64,000 nt of DNA from Rhypophila decipiens (lineage: Eukaryota > Ascomycota > Sordariomycetes > Sordariales > Naviculisporaceae). The notes under the pieces were generated by a model. The model made no database searches. It was not told the origin of the DNA and saw only the letters and a program-made list of their open reading frames with translations. The translations under genes and the position numbers were made by a program. Where the stretch lies: positions 81,118-145,117 of the forward strand of contig MU858142.1 of NCBI GenBank assembly GCA_033297075.1, read 5' to 3'. Shown here in pieces: positions 1 through 64,000 of this stretch. The stretch's first letter is position 1. Every line of letters starts with the position of its first letter.

Positions 1-549
1 TGCTCGCCGTCACGTCGGCGAAAAGATCCAGAAACTTGCTCGCCACATAGCGGTTGCTATTCAACACCTGATCTTGGTTGCGCGGTATTTTCTCGTCGCT
101 GTCGTGTCGGGCGCTATCCCCCGTCCATACCACGAAATCGATCTCGTCTCGAATGTTTTTCGCAATCCAGTCAAACGTCGCGTTCACGAGGGTGTGAGGA
201 GAGTCGCAATCCGAAACCTCGCTGCCATAATACCCGGCCGACCCAGTCCCTCGGTGACACGCATTTTTCTCGTCGGTGGAGGAATGTGGTTTGTAAAAGG
301 AATCTGGATGTAAATCTGCAAAGATCGTATGATCCGATCGATTAGAAGATGGGACAAGCCGTAATTCGAGGGGTTAAACTTGCCGGTTATGTGTAAAAAG
401 CGACCCTTGAGCTTCCGCGGGGCAGCATTTTGGACAGCAGCGGCGGCAGGTCCTGCTGTCGCTGCATCCAATGGGCTGGAACTGACGCCATGGCACAGCA
501 CCAGCGCCAGGCACACAACGCGCTGAAGAGCCATCGAACAACACACCAT
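1..549 (-). CDS. PPN1: Endopolyphosphatase (vacuolar metallophosphatase), 5' part only, runs off the left edge
   Basis: The family hydrolyses long inorganic polyphosphate chains internally, in the vacuole. Exon 1 runs 549..384 and exon 2 runs 315..1 and continues outside the window. Joining them reads GRFLHITDLHPDSFYKP, then ATFDWIAKN and DFVVWTGDSARHDSDE. This is the diagnostic N-terminus of Ppn1-type metallophosphatases: the D-x-H metal motif (DLH) and the GD...RHD motif. A hydrophobic N-terminal segment (MALQRVVCLALVLCHGV) is a signal peptide or anchor, as expected for a vacuolar protein. ATG at 549 (MVCCSM...) has a purine at -3; the in-frame ATG at 534 is an alternative start. The intron (383..316) begins with GCAAGT, so it is a GC-AG intron. 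That is the only junction that restores the DLHPD motif. About 158 residues are visible; the rest of the protein is missing because of the window edge, not because the gene is broken. Confidence 0.9.
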
Positions 550-3356
550 CTCACAAAAAGGAGAAAATGGCAAACATTGAACTAGGATGACTCGGTGAGG
601 AAAAATTGGTTTCGCGCCGAGAGTCAAGGTTTTACATTTAGGACGTGAACTGGGACTGAATGGCGAAACTGGTGGAGAGTGACCGAAAAGTCGAGTTTGG
701 GCGCGTTCTGGGTCGAAACCAGGTGAAAAGGGGGCTTGATTGATTTTAAGCTTGACTTGGCAGACCCTGAATAGTGGACTCTCTGCGGTTGTGGCCAACC
801 GGCGGTCAGCCTTTTGCGTCAGCCCGGGGATGTGACAAGTGGAAAGTTGTGACGACTGCCAAGAGCCCAGTGATCTTGCTGGGGGTGCAATGAAAATCCG
901 AATCCAGCCTCGAAGCCTGAGGAACCGAGTCCAGTTATGACGGGTTGGGTGTTGCCTTATAATAATCTTTTTACCTGGAATCGAACCTTGTCCTCCGCCG
1001 TGAAGATCAGCTGTAGGACGTACGCAATATCCTTGCCGCCAGCTATTCCTCCCCGGTCTCTGCCCCTCCCCTTTGTCCAGTGTGGTGATGTCTTCCGGAA
1101 AGAAAAGGCTTACCGTTGACAATTACGATTCCAAAAAACACAAGTTAGCAAAGAGGGGTGCGTGATCCGGAAGGTGCGAGCGAAGGTATTCGAACCCGAC
1201 ATCAAACTCGCCGGCCAATCATCGCTCCCACGTGTGTAACTTGGACTGCGCTATGGGTTTTGCTTCACAAAGCCGCCAGCCAGGAATCATGAAGAAGCCA
1301 TGTGGGCGTTTCGACCGCTCAGAAGGACAGTTGATACATTGTTGAGTCGTCTTTGTATCACCTTTCCATTAATCACGTTCTGCTTATACTTGCCGGATCA
1401 AGATGGTTCTGACGACGTCAGATCAAGAAATTCCGCTGCACGGCACTTGGTCACCTCCCCCCACGCTCCTTTCGGTGAGATGTGAGATGTCGATCAAGAC
1501 TTTTAGGTCTGTTCAGTGTTACGTGTGGTATACCGAGCATGAAATACGGACTTAGCACATGAATGGGTTCATGATTGGTGTTATTTTTGGTGTATTTTGA
1601 AGAACTGTGAATATGCTTGATCTTCTGGCTGTCATATCTCACACCGGCCTGTCTCACTGACATGAAAGCTGTGCCTTTGCACAATTGCGTCATCGTCATC
1701 CACCGGAGCCTTGCCGAAAAACAAACAACGTCTATTAGGCATGCTCAAGAAATATCTCTCAAAGCTGCCTGCTGTCAATTTTGTGCTTAGAAGTGTCCAT
1801 GCAAGAAGGTCATCTGTAGTCGTCACGGCTGCGAAAACCGTGATATCAAATGCATCTGGTGGGGTATGATCGGGTACCCGGCACCCCACACTTTTCTACC
1901 GCACACAGTGCCCAGTCCACATCCAAATGCCGCACGGTAAAATCCGCACGGTCTTTACCTTATCTGAAAATTTCAGTTCTTTTTTTTTGTTTTCTTTTCT
2001 CTTCTTCTTCATCATAAAATTCGCACGCAACTTTACTGCATCTATGGACATGAAATTAAAAGCGTCCTCTTAGATTCCTACTTTACTAGTTGCAAGATTA
2101 ATTCTTCTCGGAGGAGGCCGTGCGTTTGAGGGTTTACGGAGCGAATAGTTTAACCTGTTCGCACTGAGGTATTCCCATGAATATCGGCCACATGCCATTT
2201 TTCTTTCTTTCACTGTTTGATGCGAGAGGCTCGGGGTAACTGGATAAGGTAGTCCGCTGGATGTACCAGGCTCAGGAGGGACTGGATGGATGATCGTTTA
2301 GCTCCTCAAGGTCTCCTCCGTGTGTGTACGGTTTGACTATTGTATGCTCGGGAAACCTGATCGCGATGGCTTCAAGGTGTGGCAGCCATATCATCACATC
2401 TGCCACCATCGTCGTCGTCGTCGTCCCCCACAATCATCACCTCAGCCGCTCGTCGTCATCCATCCACGCTCATATGTTTTGTCTCGAAAAGTTCTTGTCG
2501 TTCTTTCTCTCTGAGGCATTTTCTCTCACCCGTGTTCTATTTGCGATTTGTTGGAGACGGATGGACAAACGAAACACCTGACATGCCGCACCACACACAC
2601 ACCCCGTGCCCGTCTGTCGTGCCCGGAATATGTCGTGGAAGGGTAGTGATGCATCTTGAAATGATCGTCCGTCCGTCCGTCCGTCCTGCTGTGCAACCCA
2701 GATCTCTGCATCTGTTCCCGTCAGTGGGTGATCTTCTGATCTTGGTTATCAGGTTATCAGTTATCGTGAACCGGCCGGCCGGCCGGCAGTCAGTCCTTTC
2801 TCCCGTCGTCTCGTCGGAATTAATTACCACATTTGCGATTCCCCGTTCAGATATGGGTTGAATGGATGCACAATCTCGATTCTGAGGAATCCTATCCGTC
2901 GGTTTTCCTTGTATTTTGCTCAGTTCATTTGACCTGATGGTCAGCGTCGATGCTCTGTTACCATGAGCACGTCTGTTACTATCGATGACAACGAGCACAA
3001 CCATGTGACAGGGTTTGGGAGGCTCTGTGTAACAATGCACAACTTCAAGTCAAGTCTGATTATTACCTCTCAGGGCACTCAAAGAACATACCAGGTTCAA
3101 TCAAGCAAGCAGCACACATGGCAAGAAAATATCAAAATACGCGATATTGGTTGTTAATGATATATCAAGTCTCTGAACAATGGAAGTAAATAAAAGGACA
3201 CGGCTATGTACAGATGGCAGGAGATGCAATCCAAAATCTAATGATATCCAACAGGAAGAGCGAGAGAGGGAAAAGACTGGAAATACCCAGAAATATAAAC
3301 AAAATGGACGGAATATACACCTCCCCATCAGCAACGATCTTCCACATATCAGCTTC
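550..3356. other. Intergenic region upstream of the endopolyphosphatase gene and downstream of the chitinase gene
   Basis: No coding region is supported in these 2.8 kb. Open frames here are short and have no recognisable composition, and the long minus frame ending at 184 is only the endopolyphosphatase exon 1 read back through its promoter. The stretch 2405-2790 is rich in simple repeats: a GTC run, a CA run near 2592, four GTCC copies near 2669 and four CCGG copies near 2770. A pyrimidine tract lies at 1978-2010. Confidence 0.6.
2405..2790. repeat. Cluster of short simple-sequence repeats
   Basis: Within about 380 bases there are a GTC trinucleotide run (about 2409-2428), a CA-rich run (about 2590-2605), tandem GTCC (about 2666-2686) and tandem CCGG (about 2769-2788). 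They are non-coding as far as can be seen. Confidence 0.6.
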
Positions 3357-6300
3357 TCACCGCCTAGGGCAAATCTTGGCCGTCAGGTTCTCAACCTTGG
3401 GGTTATGCAGCCTGAATGCCGCACCCAAATTATCCTTCTGCTCCTTGGTGAGCTTGCCCTTGGCGATGCTGAGCTCGCGGTAACGAGTGGCGCCGCGAGT
3501 ACCGCCAGCACCTAGGCCGCCCAGAACCATAGCCAGGATGAGGACAGGAGCCATATCCGGGTTCTCGACCAAAGAGTAGACCCCGAGACCGGCAGATCCG
3601 ACGCTCTCCACGGCCATCAGCAGGCGCGCCATCATGGCGCCAGCGCGACCGAGACCGCCAATAGCGGCGCCGACAAAGGGGATGAGGAACAGGATGCCCT
3701 CGAGGATCTTCAGAATGAACTCCTTCTTTTTGCGCTCCCTCTCCTCCTGTCCAATCTTCTTGACTTCCTTCATCGAGTCGACGGCATCGGAGAGCAAGAA
3801 AACAGGCATGGCCAGAATCTCAACCGCATCGGCTGGACTTCCCACAAACGTGCCGAGACCGAGCATCATGTACATATTCTCGTACTGGCTCCACATGGTG
3901 TCAAAGTTCTTGCGAGCCTCGTCCACGACACTTTTGGGGTTGGGCACTTCAAAGTTCTTCTTGGCCGTGGGGAACCCCTTGTGCACCTTGTCGAAATTGA
4001 AGCACGAGCCAGTGCCGCCGGCGGTCGGCGTACAGCGGAACTCCCACGTGTACGTGCCAAACTCAACCCACTCCATGTCGATACCCTCCTTGCTGAGTGT
4101 CTTGTTCAGACCATCACGATCACGGACCTCGTAGAAGAATGTGTATGACTGCATGTACTTGCTGGGCGGGTTCTTGCAGTCATACTTGCTGGCGTCCTCG
4201 CGCTTGCCGATCTGCCCCAGGGCGGAGAAGCAATCAAAGTAGCCCGCGAGTGGCTTGTCGCCATCAAGCATGAGAGCGCGGAGCCGCTCGCCCATGGTGT
4301 CGTGCATGTAGTCGCGGTAGAATCCGAAAACGTCATCGTAGCCGGCGGCAGCGTCGTCGTAGCCGTCCAGCGAGGTAGCAAGCATGCTCTGCAGGGCTCC
4401 GATGGCGTTCATGGCAACACATTCACTGGAGGACTTGTCGGCATCCCTGAGGACGTCGTCGAGGTTTGTGTAGTCTTGCAGGTCGCAAGGGTACGAGAGG
4501 TCCATGGGCTCAATGTCGATATTTCCTCCAGAGTTGGCTTTGCCCTCTCCTTGCAGATCAACAGCCCAGTCGCTAACACCGCCAAAGTTGAGATCCTTGT
4601 ACCACTGGATCCGCCTTTCCTTTGTCTCGTAGTCCATATATGCCACCCACTCGGTGTGGTCATAGACCAAAACGTCAGAATCCGACTTTTCGTCATAGTA
4701 CTCGTAGTATTCGCCACCGCTGCTGTCGTAAATCTTCTTGATTTGTCGAATTTCGGCGTCAGAAATATACCCAGAGGTATTGGTGCAGTAACCAGGCGCG
4801 GCAGGTGAATTCACTTTGTCGCCCAGGAATAAGCAATGGGGTCCATCACAACCGCCTTGGGCCATCTTGAAGCTGCGGCCGTAACTGCTGATTCCGACAA
4901 AGACCTTGTATGATGGAACACCTGCCTTGGTCACCATAGCCAGCGAGTTCTCTGTCTCGGTCTTGTTGATATGGGACCGCAAACAGTTGCCAAGCTCACA
5001 ACCCTCACTGTTGCGATGAATATGTCAGATTCTATGCGACAAGAACACAAGCGGCCTAAAGAATACTCACGCGGCATATTTGTTTTCGGTGTCCCACTGA
5101 CCATGCAAGTCGTAGGTCATGTACACGATGTAGTCGGCTACTTTGGCAATGTCGGCGATAGGGAAGTGGCGGAGGTACCAATATGAAGCCGGGGCGGCGA
5201 AAGAGACCGTCTTGCCGGCTGGAAGACGGCGTTTCACCATCTTCATGAATTCCAGATAGTTTTTACCGTCCTCTACTGTACCCGGATCCGCACCCTTGAT
5301 GTCATCTGCGCCAGGATATTCCCAGTCAAAATCGACACCGTCTAGGTTGTGCTTGTTCACGAAGTTGACGATATTTGTGGCGAAGGCCAGACGGTTCTCG
5401 GATCGCACGCCCTGGCGGATGATATGGCTGGTAGGATGCTCATTGGAGAAGGCCCAACCTCCGTACGAGATGACCTTCTTGGTCTTGGTGTCCATCTTGA
5501 CGAACTTGTCAAACTGCTCCTCGACGTCTTTGACGCTGACGCTAAAGTCATCGTTGATCCAACCGAAGGCGAAGTGGATAATGGTGTGCGGTTCGGTTAT
5601 CTCGTCCACGTCCATGTTTACTAGAGCAGCTTGTGTCAGTTAAACACACAAAAGAGAGGGAGCATGAAATAAAGCTTACAGCATGGGCGATTGTGATTCC
5701 AGGCCTCAAAGTATCCAATGTGCTCGAACTTGGCGGGGGCTTGTTTGTTGTTGACAATATCCATGCCGCAGTTGGAGATGCAGCCGTAGGTGCCGGGTGC
5801 GGCGGTTCCAGGTGCTCCATCGACTGTCGTGTCAATACAAAAGTCCTTGGTCGTTCCACATTGGCCCCAGGTATTGCAGCACACATTCAGCGGGCATTGG
5901 TTGAGGTCGGCTAGCTTTGTGCCGTCGGTCGGGCGGACGGTGCCGGCTTTCTGGGGACCGCATTGAGCGTTCTTGATGATGTACGGCATGGCTGGCTCGC
6001 CGTCGCTGATACAGATGATCATGTCCGGCTGCATCGCCTCGCACTTGGTGAATCCCCATGTCTTCTTCTTGTTGAACTTTTCCACATCACCCCGTTCCAG
6101 CATGTACGCCTCCTCGATGTCGAAGCATGTCTGATTTGGCTTAAGAACATGAATAGCACACGAGCCGTCGGCGTTATTCTTGGGCCGTAGGTCGGGCTTC
6201 GTGCCTTGACTGCAGCAGACGACCGACTTGAGTTTGAGGTTGGTGCAGAAAGCATCACTGCCACCGTTGAACTTTGCGAGCTGATTGATGCTGACCTTTT

Positions 6301-7678
6301 CGCCGCAACGGGTATTGGCGATGCTTTCGCATGTGTCACCTGTATTCACTTGGACGTACTTGCATGTGCCATCGTTGTTTGGCTTGGGATCCATGTTGGG
6401 TTTCGTGCCCGAAGTACAACAGAGATAATCGCCTGGCTGGATTGAGCCGCAAATTTTGTCGCTGCCGCCGTTGTACTTGTACAAGTCATCGACCGAGATC
6501 TTGGGATTGCATTTCTGTTGGGCCACCGACCAGCAACCATCGCCAGGGTCGACGCGCGCCACCTTGCAGTCAGCGCGAGCCTCGAGGCTGTTGGCGGCGC
6601 CGAGGTCGAACGGGTGATAGACCGGATTGGGCGACTGATTTGATGCGGGCTGTCTGGCGGGGATTCTGTTGTAATGGCGCCTCTCTACGGCCAACGTGGA
6701 GTTGCTGCCACCACCAAACGTCGAGTTGCCGCTGGTACTGTTGGTGTTGAGCACAGCCCCAGGGCCCATGGTTAGGGCAATGGCAGGAATAATCTTGTAC
6801 TTTTGGTCCTTCCAGGTTTCTGAGGCGTCATAGCTTGACAGGCACTCGGCGCTCGTCCATTTGGCAATGGCGTCTTGCACAGCTTCGAGAGAGCCAGTTG
6901 TGTCGTAAATGACGCCAAAGACGTGCGCCGACGACCGTTTGCCCGCTGGTCCGCAGATCTGAGCGCTGGCTTGACGACTTGGGGCCGCGGAACCGGAGCC
7001 AGCAAACTCAGCAAAGCGGTCAAGGATAGGCGCGGCTGACGACTTGCGGATCTCAGAGCCAACATATAGACCAATAACGGTATCGCCCGCCTTGGCAAGA
7101 ATGGACGTGGCATCGCAGGTCGGGTCCTCGAGGAGGATCTTGCGGGCTTGCTGGAGGGCAGTATGGATCCCCGATGCGTCGGCAACACCAGTATTCTTCT
7201 TCTGCCACCCAACCTTGACGTCGGCTGTGGCATCCCGGAGCTCCACAGTAGGAAGACAAACGGGACCATATCTTTTTGCCTTGGGCACCGCCGAGGTTCC
7301 AGAAGCAGAGCATGCATGGATAGCCGGGTTGGGAACATTCTTGTTGAGCGGCATTCTGAAGATGACGGTGTCTTCACACTCGCTGAAAGCCTTCACATGG
7401 GGGAAGACAGACCACGAAAAGGGCACAGGTCCGGAATCGTCGCACTTTGCCGGGCAAGGGCGCGGCTTCGGTATTGGTTCATTCTGGAAGGGGAACTCGA
7501 AGGCTGGAAGACCGTCGGACCGGGCCGGTGTTTCCACCGGTTCAGGCGCGAGATCTGCCAGGGCCGTAAAGGTTGGTTCTAATGTTGGCTCCGAGTCTGA
7601 CTGTGCCAGTGCCGCAATCGGGGCCGACAGCCAGGATAAGCCGGCGACCGAAGCCGCCAGAAGGGTTGCCGTCTTCAT
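3357..7678 (-). CDS. Killer-toxin-like GH18 chitinase with three LysM modules and a CBM18 (subgroup C type)
   Basis: Secreted, cell-wall-acting chitinase of 1399 residues in three exons: 7678..5680, 5620..5071 and 5007..3357. The introns of 59 and 63 bases have clean GT-AG ends and restore the frame (NRPC-LNMDVDE and YAA-EGCELGN). Order of parts: signal peptide 1 to about 26 (MKTATLLAASVAG...); an N-terminal region with SDGLPAFEFP and CPAKCDDSG; cysteine-framed LysM modules at about 370-420, 438-488 and 504-550; hevein-like CBM18 at about 571-620 (QCGP...CPLNVCCNTWGQCG); GH18 barrel at about 648-1000. The catalytic signature DGVDFDWE lies near 760-767, with the proton-donor Glu intact. Beyond the barrel is a C-terminal region of about 400 residues containing charged stretches and two Gly/Ala-rich hydrophobic segments (near 1250-1330). 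This architecture is that of fungal subgroup C chitinases, which resemble the chitinase subunit of zymocin. The start at 7678 was chosen because it opens the signal peptide. The gene faces away from the unknown secreted gene at 9290. Confidence 0.93.
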
Positions 7679-9289
7679 ACCGGCAGTAATAAAGAAAACG
7701 AGACAATGAGAGACGAGCGGGTTGACAGCCCCGGTGGGACGTAGAAAATAATAGACGACAACGGTAATGAATGTGGAGGATAGGAAGCCCCTACCACTCA
7801 AGGAGGAATGACTGGATGGAGTTATATCACTTCTCGAGTTCGCTTGGTGGTGATGGTCGCGGAATAAATAGCTGGTGTGCTCCGATGGGGAACGGCCAGG
7901 GCAAGTCTTGAAATGAGATATCACGCCTTTCATGGACGCTAGAACGCCGGGTACCTAGAAATGGCAATACCATCGTCCCAGCCTTCATGCATCCAAGCGA
8001 GAAAGTGGGCATGAGCAAGGCACACACCCAAGTGCTGGCGATATCAGAAGCCTTCCATGCTCAGCCCGTGGATGCGGATGAAGACCTCCCTCGCCCCTAT
8101 CCCCGTCCCATCATGTCTGCGCCAAGTCGCTTGGTGAAGATGTTATGATCCAACCCACTGTTTGTCTGGACCGATCTTACCCAATGCCATGTGGTGAAGG
8201 AATCGGCCTGTGGCAAGGCAGCCTCTCTGTTTGTCGTTGATGTTAATCAACATGGATGGGGGATAAGGTGGCCAGATTCCATGAGTCTTGGCTTCGTCCG
8301 ATGTGTCTTGTCCTGGGACAGCTCCTGGCGGCGCCTAGGTAAGGATCGGTTCTTCACGAAACTAATTTCAATGCGAATCTGGGGTTCGACGTTCCGGGTT
8401 CTCCATAACCAGAAAATAATGTCTGGTTGTTAGGAGAATTTCCTGTGCCTCTGTGGCGTTTGTTGGGTGTGTTGAGGTGCCTGCACAGTCCTTCCGTCGT
8501 GTGCAACATCGCCAGCGACCGAAGGACTTTTTTTTAGCACGTCTGGGATGCACTAAAAGCCTTCAAAGTGACGCTAAATGGGCGGTGCCTGACAGCGGAG
8601 TCCCGCACCCATGCCCATATCAGAAGGTTAAATCAACCGCCTTCAAGCTGCAGGAACGACCAGGGAAGCCCCCGTACGGTACGCCTGTACTGTACTGTAC
8701 ACGATCCTTCAATGCCACTCAAGCTCAAGGAAACCTACCTACACGATCACACAAGGGTCTGATATGCATGATGTGGTTCTTCATTATCTCATCAAGTCGA
8801 GCATCCAGCATCATGTCATGGCCTCGTAGTCCAAAGCCCCCGGCATGGGATCGCAAGCGAGAGTTGATTCCAAAGAGGCCGAAAGGATTCCGTACTCTCT
8901 AAAGGACCAGCGCCGAGAAGCTAGATGGATGACTGGATCATGCAATTTCAAGCTCACAAGTGTCGAGAGTCTGCCTCGCCGAAAGAGAGACACCGGGACC
9001 CTGTATGGCAAGCCTAGGTGTCTGATTGAAGTTGGACTGGAGACAGAAAGGCAAGTGGAAAGAATATCAAGAATATGTGTTCGTTGAAGAAGTAATATGT
9101 AGCTGTTCAAACAACATTTCCCTCTTGGACTATCGGTCTCTGATTTCTTGATGCTTTCCTTTCTTTCCAGCATCTACTTTCACTCGTTCAGTCGGGTTTC
9201 TTTCTCCACGCCACCTCGCGGAGGCCACTATCTTCCCCTCTCTTTATATCTCTTCCTTTCAATTCACTCCATCAAAAAGGCTACCCACC
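7679..9289. promoter_or_regulatory. Divergent promoter region between the chitinase and the unknown secreted protein
   Basis: This 1.6 kb gap separates two outward-facing genes for secreted proteins, so it must carry both promoters and may allow coordinated control. For the plus gene, a TTTATA element at 9243-9248 precedes the ATG by about 45 bases, after a CT-rich stretch. For the minus gene, an AT-rich TATTTATT on the minus strand near 7863-7872 is a weak TATA candidate. A GTAC-rich stretch occurs at about 8674-8702. I see no supported gene here; short frames lack coding character. Confidence 0.55.
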
Positions 9290-10639
9290 ATGCGGCTCAG
9301 ATCACTCTTTTCCTCTCTATGGGTCCTTAGCGGTTCTCTCGTCGTCGCGAACACGGACACCCGGGCCCTGGAGCTAGAATACAACTGGTGGGCTTACAGA
9401 ATGGACGTCGAGGTCAGCACGGCCGAGTTCCTCAGTAAGCCCGAGAATGCGGGCAAGAACCCCAATGACGAGAAGCCCTGGCAGCTCGGGAGGAATATCA
9501 AAGCGAGCAACCTTCCCGAGGACTGGCCCAGGGGTCCCCCAATCCCAGGTTTTGGGCTCAATGTCCACGCCTATACAGCAGGCATAGCAAAGGGCGACTA
9601 TGGACGTGTAGCTGCCCGCACTCTCCCCGGGATGGACGATCCATGGAACCCCGATTTCCGGGCAGCATACGTAGAAAAAAAGGACGCAAACGGCAACTAC
9701 GTGGGAGAGCCAAGAACCATTATGCGGCTGCCCCGGGACAGCGGTCCTGCACTGGATCCGATCAATTCCGACGGCACCTTCGCCAACGAGAAGTCCCCGA
9801 ACAAGTACTCCTTCCAGGGATTTGATCCCGACGCCGTTCTTGGACCATTGAACGGGGCCAAGGGCGTGGCGGCGGGCAATTACTTCCAGCTCGACAACCA
9901 ACTGGCCATCGTCGCGAAGCGCTGCTCTCAGCTTTACCAGAAGAATCCCGACCTGGCACGCCCGTACTACGAAAAGATGGCAAGAGCACTGGAAAACGCT
10001 CAAAGAATCCGCTTGCTCGAATCCAGAGGCTTCCAGATCGAGTCGGCCAAAACATGGTTGAAGCAGTACGAGGACAAGAACAAAATCAAAGGCGCCCCTC
10101 TGTCTGGTAACACAACGCCCCTACAAATCAAGCTCAAGCCCGAGCCCAAGGATCAGACGCCTGATTCAAAGTCGTGGTCTTACGGGTGGAGGTGGCGAGA
10201 GCTGGACATTGAGGCTACGGAAAAGGAATGGCCAAAAGGAAACGGAGTTATCGCCAAGGAGAAGGAAAACATCATGGGCAATACTAGCCCGGCAAAGGGC
10301 AAGAAGCCAAAGAAAGGAGCTCTGCGGGAATTCGCAGAGCTGTGGGGTAGAGGCGACTTCACCGTGGACAAGAAAGTTGGGAAAAAAGTTGAACGTAAAT
10401 ACATGGACGGTTTTCGAGACGCCCACATCCACTTGCAGGCTCTCAGAGCGGAAGAGAGACTCTCGCAGGCCATTCGGGAGCAGATTGACGACCCCAACAA
10501 GGTCTATGGGTCGCCAAACTGCAAGTGGTATGACATCAGACCGCCCAATAACGACGGTATCAAGCCCCCTATCAAGAAGAGGCTGCTTGCCACTCTGATG
10601 CTCCAAAGAGGCCTTGATTCGGAAATGACACCTGCTTGA
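9290..10639 (+). CDS. Secreted protein of unknown family, 449 residues
   Basis: I do not recognise the family. The ATG at 9290 has a strong context (CCACCATGC) and opens a clear signal peptide (MRLRSLFSSLWVLSGSLVVA) with likely cleavage near residue 20, followed by a single uninterrupted exon. The mature protein begins with an acidic, aromatic segment (ELEYNWWAYRMDVEV). A Pro/Gly-rich middle follows (PEDWPRGPPIPGFG, DDPWNPDF), then a basic lysine-rich segment near 310-345 (KGKKPKKGA, KKVGKKVERKY), and it ends MLQRGLDSEMTPA. Only two cysteines are visible in the mature part, unlike a typical small effector. No transmembrane segment follows the signal peptide. It lies between, and is co-oriented or divergent with, a LysM-GH18 chitinase and a LysM protein, so a role in chitin or cell-wall interaction, or as a partner or cargo of the chitinase, is plausible but is inference. 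Confidence 0.85.
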   Translation: MRLRSLFSSLWVLSGSLVVANTDTRALELEYNWWAYRMDVEVSTAEFLSKPENAGKNPNDEKPWQLGRNIKASNLPEDWPRGPPIPGFGLNVHAYTAGIAKGDYGRVAARTLPGMDDPWNPDFRAAYVEKKDANGNYVGEPRTIMRLPRDSGPALDPINSDGTFANEKSPNKYSFQGFDPDAVLGPLNGAKGVAAGNYFQLDNQLAIVAKRCSQLYQKNPDLARPYYEKMARALENAQRIRLLESRGFQIESAKTWLKQYEDKNKIKGAPLSGNTTPLQIKLKPEPKDQTPDSKSWSYGWRWRELDIEATEKEWPKGNGVIAKEKENIMGNTSPAKGKKPKKGALREFAELWGRGDFTVDKKVGKKVERKYMDGFRDAHIHLQALRAEERLSQAIREQIDDPNKVYGSPNCKWYDIRPPNNDGIKPPIKKRLLATLMLQRGLDSEMTPA

Positions 10640-12762
10640 GGTGCATCATGTCTTTGGTGTCCGTTAAACTGGGATGTAAACTGTGTCTATTGCCTGCTGT
10701 TCTTTCTTCTATACTCTTCTAGCTTACTGTCGTCCCCATCCCCATTTCTGTCTCTCACTCTTTTCTTAACAAACTTTTTTTATTCCACTTACATAGACAT
10801 CACTCAACCATGTACATATCCTGATACATCAAATACTAAATAGAACATGTAATCCCAAATGCCTCTCTAAAAAAGTACTACGCTTGGTTCAGCTGCGGTT
10901 GAGTTTTACACCTACTAATGTGAATTCGACCATTGGCCTTGCTCATGTCGAAATTCGGCTTCTGTCGATATCTTTCTCTTGCACTTTTCAACCACAGTTC
11001 TATCTAAACACAAGGGACTTGACAGCACACGAATTATAAAACGCCAAGACTCATTCTGGTTAATGTATAAACACTCGCCTGCAACTGAAATGTCATCAGG
11101 CGTACTGTAGCTCGCTAAAACATTGCCATCTTGGGGTCAGCCTCACTTCCAGCTTACCGTCCAGACTCCGACACTTCTCGATGTTCTCCATAGACAGACA
11201 CATTTACACCAACATCAATGGAACTCCGCCGACATAGGATTTGAAAACAGAGAATTTATCTAACAATCTTGCATTTCGGCAATCCACTATAAAGCACTCT
11301 ACTAGTTGAAGGAAGAGGCGCTGTTAAGCGACATATACCGTACTATGCTTATTAGTAAGGTATACCACACGGAAGGACCTGAGACTAGCCGTATTGCAAA
11401 CCAAGACGCCTTCTCTGCAGGTCTAGCCGCATAGACTAGCGTATAGTGCACTGTTAAAGTGCGGGTAGCGATGGCTAAGAAAGAAAAAAGGAATCCTTCC
11501 ACTTTCTGACTTACCCGCCCAGCGTGGCGGTTCAATATAAAAAAAAGACATGGGATGATATTGACTTTTGGATTCAGGGGTTTATTGACGTAGCAACGCC
11601 AAGATAGGAGAGGCTAACCAGGGTCTGGCCAGCTTTCTCACCAATGGACGCGGGTAACAGTGGGGCCTCAGGTTGCACGCTGGGATCGGCGCTAACAGAC
11701 AGGCATCATGCGGTACCGGTATCAATACCGATAGATACCGGATACAGTATGAGATCCTCTGTCCGTAATTTCCCCAGGGCCCAACTTCCTTCCTTCCAAA
11801 ATGCACCCTGGGCACCGCCCTGGCCGTCATGGTAACCAAGGATGAACCGAAACTGGGGAAGCTGCCGCATGAAGTCGATCTTACCTGGCCACGTGCTGGC
11901 TTATAGATCAAGAAATCCCTGACGAACATGTGCCACATTCACATCATTGGCGCGAGCTAAACAAGGGACTTCGACCCGGCGAGCTGTTAACATGCGGCGA
12001 GGCATTTGCAGGCCAGAATGTTGGTCACTTCCACCAGAACCTTCTCATGTCAAGACTTGACTCTAATGACACTCTACAACATGGAACCACTTGCTGGTCA
12101 CGACAGGGGATTGAAAGAAAGGAGGCATTGACCTGCAAGAAACTCAGCAGGAAATCTCAGCGACTACATATCAAGCTTCCTGGGATCCTCTAGCTGGTCT
12201 TTATCATTATTAGCGCAGGCATACTGAACAGGTCCGAAAGGTACGCCTCACCTAGTACAGCGGCCCAGCAAATTGCTACTATGCTCCGTTGCAGAGTATC
12301 GATCCATGTTACATCTCTCAAAAACAAAAGTACTGCACCAAAAGGCTAAGAAACAGTCTCTGTTGATAGTTGCAATCCTTCTGACAGGCAGGGCACATTT
12401 CGGCGGCAGCATGGCAACACCAGGATATGACCGAGAAGACTGACCATGTGAAGGCAGTGGGCCAAGATCGTGGCATCACTGGTCGTCCCAAAAGATGAGT
12501 ACGCGAACAACAAGCCCGGAGGCAATGAAATATAAATGTCCTGACTCCGGTCCGATGAAGGGGCTGAAGATTCTCATCCCCATCATCACCGTCGACGATC
12601 GTCTAGGATTTCTCTCTTTCTCCTCCAGTCCTCATCAAACGACCAAGTGCAGCCTCCGTCTCGTTTGGATAGCACCACAAGTCTAGTACATTCGTTTTTA
12701 ATACATCATTATTTACACCGGATCGCACTTTACCTAATATTCAGACTCAGTACTCGCTCACC
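10640..12762. other. Intergenic region between the unknown secreted protein and the LysM gene
   Basis: No gene is supported in these 2.1 kb. The first 250 bases are T-rich and suit a 3' untranslated region and polyadenylation. A perfect TATAAAT at 12531-12537 lies 226 bases before the LysM start codon and is a candidate TATA box for that gene. A short palindromic run of GATA/TATC and ACCGG elements sits at about 11712-11750. Frames on either strand have no recognisable protein features. Confidence 0.55.
12531..12537 (+). promoter_or_regulatory. TATA-like element upstream of the LysM gene
   Basis: A TATAAAT heptamer stands in an otherwise GC-balanced stretch 226 bases before the LysM ATG. The following stretch is C/T-rich, as in highly expressed fungal promoters. 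The assignment is by position and sequence only. Confidence 0.4.
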
Positions 12763-13951
12763 ATGTCTCCTCGCACGAGAACCGGTCTCATCTTCGGCCT
12801 CGGCCTGGCTGCTGCCAAGCTGGCCGCTGCGGGTTCCGAGCCAGGCATGCCGACCATGCCGGACTCTAGCTCCCAGTGCGTGTACTGGTATGACAACAAC
12901 GGCTTCATGTCGTGCGAGGCCGCTGCGTCTTCCAACTGGATCACAGTTGAGGAGCTCCGTGAATATGTAAGTCTGGATACAAACACTTACTGCTTGTGGC
13001 GTGACGGCGATGGACTATTTGGCTGATCATTGCATCTAGAATCCCTCCATCGGAGCCGGGTGCACCAACTTCCAGAAGGGCTTCTCCTACTGCGTGGAGA
13101 TTGACCCCAGCCTGCCCATCGGTGGTGGTCCGACAGCCACCTCAACCAGCACCACGAGCATCACAACCTCGTCGACCAAGACGTCGTTAACTACGCTGAC
13201 CACCATTACCACCAAGCCGACCCCCACTACTACATCCACCAAGACCACCAGCACCTCGACCTCAACCACTACCCAGGGCAACGGAATCACCACCCCGACC
13301 CCTCTCCAGCGTGAGATTGTCAGCAACTGTGACGCCTTTTACATGGTCAAGGACAAAGAAACCTGCGACACTGTGGCCAAGGCCAACGGCATCTCGGTCG
13401 CCCAGCTCCAGCAATGGAACCCCTCGGCGGGCAGCAACTGCGCCGGCCTCTGGGCAAACGCCTACGCCTGCGTCTCTACAATCGGCCACACTCCCACCCC
13501 AGTCACCCCAGGCAATGGAATCCAGACGCCGTCGCCTCTCCAACAGCAAATCGTCTCCAACTGCGACGCCTTCTACAAGGTCCAAAGGGACGAAAACTGC
13601 GACAAGGTAGCCTCCAAGAACGGCATCTCTGTGTCTCAGCTCCAGCAGTGGAACCCCTCTGTCGGCTCCAACTGCGCCGGTCTCTGGGCCGACGCCTACG
13701 CTTGCGTCTCCATCATCGGACACACCCCTACCCCCGTGAATCCCGGGAACGGAATCCAGACTCCGACGCCGATCCAGGACGGCATGACCAAGAGCTGCAA
13801 GACCTTCCACCTTGTCAGCGGGCAGACTTGCCAGAGCGTCTTGGACCGGTACAAGGTCACGCTGGCCAACTTTTACAAGTGGAACCCTGCTGTTGGGAAT
13901 AACTGCCAGAGTATGTGGGACAAGACTTATGTCTGCGTTGCTGTCTTGTAG
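12763..13951 (+). CDS. Secreted multi-LysM protein (LysM effector type), with duplicated LysM units
   Basis: Extracellular chitin-binding protein of 371 residues in two exons: 12763..12966 and 13040..13951. The 73-base GTAAGT...TAG intron falls inside the first LysM. A signal peptide occupies about 1-23. A first, divergent LysM with four cysteines lies at about 38-92 (CVYWYDNNG...CTNFQKGFSYC). A Thr/Ser-rich linker, probably O-glycosylated, follows at about 98-142. Then come three LysM modules at about 163-212, 242-291 and 320-369. Modules 2 and 3 are near-identical (NCDAFY, NGISV-QLQQWNPS, SNCAGLWA-AYACVS) and come with the GNGI-TP-PLQ linker; the repeat unit is 234 bases. No catalytic domain is present, so a chitin-binding or chitin-shielding role is expected from LysM effectors. 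The nearby LysM-GH18 chitinase suggests either protection of the fungus's own wall or control of chitin fragments. Confidence 0.92.
13277..13951 (+). repeat. In-gene tandem repeat, 234-base unit, encoding LysM plus linker
   Basis: Units begin at 13277, 13511 and 13745, each with a GNGI-x-TP-x-P linker. The first two units match closely at protein level over about 78 residues. The third keeps the linker but its LysM has diverged (SCKTFHLVSGQTC). The spacing is exactly 78 codons, so duplication kept the frame. Confidence 0.85.
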
Positions 13952-15162
13952 CGGCTACATAGGGAGAGCAACCTACCAGTCAAACAGGCAACCAGAAGTC
14001 CTAAGTAAAAAGTAGAGAAGGAGAGAATGAGGTGAAGCTATAAAACCATCATGTATATATATTCCTCCTTTCATTTCGCAGTCATTCTTTCTACCCTCTA
14101 TTTAGAGTTTATTTCTCAGTAAGATAGGGGTTAAATAAAATAGAGTAATCCGTTCCATATTTACATACCTGTCTATCATTACGAAGGCGGCTTTGCTGAT
14201 TGAGATAAAACATTATGCAGACTTGAATGTATTCCCTCTTAATCTCACGCCATCTTGACATGTCCTTTCCGGCTTATATTTCAATGAAATTCCAAAGCAC
14301 TGAATACACAAAAGAGCGGAGGTTAAAGGGGGATATTGATATGGGGCTTGATCAACAAGGATCATTACTCTCATATACAGGCACAATTCTTACAAAACAA
14401 AAATGGAAGAATCTTCATTTTGGATGTGTTTTCCTGGGCTAGAATAAATGTCTTGAATAGCTAATAAATGCCATAGCTGACTGGGAAGGATGCCCTGACT
14501 AACTGGAATAGATGCCTTGACTGACTGGAATAAACGCTTTGACTAGCTGGAACAAATGTCTTGACTAGACTAGAATATATACCTTACCTAGTAAGAATAT
14601 ATGCCCTGACTGGACTGGAATATACCTTGACTGGTTAGAATTAACGCCCTGACTGGCTAGAACAGATGCCTTGGCTGGCTAGAATAGAGAAGATTATAGA
14701 CTCTGCCAGTCTTTTAGGGCACTGATCACTTTCTTCTTAACAATTTGACAAGGTTCGTTAAGAGTCTTCTCAGTATTCATTCAGAATATTCTCAGTGTTC
14801 ATTCAGAATACTGACAGAAGGATTTCACATCCCATTTTTACGTATGTGATCGGCTGCAATCAGATAAGACGTCACTGCCACGGCCTGGAACCTTCAAGAA
14901 CCTCACGGAGTTCATATGAAGGCAAACTTGGGATGATTTTCATTTGGGAGAGATTTGGGCGTCATGTTATCCTCTTTCACGTGCCGTGGCCCTTTGAACA
15001 CTTCCTTCCCTGAGCAACGCCAACCTTAATTTTCTGAGCGGCAGGAGACACTCCTTCCTTTCAGCGGACTTCCAGGTTTTCATTCTCCGCAAACCTCCAA
15101 GCATTACCGTCCTTTCAAACTACAGTCTGCGACGTTCTCTCTTCCCCGAACAACGCACTTTT
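13952..15162. other. Intergenic region between the LysM gene and the F-box gene, with a minisatellite
   Basis: The first 300 bases are AT-rich and fit a 3' untranslated region. The 22-bp minisatellite at 14439-14689 occupies the middle. The last 250 bases contain CT-rich promoter-like sequence before the F-box reading frame. A near-repeat of CAGTATTCATTCAGAATA occurs at about 14771-14807. No gene is supported. Confidence 0.55.
14439..14689. repeat. Degenerate minisatellite, unit about 22 bp, about 11 copies
   Basis: Reading forward, units follow the pattern CTGGAATAAATGCCTTGACTGG with substitutions and occasional 1-3 base length changes. Units start near 14439, then about every 22 bases until 14689. 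The order of identical and diverged units indicates an old array. The unit length is not a multiple of three and no frame passes through it, so it is non-coding. Confidence 0.8.
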
Positions 15163-15270
15163 GTGCTTCCGTCAACTGCCCGTCATGGACGACACCGCGC
15201 CAACCTCAGCTTGCAATCCCTCAATAATACATCGCAGGATGTCAGCTTACTCCTCAATCTCCCGAACGAA

Positions 15271-16803
15271 ATGATCATGGAAATCTGTCGCAGTCTCTGT
15301 CTGCACTGTCGCCATGAGCGAATCGGAGAGCTGCCTAACGAGGATGTTTGTGCGGGCATTCAAGATCAACTGGCTATCTCACGTCTGAGTCGCTGCTCTA
15401 ATAGATTGAGGGTCACTGCCCAGCCGATACTTTTTCACTTCTTCGCCTACCTCGAAGCTCGAGTCGCCGCACGGAGGTGGGAAGCTCAAGTCGCCATACA
15501 GAAGCGTGAGGCTGCCTTCATCCGCACCTTATTCTGGCGGCCAGACCTGGCTTCGTCCGTCAGGAGCTTGGTCCTGTGGTCGCCCACAGAAGACTGGTGG
15601 GGTGAAGCCCGGAAGTCATTTGCGCTGGAGGATCAGGACCAGACATTCAAGCGGATCGCCAAACGTCTCGGCCCTCAGTGGGAGGGACGACAATACGATA
15701 AACCATTCGAGTTTCATGAACTCGCCATAGCTCTCGCACCTCGTGCCAGCTATGTCATGCTGAACTGTTACTTTGGACTGAACTTGTCAGTGCCATCCCC
15801 ATCTCAGACATGGGAAAATTGGCCACAGAGACTTGAGAACCTTAAGCATCTTGTTCTCGTCGACCGCGAGATATCTTCGGATTATTGCTACTTGAGGGAT
15901 TTCATGGCCCTTATTAAGCACACACCAAACCTTGAGAGCCTGGTTGTTGAGAGCCTGGTTGTTGCCGGCTGTCACGATGGGGACCGCGACAACTGGGAGG
16001 ATCTCTGGTCGAGCAGTGACGAGTTTCTCTCTCGTCTCAAGAAGCTGTCCGTCAGAGGGTTCATGAGAGGCCCCTATCGCACCTTTATTCCCTGCTCGGT
16101 GGTCGAAGTGATGATCCGGCACAGCCCAGTGCTGGAGGATCTCGAATTCTTTCACCCCTGGGAGCCTATTCACTTGCATGGGAAATCGGATTTGGAGCGG
16201 TTCGACTTGGATGTCTATCTCGGAACTGCGAAGACGACTCTGAAGCGGCTGTGTTATTCGGCCTTTTGCTTCGGGCGGGTCCGGATATATTGGCGGGGGG
16301 AGGACGAAGAGGATCTCGATGTGTTCTATCCAAACGCGGATACCCGCCCCCAATTCACGACTGGCATGTCGCTCCACGACTTCACCGCCCTTGAGGCACT
16401 GGAGCTAGAACAGCCTGTCTTGTACGGTCAAGTCTTTGATAACCCGGACCGCAGCCGCGAGCTGTTGTCGATAAGTGAATTTCTAGGAAAGCTCCCGCCG
16501 TTGCTGAAGCATTTCCGCCTGGGGTTCGTCTTTTCCTGGCCGATCGTGTTCAGAGACTTGATGGCCCTTGCCGACGAGCACGGCACCCGGTTTCCCCAAC
16601 TCAGATCAGTCACCCTGGACCTAAATGAGAGACCACAACAAAAGGAGCACGACATCCTGCTCCAGACCTATCAGCTTGCGGGCATCTCGTTGACCATGCA
16701 GTATACGGTTTGGGGGGGCAGAGGACTGTTGCCTACTCGACCCGCCGGATATCCCGCTCCTAAGCCCACGCCAATCTCTTACGAAGAAGAAACACGAGTC
16801 TAA
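15271..16803 (+). CDS. F-box protein, with unresolved translation start
   Basis: The family supplies substrate adaptors of SCF ubiquitin ligases: the F-box binds Skp1 and the remainder binds the target. The frame is open from 14999 to the TAA at 16801-16803. The F-box (LPNEMIMEICRSL ... LSRCSNRLRVTAQPILFHFF) is encoded from about 15262 to 15440. The downstream part contains several LxxL..L segments (LKHLVLVDREI, LESLVVESLVV, LKKLSVRGF, LEDLEFFHP, LRSVTLDL) like degenerate leucine-rich repeats, as common in Pezizomycotina F-box proteins. The first in-frame ATG is at 15271, inside the F-box, while a good-looking ATG at 15185 is in another frame. Either translation starts at 15271 with a trimmed F-box, or a one-base shift exists between 15185 and 15262, or an upstream exon was missed. 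No introns are seen. The target is unknown. Confidence 0.75.
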   Translation: MIMEICRSLCLHCRHERIGELPNEDVCAGIQDQLAISRLSRCSNRLRVTAQPILFHFFAYLEARVAARRWEAQVAIQKREAAFIRTLFWRPDLASSVRSLVLWSPTEDWWGEARKSFALEDQDQTFKRIAKRLGPQWEGRQYDKPFEFHELAIALAPRASYVMLNCYFGLNLSVPSPSQTWENWPQRLENLKHLVLVDREISSDYCYLRDFMALIKHTPNLESLVVESLVVAGCHDGDRDNWEDLWSSSDEFLSRLKKLSVRGFMRGPYRTFIPCSVVEVMIRHSPVLEDLEFFHPWEPIHLHGKSDLERFDLDVYLGTAKTTLKRLCYSAFCFGRVRIYWRGEDEEDLDVFYPNADTRPQFTTGMSLHDFTALEALELEQPVLYGQVFDNPDRSRELLSISEFLGKLPPLLKHFRLGFVFSWPIVFRDLMALADEHGTRFPQLRSVTLDLNERPQQKEHDILLQTYQLAGISLTMQYTVWGGRGLLPTRPAGYPAPKPTPISYEEETRV

Positions 16804-16833
16804 GTGTTACGGCATTTCGGCATTATTGCCTCA

Positions 16834-16860
16834 GGCATTGGGACCTAAGGTCCCAATGCC
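16834..16860. repeat. Perfect inverted repeat, 13-base arms around one central base
   Basis: GGCATTGGGACCT, one A, then AGGTCCCAATGCC. The arms match without mismatch. It lies 31 bases after the F-box stop codon, so it would form a hairpin in that transcript, but it could also be the inverted-repeat part of a decayed element. Confidence 0.85.
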
Positions 16861-17169
16861 CCATTCCTAAGGAGCCATGCCTCTAAGTATGGCAGGCAGG
16901 AGACATCCATGTCCTTTCAAGAATCAACCTATTTTGACCACAGTAAACCTTCCGCAAAGTGAACGTTTACCAGGGCCCATAAGGTCAAGACTTTGTTCGT
17001 AAGGTCGCTTCCTTTCTTCGTCAGGATTTACCTTTTCATCGTCATTTCCACCTTATGCACCCTTAACACTAAGCGCCTGGAATAAGGGCAAAGGATACTA
17101 ATATGGAGCTGACCCTAGCAACTGGGTAAATAAAATAGGGTATGAAATGAACTAGATATGCATTTTACA

Positions 17170-17460
17170 GGCAGATAATAGGCACAGGACGCTTCTCTCA
17201 AATGCCTCAGGAGGAGTAGGGATATACATCAGGGAGATGCTTCCTAGGCCTATAAATCTAGATTTAGAGGCGTATTATTACTCTTTCACACGTATGCTGC
17301 ATTTATTTTTGAGACCCGTTCTAAGTAAATAATATGTAAAAGATGCTTCTCTTAAATACCTAAAGAGGACAAAGAATACGCATCCGAGTGATAATTTTAA
17401 GGGCTATAAATCTAGATTTAGAGGCGTTTCATTAATCTTTCACACGTATACTGTATTTTT
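17170..17460. repeat. Diverged direct duplication, offset about 154 bases
   Basis: Two copies each contain GCTTCTCT-AAAT-CCT-A near the left, an identical 24-base core (17250-17273 and 17404-17427), and TCTTTCACACGTAT-CTG further right. Most differences are C/T or G/A changes, which fits but does not prove repeat-induced point mutation. Confidence 0.7.
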
Positions 17461-18580
17461 AAGTGCCCTTCGTAAGGTCTTTTTCAGGCCTAATTAAGGC
17501 CATGCTCGTAGCATTAGGAGGCCTTGATAATTTTTAAAGCGGGCCCTTTATTAGCTATATAAACACGTCGTTTCTACTATGAAAATGCGTTTACGAGGTT
17601 ATTTACAGGCCTAGCAATCTTCTTCAACGAAGTATAAACACTACCTAGACTATTTCTTCAACGACGACCAATGTCTGAATCTATTCTCGATAGCCCAAAG
17701 GAGGACTGAAATGCCTAAAGTAGAGAACTAGGACTTTCCATATACGGGCTTAAATGAAGAGTATCAAAGGCTTATTCCCATTCTTACACATTCTTACAGG
17801 ACCTATACGAATATTGTATTTCTTTCCCTTTGTATAGGTACTCGATAGTCTCTAACCCCTGGAAAATAGAACAGCACATTATGCACCCCATGACCATCAG
17901 ATATCCATCCCTATAGAAACTAAAAGCAAAAGCTCAAACAGTCGAACGAATATCCCAGACTTACCATACGTACAGATAGACTTCTTAGCCGTGAACAGTC
18001 AACACAAGATCCAGAGGGTGCCACCAGAGCATATCATATCCGCTTACCTACCTACCTTCGTCAATATCGAAAGGGGACCATGAAGATTCAGCTACGTTGG
18101 TGAAATCAGTGGAACAACTTCATAAACGCATCTTATCATTACTTGGAAAGTATACGTTCTACTCAACCAAGCCTGTTCCAAGTTTGTCTAACCCAGAAAG
18201 CTTCTATACTGCTCCCTATCCTACTGCATAGCCCATTCTGCTGATTGCTTGCTAGCTAGGTAGCTCTGTTTCCTTCAGGTTCATAACCAGCTCGACGAGA
18301 AAGGAAACGAAAAGCATATGGTTTATGTTATAAAACTCCCCGCCAGAAAAGAAACATGGAAGAAACGCCTATCCCGTCAGAGAAATGGGCGCCGCTTCAT
18401 TAAACAGGACCCATTTCAATAAACATTAAGTATATATACGAAGGAAAGGGAAATATCCCGAAGAAAATATGCAAGAGAATTAAAACAAAAAGTATACTTG
18501 CGACGAACGCCCCATGCGGTTCGTCTTTCCCGGTCATCAAAATCGTGTGCGTGAATCTTGACAAGCCGAACTGAAAAATA

Positions 18581-19698
18581 TCAGGCCTGCACCTCCTGTG
18601 CTTGAAGAGAAGTCGCCGTGTTAGGCCTCTCAGGCATGGCTCCTAGCTCAGCGCCTTGTCCACTCTGTCCTCTCTTGCGGCCTGGTAAGAAGCGGGACAT
18701 GGTCTGGAGGTTTCCACCACCGGTTGTTGGGGGGGTAGAGTCGTGATAGGCAGGACTCGTGGTTGTGACGTCGGTCCCGAATTTGGAAAAGAAACCTCGG
18801 CGCTTGGGTGGTACAGCACCTTGCTTGGCGTCGTCGTTCAGACCCACGTCCTCGAATCCTTCCTCTGGAGTCGGGGGCTCACGCTGTTCAAAACGCCGCT
18901 GCTCTTGCTGCTTCAGTACAGACGACCGCGGAGGCATCCTAGGAAACCGGGAAGAATGCGAATCGAGACTTTGCCGGGGAACGGCTTCTGTGATTGGGGT
19001 CTTGGCGGAAATGTCCTGGACGGTGGACAGAGGGTAAGTTTTCGCTCAAAGGGCAGAAGGGGCTGTAGATTTTTGCCTTACAAATGACCTCCTGTACGAA
19101 TCAAACGACTCTCTTGAAATCGGAAAGTGTTCGATCTCGCCCGGGCTGCTGCTCTTGGTGTCGGAAGATGCCCGGGACAACGACAGGTACCTCTTTGGCC
19201 AGACGGCTTCTCGCTCAACTGGAGACGGCTGTCGTCGGCACACCAGTTAGCATGTCTATGTCACAGCCAGCAAGCTAGGAAACGATCGCATGTGCCATTA
19301 CATGCTTGGACCGCGTACCGGAAGATAGATGCCGCTATCATTGACAACTATAGTCCGAAAATGTCGTTAGCAAATGTTGAGCGTTCATCCCTGGGGTCAC
19401 TGTGGGGGTTTCGTCCGGTGTGTCGGATGACCTCTCCATGAAGGGTCTATGGTGTGGGGTAGGGTGAAAGAAGGCGAAAAGGGGTGGTCTTACCACTCAT
19501 TTTGTATTCCCCCGTGTCCTGGCTTCTCCTGCTCCGGATGCTGAGACTAGAAGAGGCCTTGGATCCAACTGTGTCGACCCGTTCAAAGCCGGGGTGAGCT
19601 GGATCAAGAGTTCCGGTAGATTGGGAGCCGTCGCTAGCACTGTCGCCCGGGTTCACGGAAGCGCCGGGTCGGCGCGCAAATGGATTTCGGATCGGCAT
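18581..19698 (-). CDS. Conserved fungal protein of unknown function, 4 exons including a 29-nt micro-exon
   Basis: Predicted protein of 271 residues. Exons: 19698..19494, 19347..19319, 19228..19082 and 19015..18581. All introns are GT-AG, and the joins read EYKMS-VVNDSGIYLP-PSPVERE and DSYRRSF-DISAKTP in one frame. The ATG (MPIRNPFARRPG) starts the frame. Features are a low-complexity Ser/Thr-rich N-terminal half, a PISRESFDSYRRSFDIS block, an EEGFEDVGLNDD acidic block followed by KRRGFFSKFG, and SRFLPGRKRGQSGQGAELG near the C-terminus. These blocks match, from memory, a conserved Pezizomycotina family of unknown function. The Ser/Arg-rich composition and lack of any signal peptide or membrane segment suggest a soluble, phosphorylated, largely disordered protein. 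No enzyme motif is visible. Confidence 0.82.
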
Positions 19699-21186
19699 GG
19701 CTAGAGATTTGAAAAGGTGGCGCTGAGATTCGTGGGCGCAACAGGGAGGAAGAAGATGGATTGACTTTGAACACCGTCTCGGCCGCTAATGTTCCTTATT
19801 TATTAGGTTCCAAGGTGTAAATAAGGTGTGGTGGACCCGACAACGGTCAGTATCGAAAAACACAACTTGGATCGTGACCGGGGTTAATAGTGGAAACACC
19901 AAGTTTCTTCTGTAGATGAGAAGCTAAAACAACTTGAAAGTGCCTAATGGAAGGCGCAAAATTTTATTCAAGTGAGAAAAGGTAAGGTATGGCTTTTTGC
20001 TGTCCACGAGAAAAAAAAGGGGAAACCAGAGTTTATGGTTGGGGAGCAGGGTCCAAGCAAGTCCCATGTAAGATCATATGGGGATCAAGGTACGAGGGAA
20101 GACCGAGAACGGAACCTCGATCGCTCCAATGAGCCCACAAGGGAACGGGCATATTCCAAATTTTGACTTCCAGGCCAAGGTTCTGGGCCAATTTTGTACT
20201 GACGTCGGGCAACTCCACCACCACCACTTCCCGTGGAAAATACCCCTCCAAGTGCGGCACCGGGAGGCAGTGCGCATGGAAGGCGCCTCCTTGGCCATCC
20301 CTACCTCCCCAGCTCCCCAACCATTTGCGGGGTCCTAGATCCCCGGGATCCCGTTTCTCGAAGACAGAAGGAACACAACGGTTGAACAAGCCGAACGCCG
20401 ATCGTCGTCACAAGACCCCAGTTACGGATACGTCTTTGACCTTTAACCCTCATTGGGCCTGGCAGGCACGGCATGCCAGCCACGAGTTTTAGCGATCGAG
20501 AAAACCCAAAACTGGGATGTCACCGAGTTATTCCCACCGCCTTCTATTGTGGGATCGACAAAGTACCTCGATTCGATTCGGTCATCAAACACATTTTAGC
20601 CCCAGTAAGGATGAGGGTATAATATCTGACACCGAGAGATGATCTTCGATTGCCCAGGGTCTGGGAATCGAAACCGGCACCACCGTCCCGGTTTTTTCGA
20701 TGTGGCTTGCAAGAGAAGGCTGCCGATTTGCCGACCTGTTCGAGGTCTTGGTCTGTGGCCTCGCTGGGCGATGTCTGAGACTCCAAGCTATTCGTAACGT
20801 CTTACGGTTTTACTCCCAATGGGTGTGCAAGTCCCTTGCAGATGGGCTGCGTTGTTCAGCTTGGTAGAACTTGAGTGCTGACCTCGAAAGTGTTTCAAAA
20901 TTCCAGGTTGGTCAATTGTTCTCTTTTGGGTGCTCAGATTGGAAGCATGTCAGACGTTGTGCAGGCAGTGCCACCGTGAGCAATTTAGCCTCTTGCGCAT
21001 TGGCAGTCTACGCCCTGCTGACAAGATGCGAACAATAAGCACGCCTCGAAGAAAGCAAGGCGAGATCAACTAAGCGCAGTACCAAGACTGACCATCCAAC
21101 CTGACCTTTTATTTCATCCAGCAGTAAAATCCGCCTTTGCGTTTAAAACATATCCTGCTTTTCGTATATCTTCATCACTTACATAA
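19699..21186. other. Intergenic region between the unknown conserved gene and the prolyl-hydroxylase gene
   Basis: This carries the promoter of the minus gene ending at 18581 on its left side and the 3' end of the prolyl-hydroxylase gene on its right. Frames are short and unconvincing on both strands. A poly-A-like run sits at 20011-20020 (plus strand). I see no RNA gene. Confidence 0.55.
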
Positions 21187-23269
21187 TCAGTCAGAATCGC
21201 TATCGGGGCTGTCTGAGAAGCCCTGGAACTCTTCTTCTGAATCGTCCAAGACTCCCACAGCATCCCCCTCAGGTTCATCATCCTGTTCCTCAATCTCAAA
21301 GGTCCCGCTGATATCCCATCTGTCTCCCTTCGCAGCCGAGCTCACATATTTGACAAACTTCAATGTGCCACTGTCGCGGAGTACCAAAGTCATCTTGTTC
21401 CACGCCGCCGCCTGGAAGAAAAGAATGTTATCTTCCTCGGCGCTGCTCTTGTAGATAGCCGCATCCTCGTTTCCATCGTCGTCGCCGGCCATGTAGACCT
21501 CGTGACCACCGACTTCGAGGGGCTCTTCAACGTCTTTGTCTATCTTCGGCTCCTTTTCGACGGCCTTGGCCTTGCCTTTGCCTTTGCCGTTGGGACTCGC
21601 ACTAGCATCAGCCTTCCCCTTTCCTTTAGCCTTGCGGTTAGCCTTGCCATTGCTAGCCTTCTCGTCGTCAGATGAGGCATCGGAATCAGCATCGTCCTCC
21701 TCCTCATCTTCCTCATTGTCATCGCCCCAACCGTCTGTCGGTGTGATGCCGATGTTCAGCTCGAGGCGGGGTTTGCCTTCATGTCCAGTTGCTAGTGTGT
21801 AGTCCAGTCCTCGGCGGAAGCGCCGAGCGATAAGATCATGGCTCTCTATGGTGGAGCGGGTCGCCATTTGAAGCCACAGGCGGAACTGCCGAGACGGAAG
21901 TAAGACCTCAATCAACTCCTTGATTGGCGAGTCTTCGGCGGCCTCGGCCGCAGGCTGCAAATAGAGGTACCTGTGCTTGTGAGGTGGTCGAGCAACCCTC
22001 CAGGCGCCCTTTTCGATCTTTTCGGTGGAATTTGGCAGCTTCGCGGCCTCTTGGGCCTCTACGTAAGCACGCACCTTCTCGGCAAACTTCGGGTGTAGAA
22101 TATCGGGCAACGTAATGCTGAATTCTTCTTCAAAATGCTCGGCGACACGATCGAGCGTGTCGGGTGTCAGGTAGGTAGGAGCCAGGTATTTCAATAGGAA
22201 GTCAAGGTCGGCTTCGTCCAGCCCAGAGTCGTCACTCTCCTGACTGCTCTCGCTGGGCTTCTCCACAGCCACAGGTTTCGCCTCCGGTTGGTCGTGCTGA
22301 TCCGGATTACCTTGGAGTTGCATCAGACCGCTCTTCTCTGCAGCCTTCTTCTCGGCCCCCTCAATCCAGCCGTCCTCCCCAATCTGCGGAATATGGAACC
22401 ATCCACTGATGGCCATCCTGATGCGCCCGCCATTTTTCTCCAGCTCATCCTTGGATGCGGCATGGTAAACCTCCTCGACATCGTGGAACGACTCGCCGGG
22501 CTGGACAGCGAAGAAGGAAAGTTGGTTCCATGCAGGTGGGATGACCTTGACAACATCTGGCAGCGGCGTCTTGGCCATCTCGCCATCTTTTCCTTCCCGA
22601 TCGACCACAGGAAAAAGCCGGAGAGCGCCGCCCCACTCGGGCTGCCATGGGGTATCTGGGTCGGTCAGGTACAGAATGTAGCTGACCTTACGAGACCCGA
22701 TAACGTCGTCGTGACACAAGAGATAGCAGCCAGGGGTGTACACGTTGATAGCCATGTCTGTCTTGCGTCCACTCAGGGGTCCGCACCCGGTAATGTGAGA
22801 CACGTAGTCGCGGAAAGTCTGGGAATAGAGCGCATCGCGCAGGGCAAGGAGAGACGGGAGCTTCGCCAGTGCATCGTCTTCTAAGCCGTCCAAGTTGGCC
22901 AAGTCTCCGCTCTGGTGAATTTTATAGATGTCGGTCTCCTTCGGGGTGAAAGAGACGTTGCTCTTGATCTCGTTCCGCACCTTGCGCAGAAGGGCGTCGT
23001 CGACGAGGCCCGATATGACGCTATGCTTGTATGGGGTAGACGAGGCATATTCGGAGGTGTATTTTTCTAGGACGGCCTTTTCGAATAGTCCTTCGCGGAA
23101 CCTGGCTTTGGCATCGTCATCGCTGAGGGCTGTAGGTATGATGAAGTCAGTCCTGCGACCTGGTAGAAGAAAGCGGGTACTTGAGGTCCAAAGGGGCGAG
23201 ATTACAGTTCTTGGACCGTTTCTTGATGGGCTTCTTCCCATCGATGGTGGCAGCGGCTTTCCTCTTCAT
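21187..23269 (-). CDS. ofd1: Prolyl 3,4-dihydroxylase family protein (Ofd1/Tpa1 type)
   Basis: Fe(II)/2-oxoglutarate dioxygenase of the Ofd1/Tpa1/OGFOD1 family. Members hydroxylate a proline of ribosomal protein uS12 and take part in translation termination and, in fission yeast, oxygen-regulated Sre1 turnover. Predicted 678 residues in two exons: 23269..23206 and 23159..21187. The 46-base intron joins KKRSKN-CRRTDFIIP. The N-terminus is basic (MKRKAAATIDGKKPIKKRSKN), a possible nuclear signal. The catalytic domain has the iron ligands H-x-D in YLLCHDDV (about 169-171) and a distal His in ESFHDVEE (about 247). The 2-oxoglutarate Arg lies in GGRIRMAISGWFHIP (about 268). A second double-stranded beta-helix C-terminal domain follows (LDFLLKYLAPTYLTPDTL...; RRFRRGLDYTLATGHEG). 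An acidic, Lys/Gly-rich insert (GKGKADASASPNGKGKGKAK) interrupts it, and the tail is acidic. Confidence 0.93.
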
Positions 23270-24352
23270 TGTGAAAACCCAATTGACTTTGTTACACAGA
23301 GAATTTTGGTAGTTTGGGGTGGTGAATGCGAAAAGAGAAAAAGTTGCAACAGAAAATGGGCTGACATCGCGGTCTAATAATCGTAGAGAGAAAATTCAGT
23401 GGGTCCCAAGCAAGCTTGCCGCATCAACCCCACTACCCGCAACGACCCGGACCCAGCAAGAACACTCGCTCTCCAGATGGAGCAAGGACTTCCCCTACAA
23501 TAATCCGTACTGTTGGACTACACCTGCATCGGACCTGCTACAGTAAGGTTATTTCCGTCTTAAACACTCAGAAACGGCTTGTTCCATCCAAATTATGGCC
23601 AGGGAAGGGACACTGGCAAGTCGGCAATGGGAGAGAGAGACCGGCGCCAATGTCTCCTCTCTTCGGATATCAAAGCTGAGATTCATGACAGTGGGTGGAG
23701 GGCCATGCATGATGCGCGAAGCGCCGTCAACCTCTCTTTTCTCCTCGTCTGTCAGGGGTGGGTGACAGTTCCTACTCAGTGCCTACACTCGTAGAGGGCT
23801 TCTCTGTATCGGTTTGCCATTGGGATCTCCCTCGAATGGTATAACATTTATGCCATATGCCCTCCGCTTTCGATTGTCGCTCCGCCCAAGCGCTGGGTAC
23901 TAACAGATTCATGCACCCGGTCCCTGGTTGGACGCTGTCTGGAGGGCTGTTCAGCGCAAAGGCTGTTATGCGGCGGCAACTGCAAGGAGAATTTTCACTG
24001 AATCAGAAGTGCGAGTTAACCTTGGCTTTTTGAATGGTCGCATCGAGCCGCTGAAGGTGTTTCTGGAGAATTGGTTTGGGATTGGCCAGTATTTACTATT
24101 ATGCCCCGAGTTTCGGGGCCTGGAGCCTCTGAGTGATCCTGGTGAATCTCATGTGCGGACGCAACCCATGGAAGCAAGCACCCTTTGAGGATTCCACATC
24201 CCGGCATTATAGTATTTTGAAAGGTTTGACCAAGCTGGCAAGCATCATGCTGTCCAGATCTATTCTCGCAATAGTATTCGCTTTAATTCATATATACTTT
24301 ACGGCTTGACCAGCATCTATACCTCAGCCCGAGGCCAGTTTAATGATCCACC
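23270..24352. other. Intergenic region between the prolyl-hydroxylase and epimerase genes
   Basis: These 1.1 kb hold the promoter of the prolyl-hydroxylase gene (left part) and the 3' flank of the epimerase gene (right part). Nothing else is supported; the open frames are short and lack recognisable features. Confidence 0.55.
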
Positions 24353-25313
24353 TCACAGCTTTCCACTCCTCTTATCAACAGCCTCTCGGAGCAACGCGAT
24401 GACCTCTGCTGGATCCTTAGCACCAAATACGGCACTTCCTGCAACAATAACGTTTGCACCGGCATCGGCTGCTTGATCTATCGTGCTAGGTCCAAGCCCA
24501 CCGTCAACCTCAATGTTGAGGTTCGGATAACGCTTCCTCAAAGCCTCAACCTTGGGCAACTCGGAGGCCATGAACTTTTGTCCTCCGAACCCGGGCTCAA
24601 CAGTCATCACGAGAACCATCTGCCCATAAGCATCCACAATTAGCTTGGAAGTCGTCAACTCTTGGAACTGTACGTAAGACTCACGTCTGGGCGCTCCTTC
24701 TCATCCGGATTCTCAAGAATGTCCCAGAGGACGTCAACCGGTGTCGCGGGCTTGATGGCAATACCAGCCAGCATGCCGTTGTCGTGAATGTACCGGATTA
24801 GCTCACGGGGACTTGTTTTCTCGTCCGATTTTGCTTCCGGGCTTTCAGCCGCAGATGAGTTCGCAGCTTCGTAGTGAAAGCAATAAAGGTCGCAACCGGC
24901 ATTTTTGAACTCCTTGACCCATTTCTTGGGCTTTATTCCAAGGTAAATAACTCATGGTTAGTATCGTAACAGACACCTTTCTGGCTGTGAGATGAGGGAC
25001 AAGGTACCTCGGCAATCATCATGTGGCAGTCAAAGGTCCCTTTGCCGTAAGCTTGGGTTGGCTTGTCGACATGGGACCTGATCTTGACCACTACCGGAGG
25101 ACCAAATGTGAGATTTGGAACGAAATGGCCATCCCTGTTGAGGTTATCATCATTAGGCCTCGTAGCTCCGGATCACAATGATCACAACGAAGCTTACATG
25201 ATGTCGACATGGAGCCAGTCAGCACCCTGGCTGATCGTCTTGGAGCATGCTGCCCCAAGGTCGGCAAAGTCTGCCGAAAGGATAGAGGGCGCAATGATCG
25301 CGGGGGGTGTCAT
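24353..25313 (-). CDS. RPE1: Ribulose-phosphate 3-epimerase
   Basis: Cytosolic TIM-barrel enzyme interconverting D-ribulose 5-phosphate and D-xylulose 5-phosphate in the pentose phosphate pathway. Predicted 251 residues in four exons: 25313..25198, 25134..25008, 24930..24685 and 24619..24353. The joins keep one frame. Recognition rests on [32 protein letters not shown] (metal-binding Asp), FDCHMMIAE (metal His), [13 protein letters not shown] and the phosphate-binding end [12 protein letters not shown] stretch plus [13 protein letters not shown]. The length is near the yeast enzyme (238), with a small Ala/Ser/Glu-rich insert ([15 protein letters not shown]) after FHYEAA. Intron 2 ends AAAG instead of the usual YAG, but a TACTAAC branch site 32 bases upstream supports it. 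The gene is divergent from the gene at 25752 and shares a 438-base promoter region with it. Confidence 0.95.
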
Positions 25314-25751
25314 ATTGTCAATATCTCCTTAAGTTCTTAGGGTGATTCGAATTGAAGGTTGGAGGATGTGTTTGTTACTCGGTCCAAGTATATGAGCTTT
25401 GTTGAGGATTTGGCGGGGGAGGGGCACCCAATGATAGTGGTCCCACACCAGTGGTCCAGAGAGACGGGATGGAAGCTGCTGGCTTATCGATAACCATCAA
25501 CCGAGAGTCTTGGCGCCAAGGCCCCTTTCGACTCTGACATCACCCATTTCTTGTGCAACATTTAGATCCTCATCAGACCACACCGACCCTACTCCATAAC
25601 AGACCATCAGTACTCGAGGGCGACGTTCAAGTTTCCCCGCAAAGTTCAAGATAATTGGGATTCCTCATTTCTCTGAGAACTGTCGAAATAGAAACTCACC
25701 AAACACATACAGCCGCAGAAAAATTTCGAAGGGAAGAGAAGGGCTGGGAAG
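25314..25751. promoter_or_regulatory. Shared divergent promoter between the epimerase and questin-oxidase-like genes
   Basis: Only 438 bases separate the two start codons, so both core promoters lie here. The plus-strand side is CA- and CT-rich close to 25752. No clear TATA box is seen for either direction. Confidence 0.6.
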
Positions 25752-27100
25752 ATGGCCTCGATACTTTCACACGTTCCGATAGTCAACTGGCTCGTGACGC
25801 CAAAAAACGTTGTCAAGAAAATCCATCTTCCGCCCGTTGAAGTGCACGCCATCGAGACAGACCCAGAAAAGAGACCCCGTACGCTCAAACATCTTCTTCG
25901 AGCCAACCACGTGAATCACTCCGTTATTTACCATAATCTTCAATTTGACAACCATCTTCCGCACATTCTCTGCTCCGCTTACCTACTCGGCGCTCAGACT
26001 TCTCAACTTCACCACATCTACGAAGAAGAGTCTAAATCCTTAGAACCATGGAAAGACTCGCCCTCGGAGGTTATCCAAGATGACTGGAGAGACTTCCTAG
26101 GTGACAAACGCTACCAAAGAGCGTTTGTAGACTTTTTCGAAGATGCTCTTGCCATGAAATATGCATATAATTGGAAGAAGGTCGTTGAAGAGTACATGTT
26201 TGGAGGCGACGAGCCCTTGGTAAACGGGCTGATCGGCGGTCGTAAGTTCCATTGTCATTTTGTTTTGCGGAACGCTTTTACTAACAGCTTGCACAGTTGG
26301 TCATCCGCTCATCCACTTGGGCTATGCTTTCGAGTTTGACAACCGGGAGATCGCCATTGAGGCCCTGGCGATGGCAGCATCGCAGTACAATTTCCTCCAC
26401 AAGTATATCGATGACTCCTCATACACCATAAAACCACCATTCAGCTCTGCTTCGCCTAGCGAGCTTTTGGAGAAGCTCGCCACCGATAAACGGTTCGACG
26501 GCATCTTTAGGGAGCCAGGCTTCGAGAACATCGAGAAACTCTTCCAGGGACACGAGTCGCTGGTCCTCGAATATTGGAATGCCTGGGAACTCTCTGACCC
26601 AGTCAAACAGTTTCAGGAGTCCCAAGAAGCGGCCGTCGCTCTGCTGGTAGCTACGGTACCACCGGGAACCCATTCTTACAACTTCTTCATCGTCCACCTT
26701 CTCACTACCAGCCACGCGGTTCGAATATTGCTTCCTTTCATTCCTGCCAAGTTCCACATCGGTCTGGTTCGACAATGGTGGCTCTTGACAATTGCAGTTT
26801 ACATTGCCGAGTTACGGCCCAAGATTGACCCAGACAACGTCCCTCCCAATCTCAGCAGAAAGGGATGGAGTTACGTCGAGGATAAAGCGTTGAATTCACC
26901 GTGGTCGACAGATGCTCATTACGTAAAGGGTAAGCTGATTTGTGCATTCATGTTGAGTCGCTCATATAGACTGCTAACAACTTTATCTGACAGCAATCCG
27001 CTCCATAAAAGAGGCAGCCCGAACGTGGGGTGATGTTCATGACAGATATCTGTGCGCTGCGGTCAAGTTTGTGGACGAATTTGCAGGTTGGGTACACTGA
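25752..27100 (+). CDS. Questin-oxidase-like protein
   Basis: Predicted 409 residues in three exons: 25752..26241, 26297..26929 and 26994..27100. Joins read IGG-LGHPLIHLGYAFEF and YVK-AIRSIKEAARTW, ending FVDEFAGWVH. The protein matches the questin oxidase-like family (formerly DUF4243). Its founding members catalyse Baeyer-Villiger-type ring opening of anthraquinones such as questin in the geodin and related polyketide pathways. Supporting blocks are LLRANHVNHSVIYHN-LQFDNHLPHILCSAYLLGA, the GHPLIHLGYA motif and a His-rich HSYNFFIVHLLTTSHAVR segment. No signal peptide is present. The ATG at 25752 precedes MASILSHVPIVNWL and is the first in frame. No polyketide synthase or other tailoring gene is visible nearby, so the substrate is unknown; many fungi carry stand-alone paralogues. 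Confidence 0.88.
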
Positions 27101-27837
27101 AGTAAGTTACCCGTAAGTAGGACTCCGACATGGTCACTGAATTACGTTATAAGCAAGACAGCCATGTTCTTCATTGAACTGCGAACAATCGAATCTTGAA
27201 TGTGCTTTGAGAGTGGAAGAGGAAAGAGTGGTGGAAAACGAGCTCGAGCTGTATATGATCAAGTTTGATTTCACGGCTCTTGGGGGGGTTAGGCAACCCC
27301 TTTTTCTCTAACAAAATACACGATGGTGATGTGCACATGAAAATCTCAAAGCATCCGAAGTGTTGGAAACTACATCAAACCAGCAATTGTTGTGAAAATC
27401 CTGTAATTGATGAAAGAGTCTTGAGTTCCCTAGTATATGTCTGGAAATTCGAGTGACATTGCCGTCTTTAGTCTTTTTCAACGACAGCTTGGCCATGTGA
27501 ACATCAACATGTTTTAAATTGTAGGATTTCCATCACGATGGTTGTCCCACACGGGCCATCCGTACCAGTCACCCCAGGAACCCCACTCCGTGGTGCTGGA
27601 CCCCTGCCGGTTCTCCAATTGCAAGGCTGAGAACCCACCCCGCTGGACACCCCCTGGAACTTGGCCAAGGTGGTGGTGGGTGCTGCCTGCCATTTGATTG
27701 CTTTTGAGACCAGGAATCTTTCAGCTTTTCGCCCATCCCCCACCACGCAACTTCAGTCAATTGAGTTTTCGAGATTCAACACTTCCTCTTGATATGTAAA
27801 AATCAATGCTGTTTCGCGCACAATTACATAATTCGCC
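27101..27837. other. Intergenic region upstream of RAD17
   Basis: These 0.7 kb contain the 3' flank of the questin-oxidase-like gene and the promoter of RAD17. A G-run (27282-27287) and C-rich patches near 27570-27660 are the only notable features. No gene is supported. Confidence 0.5.
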
Positions 27838-30800
27838 ATGCCGCCAGCTGCAAAGCGACGCAAGCGGGCCATTATCGACGACTCCGATGACGACGATGGT
27901 GATAATAATAAAGTCGACGCGAAGCCAAATGGCCGCGGCGGACTGCAGCAGCCGAAGGCCAAGAACACCAACAGCCGTAATAATACCCTGACCCGTTTCC
28001 TCATTTCTTCCCCGGACGCGAAGCAGTCGGCGAATGGGATAAATCCTTCCGCGTCTCCGAGCCCGACCCGAAAGAAACCGACGGCGGCACCTGTAGCGCA
28101 AGCGTCATCATCCGCCCCAGTTCAAAATGGGATACAGAGCCGCCTGTTCGCTGCTGCCTCGAGACCGGCAACCAAGAGTCCAAGCGCGAGCCCAGAAAAG
28201 AAACGGACGACCAGAGGAAGCAAGAAGCTCAAAATCGACGACAATGAGAAAGGGAAGAGTGCTGACCTGAAGACGCTCTTTTCCAACCAAGCACAGAGGA
28301 GCCGGAACTCTGCTGCGAGCGCGTCTTCTTCGTGTGCTGGTACCAACAAGAATGCTCTCAGCTCGCTCCAGTTCGACGATATAATTAGTGATCCCATTTC
28401 AGGGGATGAAGATATTGCCTTGCACAAAGCCGCCTCGTCGTCGAGCATCGTGGGAAAGGCGGCCCATAAGCGCTTCAAGGGGTCCTCACAGTCACAGTCC
28501 GGGGCAAGTAGCATCGGCAACAGCCAGCGGTTCTTGATGCCGCCAAAGCCGGCAGCGTCAGGAGGGACTTCAAAGTCAGCCAATGCGAGCCCGGATGATC
28601 CACGACCGTGGTCCGAGCGATTTGGACCAGTCAATTTGGACGAACTTGCTGTGCACAAGAGAAAAGTGGCGGACGTGAGGAAATGGCTGGACGATGTTAT
28701 GGCGGGCCGGATGCGACAGCGACTCTTGGTGTTGAAAGGCGCCGCCGGCACGGGCAAAACAACCACGGTTCAACTCCTTGCTAAGGACATGCATTGCGAG
28801 ATTCTCGAGTGGAAAAATCCAGCCAGCTCGTATGGGGCCGTGCAGGGGGGATATCAGTCAGCGTCTGCGCAGTTTGAGGAGTTCCTGGGACGAGGCGGGA
28901 GGTTTGGGCAGTTGGACATAGAATCACCGGATCCGTCTCCTCCTCCTCCACCATCTACGAGCACCCAAAGCACCACTGGACGCCCAGAGCGAAGGATTAT
29001 CCTCATCGAGGAGTTTCCCAATACGTTTATGCGCTCCTCGACTAGCCTGACATCGTTCAGGAACGCCATATTACAATTCCTGGCGGCAAATACGCTGCCA
29101 CTCATGAGCTTTTCACGAGACTCTTTTGCAGATCCAATCACGCCAGTCGTGATGATCATATCAGAGACTCTACTTACCACGACATCCGCGTCTGCTGATA
29201 GTTTCACAGCGCATAGGCTACTCGGTCCCGAAATCCTTCGTCATCCCGGGACAGGAGTCATCGAATTCAACCCCATCGCCCCCACACTTCTGGCGAAAGC
29301 CCTCGAAGTAGTCGTCCAAAAGGAGGCGCGAAAATCCGGTCGACGGCGGACCCCAGGGCCGTTGGTCCTCAAACGTTTAGGCGACATAGGGGACATTCGA
29401 AGCGCAATATCAGCACTAGAATTCCTCTGCGTCAAAGGCGACGATGATGCCGACTGGGGCGCCAATATCGCATTTACCAAACCAAAGCGAGGGTCGAAAG
29501 AACCCCCTGCTCTGACAAAAGGCGAACAGGACAGTCTCGAGCTGGTAACTCAACGAGAGTCCACGCTAGGAATATTCCATGCCGTGGGCAAAGTAGTTTA
29601 CAACAAACGAGGAGACCCGGCGCCGGAAGGATCAGTCGAGGCAAAGGCGGAGATACTCCCAGATTACATGGCCCATCTGGCGAGGCCTTTGCGGTCGGAG
29701 GTCTCGGTTGAGACTCTGATTGACGAGACGGGCACCGACACGCACACATTCATCTCGGCCTTGCACGAGAATTTCCCGCTGTCGTGTGACCCGACCGGGC
29801 CGGCGGATCCTAATTCCTCGCTGGATTATATGAATGGGTGTCTGGAGAATCTCTCGGATAGCGATATGCTATGTCCATCGTGGGACGTCTTCTTCAGCGG
29901 CGGCGGTGGTGGTGGTGGTGGGAATGGATATTTTGGGAAAGATTCGGGGAGTCATGTCCTACGCCAGGACGAAATGGCGTTCCAGGTTGCTGTGCGGGGT
30001 CTGCTTTTCTCGTTGCCGTCGCCGGTCAAACGGCAGAAACATCCTACCGGGCGCGGTACGGACTCGTACAAGATGTTTTATCCCGCGTACCTCAAGCTCT
30101 GGAGGGCAAAGGAGGAACTGGAGGGGCTGGTGGATATGTGGTCTACCAAGATGCTCAAGGGCCAAGATGGCACATCTTCAAGCAGCAGCAACGTTTCTAG
30201 TACTACGAGTCTAACAAACGGCGCGAGTGCATTCCGAAAACCCAAACCAATCTCCGGCGGGAGTGGAAACGGAACCACCACAAGCAGAAACAACAGTCTG
30301 AGCATAGAAAACTGGGCATTGTCGCCTAGCAAAAGACGGCAATCAGAAGTCGATTCAACCACGACGACGACAAATACGGATAAAGCACCACCACCACCGT
30401 TACTCTCTCTCGGGAGCTCGGCACGACAAGAGATGTTACTAGAGAGGCTGCCTTACATGGCGCATATCGCTCGTCGGAGGCGATGCTCGTTTGGCACGAT
30501 GCGGATTAAGGATCTGGAGAAGATCGTGACCTTTTCGGGTATTGGGCCCAGCAAGGGGGACGAGTCGGATGTGGAGGATGATGGTGTCGACGAGAGAGCA
30601 GCTACGGGGACTATTGGAGGGGGAGAAGAAGATTCTGCGGCCTGGGCGACGGATAAACCTACTGAGGAGGGGACTCCTAGGAAAAAGAAACGTACTACTG
30701 CTGCTGGAGGAGGAGGATTACTGGGTGGTGGCCGAGGTACTACTACTACTACCAAGAAAAAGGGGGGATTGTTTGACGAGGAGGAGGACGACGGGCTAAA

Positions 30801-30870
30801 TGGGCTGGAGAATTTGCCGTTACAGAGTCTTGTCTTGAGCGATGATGATATTGAGGATGATGACTTTTAA
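27838..30870 (+). CDS. rad17: Checkpoint clamp loader subunit Rad17
   Basis: Large subunit of the Rad17-RFC2-5 complex, which loads the Rad9-Rad1-Hus1 clamp at DNA damage and stalled forks in the nucleus. It is a single exon of 1010 codons. The N-terminus is basic and acidic in turn (KRRKRAIIDDSDDDD, a likely nuclear signal). An RFC-like landmark DDPRPWSERFGPVNLDELAVHKRKV precedes the AAA+ core. Walker A is GAAGTGKT at about 301-308, and Walker B is RRIILIEEFPN near 386-396. The lid region includes RRTPGPLVLKRLGDIGDIRSAISALEFLC. C-terminal features are YLPYMAHIARR-like (LLERLPYMAHIARRRR) and FSGIGPSKGDE. The tail is Ser/Thr- and Gly-rich with an acidic end (SDDDIEDDDF). A run of eight glycines (near 690) reflects a GGC/GGT repeat. 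The protein is longer than yeast Rad24 (659) mainly through these low-complexity insertions. It is convergent with APC2. Confidence 0.95.
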   Translation: MPPAAKRRKRAIIDDSDDDDGDNNKVDAKPNGRGGLQQPKAKNTNSRNNTLTRFLISSPDAKQSANGINPSASPSPTRKKPTAAPVAQASSSAPVQNGIQSRLFAAASRPATKSPSASPEKKRTTRGSKKLKIDDNEKGKSADLKTLFSNQAQRSRNSAASASSSCAGTNKNALSSLQFDDIISDPISGDEDIALHKAASSSSIVGKAAHKRFKGSSQSQSGASSIGNSQRFLMPPKPAASGGTSKSANASPDDPRPWSERFGPVNLDELAVHKRKVADVRKWLDDVMAGRMRQRLLVLKGAAGTGKTTTVQLLAKDMHCEILEWKNPASSYGAVQGGYQSASAQFEEFLGRGGRFGQLDIESPDPSPPPPPSTSTQSTTGRPERRIILIEEFPNTFMRSSTSLTSFRNAILQFLAANTLPLMSFSRDSFADPITPVVMIISETLLTTTSASADSFTAHRLLGPEILRHPGTGVIEFNPIAPTLLAKALEVVVQKEARKSGRRRTPGPLVLKRLGDIGDIRSAISALEFLCVKGDDDADWGANIAFTKPKRGSKEPPALTKGEQDSLELVTQRESTLGIFHAVGKVVYNKRGDPAPEGSVEAKAEILPDYMAHLARPLRSEVSVETLIDETGTDTHTFISALHENFPLSCDPTGPADPNSSLDYMNGCLENLSDSDMLCPSWDVFFSGGGGGGGGNGYFGKDSGSHVLRQDEMAFQVAVRGLLFSLPSPVKRQKHPTGRGTDSYKMFYPAYLKLWRAKEELEGLVDMWSTKMLKGQDGTSSSSSNVSSTTSLTNGASAFRKPKPISGGSGNGTTTSRNNSLSIENWALSPSKRRQSEVDSTTTTTNTDKAPPPPLLSLGSSARQEMLLERLPYMAHIARRRRCSFGTMRIKDLEKIVTFSGIGPSKGDESDVEDDGVDERAATGTIGGGEEDSAAWATDKPTEEGTPRKKKRTTAAGGGGLLGGGRGTTTTTKKKGGLFDEEEDDGLNGLENLPLQSLVLSDDDIEDDDF

Positions 30871-31802
30871 AGTCTGACCGATGCTGTGGTGAGGATGTCT
30901 TCCACCGAAGAGAAAATGGCCGGGAATTGGTGTGTGGTAAGTGTCTTGGAAAGATTCTTCTGAGGGGGGGGGGGGGGGGGGGATGAGCTGGTTCCCGGCG
31001 GCTCTTCGTTGTCAATATTTCTTTGTTGTTCCGTCAGCCATGCCCGATGCCGACGGGCTGTTGCGTAGCGGTGGGCGTGTCAATCGGCTTGAAGCTGAAT
31101 AAGCTCGTTTTCGTTGAACGATACGCCGAGCTAGGCCTTTACCGACAGGACTGGCACCTCGCTATTATTCTTTCACAGGGTCATATGGTGATGGATATGT
31201 TCATCTGGTCAAAATGAGGCGGACATGGGAGTTGATTGACAATGTCTTTAGCGGGTTACATGTATTATTTTCCATCTCATAATCGCCTCTTTCCATGAAA
31301 AGAAGGCAGTCATTTTACTTTGGGGAACTGGTCCATCGCCTCTCATATAAACAAGGTACATGAAGCCATTTAGCTATGAATTCGCCAATATACCAGTGTT
31401 CAGGCGAGAAATTCCAAGAACCGTGCACCTAATTAAATTGAATAAACGGAGAGTTCTCTTGATCAGGCTGCGCATATACTTGCTCGTGTGGATGTGGCCC
31501 TCTTTATCCTTTTTAACGAGTATCTATGTTATTGCTGCGTTCGTACTTGCACAGACTAACTAAAGAGGTTGTCCATCATTTTGTGATGACCAGGTCGGTG
31601 CCTAAGATACAAAACAAAACTACATGTCTAGCCCCGTGGGACAATCACCCAAGCATCAGTATGGTCCGTGACTTTCCTTCTCCATCAGAGAGATATTCCA
31701 CCAGACGACTCTGTATAAAAGTATTCACGCCGTCCGCCGCCCAGATAAACAAAGATACGTTCGCGGGGACGAAAAGCTCCCTCACTAGACATAGGTCTTG
31801 TC
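30871..31802. other. Convergent intergenic region between RAD17 and APC2, with a G19 tract
   Basis: Both flanking genes end here, so it should hold two 3' untranslated regions. An uninterrupted run of 19 G at 30964-30982 lies 94 bases after the RAD17 stop. The central 500 bases are AT-rich. No gene is supported. Confidence 0.55.
30964..30982. repeat. Homopolymer G tract, 19 bases
   Basis: This is an uninterrupted G run in the RAD17 3' flank. It would be a strong G-quadruplex former and is also a place where assembled length is unreliable. Confidence 0.9.
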
Positions 31803-34800
31803 TCACTTCTTCACTAATTTATACTTACCCCCTACAATCTCCAAATCCCCATCAGCAAGCTTCTCACTCAAAAAGTCCAAAAGCTCCTCGTTGCTCCATT
31901 TAAACCCATCTGGGATCAGCATCTTCATCATCATCGCCACCTGGCCCAGCGGCATCGACACGCTGGCGTTCGTCAACATGCCCCGGATATACTGCCAATA
32001 CATGGTTTGGCGTTCCAGTTCCTTGGCGCTAACAGCCGGCTTGGTCGGCTGTCGGCGGGACGAGTCATCACCAGCTTCCTCCTCGGTATCCGCTTCACCC
32101 TCCATCACGCCTTCCTCGGCAGGAGCGTCGGTTGCCTCGGGACCCGGCGTCAGCGACTCCACAACGGTATATACACCGGGCTGTACCCGACGCAAGACTC
32201 CCTTGGTTGTCCAAAAAGTGAGCGCAGCAGCGATGAGATCCTCGTCCATCTGGAGCTGCATGTAGAGGTCGTCTGCGGAGCGACTGACAGGATTGCTTCC
32301 GCCAGGGTCGTTCTCGTCTTGGAAAGCGTAGATGACAGTGGCTTCAATGGTGCTGCAGTCGACGCAGACGGTCCGGTCGCGCAGTTCCAGCTCGACACGG
32401 GTCTGGCCCAGCTGATTCAGCCAGGTAAGCTTACGGCGCGACTTGAGATTCTCGTAGCCCAGCTCGTACCGCCTCTGCTCCTCGACGATGGGCTGGGGCA
32501 ACACAAAGTGCTCCCTCTCCAGTGACGGCCAAAACAGGCGCGACAGGATACGGGCGTGGTACTGTGTTCCGTCTGAACCATCCCCGTAGTCGCCGCCATT
32601 CTGTCTGGAGGCAGGACCGGCGGGTGTGACGAGCAGGTCGTGCTCGAGCTTCTTCTGCTGCCATGTCCTCCTGATGGCTGTGTCGAGGCGTCGCGAGTCC
32701 TGTACATCCTTAATCATGACATCGCAGTTTTGAAGGGCCGCCTCGCCAAACCGACGCTTCAGCAAATCGAGGACACGCAGCTCTTGGTCGAAACGAACTG
32801 GGTCGCCGAGCAATCGCTCCGCGATTATGGATGTGAACTCCTTGATGAAGACGTCCTCGCTTCCCAGTGCAGAGATGAGCGTTCCGATGACATCCTCGCT
32901 CTTGGGTCGCTTGTAGTTCGCACCCGCGTCAACCGGGTCGGGCACCCATTGCATATCGTTCCAATCTAGCTCCTCGTCCTCGGGGGTTACACGACGGGTC
33001 TGCGCTGGGTCGTTCAGGAGCAGCGCAAGCTCGACGAGAGTACCAGAAGACGTTGGCCGAGAACTTGATGCATCAGCGGAGCTATCCCCACGGCTCCTTG
33101 TTCCTGGTGTCTCACTCGATCTTCCAGGCATGGCAGGCGTCAAGAACTGGTTCCTGTCGGCTTTCTTCTTCTTGGTTTCACTGACTTTTCTCGCAGCCAG
33201 GACTTCTTCCGGGCTGGCGAGCAGACCAGTAACCACAATTCGTATAGCATCCTCACGCTGGCACAGGTAGAGTTGTAGGCTCGGCTCAATATGTCCTAAC
33301 AAGACCTTACTATGGTCCAGTGCGTGAAAGGTGTGAATGATAGCAATGTAGGTCTCCAAGATCTCCAAAGTGCTATGGCCAGGATGCAGAAGTCTGGTCT
33401 GGAGGGCTCGTGAGAAGCTTGAGGTGAGCTTCGTCCTCCGGGCGGATGTGGTAACTGTCGCCCGCAAATCATCGAGCGCTCCACGTGAGGACGGCCATGC
33501 CAATACAATGTCAAACAACTCAGAGATACGCAAGGCAGCTAGACGGCCAAGAGCTAAAGATAGGTATGTCTTTAAATCGGCCAGTGTCACAGGTGATGCG
33601 ACGTCCGGAGAAATTCGGGACAACACCTGATAGCTCAGCCGGGAGAAGTGGTTTTCTACCCAGTCACCAAGTGAGAGAATGCAAGGCGACGACGAGGATT
33701 TTGCCGTGGCTAGTGATAATCCGCCCGGTGTTACTGGGATGATGGTCTCCTGAACGGCCCAGACACCAGCGTAGGCACCATTCACAAACGCAGACATCAT
33801 TTGGTCCATGATCTCGGCGAAGAGAATTTGAAACCTCTCTCCACCCAAGCCCACATTATACAGCTGCTCAGCAAGCTCGTGGAGACGTTGCCGTGCTGCC
33901 AGTGCTTCGAGGTTGCCCTCGTGCGGTGGCGAGGGTCGAGTCGACTGTGCCTGATGCTTGCCACTGCACATCACCGGGATCCCCAAGACCTGGCTGACCA
34001 ACCGGACGAGAACGACCCTGATAGACCTTATCAACTGATCGGACGCCGAGATACTGACCAGAGCATGAATATCCCTTCTAAACCGAAGGGCCATCGTCTC
34101 GGCGTCCGACTTTGCTTTCTCAGTAGCAAGGCCATCCACTGTACGGCTAAATCCCCTCACGAGCATACCAAGGCCGTAGAAATAGAGTCTCAGTGCGGCT
34201 TTCAGCGTCCGAATACTACTCATGACCGTCACCATGTGGCGTTCATAATCATTTCCCTTTTGGCTCCCTCGCTTCGCGTTTTCCCCACCGTCGATGCCAA
34301 CATAGCCACCGTCCACTGGATAGTCAGAATCCTCCTCCACACACCCCGCTAAAAGGGGGATAACGTGCTGGGTAAAGTGACCTCGTACTTGCTGAGCATG
34401 CCAGGCCACGATGTCGTTCGTGTGGGCAGCTCGCGGGAGGACGGTCTGGGCATGGACCAAGCTATTCAGAGCTTGATAGAATTCCACATCGGACCCCAAG
34501 TGCAACTGGGACTCTGGGGCAAGGGTGCCAAAGGAATCATCTGCAGTGGCGGATGAGGGGAGAGCTATCCGGGCGGTTACAACATGCCACGCTCTGTCAT
34601 AGGCAATCTGGTCATCGGCTGCATTCGCTATTGATGGGTAAAATGGTTGAGTCAGCTGGGACTGTGACGCGGCCGCTATGGTGCTCTGCGATAAGGTTGT
34701 AGGTGTGGACGTAGTGAAAGGTTGTCCTTGCAGGGGCTGAAGGGTGTCTCGGGTAGCTGCCTGAGAGAATATCGTCGTAGATGGTGCTCCTGTGCCGTAC

Positions 34801-34967
34801 TGATGGACATTGCTCGATACAGCAGGGCCTCCGAAGGGTTGCCCTTGGTCCGGAAAGGGAATAGACGGCGTCGAGGAGGGTGTGGGCAGTGAGGCATCAG
34901 TCTGAAAAACGGACTGGAAGACGCGGCGGCGGCGTTGCTGCCACCTCGAAGCAACAGCAGCTGGCAT
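31803..34967 (-). CDS. apc2: Anaphase-promoting complex subunit 2 (cullin-like scaffold)
   Basis: Cullin-family subunit of the APC/C ubiquitin ligase. With the RING subunit Apc11 it forms the catalytic core that ubiquitinates securin and B-type cyclins. It is a single exon of 1054 codons, and the ATG at 34967 (MPAAVASRWQQRRRRVFQSVF) is the first in frame. The N-terminal 140 residues are low-complexity. Cullin homology is clear from about 680 onward: SEDVIGTLISALGSEDVFIKEFTSIIAERLL, RVLDLLKRRFGEAALQNCDVMIKDVQDSRRLD, then SRLFWPSLEREHFVLPQPI and YENLKSRRKLTWLNQLG. The winged-helix C-terminal domain of Apc2 (MYWQYIRGMLTNASVSMPLGQVAMMMKML...KLADGDLEIVGGKYKLVKK) occupies about 985-1054. A Ser/Thr-rich linker (RSRGDSSADASSSRPTSSG) and an acidic EDEELDWNDMQWVPDP stretch precede the cullin part. 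There are no introns. Confidence 0.95.
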   Translation of the reverse strand: MPAAVASRWQQRRRRVFQSVFQTDASLPTPSSTPSIPFPDQGQPFGGPAVSSNVHQYGTGAPSTTIFSQAATRDTLQPLQGQPFTTSTPTTLSQSTIAAASQSQLTQPFYPSIANAADDQIAYDRAWHVVTARIALPSSATADDSFGTLAPESQLHLGSDVEFYQALNSLVHAQTVLPRAAHTNDIVAWHAQQVRGHFTQHVIPLLAGCVEEDSDYPVDGGYVGIDGGENAKRGSQKGNDYERHMVTVMSSIRTLKAALRLYFYGLGMLVRGFSRTVDGLATEKAKSDAETMALRFRRDIHALVSISASDQLIRSIRVVLVRLVSQVLGIPVMCSGKHQAQSTRPSPPHEGNLEALAARQRLHELAEQLYNVGLGGERFQILFAEIMDQMMSAFVNGAYAGVWAVQETIIPVTPGGLSLATAKSSSSPCILSLGDWVENHFSRLSYQVLSRISPDVASPVTLADLKTYLSLALGRLAALRISELFDIVLAWPSSRGALDDLRATVTTSARRTKLTSSFSRALQTRLLHPGHSTLEILETYIAIIHTFHALDHSKVLLGHIEPSLQLYLCQREDAIRIVVTGLLASPEEVLAARKVSETKKKKADRNQFLTPAMPGRSSETPGTRSRGDSSADASSSRPTSSGTLVELALLLNDPAQTRRVTPEDEELDWNDMQWVPDPVDAGANYKRPKSEDVIGTLISALGSEDVFIKEFTSIIAERLLGDPVRFDQELRVLDLLKRRFGEAALQNCDVMIKDVQDSRRLDTAIRRTWQQKKLEHDLLVTPAGPASRQNGGDYGDGSDGTQYHARILSRLFWPSLEREHFVLPQPIVEEQRRYELGYENLKSRRKLTWLNQLGQTRVELELRDRTVCVDCSTIEATVIYAFQDENDPGGSNPVSRSADDLYMQLQMDEDLIAAALTFWTTKGVLRRVQPGVYTVVESLTPGPEATDAPAEEGVMEGEADTEEEAGDDSSRRQPTKPAVSAKELERQTMYWQYIRGMLTNASVSMPLGQVAMMMKMLIPDGFKWSNEELLDFLSEKLADGDLEIVGGKYKLVKK

Positions 34968-37900
34968 GCTGAATGGTGGAGCAAGAATGGTTCTGCTGCG
35001 GGTGGGGAATGCTGTGAAAGTGAAGGTTTAGGGCCAGTCCCAGATCGACAAAGCCGCTGCCCCCCTCGAGAGAGTCGTTTCGGCGCTTATCGATGGATTC
35101 AGACCCAGGTCTCTGATTAGACGCGAAGACAACTAGTTCCAACCAACGACAATACCCTTGGCGAAGACCACAATCTGGTTCCTTTGATATAGTGAACCAA
35201 TCCTGGTTGGTGTGGTATATCGGGAGTAAATATTGGGTAGAAAGGCCTACCAAAGCTGTCGTGATGGGCCAAACGATGGGTCTGGGGTAGACCAACGATT
35301 TGGCTGTGCACTAAAAGGCTCTTTAAGCGCGGAGCTCACCCTTGAATGCACCCTCGCTGTGGAGAAATACCGATATTGGTGTGATATCTGGGCCAGCAGT
35401 CCAACACACTCTTGCCCATACCCATGTACAGCGAAAGCAAGTGCTCGCCCACTCAAGATTGACTCGAGATGGGTACTTGACTCACGGCACTTCTCAAGTC
35501 CTCCACTACTAGTAGGGGTTCCTTCAGTCGAGCTGAAGAGATGTGTCGACAGGTTGATCTTGGTAGGAATCAACTTGATCACTCGTTTTGTTGAAGGACC
35601 CGTCCTGTCCGCGGCACCGCAATGCCCTTCCGCGGCAGAGGCGGATCAGTGATGGCCGGTGAGGCTGTGACGGCAGAATGATGAGTCCGGTTTGCGTGAT
35701 GGCTCTGAATTTGATGGCGCCCTTGAAAATGGTGAACGCGGGGCTCAAGCCTCAGATACCCAAGCTTGAGAATGTTTGCTGTCCAGTCGCGACTTCCACT
35801 TGATCTGGAATTGTGGATCCAAATGATGCACAAAGTCTGGTCCTCATTTGAGGATTCCGCATGGGTATTCCGTGGACAACGGCCTTGATTGCAGAGATCA
35901 GTTGCCCAACCTACCCCTCAACTTTCGTAAAACTGCTGTTGTGTTGTCGTCTGTCGTCGTTCCAATCCCTTGTTGCTGCCCACCTTCAAGTCGCGGCACA
36001 TCTGTGACCCATTCAGTGGACCTGCCTAAGCGCTGTGGTGTTGATCTCCGCACGTGGGAGCGGCCAATAAAACGCACCTGCCCTACCTGCGGCTAACTAG
36101 CGCGCTTCTAATACGTCAGTTTTTCAGACAAACGCCATTACCCGCGTCGCCAACCATTTTCGAAAGCGGGATGGATGCAAGGTGCATCAAATATTTGACT
36201 TCAAAAGTTCAAACGAAGGAAATGGAGATTTGGACCATGTGATACACCGAGGTTTCACTTGAATACGGTCAAACGATGGGGCCCAAAATGCCCTAGATTA
36301 TTGCAAGATGGGACGGAAATGATCACCGTTCCAGGGTTTCCATGCTGCGTTTCCATCTCCATTCTAGAATCTTTCCCAACTGCGGCACAGCAATCCAAAA
36401 GGGCGGTTCCCCGGTCTGCTTCCTTCCCCAGTTCCCACTCTGGTCCGGGTTGTTGACCTTCCCGGGCTTCCAGGTCTCTGCAATCGTGGGTCAATATCGT
36501 CTCTACCGATTTCTTGAGTTGGTGGCTCACTCTGGCAATAGTAATACTCACTTTGCCGTCGGTATTGGACACAGTATGCGGTATTTGGGCCTCAGCCTGA
36601 CGAGTTACAAATTTCAAGTCCCCGGCTTGACCTCACTCCCCTCCAAAGAAAACAACATGAAACAGTGTGGTTATGGTTGAGGGATGGTCCCGGGCTTCTT
36701 TACGCCGTCAAGTATCCGAAGAGTCCGAGTACCTATCCGATATTCGGTCATCTGAAGCATTCATGGAGGTTGGCCGGTCGCTATGAAGATGACGCAAAAA
36801 ATAAGCGGATATGCCGGTGGTAGGGAAGATGGGCCACGGAGAGCTGGTTGTTTCAGCGATATTCTGCTGCGCCGCTCCGCTATGTTTCTGTGCCTCTTTT
36901 CCACTCCGGAATCTGTCGCTCACATCTTCCGCGCAAACCGAGCACTGGAGCTCTCTTCATATGCTTGCTGCACGGTAGCTTGCCATATGACGTGTCTCTG
37001 CTCTTTCAAGAGTAGTCGGCGACTCGGCGCTGGCATTCGTGCGACTGTGCCCGAAACCCGCAAGTCCTGGTGCTGGTCCATACAGTACAAGCTCGCCAGA
37101 GCCGAGAAGGCTACGATCCATTGCCTTCTCTCAGCCTTCACTGGCAAGATGCACGCTTGGACTTGAGGGCTTTTCACCGCCAGGTTGGTTGGCTACCCCT
37201 ACATTTCGCATCTAAATGTGCACAATGAAGTCAGTTACTCGGTTCCCAACATCTACAAGGTCCTAGGGTGCAGACTTCCTCCCGTACCTCGAAACGGTTC
37301 TACTCTCAGTAATATTTTACAAACATAAATACCCCTTTGCTGAGAAAACAATTTCCCCGGTGGATGTCAGTCTTGTCTTTGTTAGCGCAGGTCATTTCCA
37401 ATCACTTACGGATACAAGTAAAGATAAACTGTCAGTTGTTATCTTACTCCAAGTTCTATTTGGAATCATTCGATATTCTGATTACGATAACTTCTTATCA
37501 TGCGCTTAGATGAGAATGACCAAGCTTATCTGTGCGGATACTCGGACTTCATTAGCACGAGCAAAAGAAGAACAAGAGCGAGCGGGTCCGGCCCGAGCCA
37601 ACGGCGCCGGAACATGTGAAATCCTCTCCGCTAGTCCGGCCGGCTTGCGGCTTGTCCTTGTTCACCGGCCCCTCTTGGCCCCGGTGGGAGCCGTGCTCCA
37701 CCATGTCTCCACTCTCCATCGATCTTCACCCCATGTCCGTTTTATTAATAGCATATTTTATTCTGCTGCCTACGCTAGCAGAACCAACTCCCGTTTAGAG
37801 CCAAGTAACGGCGCACTTCAGTATTTCCCCTTCTCGAGTGGTACTCGGTGACCAGACGGTATCCAAGCTCTCTGCCAATCCGTGACTTGAACAAGCAAGA

Positions 37901-40900
37901 CGCGACGCCTGCGCAAAATCAGAGAATATGGGCGTCTCCAATTCTCTTGCCAGGAACAAGAAGGTTCCGGTCTAAACTCCATACCCACTGGACAAGAAGG
38001 ACGGCAGGACGGGTTGCTCCATGTGCTAAGGAATCCGGCGCGGTCCGGCTCCGTTGTCCCCTGTCCCGCGAAGCACCGTCGGGAAGCTAGCTTATCGGCA
38101 TCGTGGATTTGGGAAAGAGCAGAGTCTTCATTGTGGATGCCCACCGGTTTCTTGGACCCAGAGCCAAGTTTCCGAAAAGTTTCCGACATGGTACTAGACA
38201 GCACTGTTGGGTCCGTTTTGTGGACCGTCAAGTCCGTTTCGAGTCTTTCGACAGTTGTACTACTCTTACGTGTAAATACCGTACGGTATCGGTACTGTAA
38301 AGTATGGTATGGCTTACACGAACGACGTATCAACCGTCCCCAGGTACCCAGAGCATAATTAACCTCCTTTATGGCAAACAAACAACCCCATTCAACACAA
38401 CTTGTCACACATAGAACGGTGGCGATATCTCCATGTAGGAAGTCGGTATTAGAACGGCAGGTAGCAGTGTTGCTCTGCGGCGCAGGGCAGTCGAGACGAA
38501 TTGGGTCTTTCCCGCGGAACCTTCGGCGCCAGTGGAATTTTGCCCAACCCAGAGTCTGGCAGGAAAGGTAAGGTATGTACAGTATCGGGTCCATTCCGGA
38601 GATGGAATACATATGTGCATAGTACGGACGAGATATAGCATGTATACCCTCCAGAACGGTGGCAGATATCCTACTCGTCTACGTAGGACACATGAAGGAA
38701 AGATTTGATAGAGACTGGCCCCAAGTGGAAGTCGAGTCACAGGCCATTCTATGCTACAGTACATACATAGTCAACCATCATGGCTAGCTACCACGGAGGA
38801 CAAAAAGAGACCGGGAAAACGACCCATTGATATCCCAAACCCGGCGCATCTCTTAGCCCACTGCCCAAGAACCCCCTCAATGAGAAGCGGTTCAGACCGC
38901 TTGGGATAATGAGGATATGCCGGCTCTTGCCCTGCCGTAAATGAGGTATGGCAAGCAAAACATGCAAGAGCAATCTATTTTCCAGGGTGACAGGAAACGG
39001 TCGTCGTCGAGAAACATCCAGGGCGGGCGGCCAGAAGACACACAAAGCGGAAAGGGATCTTCCTTGTCGGTTATCCAAACAGATTGAATGGTACCCGTCC
39101 CTTTTGAATCTAGCGATTTCTTGCGCGGACGGATCAATCTTGTTGCAGCGAGCGAGCGGAAGGAATAGACGCGCATCAAATGTCCTGACTCCTCTGTGAC
39201 CCTCCTTCCTCGTTCCTCAGGTACATGTTTCTATAGACTGCTGAATAAAGGATCTAGAGAGGGTCGTGCCGTCAAAGAAGACAGCAAAGGGTGGAAATTG
39301 AACGAAAACTGTTTAATCCAAGTTCCCAGATTCTCTACCGAAGCTCCCCGTAACTCGTGGACAGAGAGTTGAGGTACTTGCGCATATTTGCTTGAAATAG
39401 AAGAAAGAATTCTGTTGCCTATTGCTGCTGAACCTGCTGTCAAGGAAGGAACCCTGCTACCCCGTCCCGGCCGCAGATTGAGCCCGTTTTCTTGAGTGAA
39501 CAGAACAGCCTATAGTAGACCTTATTCTGTGTGAGGAATTACTTTCTTGCGTTTCCTTAAATTTGATGCCTTGGTCGAGTTGCTACCACTGGACTGAAGG
39601 AGGGGAAGGTTATCGAGATTATCTATCATGGGGGTGGCTGTGTAATAGGTATCTAGACTCCTAGGACAGCATCCTACAGTGAAAGTTTGCTGTTATCTTG
39701 TGGTGTAGTGTAGGTATGTTCAAGTCAGTTCATAACCTGGGAATGTTCCTAGAATGACGATATGCGCATATCAAACTTCCGGTCGATAAAACCAATCAAG
39801 TCATGGAAACAGTCTCCTTTGCCTCTCTACCTCTGACAGTTGCACCTCCTGCAGCATTGATCAGAATCAGAAGATAACATGGAGCGCGAGATTCCGGCAG
39901 GCCCAGTGCTTGGTTGCCGCGCGGCGCAAGATATCTCCTTTCTTCGGTTCAAAATCACCGCAAGACCGGTGAAATACGTTGTTCTACCACAGGTCTGCAG
40001 GACTGTCCGGATGTGGAAGTTGTATACCTACCTACCTTGCTTGTCTCAACATGTTCTCGTTCTAGAACTCGGAAAGGTGAAGCAAAAGGCCAGCCTTATC
40101 GTCAGGTTGTCGGTCCAGTCGCAGTCCAGTCAGCACTTTGTTCAGTGGGACCTACCTACAACTTCGGTCCCCGGACTTGTCGGAAGCCCGGCCTCATAGA
40201 TGATAGGACGATGCCTATCTGTTCCATTACCGACTCTCATTCGTTAACTATCCGGGTGTGCATATGTGCTGTGTGTTTATCTGAGGTGTGTCAGAGGTAA
40301 GAGGCGGGGGAGTTCAGTTCGTCGTCGTCCTTCTTCAATGCATATCTGATTTGATGTTGAAAGCCATAATATTCCAAGACACTTGTTCGTGCTAGAATAT
40401 TGTTGGGTTGGGATACAATCCTGATCGAGAAGAGAGGCCATTACCCCATAAAGAGGATGAGTGACTGAGTGCTAGCTCCTTTAGTTGGCCGTTCAGCTCC
40501 AACAGGGCGCCTCCCGCAATCCTCCGTCCACATCTTCGGTGTTTGGGTGGACAGACCAGAAGGATTAACCGCCGTACTTGCCTACGGCTTCCTTCCTCCC
40601 GCTATGGGTGCCGGCGTGTAAATTGCTTTCCCCAAGGTCTGGTCGTGCTGTCGGGAAGGATTTCGACAGACACAGAGATCTCAATCGCCGATCAAAGAAA
40701 CGTCCCGACGGAGTTTTCCAGTGCAATGTTTGACAAAAACGCATGCAAAATCGATAGATGGGAACAAAGTTTATTCATCCATCTTGTGCGATGTGCAGCC
40801 CTATAGGATCAGTTGCCAACAATCCAGAAAGGGGGCAATTGGGCCAATAGCGCTCCCACAGGGCATGTCCAGTACTCAGGTATGCCCCTTTTTCACACAA

Positions 40901-40963
40901 GAGGTAGTCTCATAGCCGTATATCTCCGATTCTCGCCTCCATCTTCGGTATTCAGGTCTGACG

Positions 40964-40972
40964 TACTCCGTA
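40964..40972 (+). promoter_or_regulatory. TACTCCGTA motif copy 1
   Basis: Perfect copy of a 9-mer that recurs at least five times between 40.9 and 60.7 kb. Its function is unknown; see the finding on this motif. Confidence 0.4.
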
Positions 40973-42897
40973 GAGGTGAGCGGTCTTTCGGTCCGTTACA
41001 AACCGTATCTTGTCCCATGTCTTTGCCCAGCAGTTTTGGTTTTCTTTGGACCGGCAACGGCAAACCGGCCATTTGGTCGGGGAAGAGGAACTTTTCTCTG
41101 TCCCCTCTCTCGGATTGTCCCCACAACACTGGAGACGGAGTAAAGTCCGTTCGACATCTTCCTTCCCCGCCACCCACACCTCAAGTTCAGTGGCTTGCTG
41201 GAATTGGATGGTTAGCCAGAACGAGGATAGTGTCTATTCGGCTTTTTGGGAAGAAGAGGGGACGGCGTTTGTCGGTCTTAGCTTGTTGTTTCCGTGGCGA
41301 ATGACGAAAAAAGATGCGAGCGAGATTCCATGTGCGGAAAGCCACTCAGTCTGTTACCATACCGGTACTTGTGTGCAGCCCTTCGTGCGTCTCTTCTGTC
41401 AAGCGTCAGTGTCAACTGTCAAGTTTCAGCAAGAAAGCCCGAAATGAACGACCCGAAAATCATCGGCCGCCAGCCGGCCGCTCGTCTGAGCGGGCCATTT
41501 GACAGCTCATTGAGCAGTGTCCTAATCAAGTCTAGATCCGAACCACGAGCTGGCGAACTGCAGCCTCTGTTAGGTTTAACGACATGGTGTGTGGGGGCGG
41601 CCGATGTCGTGTTGCCGCGGTCAGTTATGGAACTTTGATGTTTTCTTGCACGTTGCTGCTCCGTACCAACCGTGAAAGTGGGAAGAAAACATTGTGTGTG
41701 TCGTGCTTGAGGTTTTATCGCCGAGTTCTCTCAACGCTAACCAACTTGGGGTTTAGACGCACCTACCAACTGCAGTTCGCAAGCTTGACCCCCCCTGCTC
41801 CTTGGATTGGTGGGCCCGCGGGAACTTGGACTGTGCGGCCCTTACTGCAGCCACCCCCCTCCCCACCTGTCCGGGGAAAATCGATGCAAGGGGCCGTACG
41901 GGTTACATGTACCCACTGTTCTGTCTTGTCTTCAAGTGCTGGTTCTTGTTCTTTTTCTTTTCTTCTTGTTAAGACAGGCATGGTACGACTATACCTACAC
42001 TAGACGCGAGGCGGGACAAAACCAAGTACCGTTGGAACGAAACATTCTAATCAATCTAAAGCCTAAAGGATACCGTCGAATGTAACGGTGCATTACCAGC
42101 AAGGAGATGTGCAAGGCATTCTTTGCAAGTTTGCAACTGATTTCCAGAGTGTACAGTACGGTAACTAGCAACGTGCCCTTGTTGCAGTTTCCGTAATTCC
42201 GTTCTTCCCCGGTATCAGTACTGTACAATATGACTATTCTCCTTGCCAGTGCATTGGGCTGTTTCTTCTGGCGAAGTTCAAGTTATATACGCGTATGCGG
42301 GTTGATATCCCAGCCGTTTCGCATCAATGTAAAACCAGGAGCTCCAGTCTTGTTTCTAACTTTCCGCTCTGGATTTTTGCACGCAAACAGAGAGGGTGTT
42401 AGTCGTGGGCAAAAGATCCTCGCTGAACCGCAGGTGTGCAGCTCAGTCAACCCGGGGAGTCTAGCATTGACTACGTCCATGTGTGAAATCAGAGCTTATC
42501 TACACCGCTGGTCTGAAAGATGTACATAGTACGTCGGATTGTGAGAATGATATTCTGTCTGTGTTGCACGAATCCGACAAATGTTTCGAGGGTCATCCGA
42601 GAGTTCCTCGATCCGTGAGATTAGATAAGCAGCGATCGTAGCCGCTCGCCTTATAGGGCTTGTGGCTGCTGACATGAGCATGTGCTCCTGACATCCTCTT
42701 GTTGGGGTGGTGGGGATTTCAGGACGCAGAAAGTCGGACCAGTGAGAGTGCAGTGTATCCGTACTGTAACGACATGTGAGCTCAGCCACATGATTGGACA
42801 GGGTCCTCAATGATCAGGGTAACAGTAGGTGTACTACTGAGTCCACTTCACTTTATAACGCCGAAAAAGTCCGACGTGAATGCGATGTCAAGGGGGG

Positions 42898-42926
42898 ACG
42901 TGCGGTGCATTGATTGCACTGCACGT
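42898..42926. repeat. Imperfect inverted repeat, 12-base arms, 5-base loop
   Basis: ACGTGCGGTGCA, loop TTGAT, TGCACTGCACGT. There is one mismatch, which would be a G-U pair in RNA transcribed from the plus strand. No gene is nearby. Confidence 0.75.
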
Positions 42927-43277
42927 GTATCCCAATGGCTGACGGAGAGTTGCCCTTGGAATAACTCCATTCTTATAGCTATCGAGTGAATATACACTTT
43001 GTATGTACGGAATGCCGGGAAAAACAGACGCAACGGCGGGCAGTCGGACAAAACTTCTGAAGCAGAACCTTGAGGGGTCAAGGAGACGTTCCATTCGAAA
43101 CGTTCGATTTTCCTTCTATGCTCAGAGTCAGACTGTGCCGCCGGCAAAGTGCGGTTCTGTGGGGAGACTGGGCAGTGGGAAGGGGTCCGAAATGTTCCCA
43201 AGATCGAGATACCGTGACAGGCATGATAGCACTGATAGGGCTCCCATGTTATGACATGAAGTCAGCCAATCTATCCG

Positions 43278-43286
43278 TACTCCGTA
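43278..43286 (+). promoter_or_regulatory. TACTCCGTA motif copy 2
   Basis: Second perfect copy of the recurring 9-mer, preceded by another CCGTA word (TATCCGTACTCCGTA). Confidence 0.4.
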
Positions 43287-46200
43287 TGATTGCAGCATAA
43301 GTGATAAGGTAAATAGAAAATTGAGTTCAAAGCATCAACGCCAAGTTTGATTCCATCAAAGTTGGGATGTTAGGAAGGGGCCATTGGGCCGTGGGGTCGA
43401 TCAGCCACGCGAGAAGAGAAACGATCACACATCGAAATTCCCAAATTATGGTTGTGTGATGGTGTGTTAATCAAAGGGGCCTTTTCGTCGGGCCTGTCAG
43501 TGCCGCATTGAGTCTCAACAAGTGCAGTGCAGTCTCAACGCACAAATTTATCGCAGATAGGTGAGCTTTCAGGCCTGGATATTCTGGAATAGGCCTCACC
43601 ATTAAGACCGTTGAGGTCATTTTGTCGAAGAGACTTTTTTGGGGCTCGAGATCAAATCATATTCCATGAAATGCTGGCGCCTGATGGTAAGACTCTGGCT
43701 GAAGGTGCGATTGCTGTTTACCTTGTGCAGTTTGGCAACTTAACTCCCGTTTCGGGCCCGGCCTCCTGCGTTCTCAACCCATCAAGGAAAGTGCGCCGGG
43801 CCACAGAGTTGAGGCGGTGCCGGTGAGGGGCATCACCGGACTTCTACACCTTAAAATAAACATGCGAGAACTCCGAACGCCGCTAGATTTCCCTATTAGG
43901 CGGACCTCAATACCCGGCTGTTCATATTGCGCTTTCCTTCAATGACTTCATCGTGACTGGGCTCAGGCAAGGCAGCGACCACCTTGGGCTGGCGACAGGT
44001 CGCTGAGGCAGGTACACCGGCCTTGCCTACCTGAAGCCAGATGAAGACGCCCCCCACACCTAACCTGTTATCACGCCTTGTGGCGTCCAAGGTGCTGGAG
44101 AGTTGTGTTGCAGTGCATTTACAACCACAGCATGACCCGACCCGGTGGATCTGGGAAAGGCTGGCGACACTCTAATTGGGGTGGGCAAGCGCCCGACATT
44201 AACACAGCTGCGCTGGAATTTCTCAATCATATGTTAGTGCTCCCTGATGCCTCATATTGACCGACTACAGGGGTGGCTTATTGTACGGTTTAAACGGCCC
44301 AGTCTAGCACGACCAGCGGTGTATGGTACAATTTTCTGTAATCATTCTTTTCCTGGGTGGTCAGAGATGACCGCCAATTCACCCCACCAGCAAGGGACCG
44401 GCCAGTTCAAAGACAACTCTACTATTCTCAGCAAGGCTGTGTTTGTTCGCGAAATATCAACATCCAAGCGGACTTTTTGGGTTGGACTCAATCTCTTTTT
44501 GCTCACCGACCCCAAATCACAATGGCATCAAATCTAACTCTCCGCGGGGCTCGTCCGCGGGATCAGCCCAAGATGAAGCACAGATTTACAACTAAAACGG
44601 AAACTGATATCTGATTGCCAAGCTGTTAACTTTCGCTTGTCAGTTTGCTGCACAGCCGACGCGAAAAAGGACCAGACATGGTTATACGCAAGGTCGGGTT
44701 GTATGGCCGCCCGCGGGTTTTGAAACAACGTCACAACAACGGATTGAGCACAAATCTCTGGCAGGTAGCAGGATTCTCTCAACGGTCATTGGTGCAACCC
44801 CTTCCCCCGCCAAATTCGACTCCCTAGGCGAGGCATACTCGGTCACCCATGTTCATGCCTTGGGCAGTAACTTTCTTGATGTTTGGCTACATCTCATCTC
44901 AATGTCTCCTGTGTACCATCAAGGTAACGGGGTGATCGTGACGACATGGCCACAATGCCAATTCTCTGATGATACGAGATGGCGCGTGGCGGCTGCTGCA
45001 ACGGGCGGCCATCTCTGTGTCCCGATGAGACCGTCGGCAGTTAAGCTGAGGTCTCCCCTGGTTAGGTCCAATGATGGAGAGGTCAACAAAGGCGATAGGG
45101 GTGCTCGACCACTTGACGAGGCGGTTCTGCAAGAATATCGATTGAGATTCTGGCCCGATTGTATTGCGCAGACGCAGGCGGACATTACAAGCAATCAACT
45201 AACAAAAGTCCTGGCCGGGGAGCGCGAGTCTATTCCATTTGATGACCACAAGCCATGGTACGGCACCCTCCAGTGGCATGTTCGACAGTGAGGCATCGCA
45301 AGCTGACGTGACAGCGACACCTTACCATGTAAATGCTCCAGCTGGGTATCAACGCCGCCCAAGAGCGAGCATGCCTTTCATGGACACATCGACCCAGAGA
45401 CTGGACTTGTCAAGCCCCAAAACGTCGCCATTTCTGGCCATTTTCCCATTTCGGCAGTACATATATGTTAACCAGTCTCGGACCCCCGAAGACCAACTTA
45501 TATCTCAAAAAAGATCAGCCTCGCATATCGTGAACAGCCCTCCATAATTCATGGGAAGAGTTCCGCCGCATTGCTTGGCCACCATGGCTTCACCACTTGC
45601 TCACAATCTCCTGACCTTGCTCACCGTAAGCCCACACCTCGGACCAAAAGTGACGGTACATTTGATCAAGATGTTATTCAGTATCCCGCGAATAACCCCA
45701 TTCAGTACAAGCAGACCTCAAAATATCCCGCCGCTAAACGATGGTGGGCCTGCCGGTCTAGACGAGCCCATGGCCTTAGCAGCCATAGAACATGACCATC
45801 CAGACCTAACAAATGGAAGAAATCAAGAAAAATGTGAAAAAAGATCGGGATACCGGCCGCCGATTACCAACTCGGCAGGCATTCGTCCGCTAGATCGGCC
45901 GTCATAGTAACCAGGGGTAAGGGCAGTCGGCTCAGGTCCAGGCCCCGAGTCGGCATCGAGGCTAGACCATCAACCAAGCAGGATGGCAAAAAATATTTGA
46001 TTTATTCTTCGACCTGCTGGGGATATCCGAAATCCAAGCAAATCATAGTAACAAAATGCACGTGTCCTGTACCTGGATAGCCCCTAGATTTTCATATGCA
46101 GTTTTCAGGGCATTCATTGCCAAACCGACAACCTTGACCTTGACCTTGAGCGGCCATGCCGTTCCCCTGCCCGTGCTGCTCGGCATCAACGGGACATGTC

Positions 46201-47220
46201 CTTGTACGGAGTGTTGTACTGTACGTAGTAAAAGTCAGTGCGAGCCTGGAGCTGGCACAGCTTCCAGAATGGTCACACCATGGATCTTCACCTACCGGTA
46301 ACCTGTCCTTCTTCACCGGGTTGTTGTCATCACCTTCCTTGTCAAACTTATCTAGTCAAAAGAAACACCCCTCTTTCACCTCGAATCTGCCCCACTGCCC
46401 CTGTGAATACATACCTTAGTGAAAACCGGAATTTCTGCTTCTGAAAGTGGAACTTATCCGTAGCTCCTTCCCTACTAGCAGCATTTTGGAAAGTAGAACG
46501 TCCTTTCATTTTGTTCCTATACCGGTACAGGACCTGTAACCTGACACTGCCCAATATGGAGTGTAAATTGTTCGTACATTAGTACTGTGCTCGCTGCACG
46601 GCATTGAATCCGTGTTTACGGCACGTCTCTAGGGTTATAGTAGTATGATGGGACGAAAGTCTATCAAAAAGGGGCAAGGTGAGATGATCTGCCTCGTTGG
46701 AATCTATCATCTCATCTCTTTGTTCAGGCCATCTTTCTTGTTAGGACGAGATGGAACCTAGACTTGAAGTTTCGTCATCAACCTAAAGTGTACAAGCAAA
46801 TAAAGAAGCAATCAGTAGAGTATTGAATTCTGTTCAATTTGTTCAAAAACCAAGAGGTTCAAAGACCTCAGGTAAGCTGCTACATAGCTATAAACCCATA
46901 CAGAAAAAAAAGATTCTCCCCCTTTCGCTCATTTTGCGGAAGAATAATGGGTATACAAATGTGGGAATTGGAAAGAAAGATCCAAACGGAAAATAAAACA
47001 AAAATAACCAAAAGAAAAACACCATTGACTGCAGAGGTGTGTATGTATATCCACTCGCTCCTTGTTGTGGAACCGCCCATTTTGTACCGGTCCCCTCCGA
47101 GTCAACCCTTTCTATATACACGCCGACTCTTGAAGGGGGGAATGCAAGACCTTGAAACGCCTTTATGTGGTAAAACACCAAATAAACAAAAGGAAAAAGA
47201 AAAACCAAGCCAGTATAGAC

Positions 47221-48592
47221 TTAATAATCGTATCCTAATGGTTGTTGCTGCTGGTCATATGCTCCTCCTCCCAGTGAGTCTTTGTCTTTTTCCGGAGAGT
47301 CGGCTTTCACTGAACTGCCCGCGCTACCTTGCTGCTGGGCCAGTTTCGTCTTGCACTTTCCATGCATGAGGTGGCCGTTTCTCGCTGTTGTCCGAGTAAA
47401 CTCTGCGCCGCATTCCGGGCACGTCGCCTTCGTTGCTTGGCCCGACTTCTCACGTTGATGGCGCAGGAGATTGCTAAAGGTTGAGAACTGGCGGCCATTG
47501 CATCCGTGCTCCCAGCATTGCGGCTTCGGCCGGCTATGCACCACTCTGACCTGTCCACTTGTATCTTGGTGACTTTGGCCCATAATCGACGACACTGGGT
47601 AGAGCGAAAGGTTCGATTCTGCCGCCAGTGGCCTTCCGTAATGCGACGGCAAGCTCGCAGCGGTCGTCGACGGGTAGTAATCGGTCATGTATGATGGTGG
47701 CGGGTAGCTAGTGTACATGTTGCTCTGGCTATGGTCCGAGATTGGAGGTGAGAATGAAGGCAGATATTGTGTCGTTGGCGGCTCGGAAAGCAGCGACATC
47801 TGTGCTGGGGCAGTCGTGTAGATTGGCATGCTCGATGCCCCTGTTGTTAGGTCGGCCATTGTGACTGGAGGTGAATATACGGATGAGGAGTTGCTGCCGG
47901 CCCTTGAACCGCGAGCATGTAACTTGGAGTCGCGGCGGGCGTGGTCCTGCTGCCTCTTGAGTTCTCGCTGCTCAGGGGTGAGTGAGCCTCGAGGGGGGCT
48001 TGCTGTGACCGAGCGGGAAATGGTTGGGGGGGTCAAGCTGGTCTCTGAGCCGTAGTGCCCAAGATCGGATCCGAGCAGACCAGATCCCGACTCCAGGACT
48101 GGCCAGGTGAAAGACGATCTTGATCCCATGTTGAATCCCGGGTCGTAATGGAGAGCGACCGTGCTGTCTTGTGGGTTAGCACACAACATCTTTCGCTGTA
48201 GACGATGAAATTTACCTCATAGTTTCAGATTCGACTGATGTTTGGGGAGGTGAGGATGCCGGTGTTTCGAGCTGATCAGGCGCTGGCTCTACTCGAAGCA
48301 AAGGCGTACCCTGAATCTGGCGTCTCTCTGTGTCAAACCACTCTTGGTCCAAGTCTGGTCGATAAGCGGGTTGGTTGTGAGGAGTTGGCGTGGACAAGTA
48401 GCGGGCTGGAGAAATCCGTCCGCTGCCTGGGTATGTTGCGGTTTCGAAGGGCGTGATATGTGGTGGAGACTCGGCAATATGCAAACTGTGGAACAATGCC
48501 TCTGTGGTAGATGTCGAACTACTGGCTCTGGATCTGTTGGGATTCTGTGAGTAAATATCCTCCATGCCACGAGCAGAATATCTCGGATCCAT
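47221..48592 (-). CDS. C2H2-type zinc-finger transcription factor
   Basis: Predicted nuclear DNA-binding protein of 439 residues in two exons, 48592..48216 and 48163..47221. The 52-base GTAAAT...CAG intron joins ESETM-STVALHYDPGF. The ATG (MDPRYSARGMEDIYSQ) is the first in frame. The N-terminal 330 residues are Ser/Pro/Tyr-rich and low in structure (SPPHITPFETATYPGSGR, SYPPPSYMTDYYPST), as in many fungal activators. A C-terminal pair of fingers follows at about 340-400: CWEHGCNGRQFSTFSNLLRH, then CPECGAEFTRTTARNGHLMHGKC. Finger 1 lacks a normally spaced second His, and finger 2 ends H-x2-H-x2-C. That FTRTTARNGH signature marks a recognised fungal subfamily of C2H2 factors, whose targets I cannot name. 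A Gln/Gly-rich tail ends QQQQPLGYDY. An upstream ATG at 48645 opens a frame overlapping the main start. The gene sits alone in about 26 kb. Confidence 0.9.
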
Positions 48593-48644
48593 CTTGAAGA
48601 CGAAAGAGAAACCGAAAGCCGACTAGAGGGGCTCGAGAAGCACA

Positions 48645-48645
48645 T
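48645..48645 (-). promoter_or_regulatory. Upstream ATG overlapping the C2H2 factor start
   Basis: On the minus strand an ATG at 48645..48643 opens a frame that passes over the main ATG at 48592 and continues to 48289. If it lies in the mRNA it would reduce initiation at the main start. The same bases form GTATGT, a canonical 5' splice-site sequence, so they could alternatively begin a leader intron ending at TTCAAG just before the main ATG. Confidence 0.4.
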
Positions 48646-51600
48646 ACGTTGTCTGTAGCTCCTTGCTATCGAGATGATAGATGCAGGAGCGATGAAGAGG
48701 GAATCGACGGCGTTTTTAAGACTTGACTTATACAAAGCTGAAGAGGTAGACAGGGAGGTCGGGTTGGTGATACACAAGTTAATGCGTCGATGATTAGGTA
48801 GAAGTATTCGTCAATCTATGTTTGGATAGATCAAATGTGAAGATTGTCCTCAGCCTCAACGGGTCTAGAGACCAAGACCTGGAAGGAGGTCGGGGCTTAT
48901 AAGTTGAAGAGAGGCAGTACATCCCCACATTAATCAAGTCCAAGGTGCATGACGAGAGCAGCCAGAGGACCTGCACTGGCAGGTACACGAGGATCCGCAC
49001 CCACCTGTGGTGAAGAACATGGCAGGCAAGAGACATGCATCAGTGGGGAGAGACTTGTCGAGAGAGGCCGGGGTCCAGGGATGAAGGGGGGTAGGGGCCT
49101 TGCAGGGGGGACCAGGGGACGGGGATCTTATGGGACCCAAGGGGGGCAGAATGGAGGGTGTGAGAATAAGGTACTTTGGTCCTCCAAGAACGACAAGGGG
49201 AAAGAGAAGGACTTGTTGATTTAGGGCTTGTCAACGGCCCGTATGGATACCAACCAGGGGGCACAGATTGGCGGGTATTGGTACAGTACGTACCGTAACA
49301 CAGAGCTCTGTGGATGTTCAAGTTTGTTCCCAAACCGAACAGGTGGGAATGGGAAACAACCACACAAATGAAAGGTACTTGGTACCCTTCCCCCCGCTCC
49401 CCCCTTTGGCGCTGGTGGAGTATGGGCTCCCACAGTGTGTGGGTTGTTGACCCTTGAAGCTCGAGGAGAAGGAAGAAGAGCGCGGATGTCAAAGTGGCGC
49501 GGCGAAACGGCCAGGACTCGCCCAGGCTACAGCATTTCTCTCGCGTCTGTTTGGGCAGCTGTGCCGCGCTCATTTATGAACCAAGTCGAGCTTGATGTGC
49601 CATGTTCGGACATCACGACACTTCGACGTTATGGAATTTGCCCATTTCGCTTCTAACACACACAAGTAGATGCTCCTTGTAACGGCCAGACGACACAGGT
49701 AACCTGAAAACAGCCTTGGTCAGGAACAGCTACTCCGCCAAAGCGGGATAGCTGCTGGTGAGATACCTGACTTTTGAACTGATAACTGAAGATCCACACC
49801 ATGGTCGGCCGGGGCTAACGGAGCTGTGAAGGACCATGGAAGTTTGGCGGCAGATTCGCCGTTTGGAGGAACGAGAGTGGATGTAGTGTGATGGTCTTGG
49901 CTTCTGGCTCAGGTCGAAGTGATGGGCTCATGATAACGCCGTCCTTAATGTTAACGAATGTGAGATTCGCGGGGCCATACAGCGTTTCCATTCTTTGGTT
50001 CATCTGCCAAAGCAGTTCGAGCTTCAAAGAGGAGGGGCCCATTCAGAGATGGCCAACCTGATGGTGAGATGGCTTTGAGATTTCTTGGAAATAGTTGAGC
50101 GGCATCTGTATCCGTAAAACTGTAGACTGGACCGGTGGAGGAGGTGGAGAGAGACGTGGAGCGGTGGAACTACGGAACTGTGGAACTGGGCAGGACTGAA
50201 CGTGGAGGGCAAGAGCAACCCACGAGAAGCCAAGATGTCTAGTTTCCACTTTCCCATGGCCGTGCAATGAACACTCTCACATTCAAATACACAGAAGAAC
50301 CGGATACCCTAGGAGAGCCATAGCAATGGACCAACAAACGGACCGACCTTTGCATCGACGCGACGTGGTGTAGCGAGTGGATAGAAGATGGAGGAAAATG
50401 TGGCAGTGAAGAGAGCGATGGAGACGGAGACGGGGACGGAACCCGTCTTGTTTTTTTTTTGCTCGGTTTCAATGGTGCCACGAAAAATGAAGCTTGGCAG
50501 GGCAGAGATCAGAAAACACAGCTGCGTTGGCGAGACGGAAGACTGAAGTCGTAGGATTCGAATCCTGGTCGCGTGCGGTTTAATTCGATACCTTACGCCA
50601 AAACACCTGCACTGCACTTCAGTATGCGGCGGGAAAGCAGCTAGCTTCCTGTGAAGTTGACTCTTTCGATTGCTGTCACTAATTAATCCGACGAAGTGCA
50701 ATCTTCACTCGGAAACGGTAGTCCCTTCTCATGGTGCTCAGCAAGATGTCTCCGTCTCCGAGACAGTATGGAGTCTTGGTTTCTTGTTCTGGTAATGGTA
50801 CTGATACGTCGACTTAACGAAGAACCGCGCTTCTATTTGCGCTTGTCCCGCCATTGTGCTATGCACAAAACCCGCGCTGATGCGCACTGGCAGAGTAATA
50901 ATACCCGTAAGACCGCCACTATCCGCGAGGCTCTCCGGTTGGGCGTTTTTGAACGACTTCCAGTTAATTACACGGTACTATCCGGGCCGTTGAAACGTGC
51001 AGTTGGTACTTTTCAAGGTAACGATACCGTGGGAAACTGCCGTAATGCGTGGTGCGAACGCAAAAAATGCGCTAGTTCACTCCACCTACCTTAGGACTTA
51101 GGTATCTGACAACCCAAAAATGGCCTATAGGTTGCGCCGTTATGATTCAAGCACTGAGGTAAAAGTGTAGTTGGTCCGAACTCTCATATCACGGACCAAG
51201 TACCGATGTTGAAGTGTAACAATGGTTCACTGGTTTCAGGCACAGCCCATATGAAGTTGCCTTCCATGGGTTTTCTCGAAGCGGCCCCAAGCTGACACCA
51301 CTGCTGACTTTGGAGGCACAATGCATTTTGGTTCTGTAATGTACGGCAATTACCGAAACCGTGTCACGGCCCCCAATGCTACCTCCCTCCACCAGGCGCT
51401 CCTGGGTTTGGGATGAATTCGGTTTTCTGGATCAACACTGGCTGGAATACGGATAACGAGAGGGGAACGGATCATTGACCCGTCCGAGTATCAAAAAGGG
51501 GAAGTGATCTCTTTTCGGCAAACACATTTTGACTCTACCGAGCTCATCACTCTCTTACACGCAGCCGAGCCCAGAATTGAAGAACACCGGACTGATCAGA

Positions 51601-52019
51601 GTCCCTTCTCTCTTTTACTTAGCAAACTAGCCCCCTGTATAGTCTCTACTTTGATGTTTGGTTGCTGGATAGCAGAGTCTCAGGTATGCGTAAAGATACA
51701 TCACAGATACCGATCAATACCTAATACGGATACAAGATATTGAAACACAAGGCGGGAGGTTAAACCGGAGATCCTGCTTCGGTTCGCACCCGGAGATAAC
51801 CCGCTCGATTAGTTTCCGAGAGTACAACAATTGGGCCAGACAACTGGATTGATTGATCCAGCGAAGCTAATGCTACACTTTCCTAAATCAGAAATCAGTC
51901 AAGGATGCGGCAAACTTGTTAACCGGAATACAAACAGGCCCAGAATTCAGACCAGACGCCGTTAAGCGCGATTTGGAAACTTTAGATTGTCATCCCATGG
52001 GTCGATAACCTTCAGTCTG

Positions 52020-52028
52020 TACTCCGTA
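52020..52028 (+). promoter_or_regulatory. TACTCCGTA motif copy 3
   Basis: Third perfect copy of the recurring 9-mer. Confidence 0.4.
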
Positions 52029-55000
52029 CCACCATCGAGAAGACACTGCATCTCGAAAACCGCCAACCCAGTCTCCCAAACAGTATACTCTGTTTCTCGA
52101 AACTGGCAACACGAAAACGATAGCCAGGGGTTCCGCTGGCCAGTCACCCGAGTTCATATCCGACTCCGAGCTATTCGACCCAATGGTCTGTGAGGTGCTT
52201 CTGTAGCGGCGGCGCTTAATCGATCCTCTTTGCTTTTGCTGGAAGATGCACATTACCGATTCCGGACTGGGGCCGGTCTCTGCAAGTGTGGTGTGGGTGG
52301 TGGGGCGCCACCGGGCTTCCGAGACCCAAGTCCTCGGCGGTGGTGTTTGTTTGGCTTTTCCAGAAACCGTCCAGTCGGGCACAAACGTTACCAACAAAAT
52401 CCGAGATCGTGGATCTGACCACCCCCATCCGGCCGCAACATTCATTCCAGGGACTGTCCTAGATTTTGCAGAATGGCTCGAATCACCAACTGGAAATATG
52501 GAATTTTTCCAAATAACGCCGGAAGAAAAGGGTCCCAAACACAGACAGAAGCTGACGGGGTGTCACTCTTGCCAGGGAAACCAGCCTTGTGCCACGGCCT
52601 TGCATATGCAGTGAAGTGATTGGTCGAGTCCGAGAGCTGTCTCTCATGGACATTGCTGCCAGGACTTCTAACCCTTCACAACGAATTGGATGCATGCCAA
52701 AGTGTAGGCCAAGCCTTCAATGCGGCGTAAACACCGATACCTTCTGGTTTTGATTGCAACATGCGAAACTATGACGCTCTGGGAGACAGCTCTCATCAGT
52801 CTCAACGGCGCAGGGTTGGAAAAGTCGATCGCGGCTGCGCTTGCACCGCGGCTAACTCAACATCGAATTCGCATCATGGAATGATTATGGGAAATAATGA
52901 ATCCTACATCTGCAGGTCGTCAGGAAGAAACCAGGCCATTTAATGGCCCTTTACCCACCACCAGGGCTGGCTGCATACGGCACATTCAATGTCTATTGCT
53001 CAGGTACGGGCTGCCATCATACACACCTTGAGATCTACGCAAGTTCGGACTCGGATTTTGTCCGGCAATGGGAAACCGAGACGACGTCTACTTATAGTGT
53101 GATTTTTTCGAGTTGTTGGCTCGAGAGTTACACCGCTCCCTTTCGTTCAAAACAGACATTCGTGGCTATTATCTCCATCATGAGCTCACCAACATTTTTC
53201 GCCTTCAGGGACGCATGCTGTTGTGTGCCCTTTGTCCGCCTCGATCTCGCTTCACGGAAGGAACGTCTACATTGCATCAAGACATGGTGTCGTAGTACGG
53301 CCATGCAAATGAATCCTTTCCATCGATCAGGAACTGTGAGATCTGGCCAAAGTGAGGTGTGCAACGCAAAATACTGAGATAAGTCTTGTACATACCGGTG
53401 AAAAGGTGTGCCAGATGGCAAGTGGTTGAAAGGTGGTGGAAGATAAAGGGCACACACAGGCGGCTAATCCATCCAATCAGGACAAATATGTCGTCGAATC
53501 ACATTTCTAATAAGCGCTGGCGACCCAATCTACTGCATGGCGTTTTCTTCCTGCTGTCGTTATCATATCTGATCCACACATCGCTCTCAATCATGGCACT
53601 CGGTGCTTACGGTCAGAGACTAGAGATCAGGAAGTTGTTTCACTGCACTACGAAATTTCCTCATGTTTGGGGGCCGTATGAGTTTCTTAAACCCTCTTGT
53701 CCACATTTCACCGCCTTTGGGGTCAAAAGCATCACCGTATTCACATTTGCCAAACTACCTCATGACTAATCGTCGCATCACGCCGCATGTCAAGTACTAT
53801 GTGGTGTATCACTTCTCCTCTTGGATTACAAAGCACATTCTCAATGATGAGATTTCCTGTCAAACCATCCATCTTGGTGTCCCACATCCACGGTGTAGGA
53901 ATTGTGTGGGGGCCGGTGTGGCTTACGAGAGCCGCAAATAAGTTCCGATTGGGCAGACCCCGCCCCGACTTCCCGGAGCTGAGACCCCGTGCCGGGGACG
54001 ATCGGCTCCTTTGTTTCGTGCGATTGAAATGGTGGGCCAAGCGGCCGGCTTTCTGGGCCTTCCACTCCGATCTATGATCGCCTCCCCGCTTCATCAATCA
54101 TCACCGCACTTTATTCCTCCCGCTCTCAGGTCACTTTTGAAAGACTTGCCGACCTCACCATCTTCAAAGAGTTGCAGACAGACGCGGGAAACGCTCCGGC
54201 CGGCAGCCAACCAACACTCGTGTTCACCACAATTTTCATACCTGGTGTAAGTTGACAGCCGCCAGGCGCGCTTCAGATTTCCTGAAGAGGTTGGCAAATG
54301 TCATCGTCGAATCGTCGGCCCCTGGCGAACACAGTTTTCCAGCACAACTTGAATCCATATCAAACTAGTGTGGGGACAACTGGCGATAGTTTGAGGCTGT
54401 GCATCTGATGCGCGCGAATGTAATGGACTTGTATGGCTGTTCTGGTGAGGTTCACACCCCCGCTTCTCTGACCGCTCCTTGATGTACTTCAGTATTTGAT
54501 GGTACGGGATAGTTATGGCAATTACGACCCTCTTTTGGCAAAAAGTCGCCAACATGTTTCTGTCGTCAACCTGGTTCGCGAGTCTCGGCAAAAGGGCATT
54601 GGATGACGAGCATTTCTCCATCAAGGTTCTTCTACGGGGTTAAACTGACACTGTTGGTGATGAGCTCCGATATCAGTTGTTGGGTCCTCCTTTTTATTTC
54701 ACCATCCACGTGTCCAGGTGACAGCTACATGGATCCCTATTCGGAAGAACCGACATCATTGGTAGCATCGTTATAATTGCGACGTCTTCGTTGTTAGTCA
54801 CATTACTTGCGCAATAAACAAGTCCATGTACTCCGCAAACACACTCCTGTGCCTCAAACAAGCATACCTTGATGCAGCAAAGGTTTAATGCGTCAGGCTC
54901 TCTCACTGATAGCCCGGACATTGTCTCGTTACCTCACAGATCGAGTGAATGAAATCTATGAGCGCATCAGTGGCGCCAGACAATCGTTTGATACGCCGTA

Positions 55001-55351
55001 GATGGATGATACTGAAGGGTGATTTTCACCCTGATTATTCATCCGACTATATCTTCATTTGGAAGGGTCCTGTGCAGTATCATTTCCAAAGTTCAGTCAT
55101 TTTATGGAGATTTAGCCAATACCTACCTACTTGGACTCAAAAAGGTTTTGATATCACTTATCAATGGAATATGATGGGGGAGTGCTGGTAATCGGTATTA
55201 TACCAGTATATACGGATACAACAGGCCTGTACGTACAGTAGTGTAATTTCAATATGGTATTATTCCAGTTCTGACATTTAGTCGCACGGGACGGGAACGT
55301 TCATACCGTACCATACCTGTTGATTGGGCAGTACCCCGTACAAACCCCCAC

Positions 55352-55360
55352 TACTCCGTA
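55352..55360 (+). promoter_or_regulatory. TACTCCGTA motif copy 4
   Basis: Fourth perfect copy, in a stretch that also carries TACCCCGTA (about 55332-55340) and the similar words ACCCCGTATCCGTAC near 55386-55400. Confidence 0.4.
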
Positions 55361-58300
55361 ATCGTGAGGTAATTTCAACAGTTGTACCCCGTATCCGTAC
55401 AAATTTGCACTAATATGCACATTTAGACATCACCAGCTCCTTTCACAGCTTCATCCCATCTTCAATATCTGGGAATCCTCACCGCTGGTCATCGTCTATT
55501 GTTTTCAAACCCAAAGCCCAATCCCGTCTTTAGGCACCTGCTTTCATCTTGCAGATCATTTAGCATGTTTTGATCCCATTTGCAACGTTTAATCGAGGTT
55601 CAAAGACTCCACACAGTCTCTAACACACTCACACGCAATGTTCTTTTGGATGGATACTACTAGTATCGCGGCTCAGTACGGAATACTACCGTCAAAGACT
55701 TAGCTAAGTTATACATAGTGCTCTCGTCTACACTCTACTGGTACTAGCATGAATGCCTTACCACCCGCTTAACGATAGCTTCACCGACTTCCCCAGTTCT
55801 GCAGGGTCCTTGCAGCAAATATGGATACTAGTAATTTCTGAGCCCGCACGAACCCCATCAATAAAGTTTCCCCCCGTTTCGATGCTTAACACTAGCATCA
55901 TTTCGACTCCTCATGACAGACTATACAACTATCGACAAGATGGATTATTGAGACGACTATGCGGGTGCCTATGCTGAATGCGATACCGATTTAGTTGGGA
56001 CCATGTTAGCAAATCTGCCAATCCATTGGACAGGTTGCGGCCAGCCAGACCACACCTCCTGTTGGTACGCCCGCTTTTTCCGATCTCGCATCCATCCCGT
56101 ATGCATCCCTACAAGGCGCACCTCAACGTCTTCAGCGGGCATGCCACAGTTGGAAATCGACTCCGAAATAACATCCCGTTCCCATGGACTGGTTACAAAC
56201 GCCACAACAAGTTACATTTCCAATCTCGAATTGAGGCCATTGACGTTGGTGATGCTCATGACGCTCACAATATCAGATCTTCAACCAATCCGGGGGACAA
56301 CAAACCTTGTTGATCCCGAGATCCCTCTGGACCCTGTCTGCAGTCTCTCCTTGTATGATCACCAGTTGTGTTCTGCGTTTCCTCTCAGCCGGGAAAGTCA
56401 GAAGTTAAACCCAATTCTGGAAATCCGACAGCTCTCCGGGCCCATAAGCAGCATCATGGAGGCATGACCTCGGGATCATTCACGACCCCCAAATTTGATG
56501 GTCAGAGATGGTCCAACTCGTAACAAGACTGCCCATTAATTCTCACGCCGGACAACGACGACGATAGCGGCACAGAGAGATTAGTCCATTTCCAAACACG
56601 GCGAGGCATTGCACGTGGGCTGCTCGCTATCCGGCTTCCGCCGGAGCTTCTCATCACGCCTCAAGCCCCGTTCTTCCAACCGCAAGTTCATCAGCACTTG
56701 CGCAAGACTCGCAGTGTCTTTGAGTGCAAGTGGTAGTGATCGCACTGCGACCACTATGCAAGTTCGTTTAGCTGTGGAGTTCCGCCGTTGCTCTCTGCTC
56801 ATTGGGACGACTAATTATGTTGACACTTGTTTCGGCTTCGGATTTACGCCTTAGTCTCATCATCTCTCATGTCCCAAACTCAGGGGCCTCACTTGGCATC
56901 CAAAGTTCCCGTAGCATCGATGTTGCTCTACGGTCCACAGTTTCTTGCGCTCATGGAAAGGCAGAACGGTCTGATACCTAGTCCATGACTACTCAAGACT
57001 GTAGCGTCACAATGCGTATTCGTCTATTCGTTATCCTACATGGTGACGTGATGCTCGGAAAGGTTCTGGAAATTCACGATAGCCATGAGAGCAGCGGTCA
57101 TACCCTCACTTAGTTACCTTTCACATCTGATTGGGCATTTTCTAGTGCCAGTGGACGGCATCAGTCTGGGTGGGAAGATTCTGCAGATGCAAAATAGGTC
57201 GGAATGTGGCACTGAACAGACAAGAAGGTGTATTCGAGACGGTATCTCACCGGACATGATGTTGTGTCTCTGGTCGAATCCACAGATCAAGATACATGTA
57301 TCTGATTTGGATTTGTCAGGATCGGCCGAACCTTCCCGACGGAAACGGATGAACAAGACTTGGACAAATGCCCAATCACATCAGGAAGGCATCCGGCACT
57401 CGGCGTGGAAGGAGCCGTGTTTCGACAATATCGGGTTTTTGGTAGTGACTTGAGTGAGTCCGAGGACACACCAGCCACCTTCGCATTTCCCTCTCACCTG
57501 CAGTATCGCAGCTCCGTTTCTGGACAATGGCTTCCTCGTCTAAAAGGCTTTGATGCTGTTGGGTTGATCAAGAAAATAGAAACAAGACCAAATTACAGGC
57601 TACCAAACAAGGTCAGAAACATGGCTGAAAGAATCACCAAAAAAGAATACAATTCAGCCTTTTGTTCCAGGCACCGGCTTTTCGGTTTTCAGCGCTGAGT
57701 TTCCAGGTTATCACTGGCTCGGCTTTCTCGGTGGGCGCAGTCGACGCCACAACACGCTCAGGATATGTCTCCGAAGGGGTAACACTTGGGTGCCTATCCC
57801 GCCCGTCATCCGCCATGCAGGAACACCTCGACATCATGGGGAAGTTCAGCCCTACGTCTTACTGCCCTCTCTCAGCGGCCGGCAGCACTGACCTCCTTTT
57901 GTCGGTGTGGCTTAATCACCCACCTTATTTTGGCAATGTACTGGCCTGGAAGGCTTCACGGTGAGGTGAGAGCATGCGAGTTGTCTTGCTCGGACCCGAG
58001 GCGGTGAGGTTTCTCTGCTTATCGTGCCTGTTCCTATCCCGAAGCTGGTCGGCTTGCGGTCAGATATTATCACCGCCCGCCCGCGGTTCATGATGCCTGC
58101 CCTGACGGCCGCTTCTCATTGACTGAGTGGTCAAACATGTCTGACCTCCTTCTCAAAGAAGCAGTTACTGTCGTGGGACGGAAGCCGTTTCCTGGATTGG
58201 TGTTAATCTTCTCTATGCAGGGTATCATCAGTATACCGGAATGCTTCCCGGGTCGGTTGTCATCACCCCCGGGCGTGTGTGTCTTTCTCTCCTTTAGAAA

Positions 58301-60658
58301 TCCGGGGTACCGTGTTGGGCCTTCAAACTGACCTTCGGACGGTCTCACAAGATGCAGAACCCACTGGGTCTCGTTTCCAAGTGGTCTGTTTCTTGACAGA
58401 GGACAGGTATCGAGTATATCAGATGTGTGCGAGCGACATTCTAGTCCAGAGTTTGGTAGGATCCTACTAGAACTCTGCTGGATATATTCTCAGAAGTTTT
58501 CAGCTCTTGCCAAGTTATCGACAATCATGATACCCCTGTCGCCTGGCAGCTGAAAATCGAGGACCACGCTCTCTCGCGAAAGTAACAGGGGACAAAGATC
58601 TCTTCCGGCAAACGCGACTGCATCAAGAAACTTACCTTCAGAGCCATGCCACACCCTCTCGGGGATTGCTGATGATTGTTGGCTTGCTCTCTTCGTTTCC
58701 CTGACTGGCTAGACTGCAATACTCGCTGATGGATGTATGTATCTTCCTGAGCTCACTTTCAACGGACCTTGTCTCCTGACTGGCTCATGGAGAGCGAAGT
58801 TAGCTTCGCTTTTCTCCTAGTTCGTTCAATATTGCGAGCCTCTCATGGCCCCGGAGGAGAACCTCGCGTCTGAGGGTTAATATATCTCGCTCTTGATATC
58901 AGGCATGCGAACCAGGTGTGCTCTCGCTCCTCATGAGACTCAACTCACTTGTGGAATGACCATTGCCGTCTAGGTTATCTCAAGCACAACTTGGCGGGCC
59001 ATAGCATACTATATCGGCTATACTGAAAGTGGGCATATCTATGCTAAACTCGCCCGCTGTCCATGGTTGCCAGATGCACAGCCAGGAGAGGTTCAAGTGC
59101 GAGGAGACGAAAAAAGCAGACCTTCCTCGTTGGCATCTGCCACCGCCACTGGTCTCCCTGGCGTGTAATGAGAACCGTCAACCATGTGTCCCTGAGTCCA
59201 TTTTTCATCCGCTCGGGGACATCTTTTACTTTTGTTGCTGTATCAGTGTATATAATGTCATTTGGCTGACATCGAACATCACAGGTCAGTTTCTACGATA
59301 ACGACATGCCCACATTCGGGACATATGGCGTTATATCACTAATCACAGATGCCATTTATAGAGCCCGAGGTTCTCTGCCCGTTGTCAGATCCGAGCTTGG
59401 TGGCTTGGTACTTGGTCGAGAAGGGCCTATGAGATCCAACGGCAACTAAGAATGCATCCGTTGCATACCGGCAAGTTGGCGAGCTCTCACGCTTCATCAT
59501 CACCATGCCCATTCCGTTTTCTCCATGGCCAGTATCCGCAGCCACTGTTCGCGTATACTATCATTAGTACGACAAGAGGCGTCATGTCTCAGGGGATGAT
59601 AAGTACACGCCATGGAGAGAGTGCAGGACAGCCCCACGTTCAGAGTCGTACTTATCTCGAGGCTTCTAGATGCGTTGTCTATGTGGCTATTACGTGAGTA
59701 TAGTCTCAGCATAACATAGAAATGAGATCCAGATTCATGGTCACACTGGAACTCATACACCTGCCTACGCAATTCGAGATACGACCACCAAAAGCTACAC
59801 TGCAAAAAGGGGCAAGATTTTATGGATACCTACGTGCCATTACATGCACATACGCGTGTCAAAATTCCCTCTCAAAATCCTTCATTGCTCCGGTAACACT
59901 CGATCCAAGCCAAGTCCCGTCTGTGCCGCCTTCTAGAAACCTTTCTCCCACTCTACGCCTCCCTGCATCAAGGTTCTCACTGGACAGCCATCCGAGCCTC
60001 CGCATTTGTTTGATTCGGCGTGATACCTTACCCCGGACTGGGACTGTAAGTTCCATGTAGATTGTGTACACGTAACGGTTGATAGTATGGACAGTACTTG
60101 ATCATTTTTTTGCGTTTCTGTGCGGCCGTCGTCCCCCGTTGCCCCCTACCTGACCACACCTCCTGGCTGCTTGGTATGTGCACACGGACAAGATCTGGAT
60201 ATCTATTGGTCTATTCACCTGGATAAGAGAGGCAATTGCGTAAATCATATCTCTTGTCCATTGCGACGAGACACCTACTGTACCCCAAACGGAATGCTAA
60301 TGGGCAACCAGGGATCTTTGCGGCAGGCATGATGAGCAGCCGTCCATCTCTCCACCATGCGCAAGATGTCAGTGACTCTTCTATCCAACAATCTCTCTGC
60401 CTATTCACGCCATGGAGCCGCGGTGATATTGTGGGGTATACTTACTGTCTTGGGATACCGATACAATTGTCAAGCATACCATGGTTCATGGTACTGCGGG
60501 ATATGTTAGAGTGAGGCACACGCTCATGATGTGGAAGGGGACTTTGGTTGTTCCGGTATCTACTCCGTGCCAGATCTGGGAGTAGCTTCGTTACCAAGCA
60601 GGTTGGCCACCAGAACGACAGAATGAATGAACGGAAGCATGCCTCGCGCTCCCAAGAA

Positions 60659-60667
60659 TACGGAGTA
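60659..60667 (-). promoter_or_regulatory. TACTCCGTA motif copy 5 (TACGGAGTA on the plus strand)
   Basis: Fifth perfect copy, in reverse orientation, with a one-mismatch copy (TACTCCGTG) about 100 bases earlier. Confidence 0.4.
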
Positions 60668-61184
60668 AATGTGGGCAAAGATCAGTGGGGACAACTGTGT
60701 TTGAACTTTGAAGGCCGTCGGGAATTAGGAATTCATAACCGGAACTTGGCGGGCCCCATTTGATTGAGCATCTCGAGACTAGGGAAGACGGGGCAGGCGT
60801 TGCTACAGTAAATAGGAAGGACGAATACAACGGCCGCTAACCCAAGCAAAATATGTTCCTGCCGGACACTAGATCCTCCCGCCGTGGATCGGACCGGGAC
60901 GGCAGGAACGACCGGTCGGAGTCCCGGGACTAGTCATTCGGAGTTCGGCTTCTAGGATCAGTGATGGACTGACTTCATTCCCGGCCGAGTAAATGGCTCT
61001 TGTAAAAGATAAATAACAAAAGCATTTCCGTCGTCCCTTTTATAGTATTTATCTTAATGATGAAAGCTCCTGTTCCTCACCGCCGTTGCTGAAGCTACAG
61101 CTTGACGGGACATATAAAGAGCACGGTACTATTAAATCTGCTCATTCACCGAGCCGCACCGAGCCGATAACACCGGTCGGCGAG

Positions 61185-61191
61185 TGAGTCA
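61185..61191. promoter_or_regulatory. TGAGTCA element (Gcn4/Cpc1-type site) upstream of LYS9
   Basis: A perfect TGA[C/G]TCA bZIP site lies 249 bases before the LYS9 start codon, and a related TGAATCA lies at 61224-61230. Lysine biosynthesis genes are classic targets of the cross-pathway amino-acid control factor (Gcn4, Cpc1 or CpcA), so the position makes functional sense. Binding itself is inferred. Confidence 0.6.
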
Positions 61192-61439
61192 AACAGATAT
61201 TCCTCTCCTGGCCTGCAAGTCACTGAATCACTTAAAGTGGGCCTCTCCCCGGTGCATCTGTTCCGTCTGCCGGGACGGACAAGAGCAATGGGACCCCGCC
61301 GAAGTCGGAAGCAACAAAAACACCCCGCCTTAACTTTTTACAACACAACTACAACCGTAGCGGGGCACCTCCAGAAGAGTGCGAGTTGCCAAACATCAGG
61401 AAGGAAGCATCATCAAAAGAAATCCCATAAATCGACAAA

Positions 61440-63799
61440 ATGACACAATCGTGAGTTCCAGCTGTTCGTTTTCAATGCTTCTTTCATACTGATCAAAATA
61501 ACTTGCAGCGTTTTGATGCTCGGCGCGGGGTTCGTCACCCGCCCGACCCTTGACATCCTCTGCCAGTCTGGCATCCCCGTCACCGTTGGTATGTTTACTA
61601 TCACTCTATATACACCATCATAGCACAATGGAAACACAGCACTGCATTTATAAAACAAAGGTTCAACTGACATTCGGCACGTAACACACAGCCTGCAGAA
61701 CCCTCGAGACCGCCAAGGGTCTCGTCGCTGGTGTCCAAAATGCCACCCCCATCTCCCTCGACGTCACCAAGGAGGAAGCCCTGGACGCCGAGGTGGCCAA
61801 GCACGACCTCGTCATCAGCTTGATCCCCTATACCTTCCACGCCATGGTCATCAAGTCGGCTATCAGGCAAAAGAAGCATGTCGTCACCACCAGCTATGTC
61901 TCCCCCGCCATGATGGAGCTCGACCAGCAGTGCAAGGATGCTGGTATCACGGTTATGAATGAGATTGGATTGGGTATGGTTTCTTTATTTCCTATTGATG
62001 ATGTGACATTTATGAGACTGATAGACTGACAAACTAATCTTTGATGTAGACCCCGGTATCGATCATCTTTGTAAGTTGACCGTGTGGAAAACTCGAAAGA
62101 GCGGAATCGCCGACTGATACTGACGGTCTTTAGACGCTGTCAAGACCATTGAGGAGGTTCACAACGAGGGTGGAAAGATCCTGTCTTTCAAGAGCTTCTG
62201 CGGAGGCCTGGTATGTTCTTTTTGCATACCCTTTATTAGGACAATGCTCCTGACATGTTATGTCACGGCTGGCTTGCCACAACCTTGGCAAAGCTCTCGA
62301 CAAAGACAGATACTGACAGATACTATCTAGCCTGCGCCCGAGAACTCTGGAAACCCCTTGGGATACAAGTTCTCTTGGTAAGAAGCCCGTCCCCCGAATC
62401 ATCTGCGCTATGAATTACTGACAGCTTGTGGTCAGGTCTCCTCGTGGAGTTCTTCTTGCACTCCGCAATGCTGCTAGCTTCTACCAGGATGGCAAGGTTG
62501 TCAACGTAGCTGGTCCAGGTATGAGCTACTGATACCGGATATCAAGACCGGGGGTATCCCGGAACGACTGCATAAGACACGGAAGCTAACCATAATCGCA
62601 CGATCAGATCTTATGGCTACTGCTAAGCCGTATCACATCTACCCTGGTGAGTGATGCTATATCAAAGACCCCAGTTCGACAGCAAATAGGGCCTTTCCCA
62701 AAGACCGGCAGCTGCCAGTCTGCATCTCCTCGAGTCATTGTGTCTAACACTGCAACGCCAGGGTTCAACTTTGTCGCATATCCCAATCGTGACTCCACGC
62801 CGTACAAGGAGCGCTACAACATCCCCGAGGCCCAGACTATCATCAGGTACGTTCTTGTATCTAAATTTCACCGAACAGGCTCCTAATAGCTGTGCAGAGG
62901 AACTCTGAGATATGGAGGCTTCCCTGAATTCGTCAAAGTCCTTGTCGATATTGGCTTCCTGAGTGATGTGGAGCAGAGCTTCTGCAAGGAGCCCGTCTCT
63001 TGGAAGGAGGCCACCCAGAAGATCATCTCTGCCCCGTCATCCGACGAGAAGGACTTGGTCGCCACCATTTTGGCCAAGGCCACTTTCAAGGACGAAGATG
63101 AGAAGGAGCGCATCTTGAGCGGTCTTAGATGGCTTGGACTCTTCTCTACTGAGAAGGTACGTAAAGCATCGTTTCTTCGACCAGCTTCTGAGTCCTCTCG
63201 CTGACATCGAATTCAGACCATCCCTCGCGGCAACCCCTTGGATACTCTCTGCGCCACCCTCGAGAAAAAGATGCAGTTCGGCGAGGGAGAGCGTGATCTT
63301 GTGATGTAAGTGACATTCTCAGCCTGGATACAGGATCCGCCACGCTGGGCAAACCAGCCGTTGAACTTTTGGGTGATGCTAACAGCCAAAAAGGCTTCAA
63401 CACAAGTTCGAGGTTGAACTCAAGGACGGCACCAGGCAGACCCGGACCTCGACCCTCTGCGAGTACGGCAGCACCGAGCCCGGTGGCTACTCTGCCATGG
63501 CCAAGACTGGTATGACCCTCTTCGGATTCTCCAGAAAGAAGAAATGAATTCTAATTTGTCTCTGTACAGTCGGTGTCCCCTGCGCAGTCGCCGTCAAGCA
63601 AGTTCTCGATGGCACCATCTCCGAGAAGGGTGTTCTTGCCCCCATGAACAGCAAGATCAACAACCCTTTGATCAAGGAGCTCAAGGAGGTAAGTAAAGCC
63701 GCTACTTTGTTGAAGAATCATGACCACTAGTCGGGAATACTAATTGCGTGCGACTTTTAGAAGTATGGTATCGAGTGCAAGGAGGAGATTGTCGAGTAA
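61440..63799 (+). CDS. LYS9: Saccharopine reductase (saccharopine dehydrogenase, NADP+, L-glutamate-forming)
   Basis: Penultimate step of the fungal alpha-aminoadipate lysine pathway: aminoadipate semialdehyde plus glutamate plus NADPH gives saccharopine. Exons: 61440..61450, 61509..61588, 61692..61973, 62050..62070, 62134..62210, 62331..62377, 62436..62518, 62608..62646, 62762..62846, 62898..63156, 63217..63305, 63394..63509, 63570..63688 and 63761..63799. The 13 introns are all GT-AG, and the total is 1347 bases for 448 residues, close to yeast Lys9 (446). The N-terminal Rossmann motif is VLMLGAGFVTRPTLD. Further blocks are [88 protein letters not shown] and the C-terminal substrate domain (IIRGTLRYGGFPEF...). 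Exon 1 has only 11 bases and exon 4 only 21. The gene ends 107 bases before the terminal G tract. Confidence 0.95.
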
Positions 63800-63905
63800 A
63801 GTAGTGCCGGTGGAACAAGGAAAGCCAGATAAAAACCCTTTCAAGATAGTCTGGGGCCTTGGATGGGAAGCCCCTCCTCCTTCTTCTGTGACTACATGCG
63901 TGGGT

Positions 63906-63993
<88 letters not shown>

Positions 63994-64000
63994 CGGGGGG
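63800..64000. repeat. LYS9 3' flank ending in a 95-base G tract
   Basis: About 100 bases of normal 3' flank follow the stop. From 63906 to 64000 every base is G except a C at 63994. This may be a true homopolymer, a collapsed low-complexity end of a contig, or a sequencing artefact. Its length cannot be trusted. Confidence 0.85.

What the first reader, a model, noticed from the sequence alone, without database searches (positions are those of the whole stretch)
3357..13951. Chitinase, unknown secreted protein and LysM protein form a chitin-directed cluster with killer-toxin-like architecture
Three neighbouring genes all encode secreted proteins: a LysM3-CBM18-GH18 chitinase (catalytic Glu intact), a 449-residue protein of unknown family across a divergent promoter, and a LysM protein. 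The sequence shows the domains and arrangement directly. From family knowledge, subgroup C chitinases resemble the chitinase subunit of zymocin-type toxins, which carries a separate toxic subunit to target cells. Inference: the unknown protein may be a partner or cargo of the chitinase, and the LysM protein may shield the producer's own chitin, giving an offence-plus-protection module between fungi.
Basis: partly seen in the sequence, partly recalled or inferred. Interest (0 to 1): 0.75.

Follow-up and report, generated by a model that had tools for sequence, protein, structure and literature searches.

The report
Candidate two-part killer toxin of mould
A mould genome carries, side by side, a chitin-cutting protein built like the carrier of a yeast killer toxin and a secreted protein whose predicted shape resembles the tRNA-cutting poison of such toxins, so the missing poison half of the 'killer-toxin-like' chitinases of moulds may be the gene next door.

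The parts
3357..7678 (-). Carrier: subgroup C chitinase, 1399 aa, LysM + CBM18 + GH18 + C-terminal region; exons 7678-5680, 5620-5071, 5007-3357
3360..4199 (-). C-terminal region after KR1119 (280 aa, 31.0 kDa), beta-subunit-like; hydrophobic segments at residues 1281-1299 and 1335-1353
4200..4205 (-). KR pair (residues 1118-1119), possible Kex2-type cleavage site; present in 9 of 14 relatives aligned
   Evidence: cleavage inferred
3369..3371 (-). Last cysteine (Cys1396), invariant in 14 of 14 relatives aligned; candidate for a disulphide to the cargo
   Evidence: disulphide inferred
7679..9289 (.). 1.6-kb divergent intergenic region between chitinase and 449-aa gene
9290..10639 (+). Cargo candidate: 449-aa secreted protein, basic (pI 9.25), PaOrf2-like predicted fold, single copy in the genome
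9371..9373 (+). Glu28 (mature residue 8), invariant in 10 of 10; candidate catalytic Glu
   Evidence: role inferred
10430..10432 (+). His381, invariant in 10 of 10; candidate catalytic His
   Evidence: role inferred
10520..10522 (+). Cys411, the one cysteine invariant in 10 of 10
12763..13951 (+). LysM protein, 371 aa, candidate self-shield; intron 12967-13039
   Evidence: shielding inferred

Best explanation
The chitinase and the 449-aa protein are the two halves of a chromosomal killer toxin of the zymocin/PaT plan in a filamentous ascomycete. The chitinase binds and opens the chitin of a competing hypha; its hydrophobic C-terminal region, possibly cut at KR1119 and held by disulphides, helps the cargo across the membrane; the cargo, probably linked through its invariant Cys411 to the last Cys of the chitinase, is a ribonuclease of the PaOrf2 fold that cuts tRNA anticodon loops in the target with Glu28 and His381 as acid-base pair. 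The LysM protein probably shields the producer's own chitin. Shown: gene anatomy, conserved linkage, invariant residues, fold resemblance. Inferred: processing, disulphide, delivery, tRNase activity, shielding.
Confidence: 0.66

Rival explanations
1. Carrier plus cargo is right, but the cargo is not an anticodon nuclease: it kills or inhibits in another way (another nuclease, membrane damage, another enzyme).
Against: Pore formers drop while PaOrf2 rises with the better model; no 19-residue hydrophobic segment in any of the 10 proteins; invariant polar residues Glu28, Arg37, Asp39, His93, Arg106, His381 suit an enzyme.
Confidence: 0.17
2. The 449-aa protein is a non-toxic accessory of the chitinase: an inhibitor or immunity factor, a secretion partner, or a chitin-related helper.
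For: Linkage and parallel divergence fit any dedicated partner; no immunity gene is otherwise known here.
Against: Fold resemblance to a toxic subunit; an immunity factor against an internal target would be cytosolic in PaT and zymocin (PMC4431711 passage), whereas this protein has a signal peptide by eye.
Confidence: 0.1
3. No functional link: the gene pair merely stays together as ordinary synteny in related Sordariales, and the PaOrf2 match is chance.
For: The named genomes are all Sordariales (recalled), where neighbours often stay together; background synteny was not measured.
Against: A second, not detectably homologous secreted orphan holds the same slot at the other intact chitinase of this type, while no convincing secreted gene is seen between LysM and chitinase genes at 8 loci lacking this C-terminal region (by eye; Fisher p 0.02-0.03, post hoc; C32 and C229 are near-duplicates). 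The PaOrf2 match would be coincidence.
Confidence: 0.07

Closest known systems
PaT of Millerozyma (Pichia) acaciae: PaOrf1 carrier and PaOrf2 anticodon nuclease
   Same: Chitinase-type carrier with a hydrophobic stretch plus a separately encoded secreted subunit; predicted fold of the 449-aa protein best matches PaOrf2; Glu near the mature N-terminus and His near the C-terminus.
   Different: Chromosomal with introns in the carrier gene and 51% GC window, not on an AT-rich cytoplasmic element; cargo about 110 aa longer than PaOrf2; no sequence similarity; LysM gene attached; no immunity gene found; activity untested.
Zymocin of Kluyveromyces lactis (alpha, beta, gamma)
   Same: Alpha/beta-like carrier in one gene, gamma-like secreted protein in another (plan from passages of PMC5618205 and PMC2614207); putative beta of 31 kDa.
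   Different: KR processing untested; gamma-toxin is much smaller (recalled) and was not compared by structure; chromosomal.
C-II 'killer toxin-like' chitinases of filamentous ascomycetes
   Same: The chitinase is one (LysM, CBM18, GH18; relatives are named killer toxin subunits alpha/beta by sources).
   Different: A linked candidate toxic partner; the papers seen leave the partner as unspecified antifungal molecules (PMC2614207, PMC8715425, PMC5999205 passages).
tac6/tal6 chitinase-LysM pair of Trichoderma atroviride
   Same: LysM gene next to a subgroup C chitinase gene, co-regulated there (PMC4392113 passages).
   Different: Here a cargo candidate gene sits between the two.

Membership tests
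Zymocin/PaT-type killer toxin | Carrier with chitin-binding and GH18 chitinase domains | tested here: met
   Pfam LysM, CBM18, GH18; catalytic motif intact
Zymocin/PaT-type killer toxin | Hydrophobic stretch or subunit for membrane transfer | tested here: met
   Hydropathy peaks 2.17 and 1.74 near the C-terminus, such peaks in 14 of 14 relatives; transfer itself untested
Zymocin/PaT-type killer toxin | Kex2-type processing of the carrier | tested here: inconclusive
   KR pair present here and in 9 of 14 relatives aligned, absent in 5
Zymocin/PaT-type killer toxin | Separately encoded secreted toxic subunit linked to the carrier gene | tested here: inconclusive
   Secreted (by eye) and linked in 3 of 3 testable named genomes; toxicity not testable
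Zymocin/PaT-type killer toxin | Toxic subunit with the PaOrf2 fold | tested here: inconclusive
Zymocin/PaT-type killer toxin | Catalytic Glu and His of the nuclease | tested here: inconclusive
   Glu28 and His381 invariant in 10 of 10; mapping on PaOrf2 read from range ends only
Zymocin/PaT-type killer toxin | Cleavage of tRNA anticodons in the target | not testable with these tools
   Needs an assay
Zymocin/PaT-type killer toxin | Encoded on an AT-rich (over 75%) cytoplasmic linear element | tested here: not met
   Window 51% GC, genes 55-59%; introns; Rad17, APC2 and Ofd1-like genes nearby
Zymocin/PaT-type killer toxin | Dedicated immunity gene | not tested
   No candidate was searched for; neighbours only glanced at
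Subgroup C-II killer toxin-like chitinase | Large secreted protein with LysM, CBM18 and GH18 | tested here: met
   1399 aa; relatives of the same architecture
Subgroup C chitinase-LysM gene pair (tac6/tal6 type) | Secreted LysM-only protein encoded beside the chitinase | tested here: met
   LysM protein at 12763-13951, one gene between

The most novel reading that the evidence does not exclude
Filamentous ascomycetes use one class of C-II chitinases, those with the conserved hydrophobic C-terminal region ending in an invariant cysteine, as a common delivery vehicle for interchangeable, fast-evolving ribonuclease cargos of the PaOrf2 fold encoded in the divergent neighbouring gene: a chromosomal, polymorphic killer-toxin system. 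The 449-aa family and orphan X of the same genome (Glu also at mature residue 8 by eye, His-containing C-terminal block, terminal Cys) would be two cargos, and related chitinases of Colletotrichum, Fusarium and Verticillium that keep the last cysteine would have unrecognised cargos next door.
Probability: 0.38. Interest if true: 0.92.

Novelty: new variant of a known kind. Interest (0 to 1): 0.8.

Why it matters
C-II chitinases of moulds are called killer-toxin-like because they resemble the carrier of zymocin, but the papers seen here leave what they let into the victim unspecified (passages). A linked, co-inherited partner with the predicted fold of a known toxic subunit makes this old question directly testable with two genes. 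If right, it would extend anticodon-nuclease killing from yeast cytoplasmic elements to chromosomes of filamentous fungi, and it gives a search recipe: look in the divergent slot beside chitinases with this C-terminal region.

Tried and rejected
Identity of the cargo by sequence: Pfam, NCBIfam and PDB profiles gave nothing above noise; the SPMIP1 row (E 0.009, under cut-off) was dismissed. Viral fold library: nothing. The first AlphaFold model (7 sequences) was poor (pLDDT 65); its Foldseek list (best E 2.3) looked like noise, with 4O87/4O88 chains at ranks 7, 8 and 10. A pore-forming cargo was set aside (lower Z; no hydrophobic segment).

X as a sequence homologue of the 449-aa family: not significant by tblastn or by hmmsearch and hhalign. 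Only terminal blocks resemble: p 0.034 (shuffles) and 0.005 (random stretches) for the N block, 0.011 and 0.007 for the C block (post hoc). Against this, the N block score of X is negative (-4.8 bits) and in the scan of 2387 ORFs X was not among the 12 best for either block. X is therefore called an analogue; homology is open.

Misses for linkage: metagenome or unnamed homologues P0004-P0007 and P0130 (no chitinase from a contig of equal length among the 120 listed of 210); Mycothermus and Podospora aff. communis chitinases without a detected partner; Rhypophila decipiens (98% chitinase) may be in the 3-member cluster P0001, not checked. For one search, 47 the 14 relatives are the best-ranked hits P0008-P0022 without P0015 (904 aa). 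In one search the R. decipiens chitinase P0008 stood in for the window's. In one search two GH18 hits under the family cut-off (C315, C219:13965) were left out of the 46.

Other chitinases matching this C-terminal region look decayed: C191 (N-terminal part not found in the stretch fetched), C295 (broken), C197 (fragment); described only. The C124 chitinase carries an Hce2 domain. At C10 a 378-aa ORF without a visible signal peptide lies in the gap; it is left out of one Fisher count (7 loci) and counted as 'no secreted gene' in the other (8 loci). Gaps were judged by eye from ORF lists; C219a has short ORFs up to 141 codons, one with a weak hydrophobic start.

Full report
What is there. The window lies at the end of contig C98 of a 45.7-Mb, 408-contig genome. 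Its chitinase is 98% identical to a Rhypophila decipiens protein (P0008), so it comes from Rhypophila or close kin (Sordariales, recalled). Three secreted genes lie at 3357-13951: a 1399-aa subgroup C chitinase on the minus strand with two introns, a 449-aa single-exon gene divergent from it, and a 371-aa LysM protein downstream of that gene. Signal peptides were judged by eye. The GH18 motif DGVDFDWE is intact.

LysM pairing is strong but known. LysM and GH18 hits over the whole genome merge into 24 LysM and 31 GH18 loci; 4 LysM loci are in chitinase genes, and 11 of the other 20 lie within 10 kb of a GH18 locus against 0.28 expected; by the strands listed, 10 of the 11 are divergent. C32 and C229 are near-duplicates, so the count is not of independent events. 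The arrangement was described in Trichoderma (PMC4392113, passages).

The 449-aa family stays beside this chitinase. Two searches of 5.8 billion proteins (only the 7,992-7,994 candidates sharing most words were scored) found 10 members in all, the window's own included (7, 10). Four are in named genomes. In three, the locus tag is the next number after that of the best-matching chitinase and contig lengths agree: Naviculisporaceae sp. PSN 640 (V8F20_008938/008939, 146,531 bases), Cercophora sp. LCS_1 (OQA88_10217/10218, 265,805) and Humicola hyalothermophila (VTK26DRAFT_9157/9158, 10,761). In Immersiella caudata both are on one 6.1-Mb contig with unordered tags, which is weak. These chitinases rank 2, 3, 4 and 7 of 210 hits. 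Over five genomes (P0008 standing in for the window's chitinase) the identities of the two proteins correlate (r 0.91, 10 non-independent pairs), with the 449-aa protein more divergent (31-57%) than the chitinase (63-81%). The gene is single-copy in its genome. Adjacency is read from tags and contig lengths, not from sequence, and background synteny was not measured.

The chitinase looks like a carrier. In 14 of 14 relatives aligned (best-ranked hits P0008-P0022 without the 904-aa P0015) seven cysteines after GH18 are invariant (one protein has an eighth), the last being 2-5 residues from the C-terminus after a long Cys-free stretch with hydrophobic segments. The window protein has 45 cysteines in all; the total is odd in 9 of the 14 and even in 5, so a free cysteine is likely here but not uniform. 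A KR pair at 1118-1119, present in 9 of 14 and in all seven closest, would release 280 residues of 31.0 kDa. The 449-aa family has one cysteine invariant in 10 of 10 (Cys411), and P0007 has no other. A disulphide between the two proteins is plausible and unproven. Passages of PMC4431711 and PMC5618205 describe this division of labour in zymocin and PaT: chitinase subunit, hydrophobic stretch for membrane transfer, separate nuclease.

A second locus repeats the plan. Five places in the genome match the C-terminal region: C98 (this window), C219, C191, C295 and C197; only C98 and C219 look intact, judged by eye. At C219 the order is chitinase (-), secreted orphan X of 338 aa (+), an ankyrin-repeat-like gene by eye, LysM (+). 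X has no Pfam family, is single-copy and shows no significant similarity to the 449-aa family. By eye its Glu35 is also mature residue 8, with an E....Y.AY block, an H...M.A.KRI block near the C-terminus and a terminal Cys; block tests give p 0.005-0.034 and 0.007-0.011, post hoc, and X was not among the best ORFs in the wider scan. At LysM/chitinase loci without this C-terminal region no convincing secreted gene stands between the two: C57, C229, C32, C124, C132, C51, C219a; C10 has a 378-aa ORF without a visible signal peptide (Fisher p 0.03 with 7, 0.02 with 8 loci; small numbers, chosen after the fact).

Conclusion. It works like that family but is not filed as a member: it is not on an AT-rich cytoplasmic element, and nuclease activity, processing and complex formation were not tested. 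Eight searches of the open library (listings, plus the passages cited) showed no report of a toxic partner for C-II chitinases of filamentous fungi; the review by Tzelepis and Karlsson, Gruber 2011, Meineke 2012 and Chakravarty 2014 were not read (the last two are not held; the first two were not looked up), so priority is not certain.

Noticed in passing
L027 (contig C219), record positions 48501-49590: Secreted 338-aa orphan X divergent from the second intact chitinase of this type; terminal Cys; possible second cargo.
   Followed up: partly
contigs C191 (L024), C295 (L025), C197 (L026): Decayed or partial relatives of the chitinase C-terminal region; the C197 fragment is the closest to the window copy (64% over 64 aa), hinting at loss of a close paralogue.
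   Followed up: partly
contig C124 (L021): Chitinase of the same class with an Hce2 effector-like domain at its C-terminus, i.e. possibly a fused rather than separate cargo.
   Followed up: partly
contigs C32 (L014, L015) and C229 (L012): Two nearly identical divergent LysM/chitinase pairs: recent duplicate or separated haplotypes.
   Followed up: no
window 14463-14688: Degenerate 22-bp tandem repeat array, up to about 9 copies, just downstream of the LysM gene.
   Followed up: no
window 14998-16803: 601-codon ORF with an F-box-like start by eye, no Pfam hit over cut-off; an ankyrin/F-box-like gene also lies in the C219 cluster. Chance or a hint of an immunity gene.
   Followed up: no
window 26233-27030: Questin oxidase-like ORF (PF14027), near Rad17-like (27832-30867) and APC2-like (31806-35027) housekeeping genes.
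   Followed up: no
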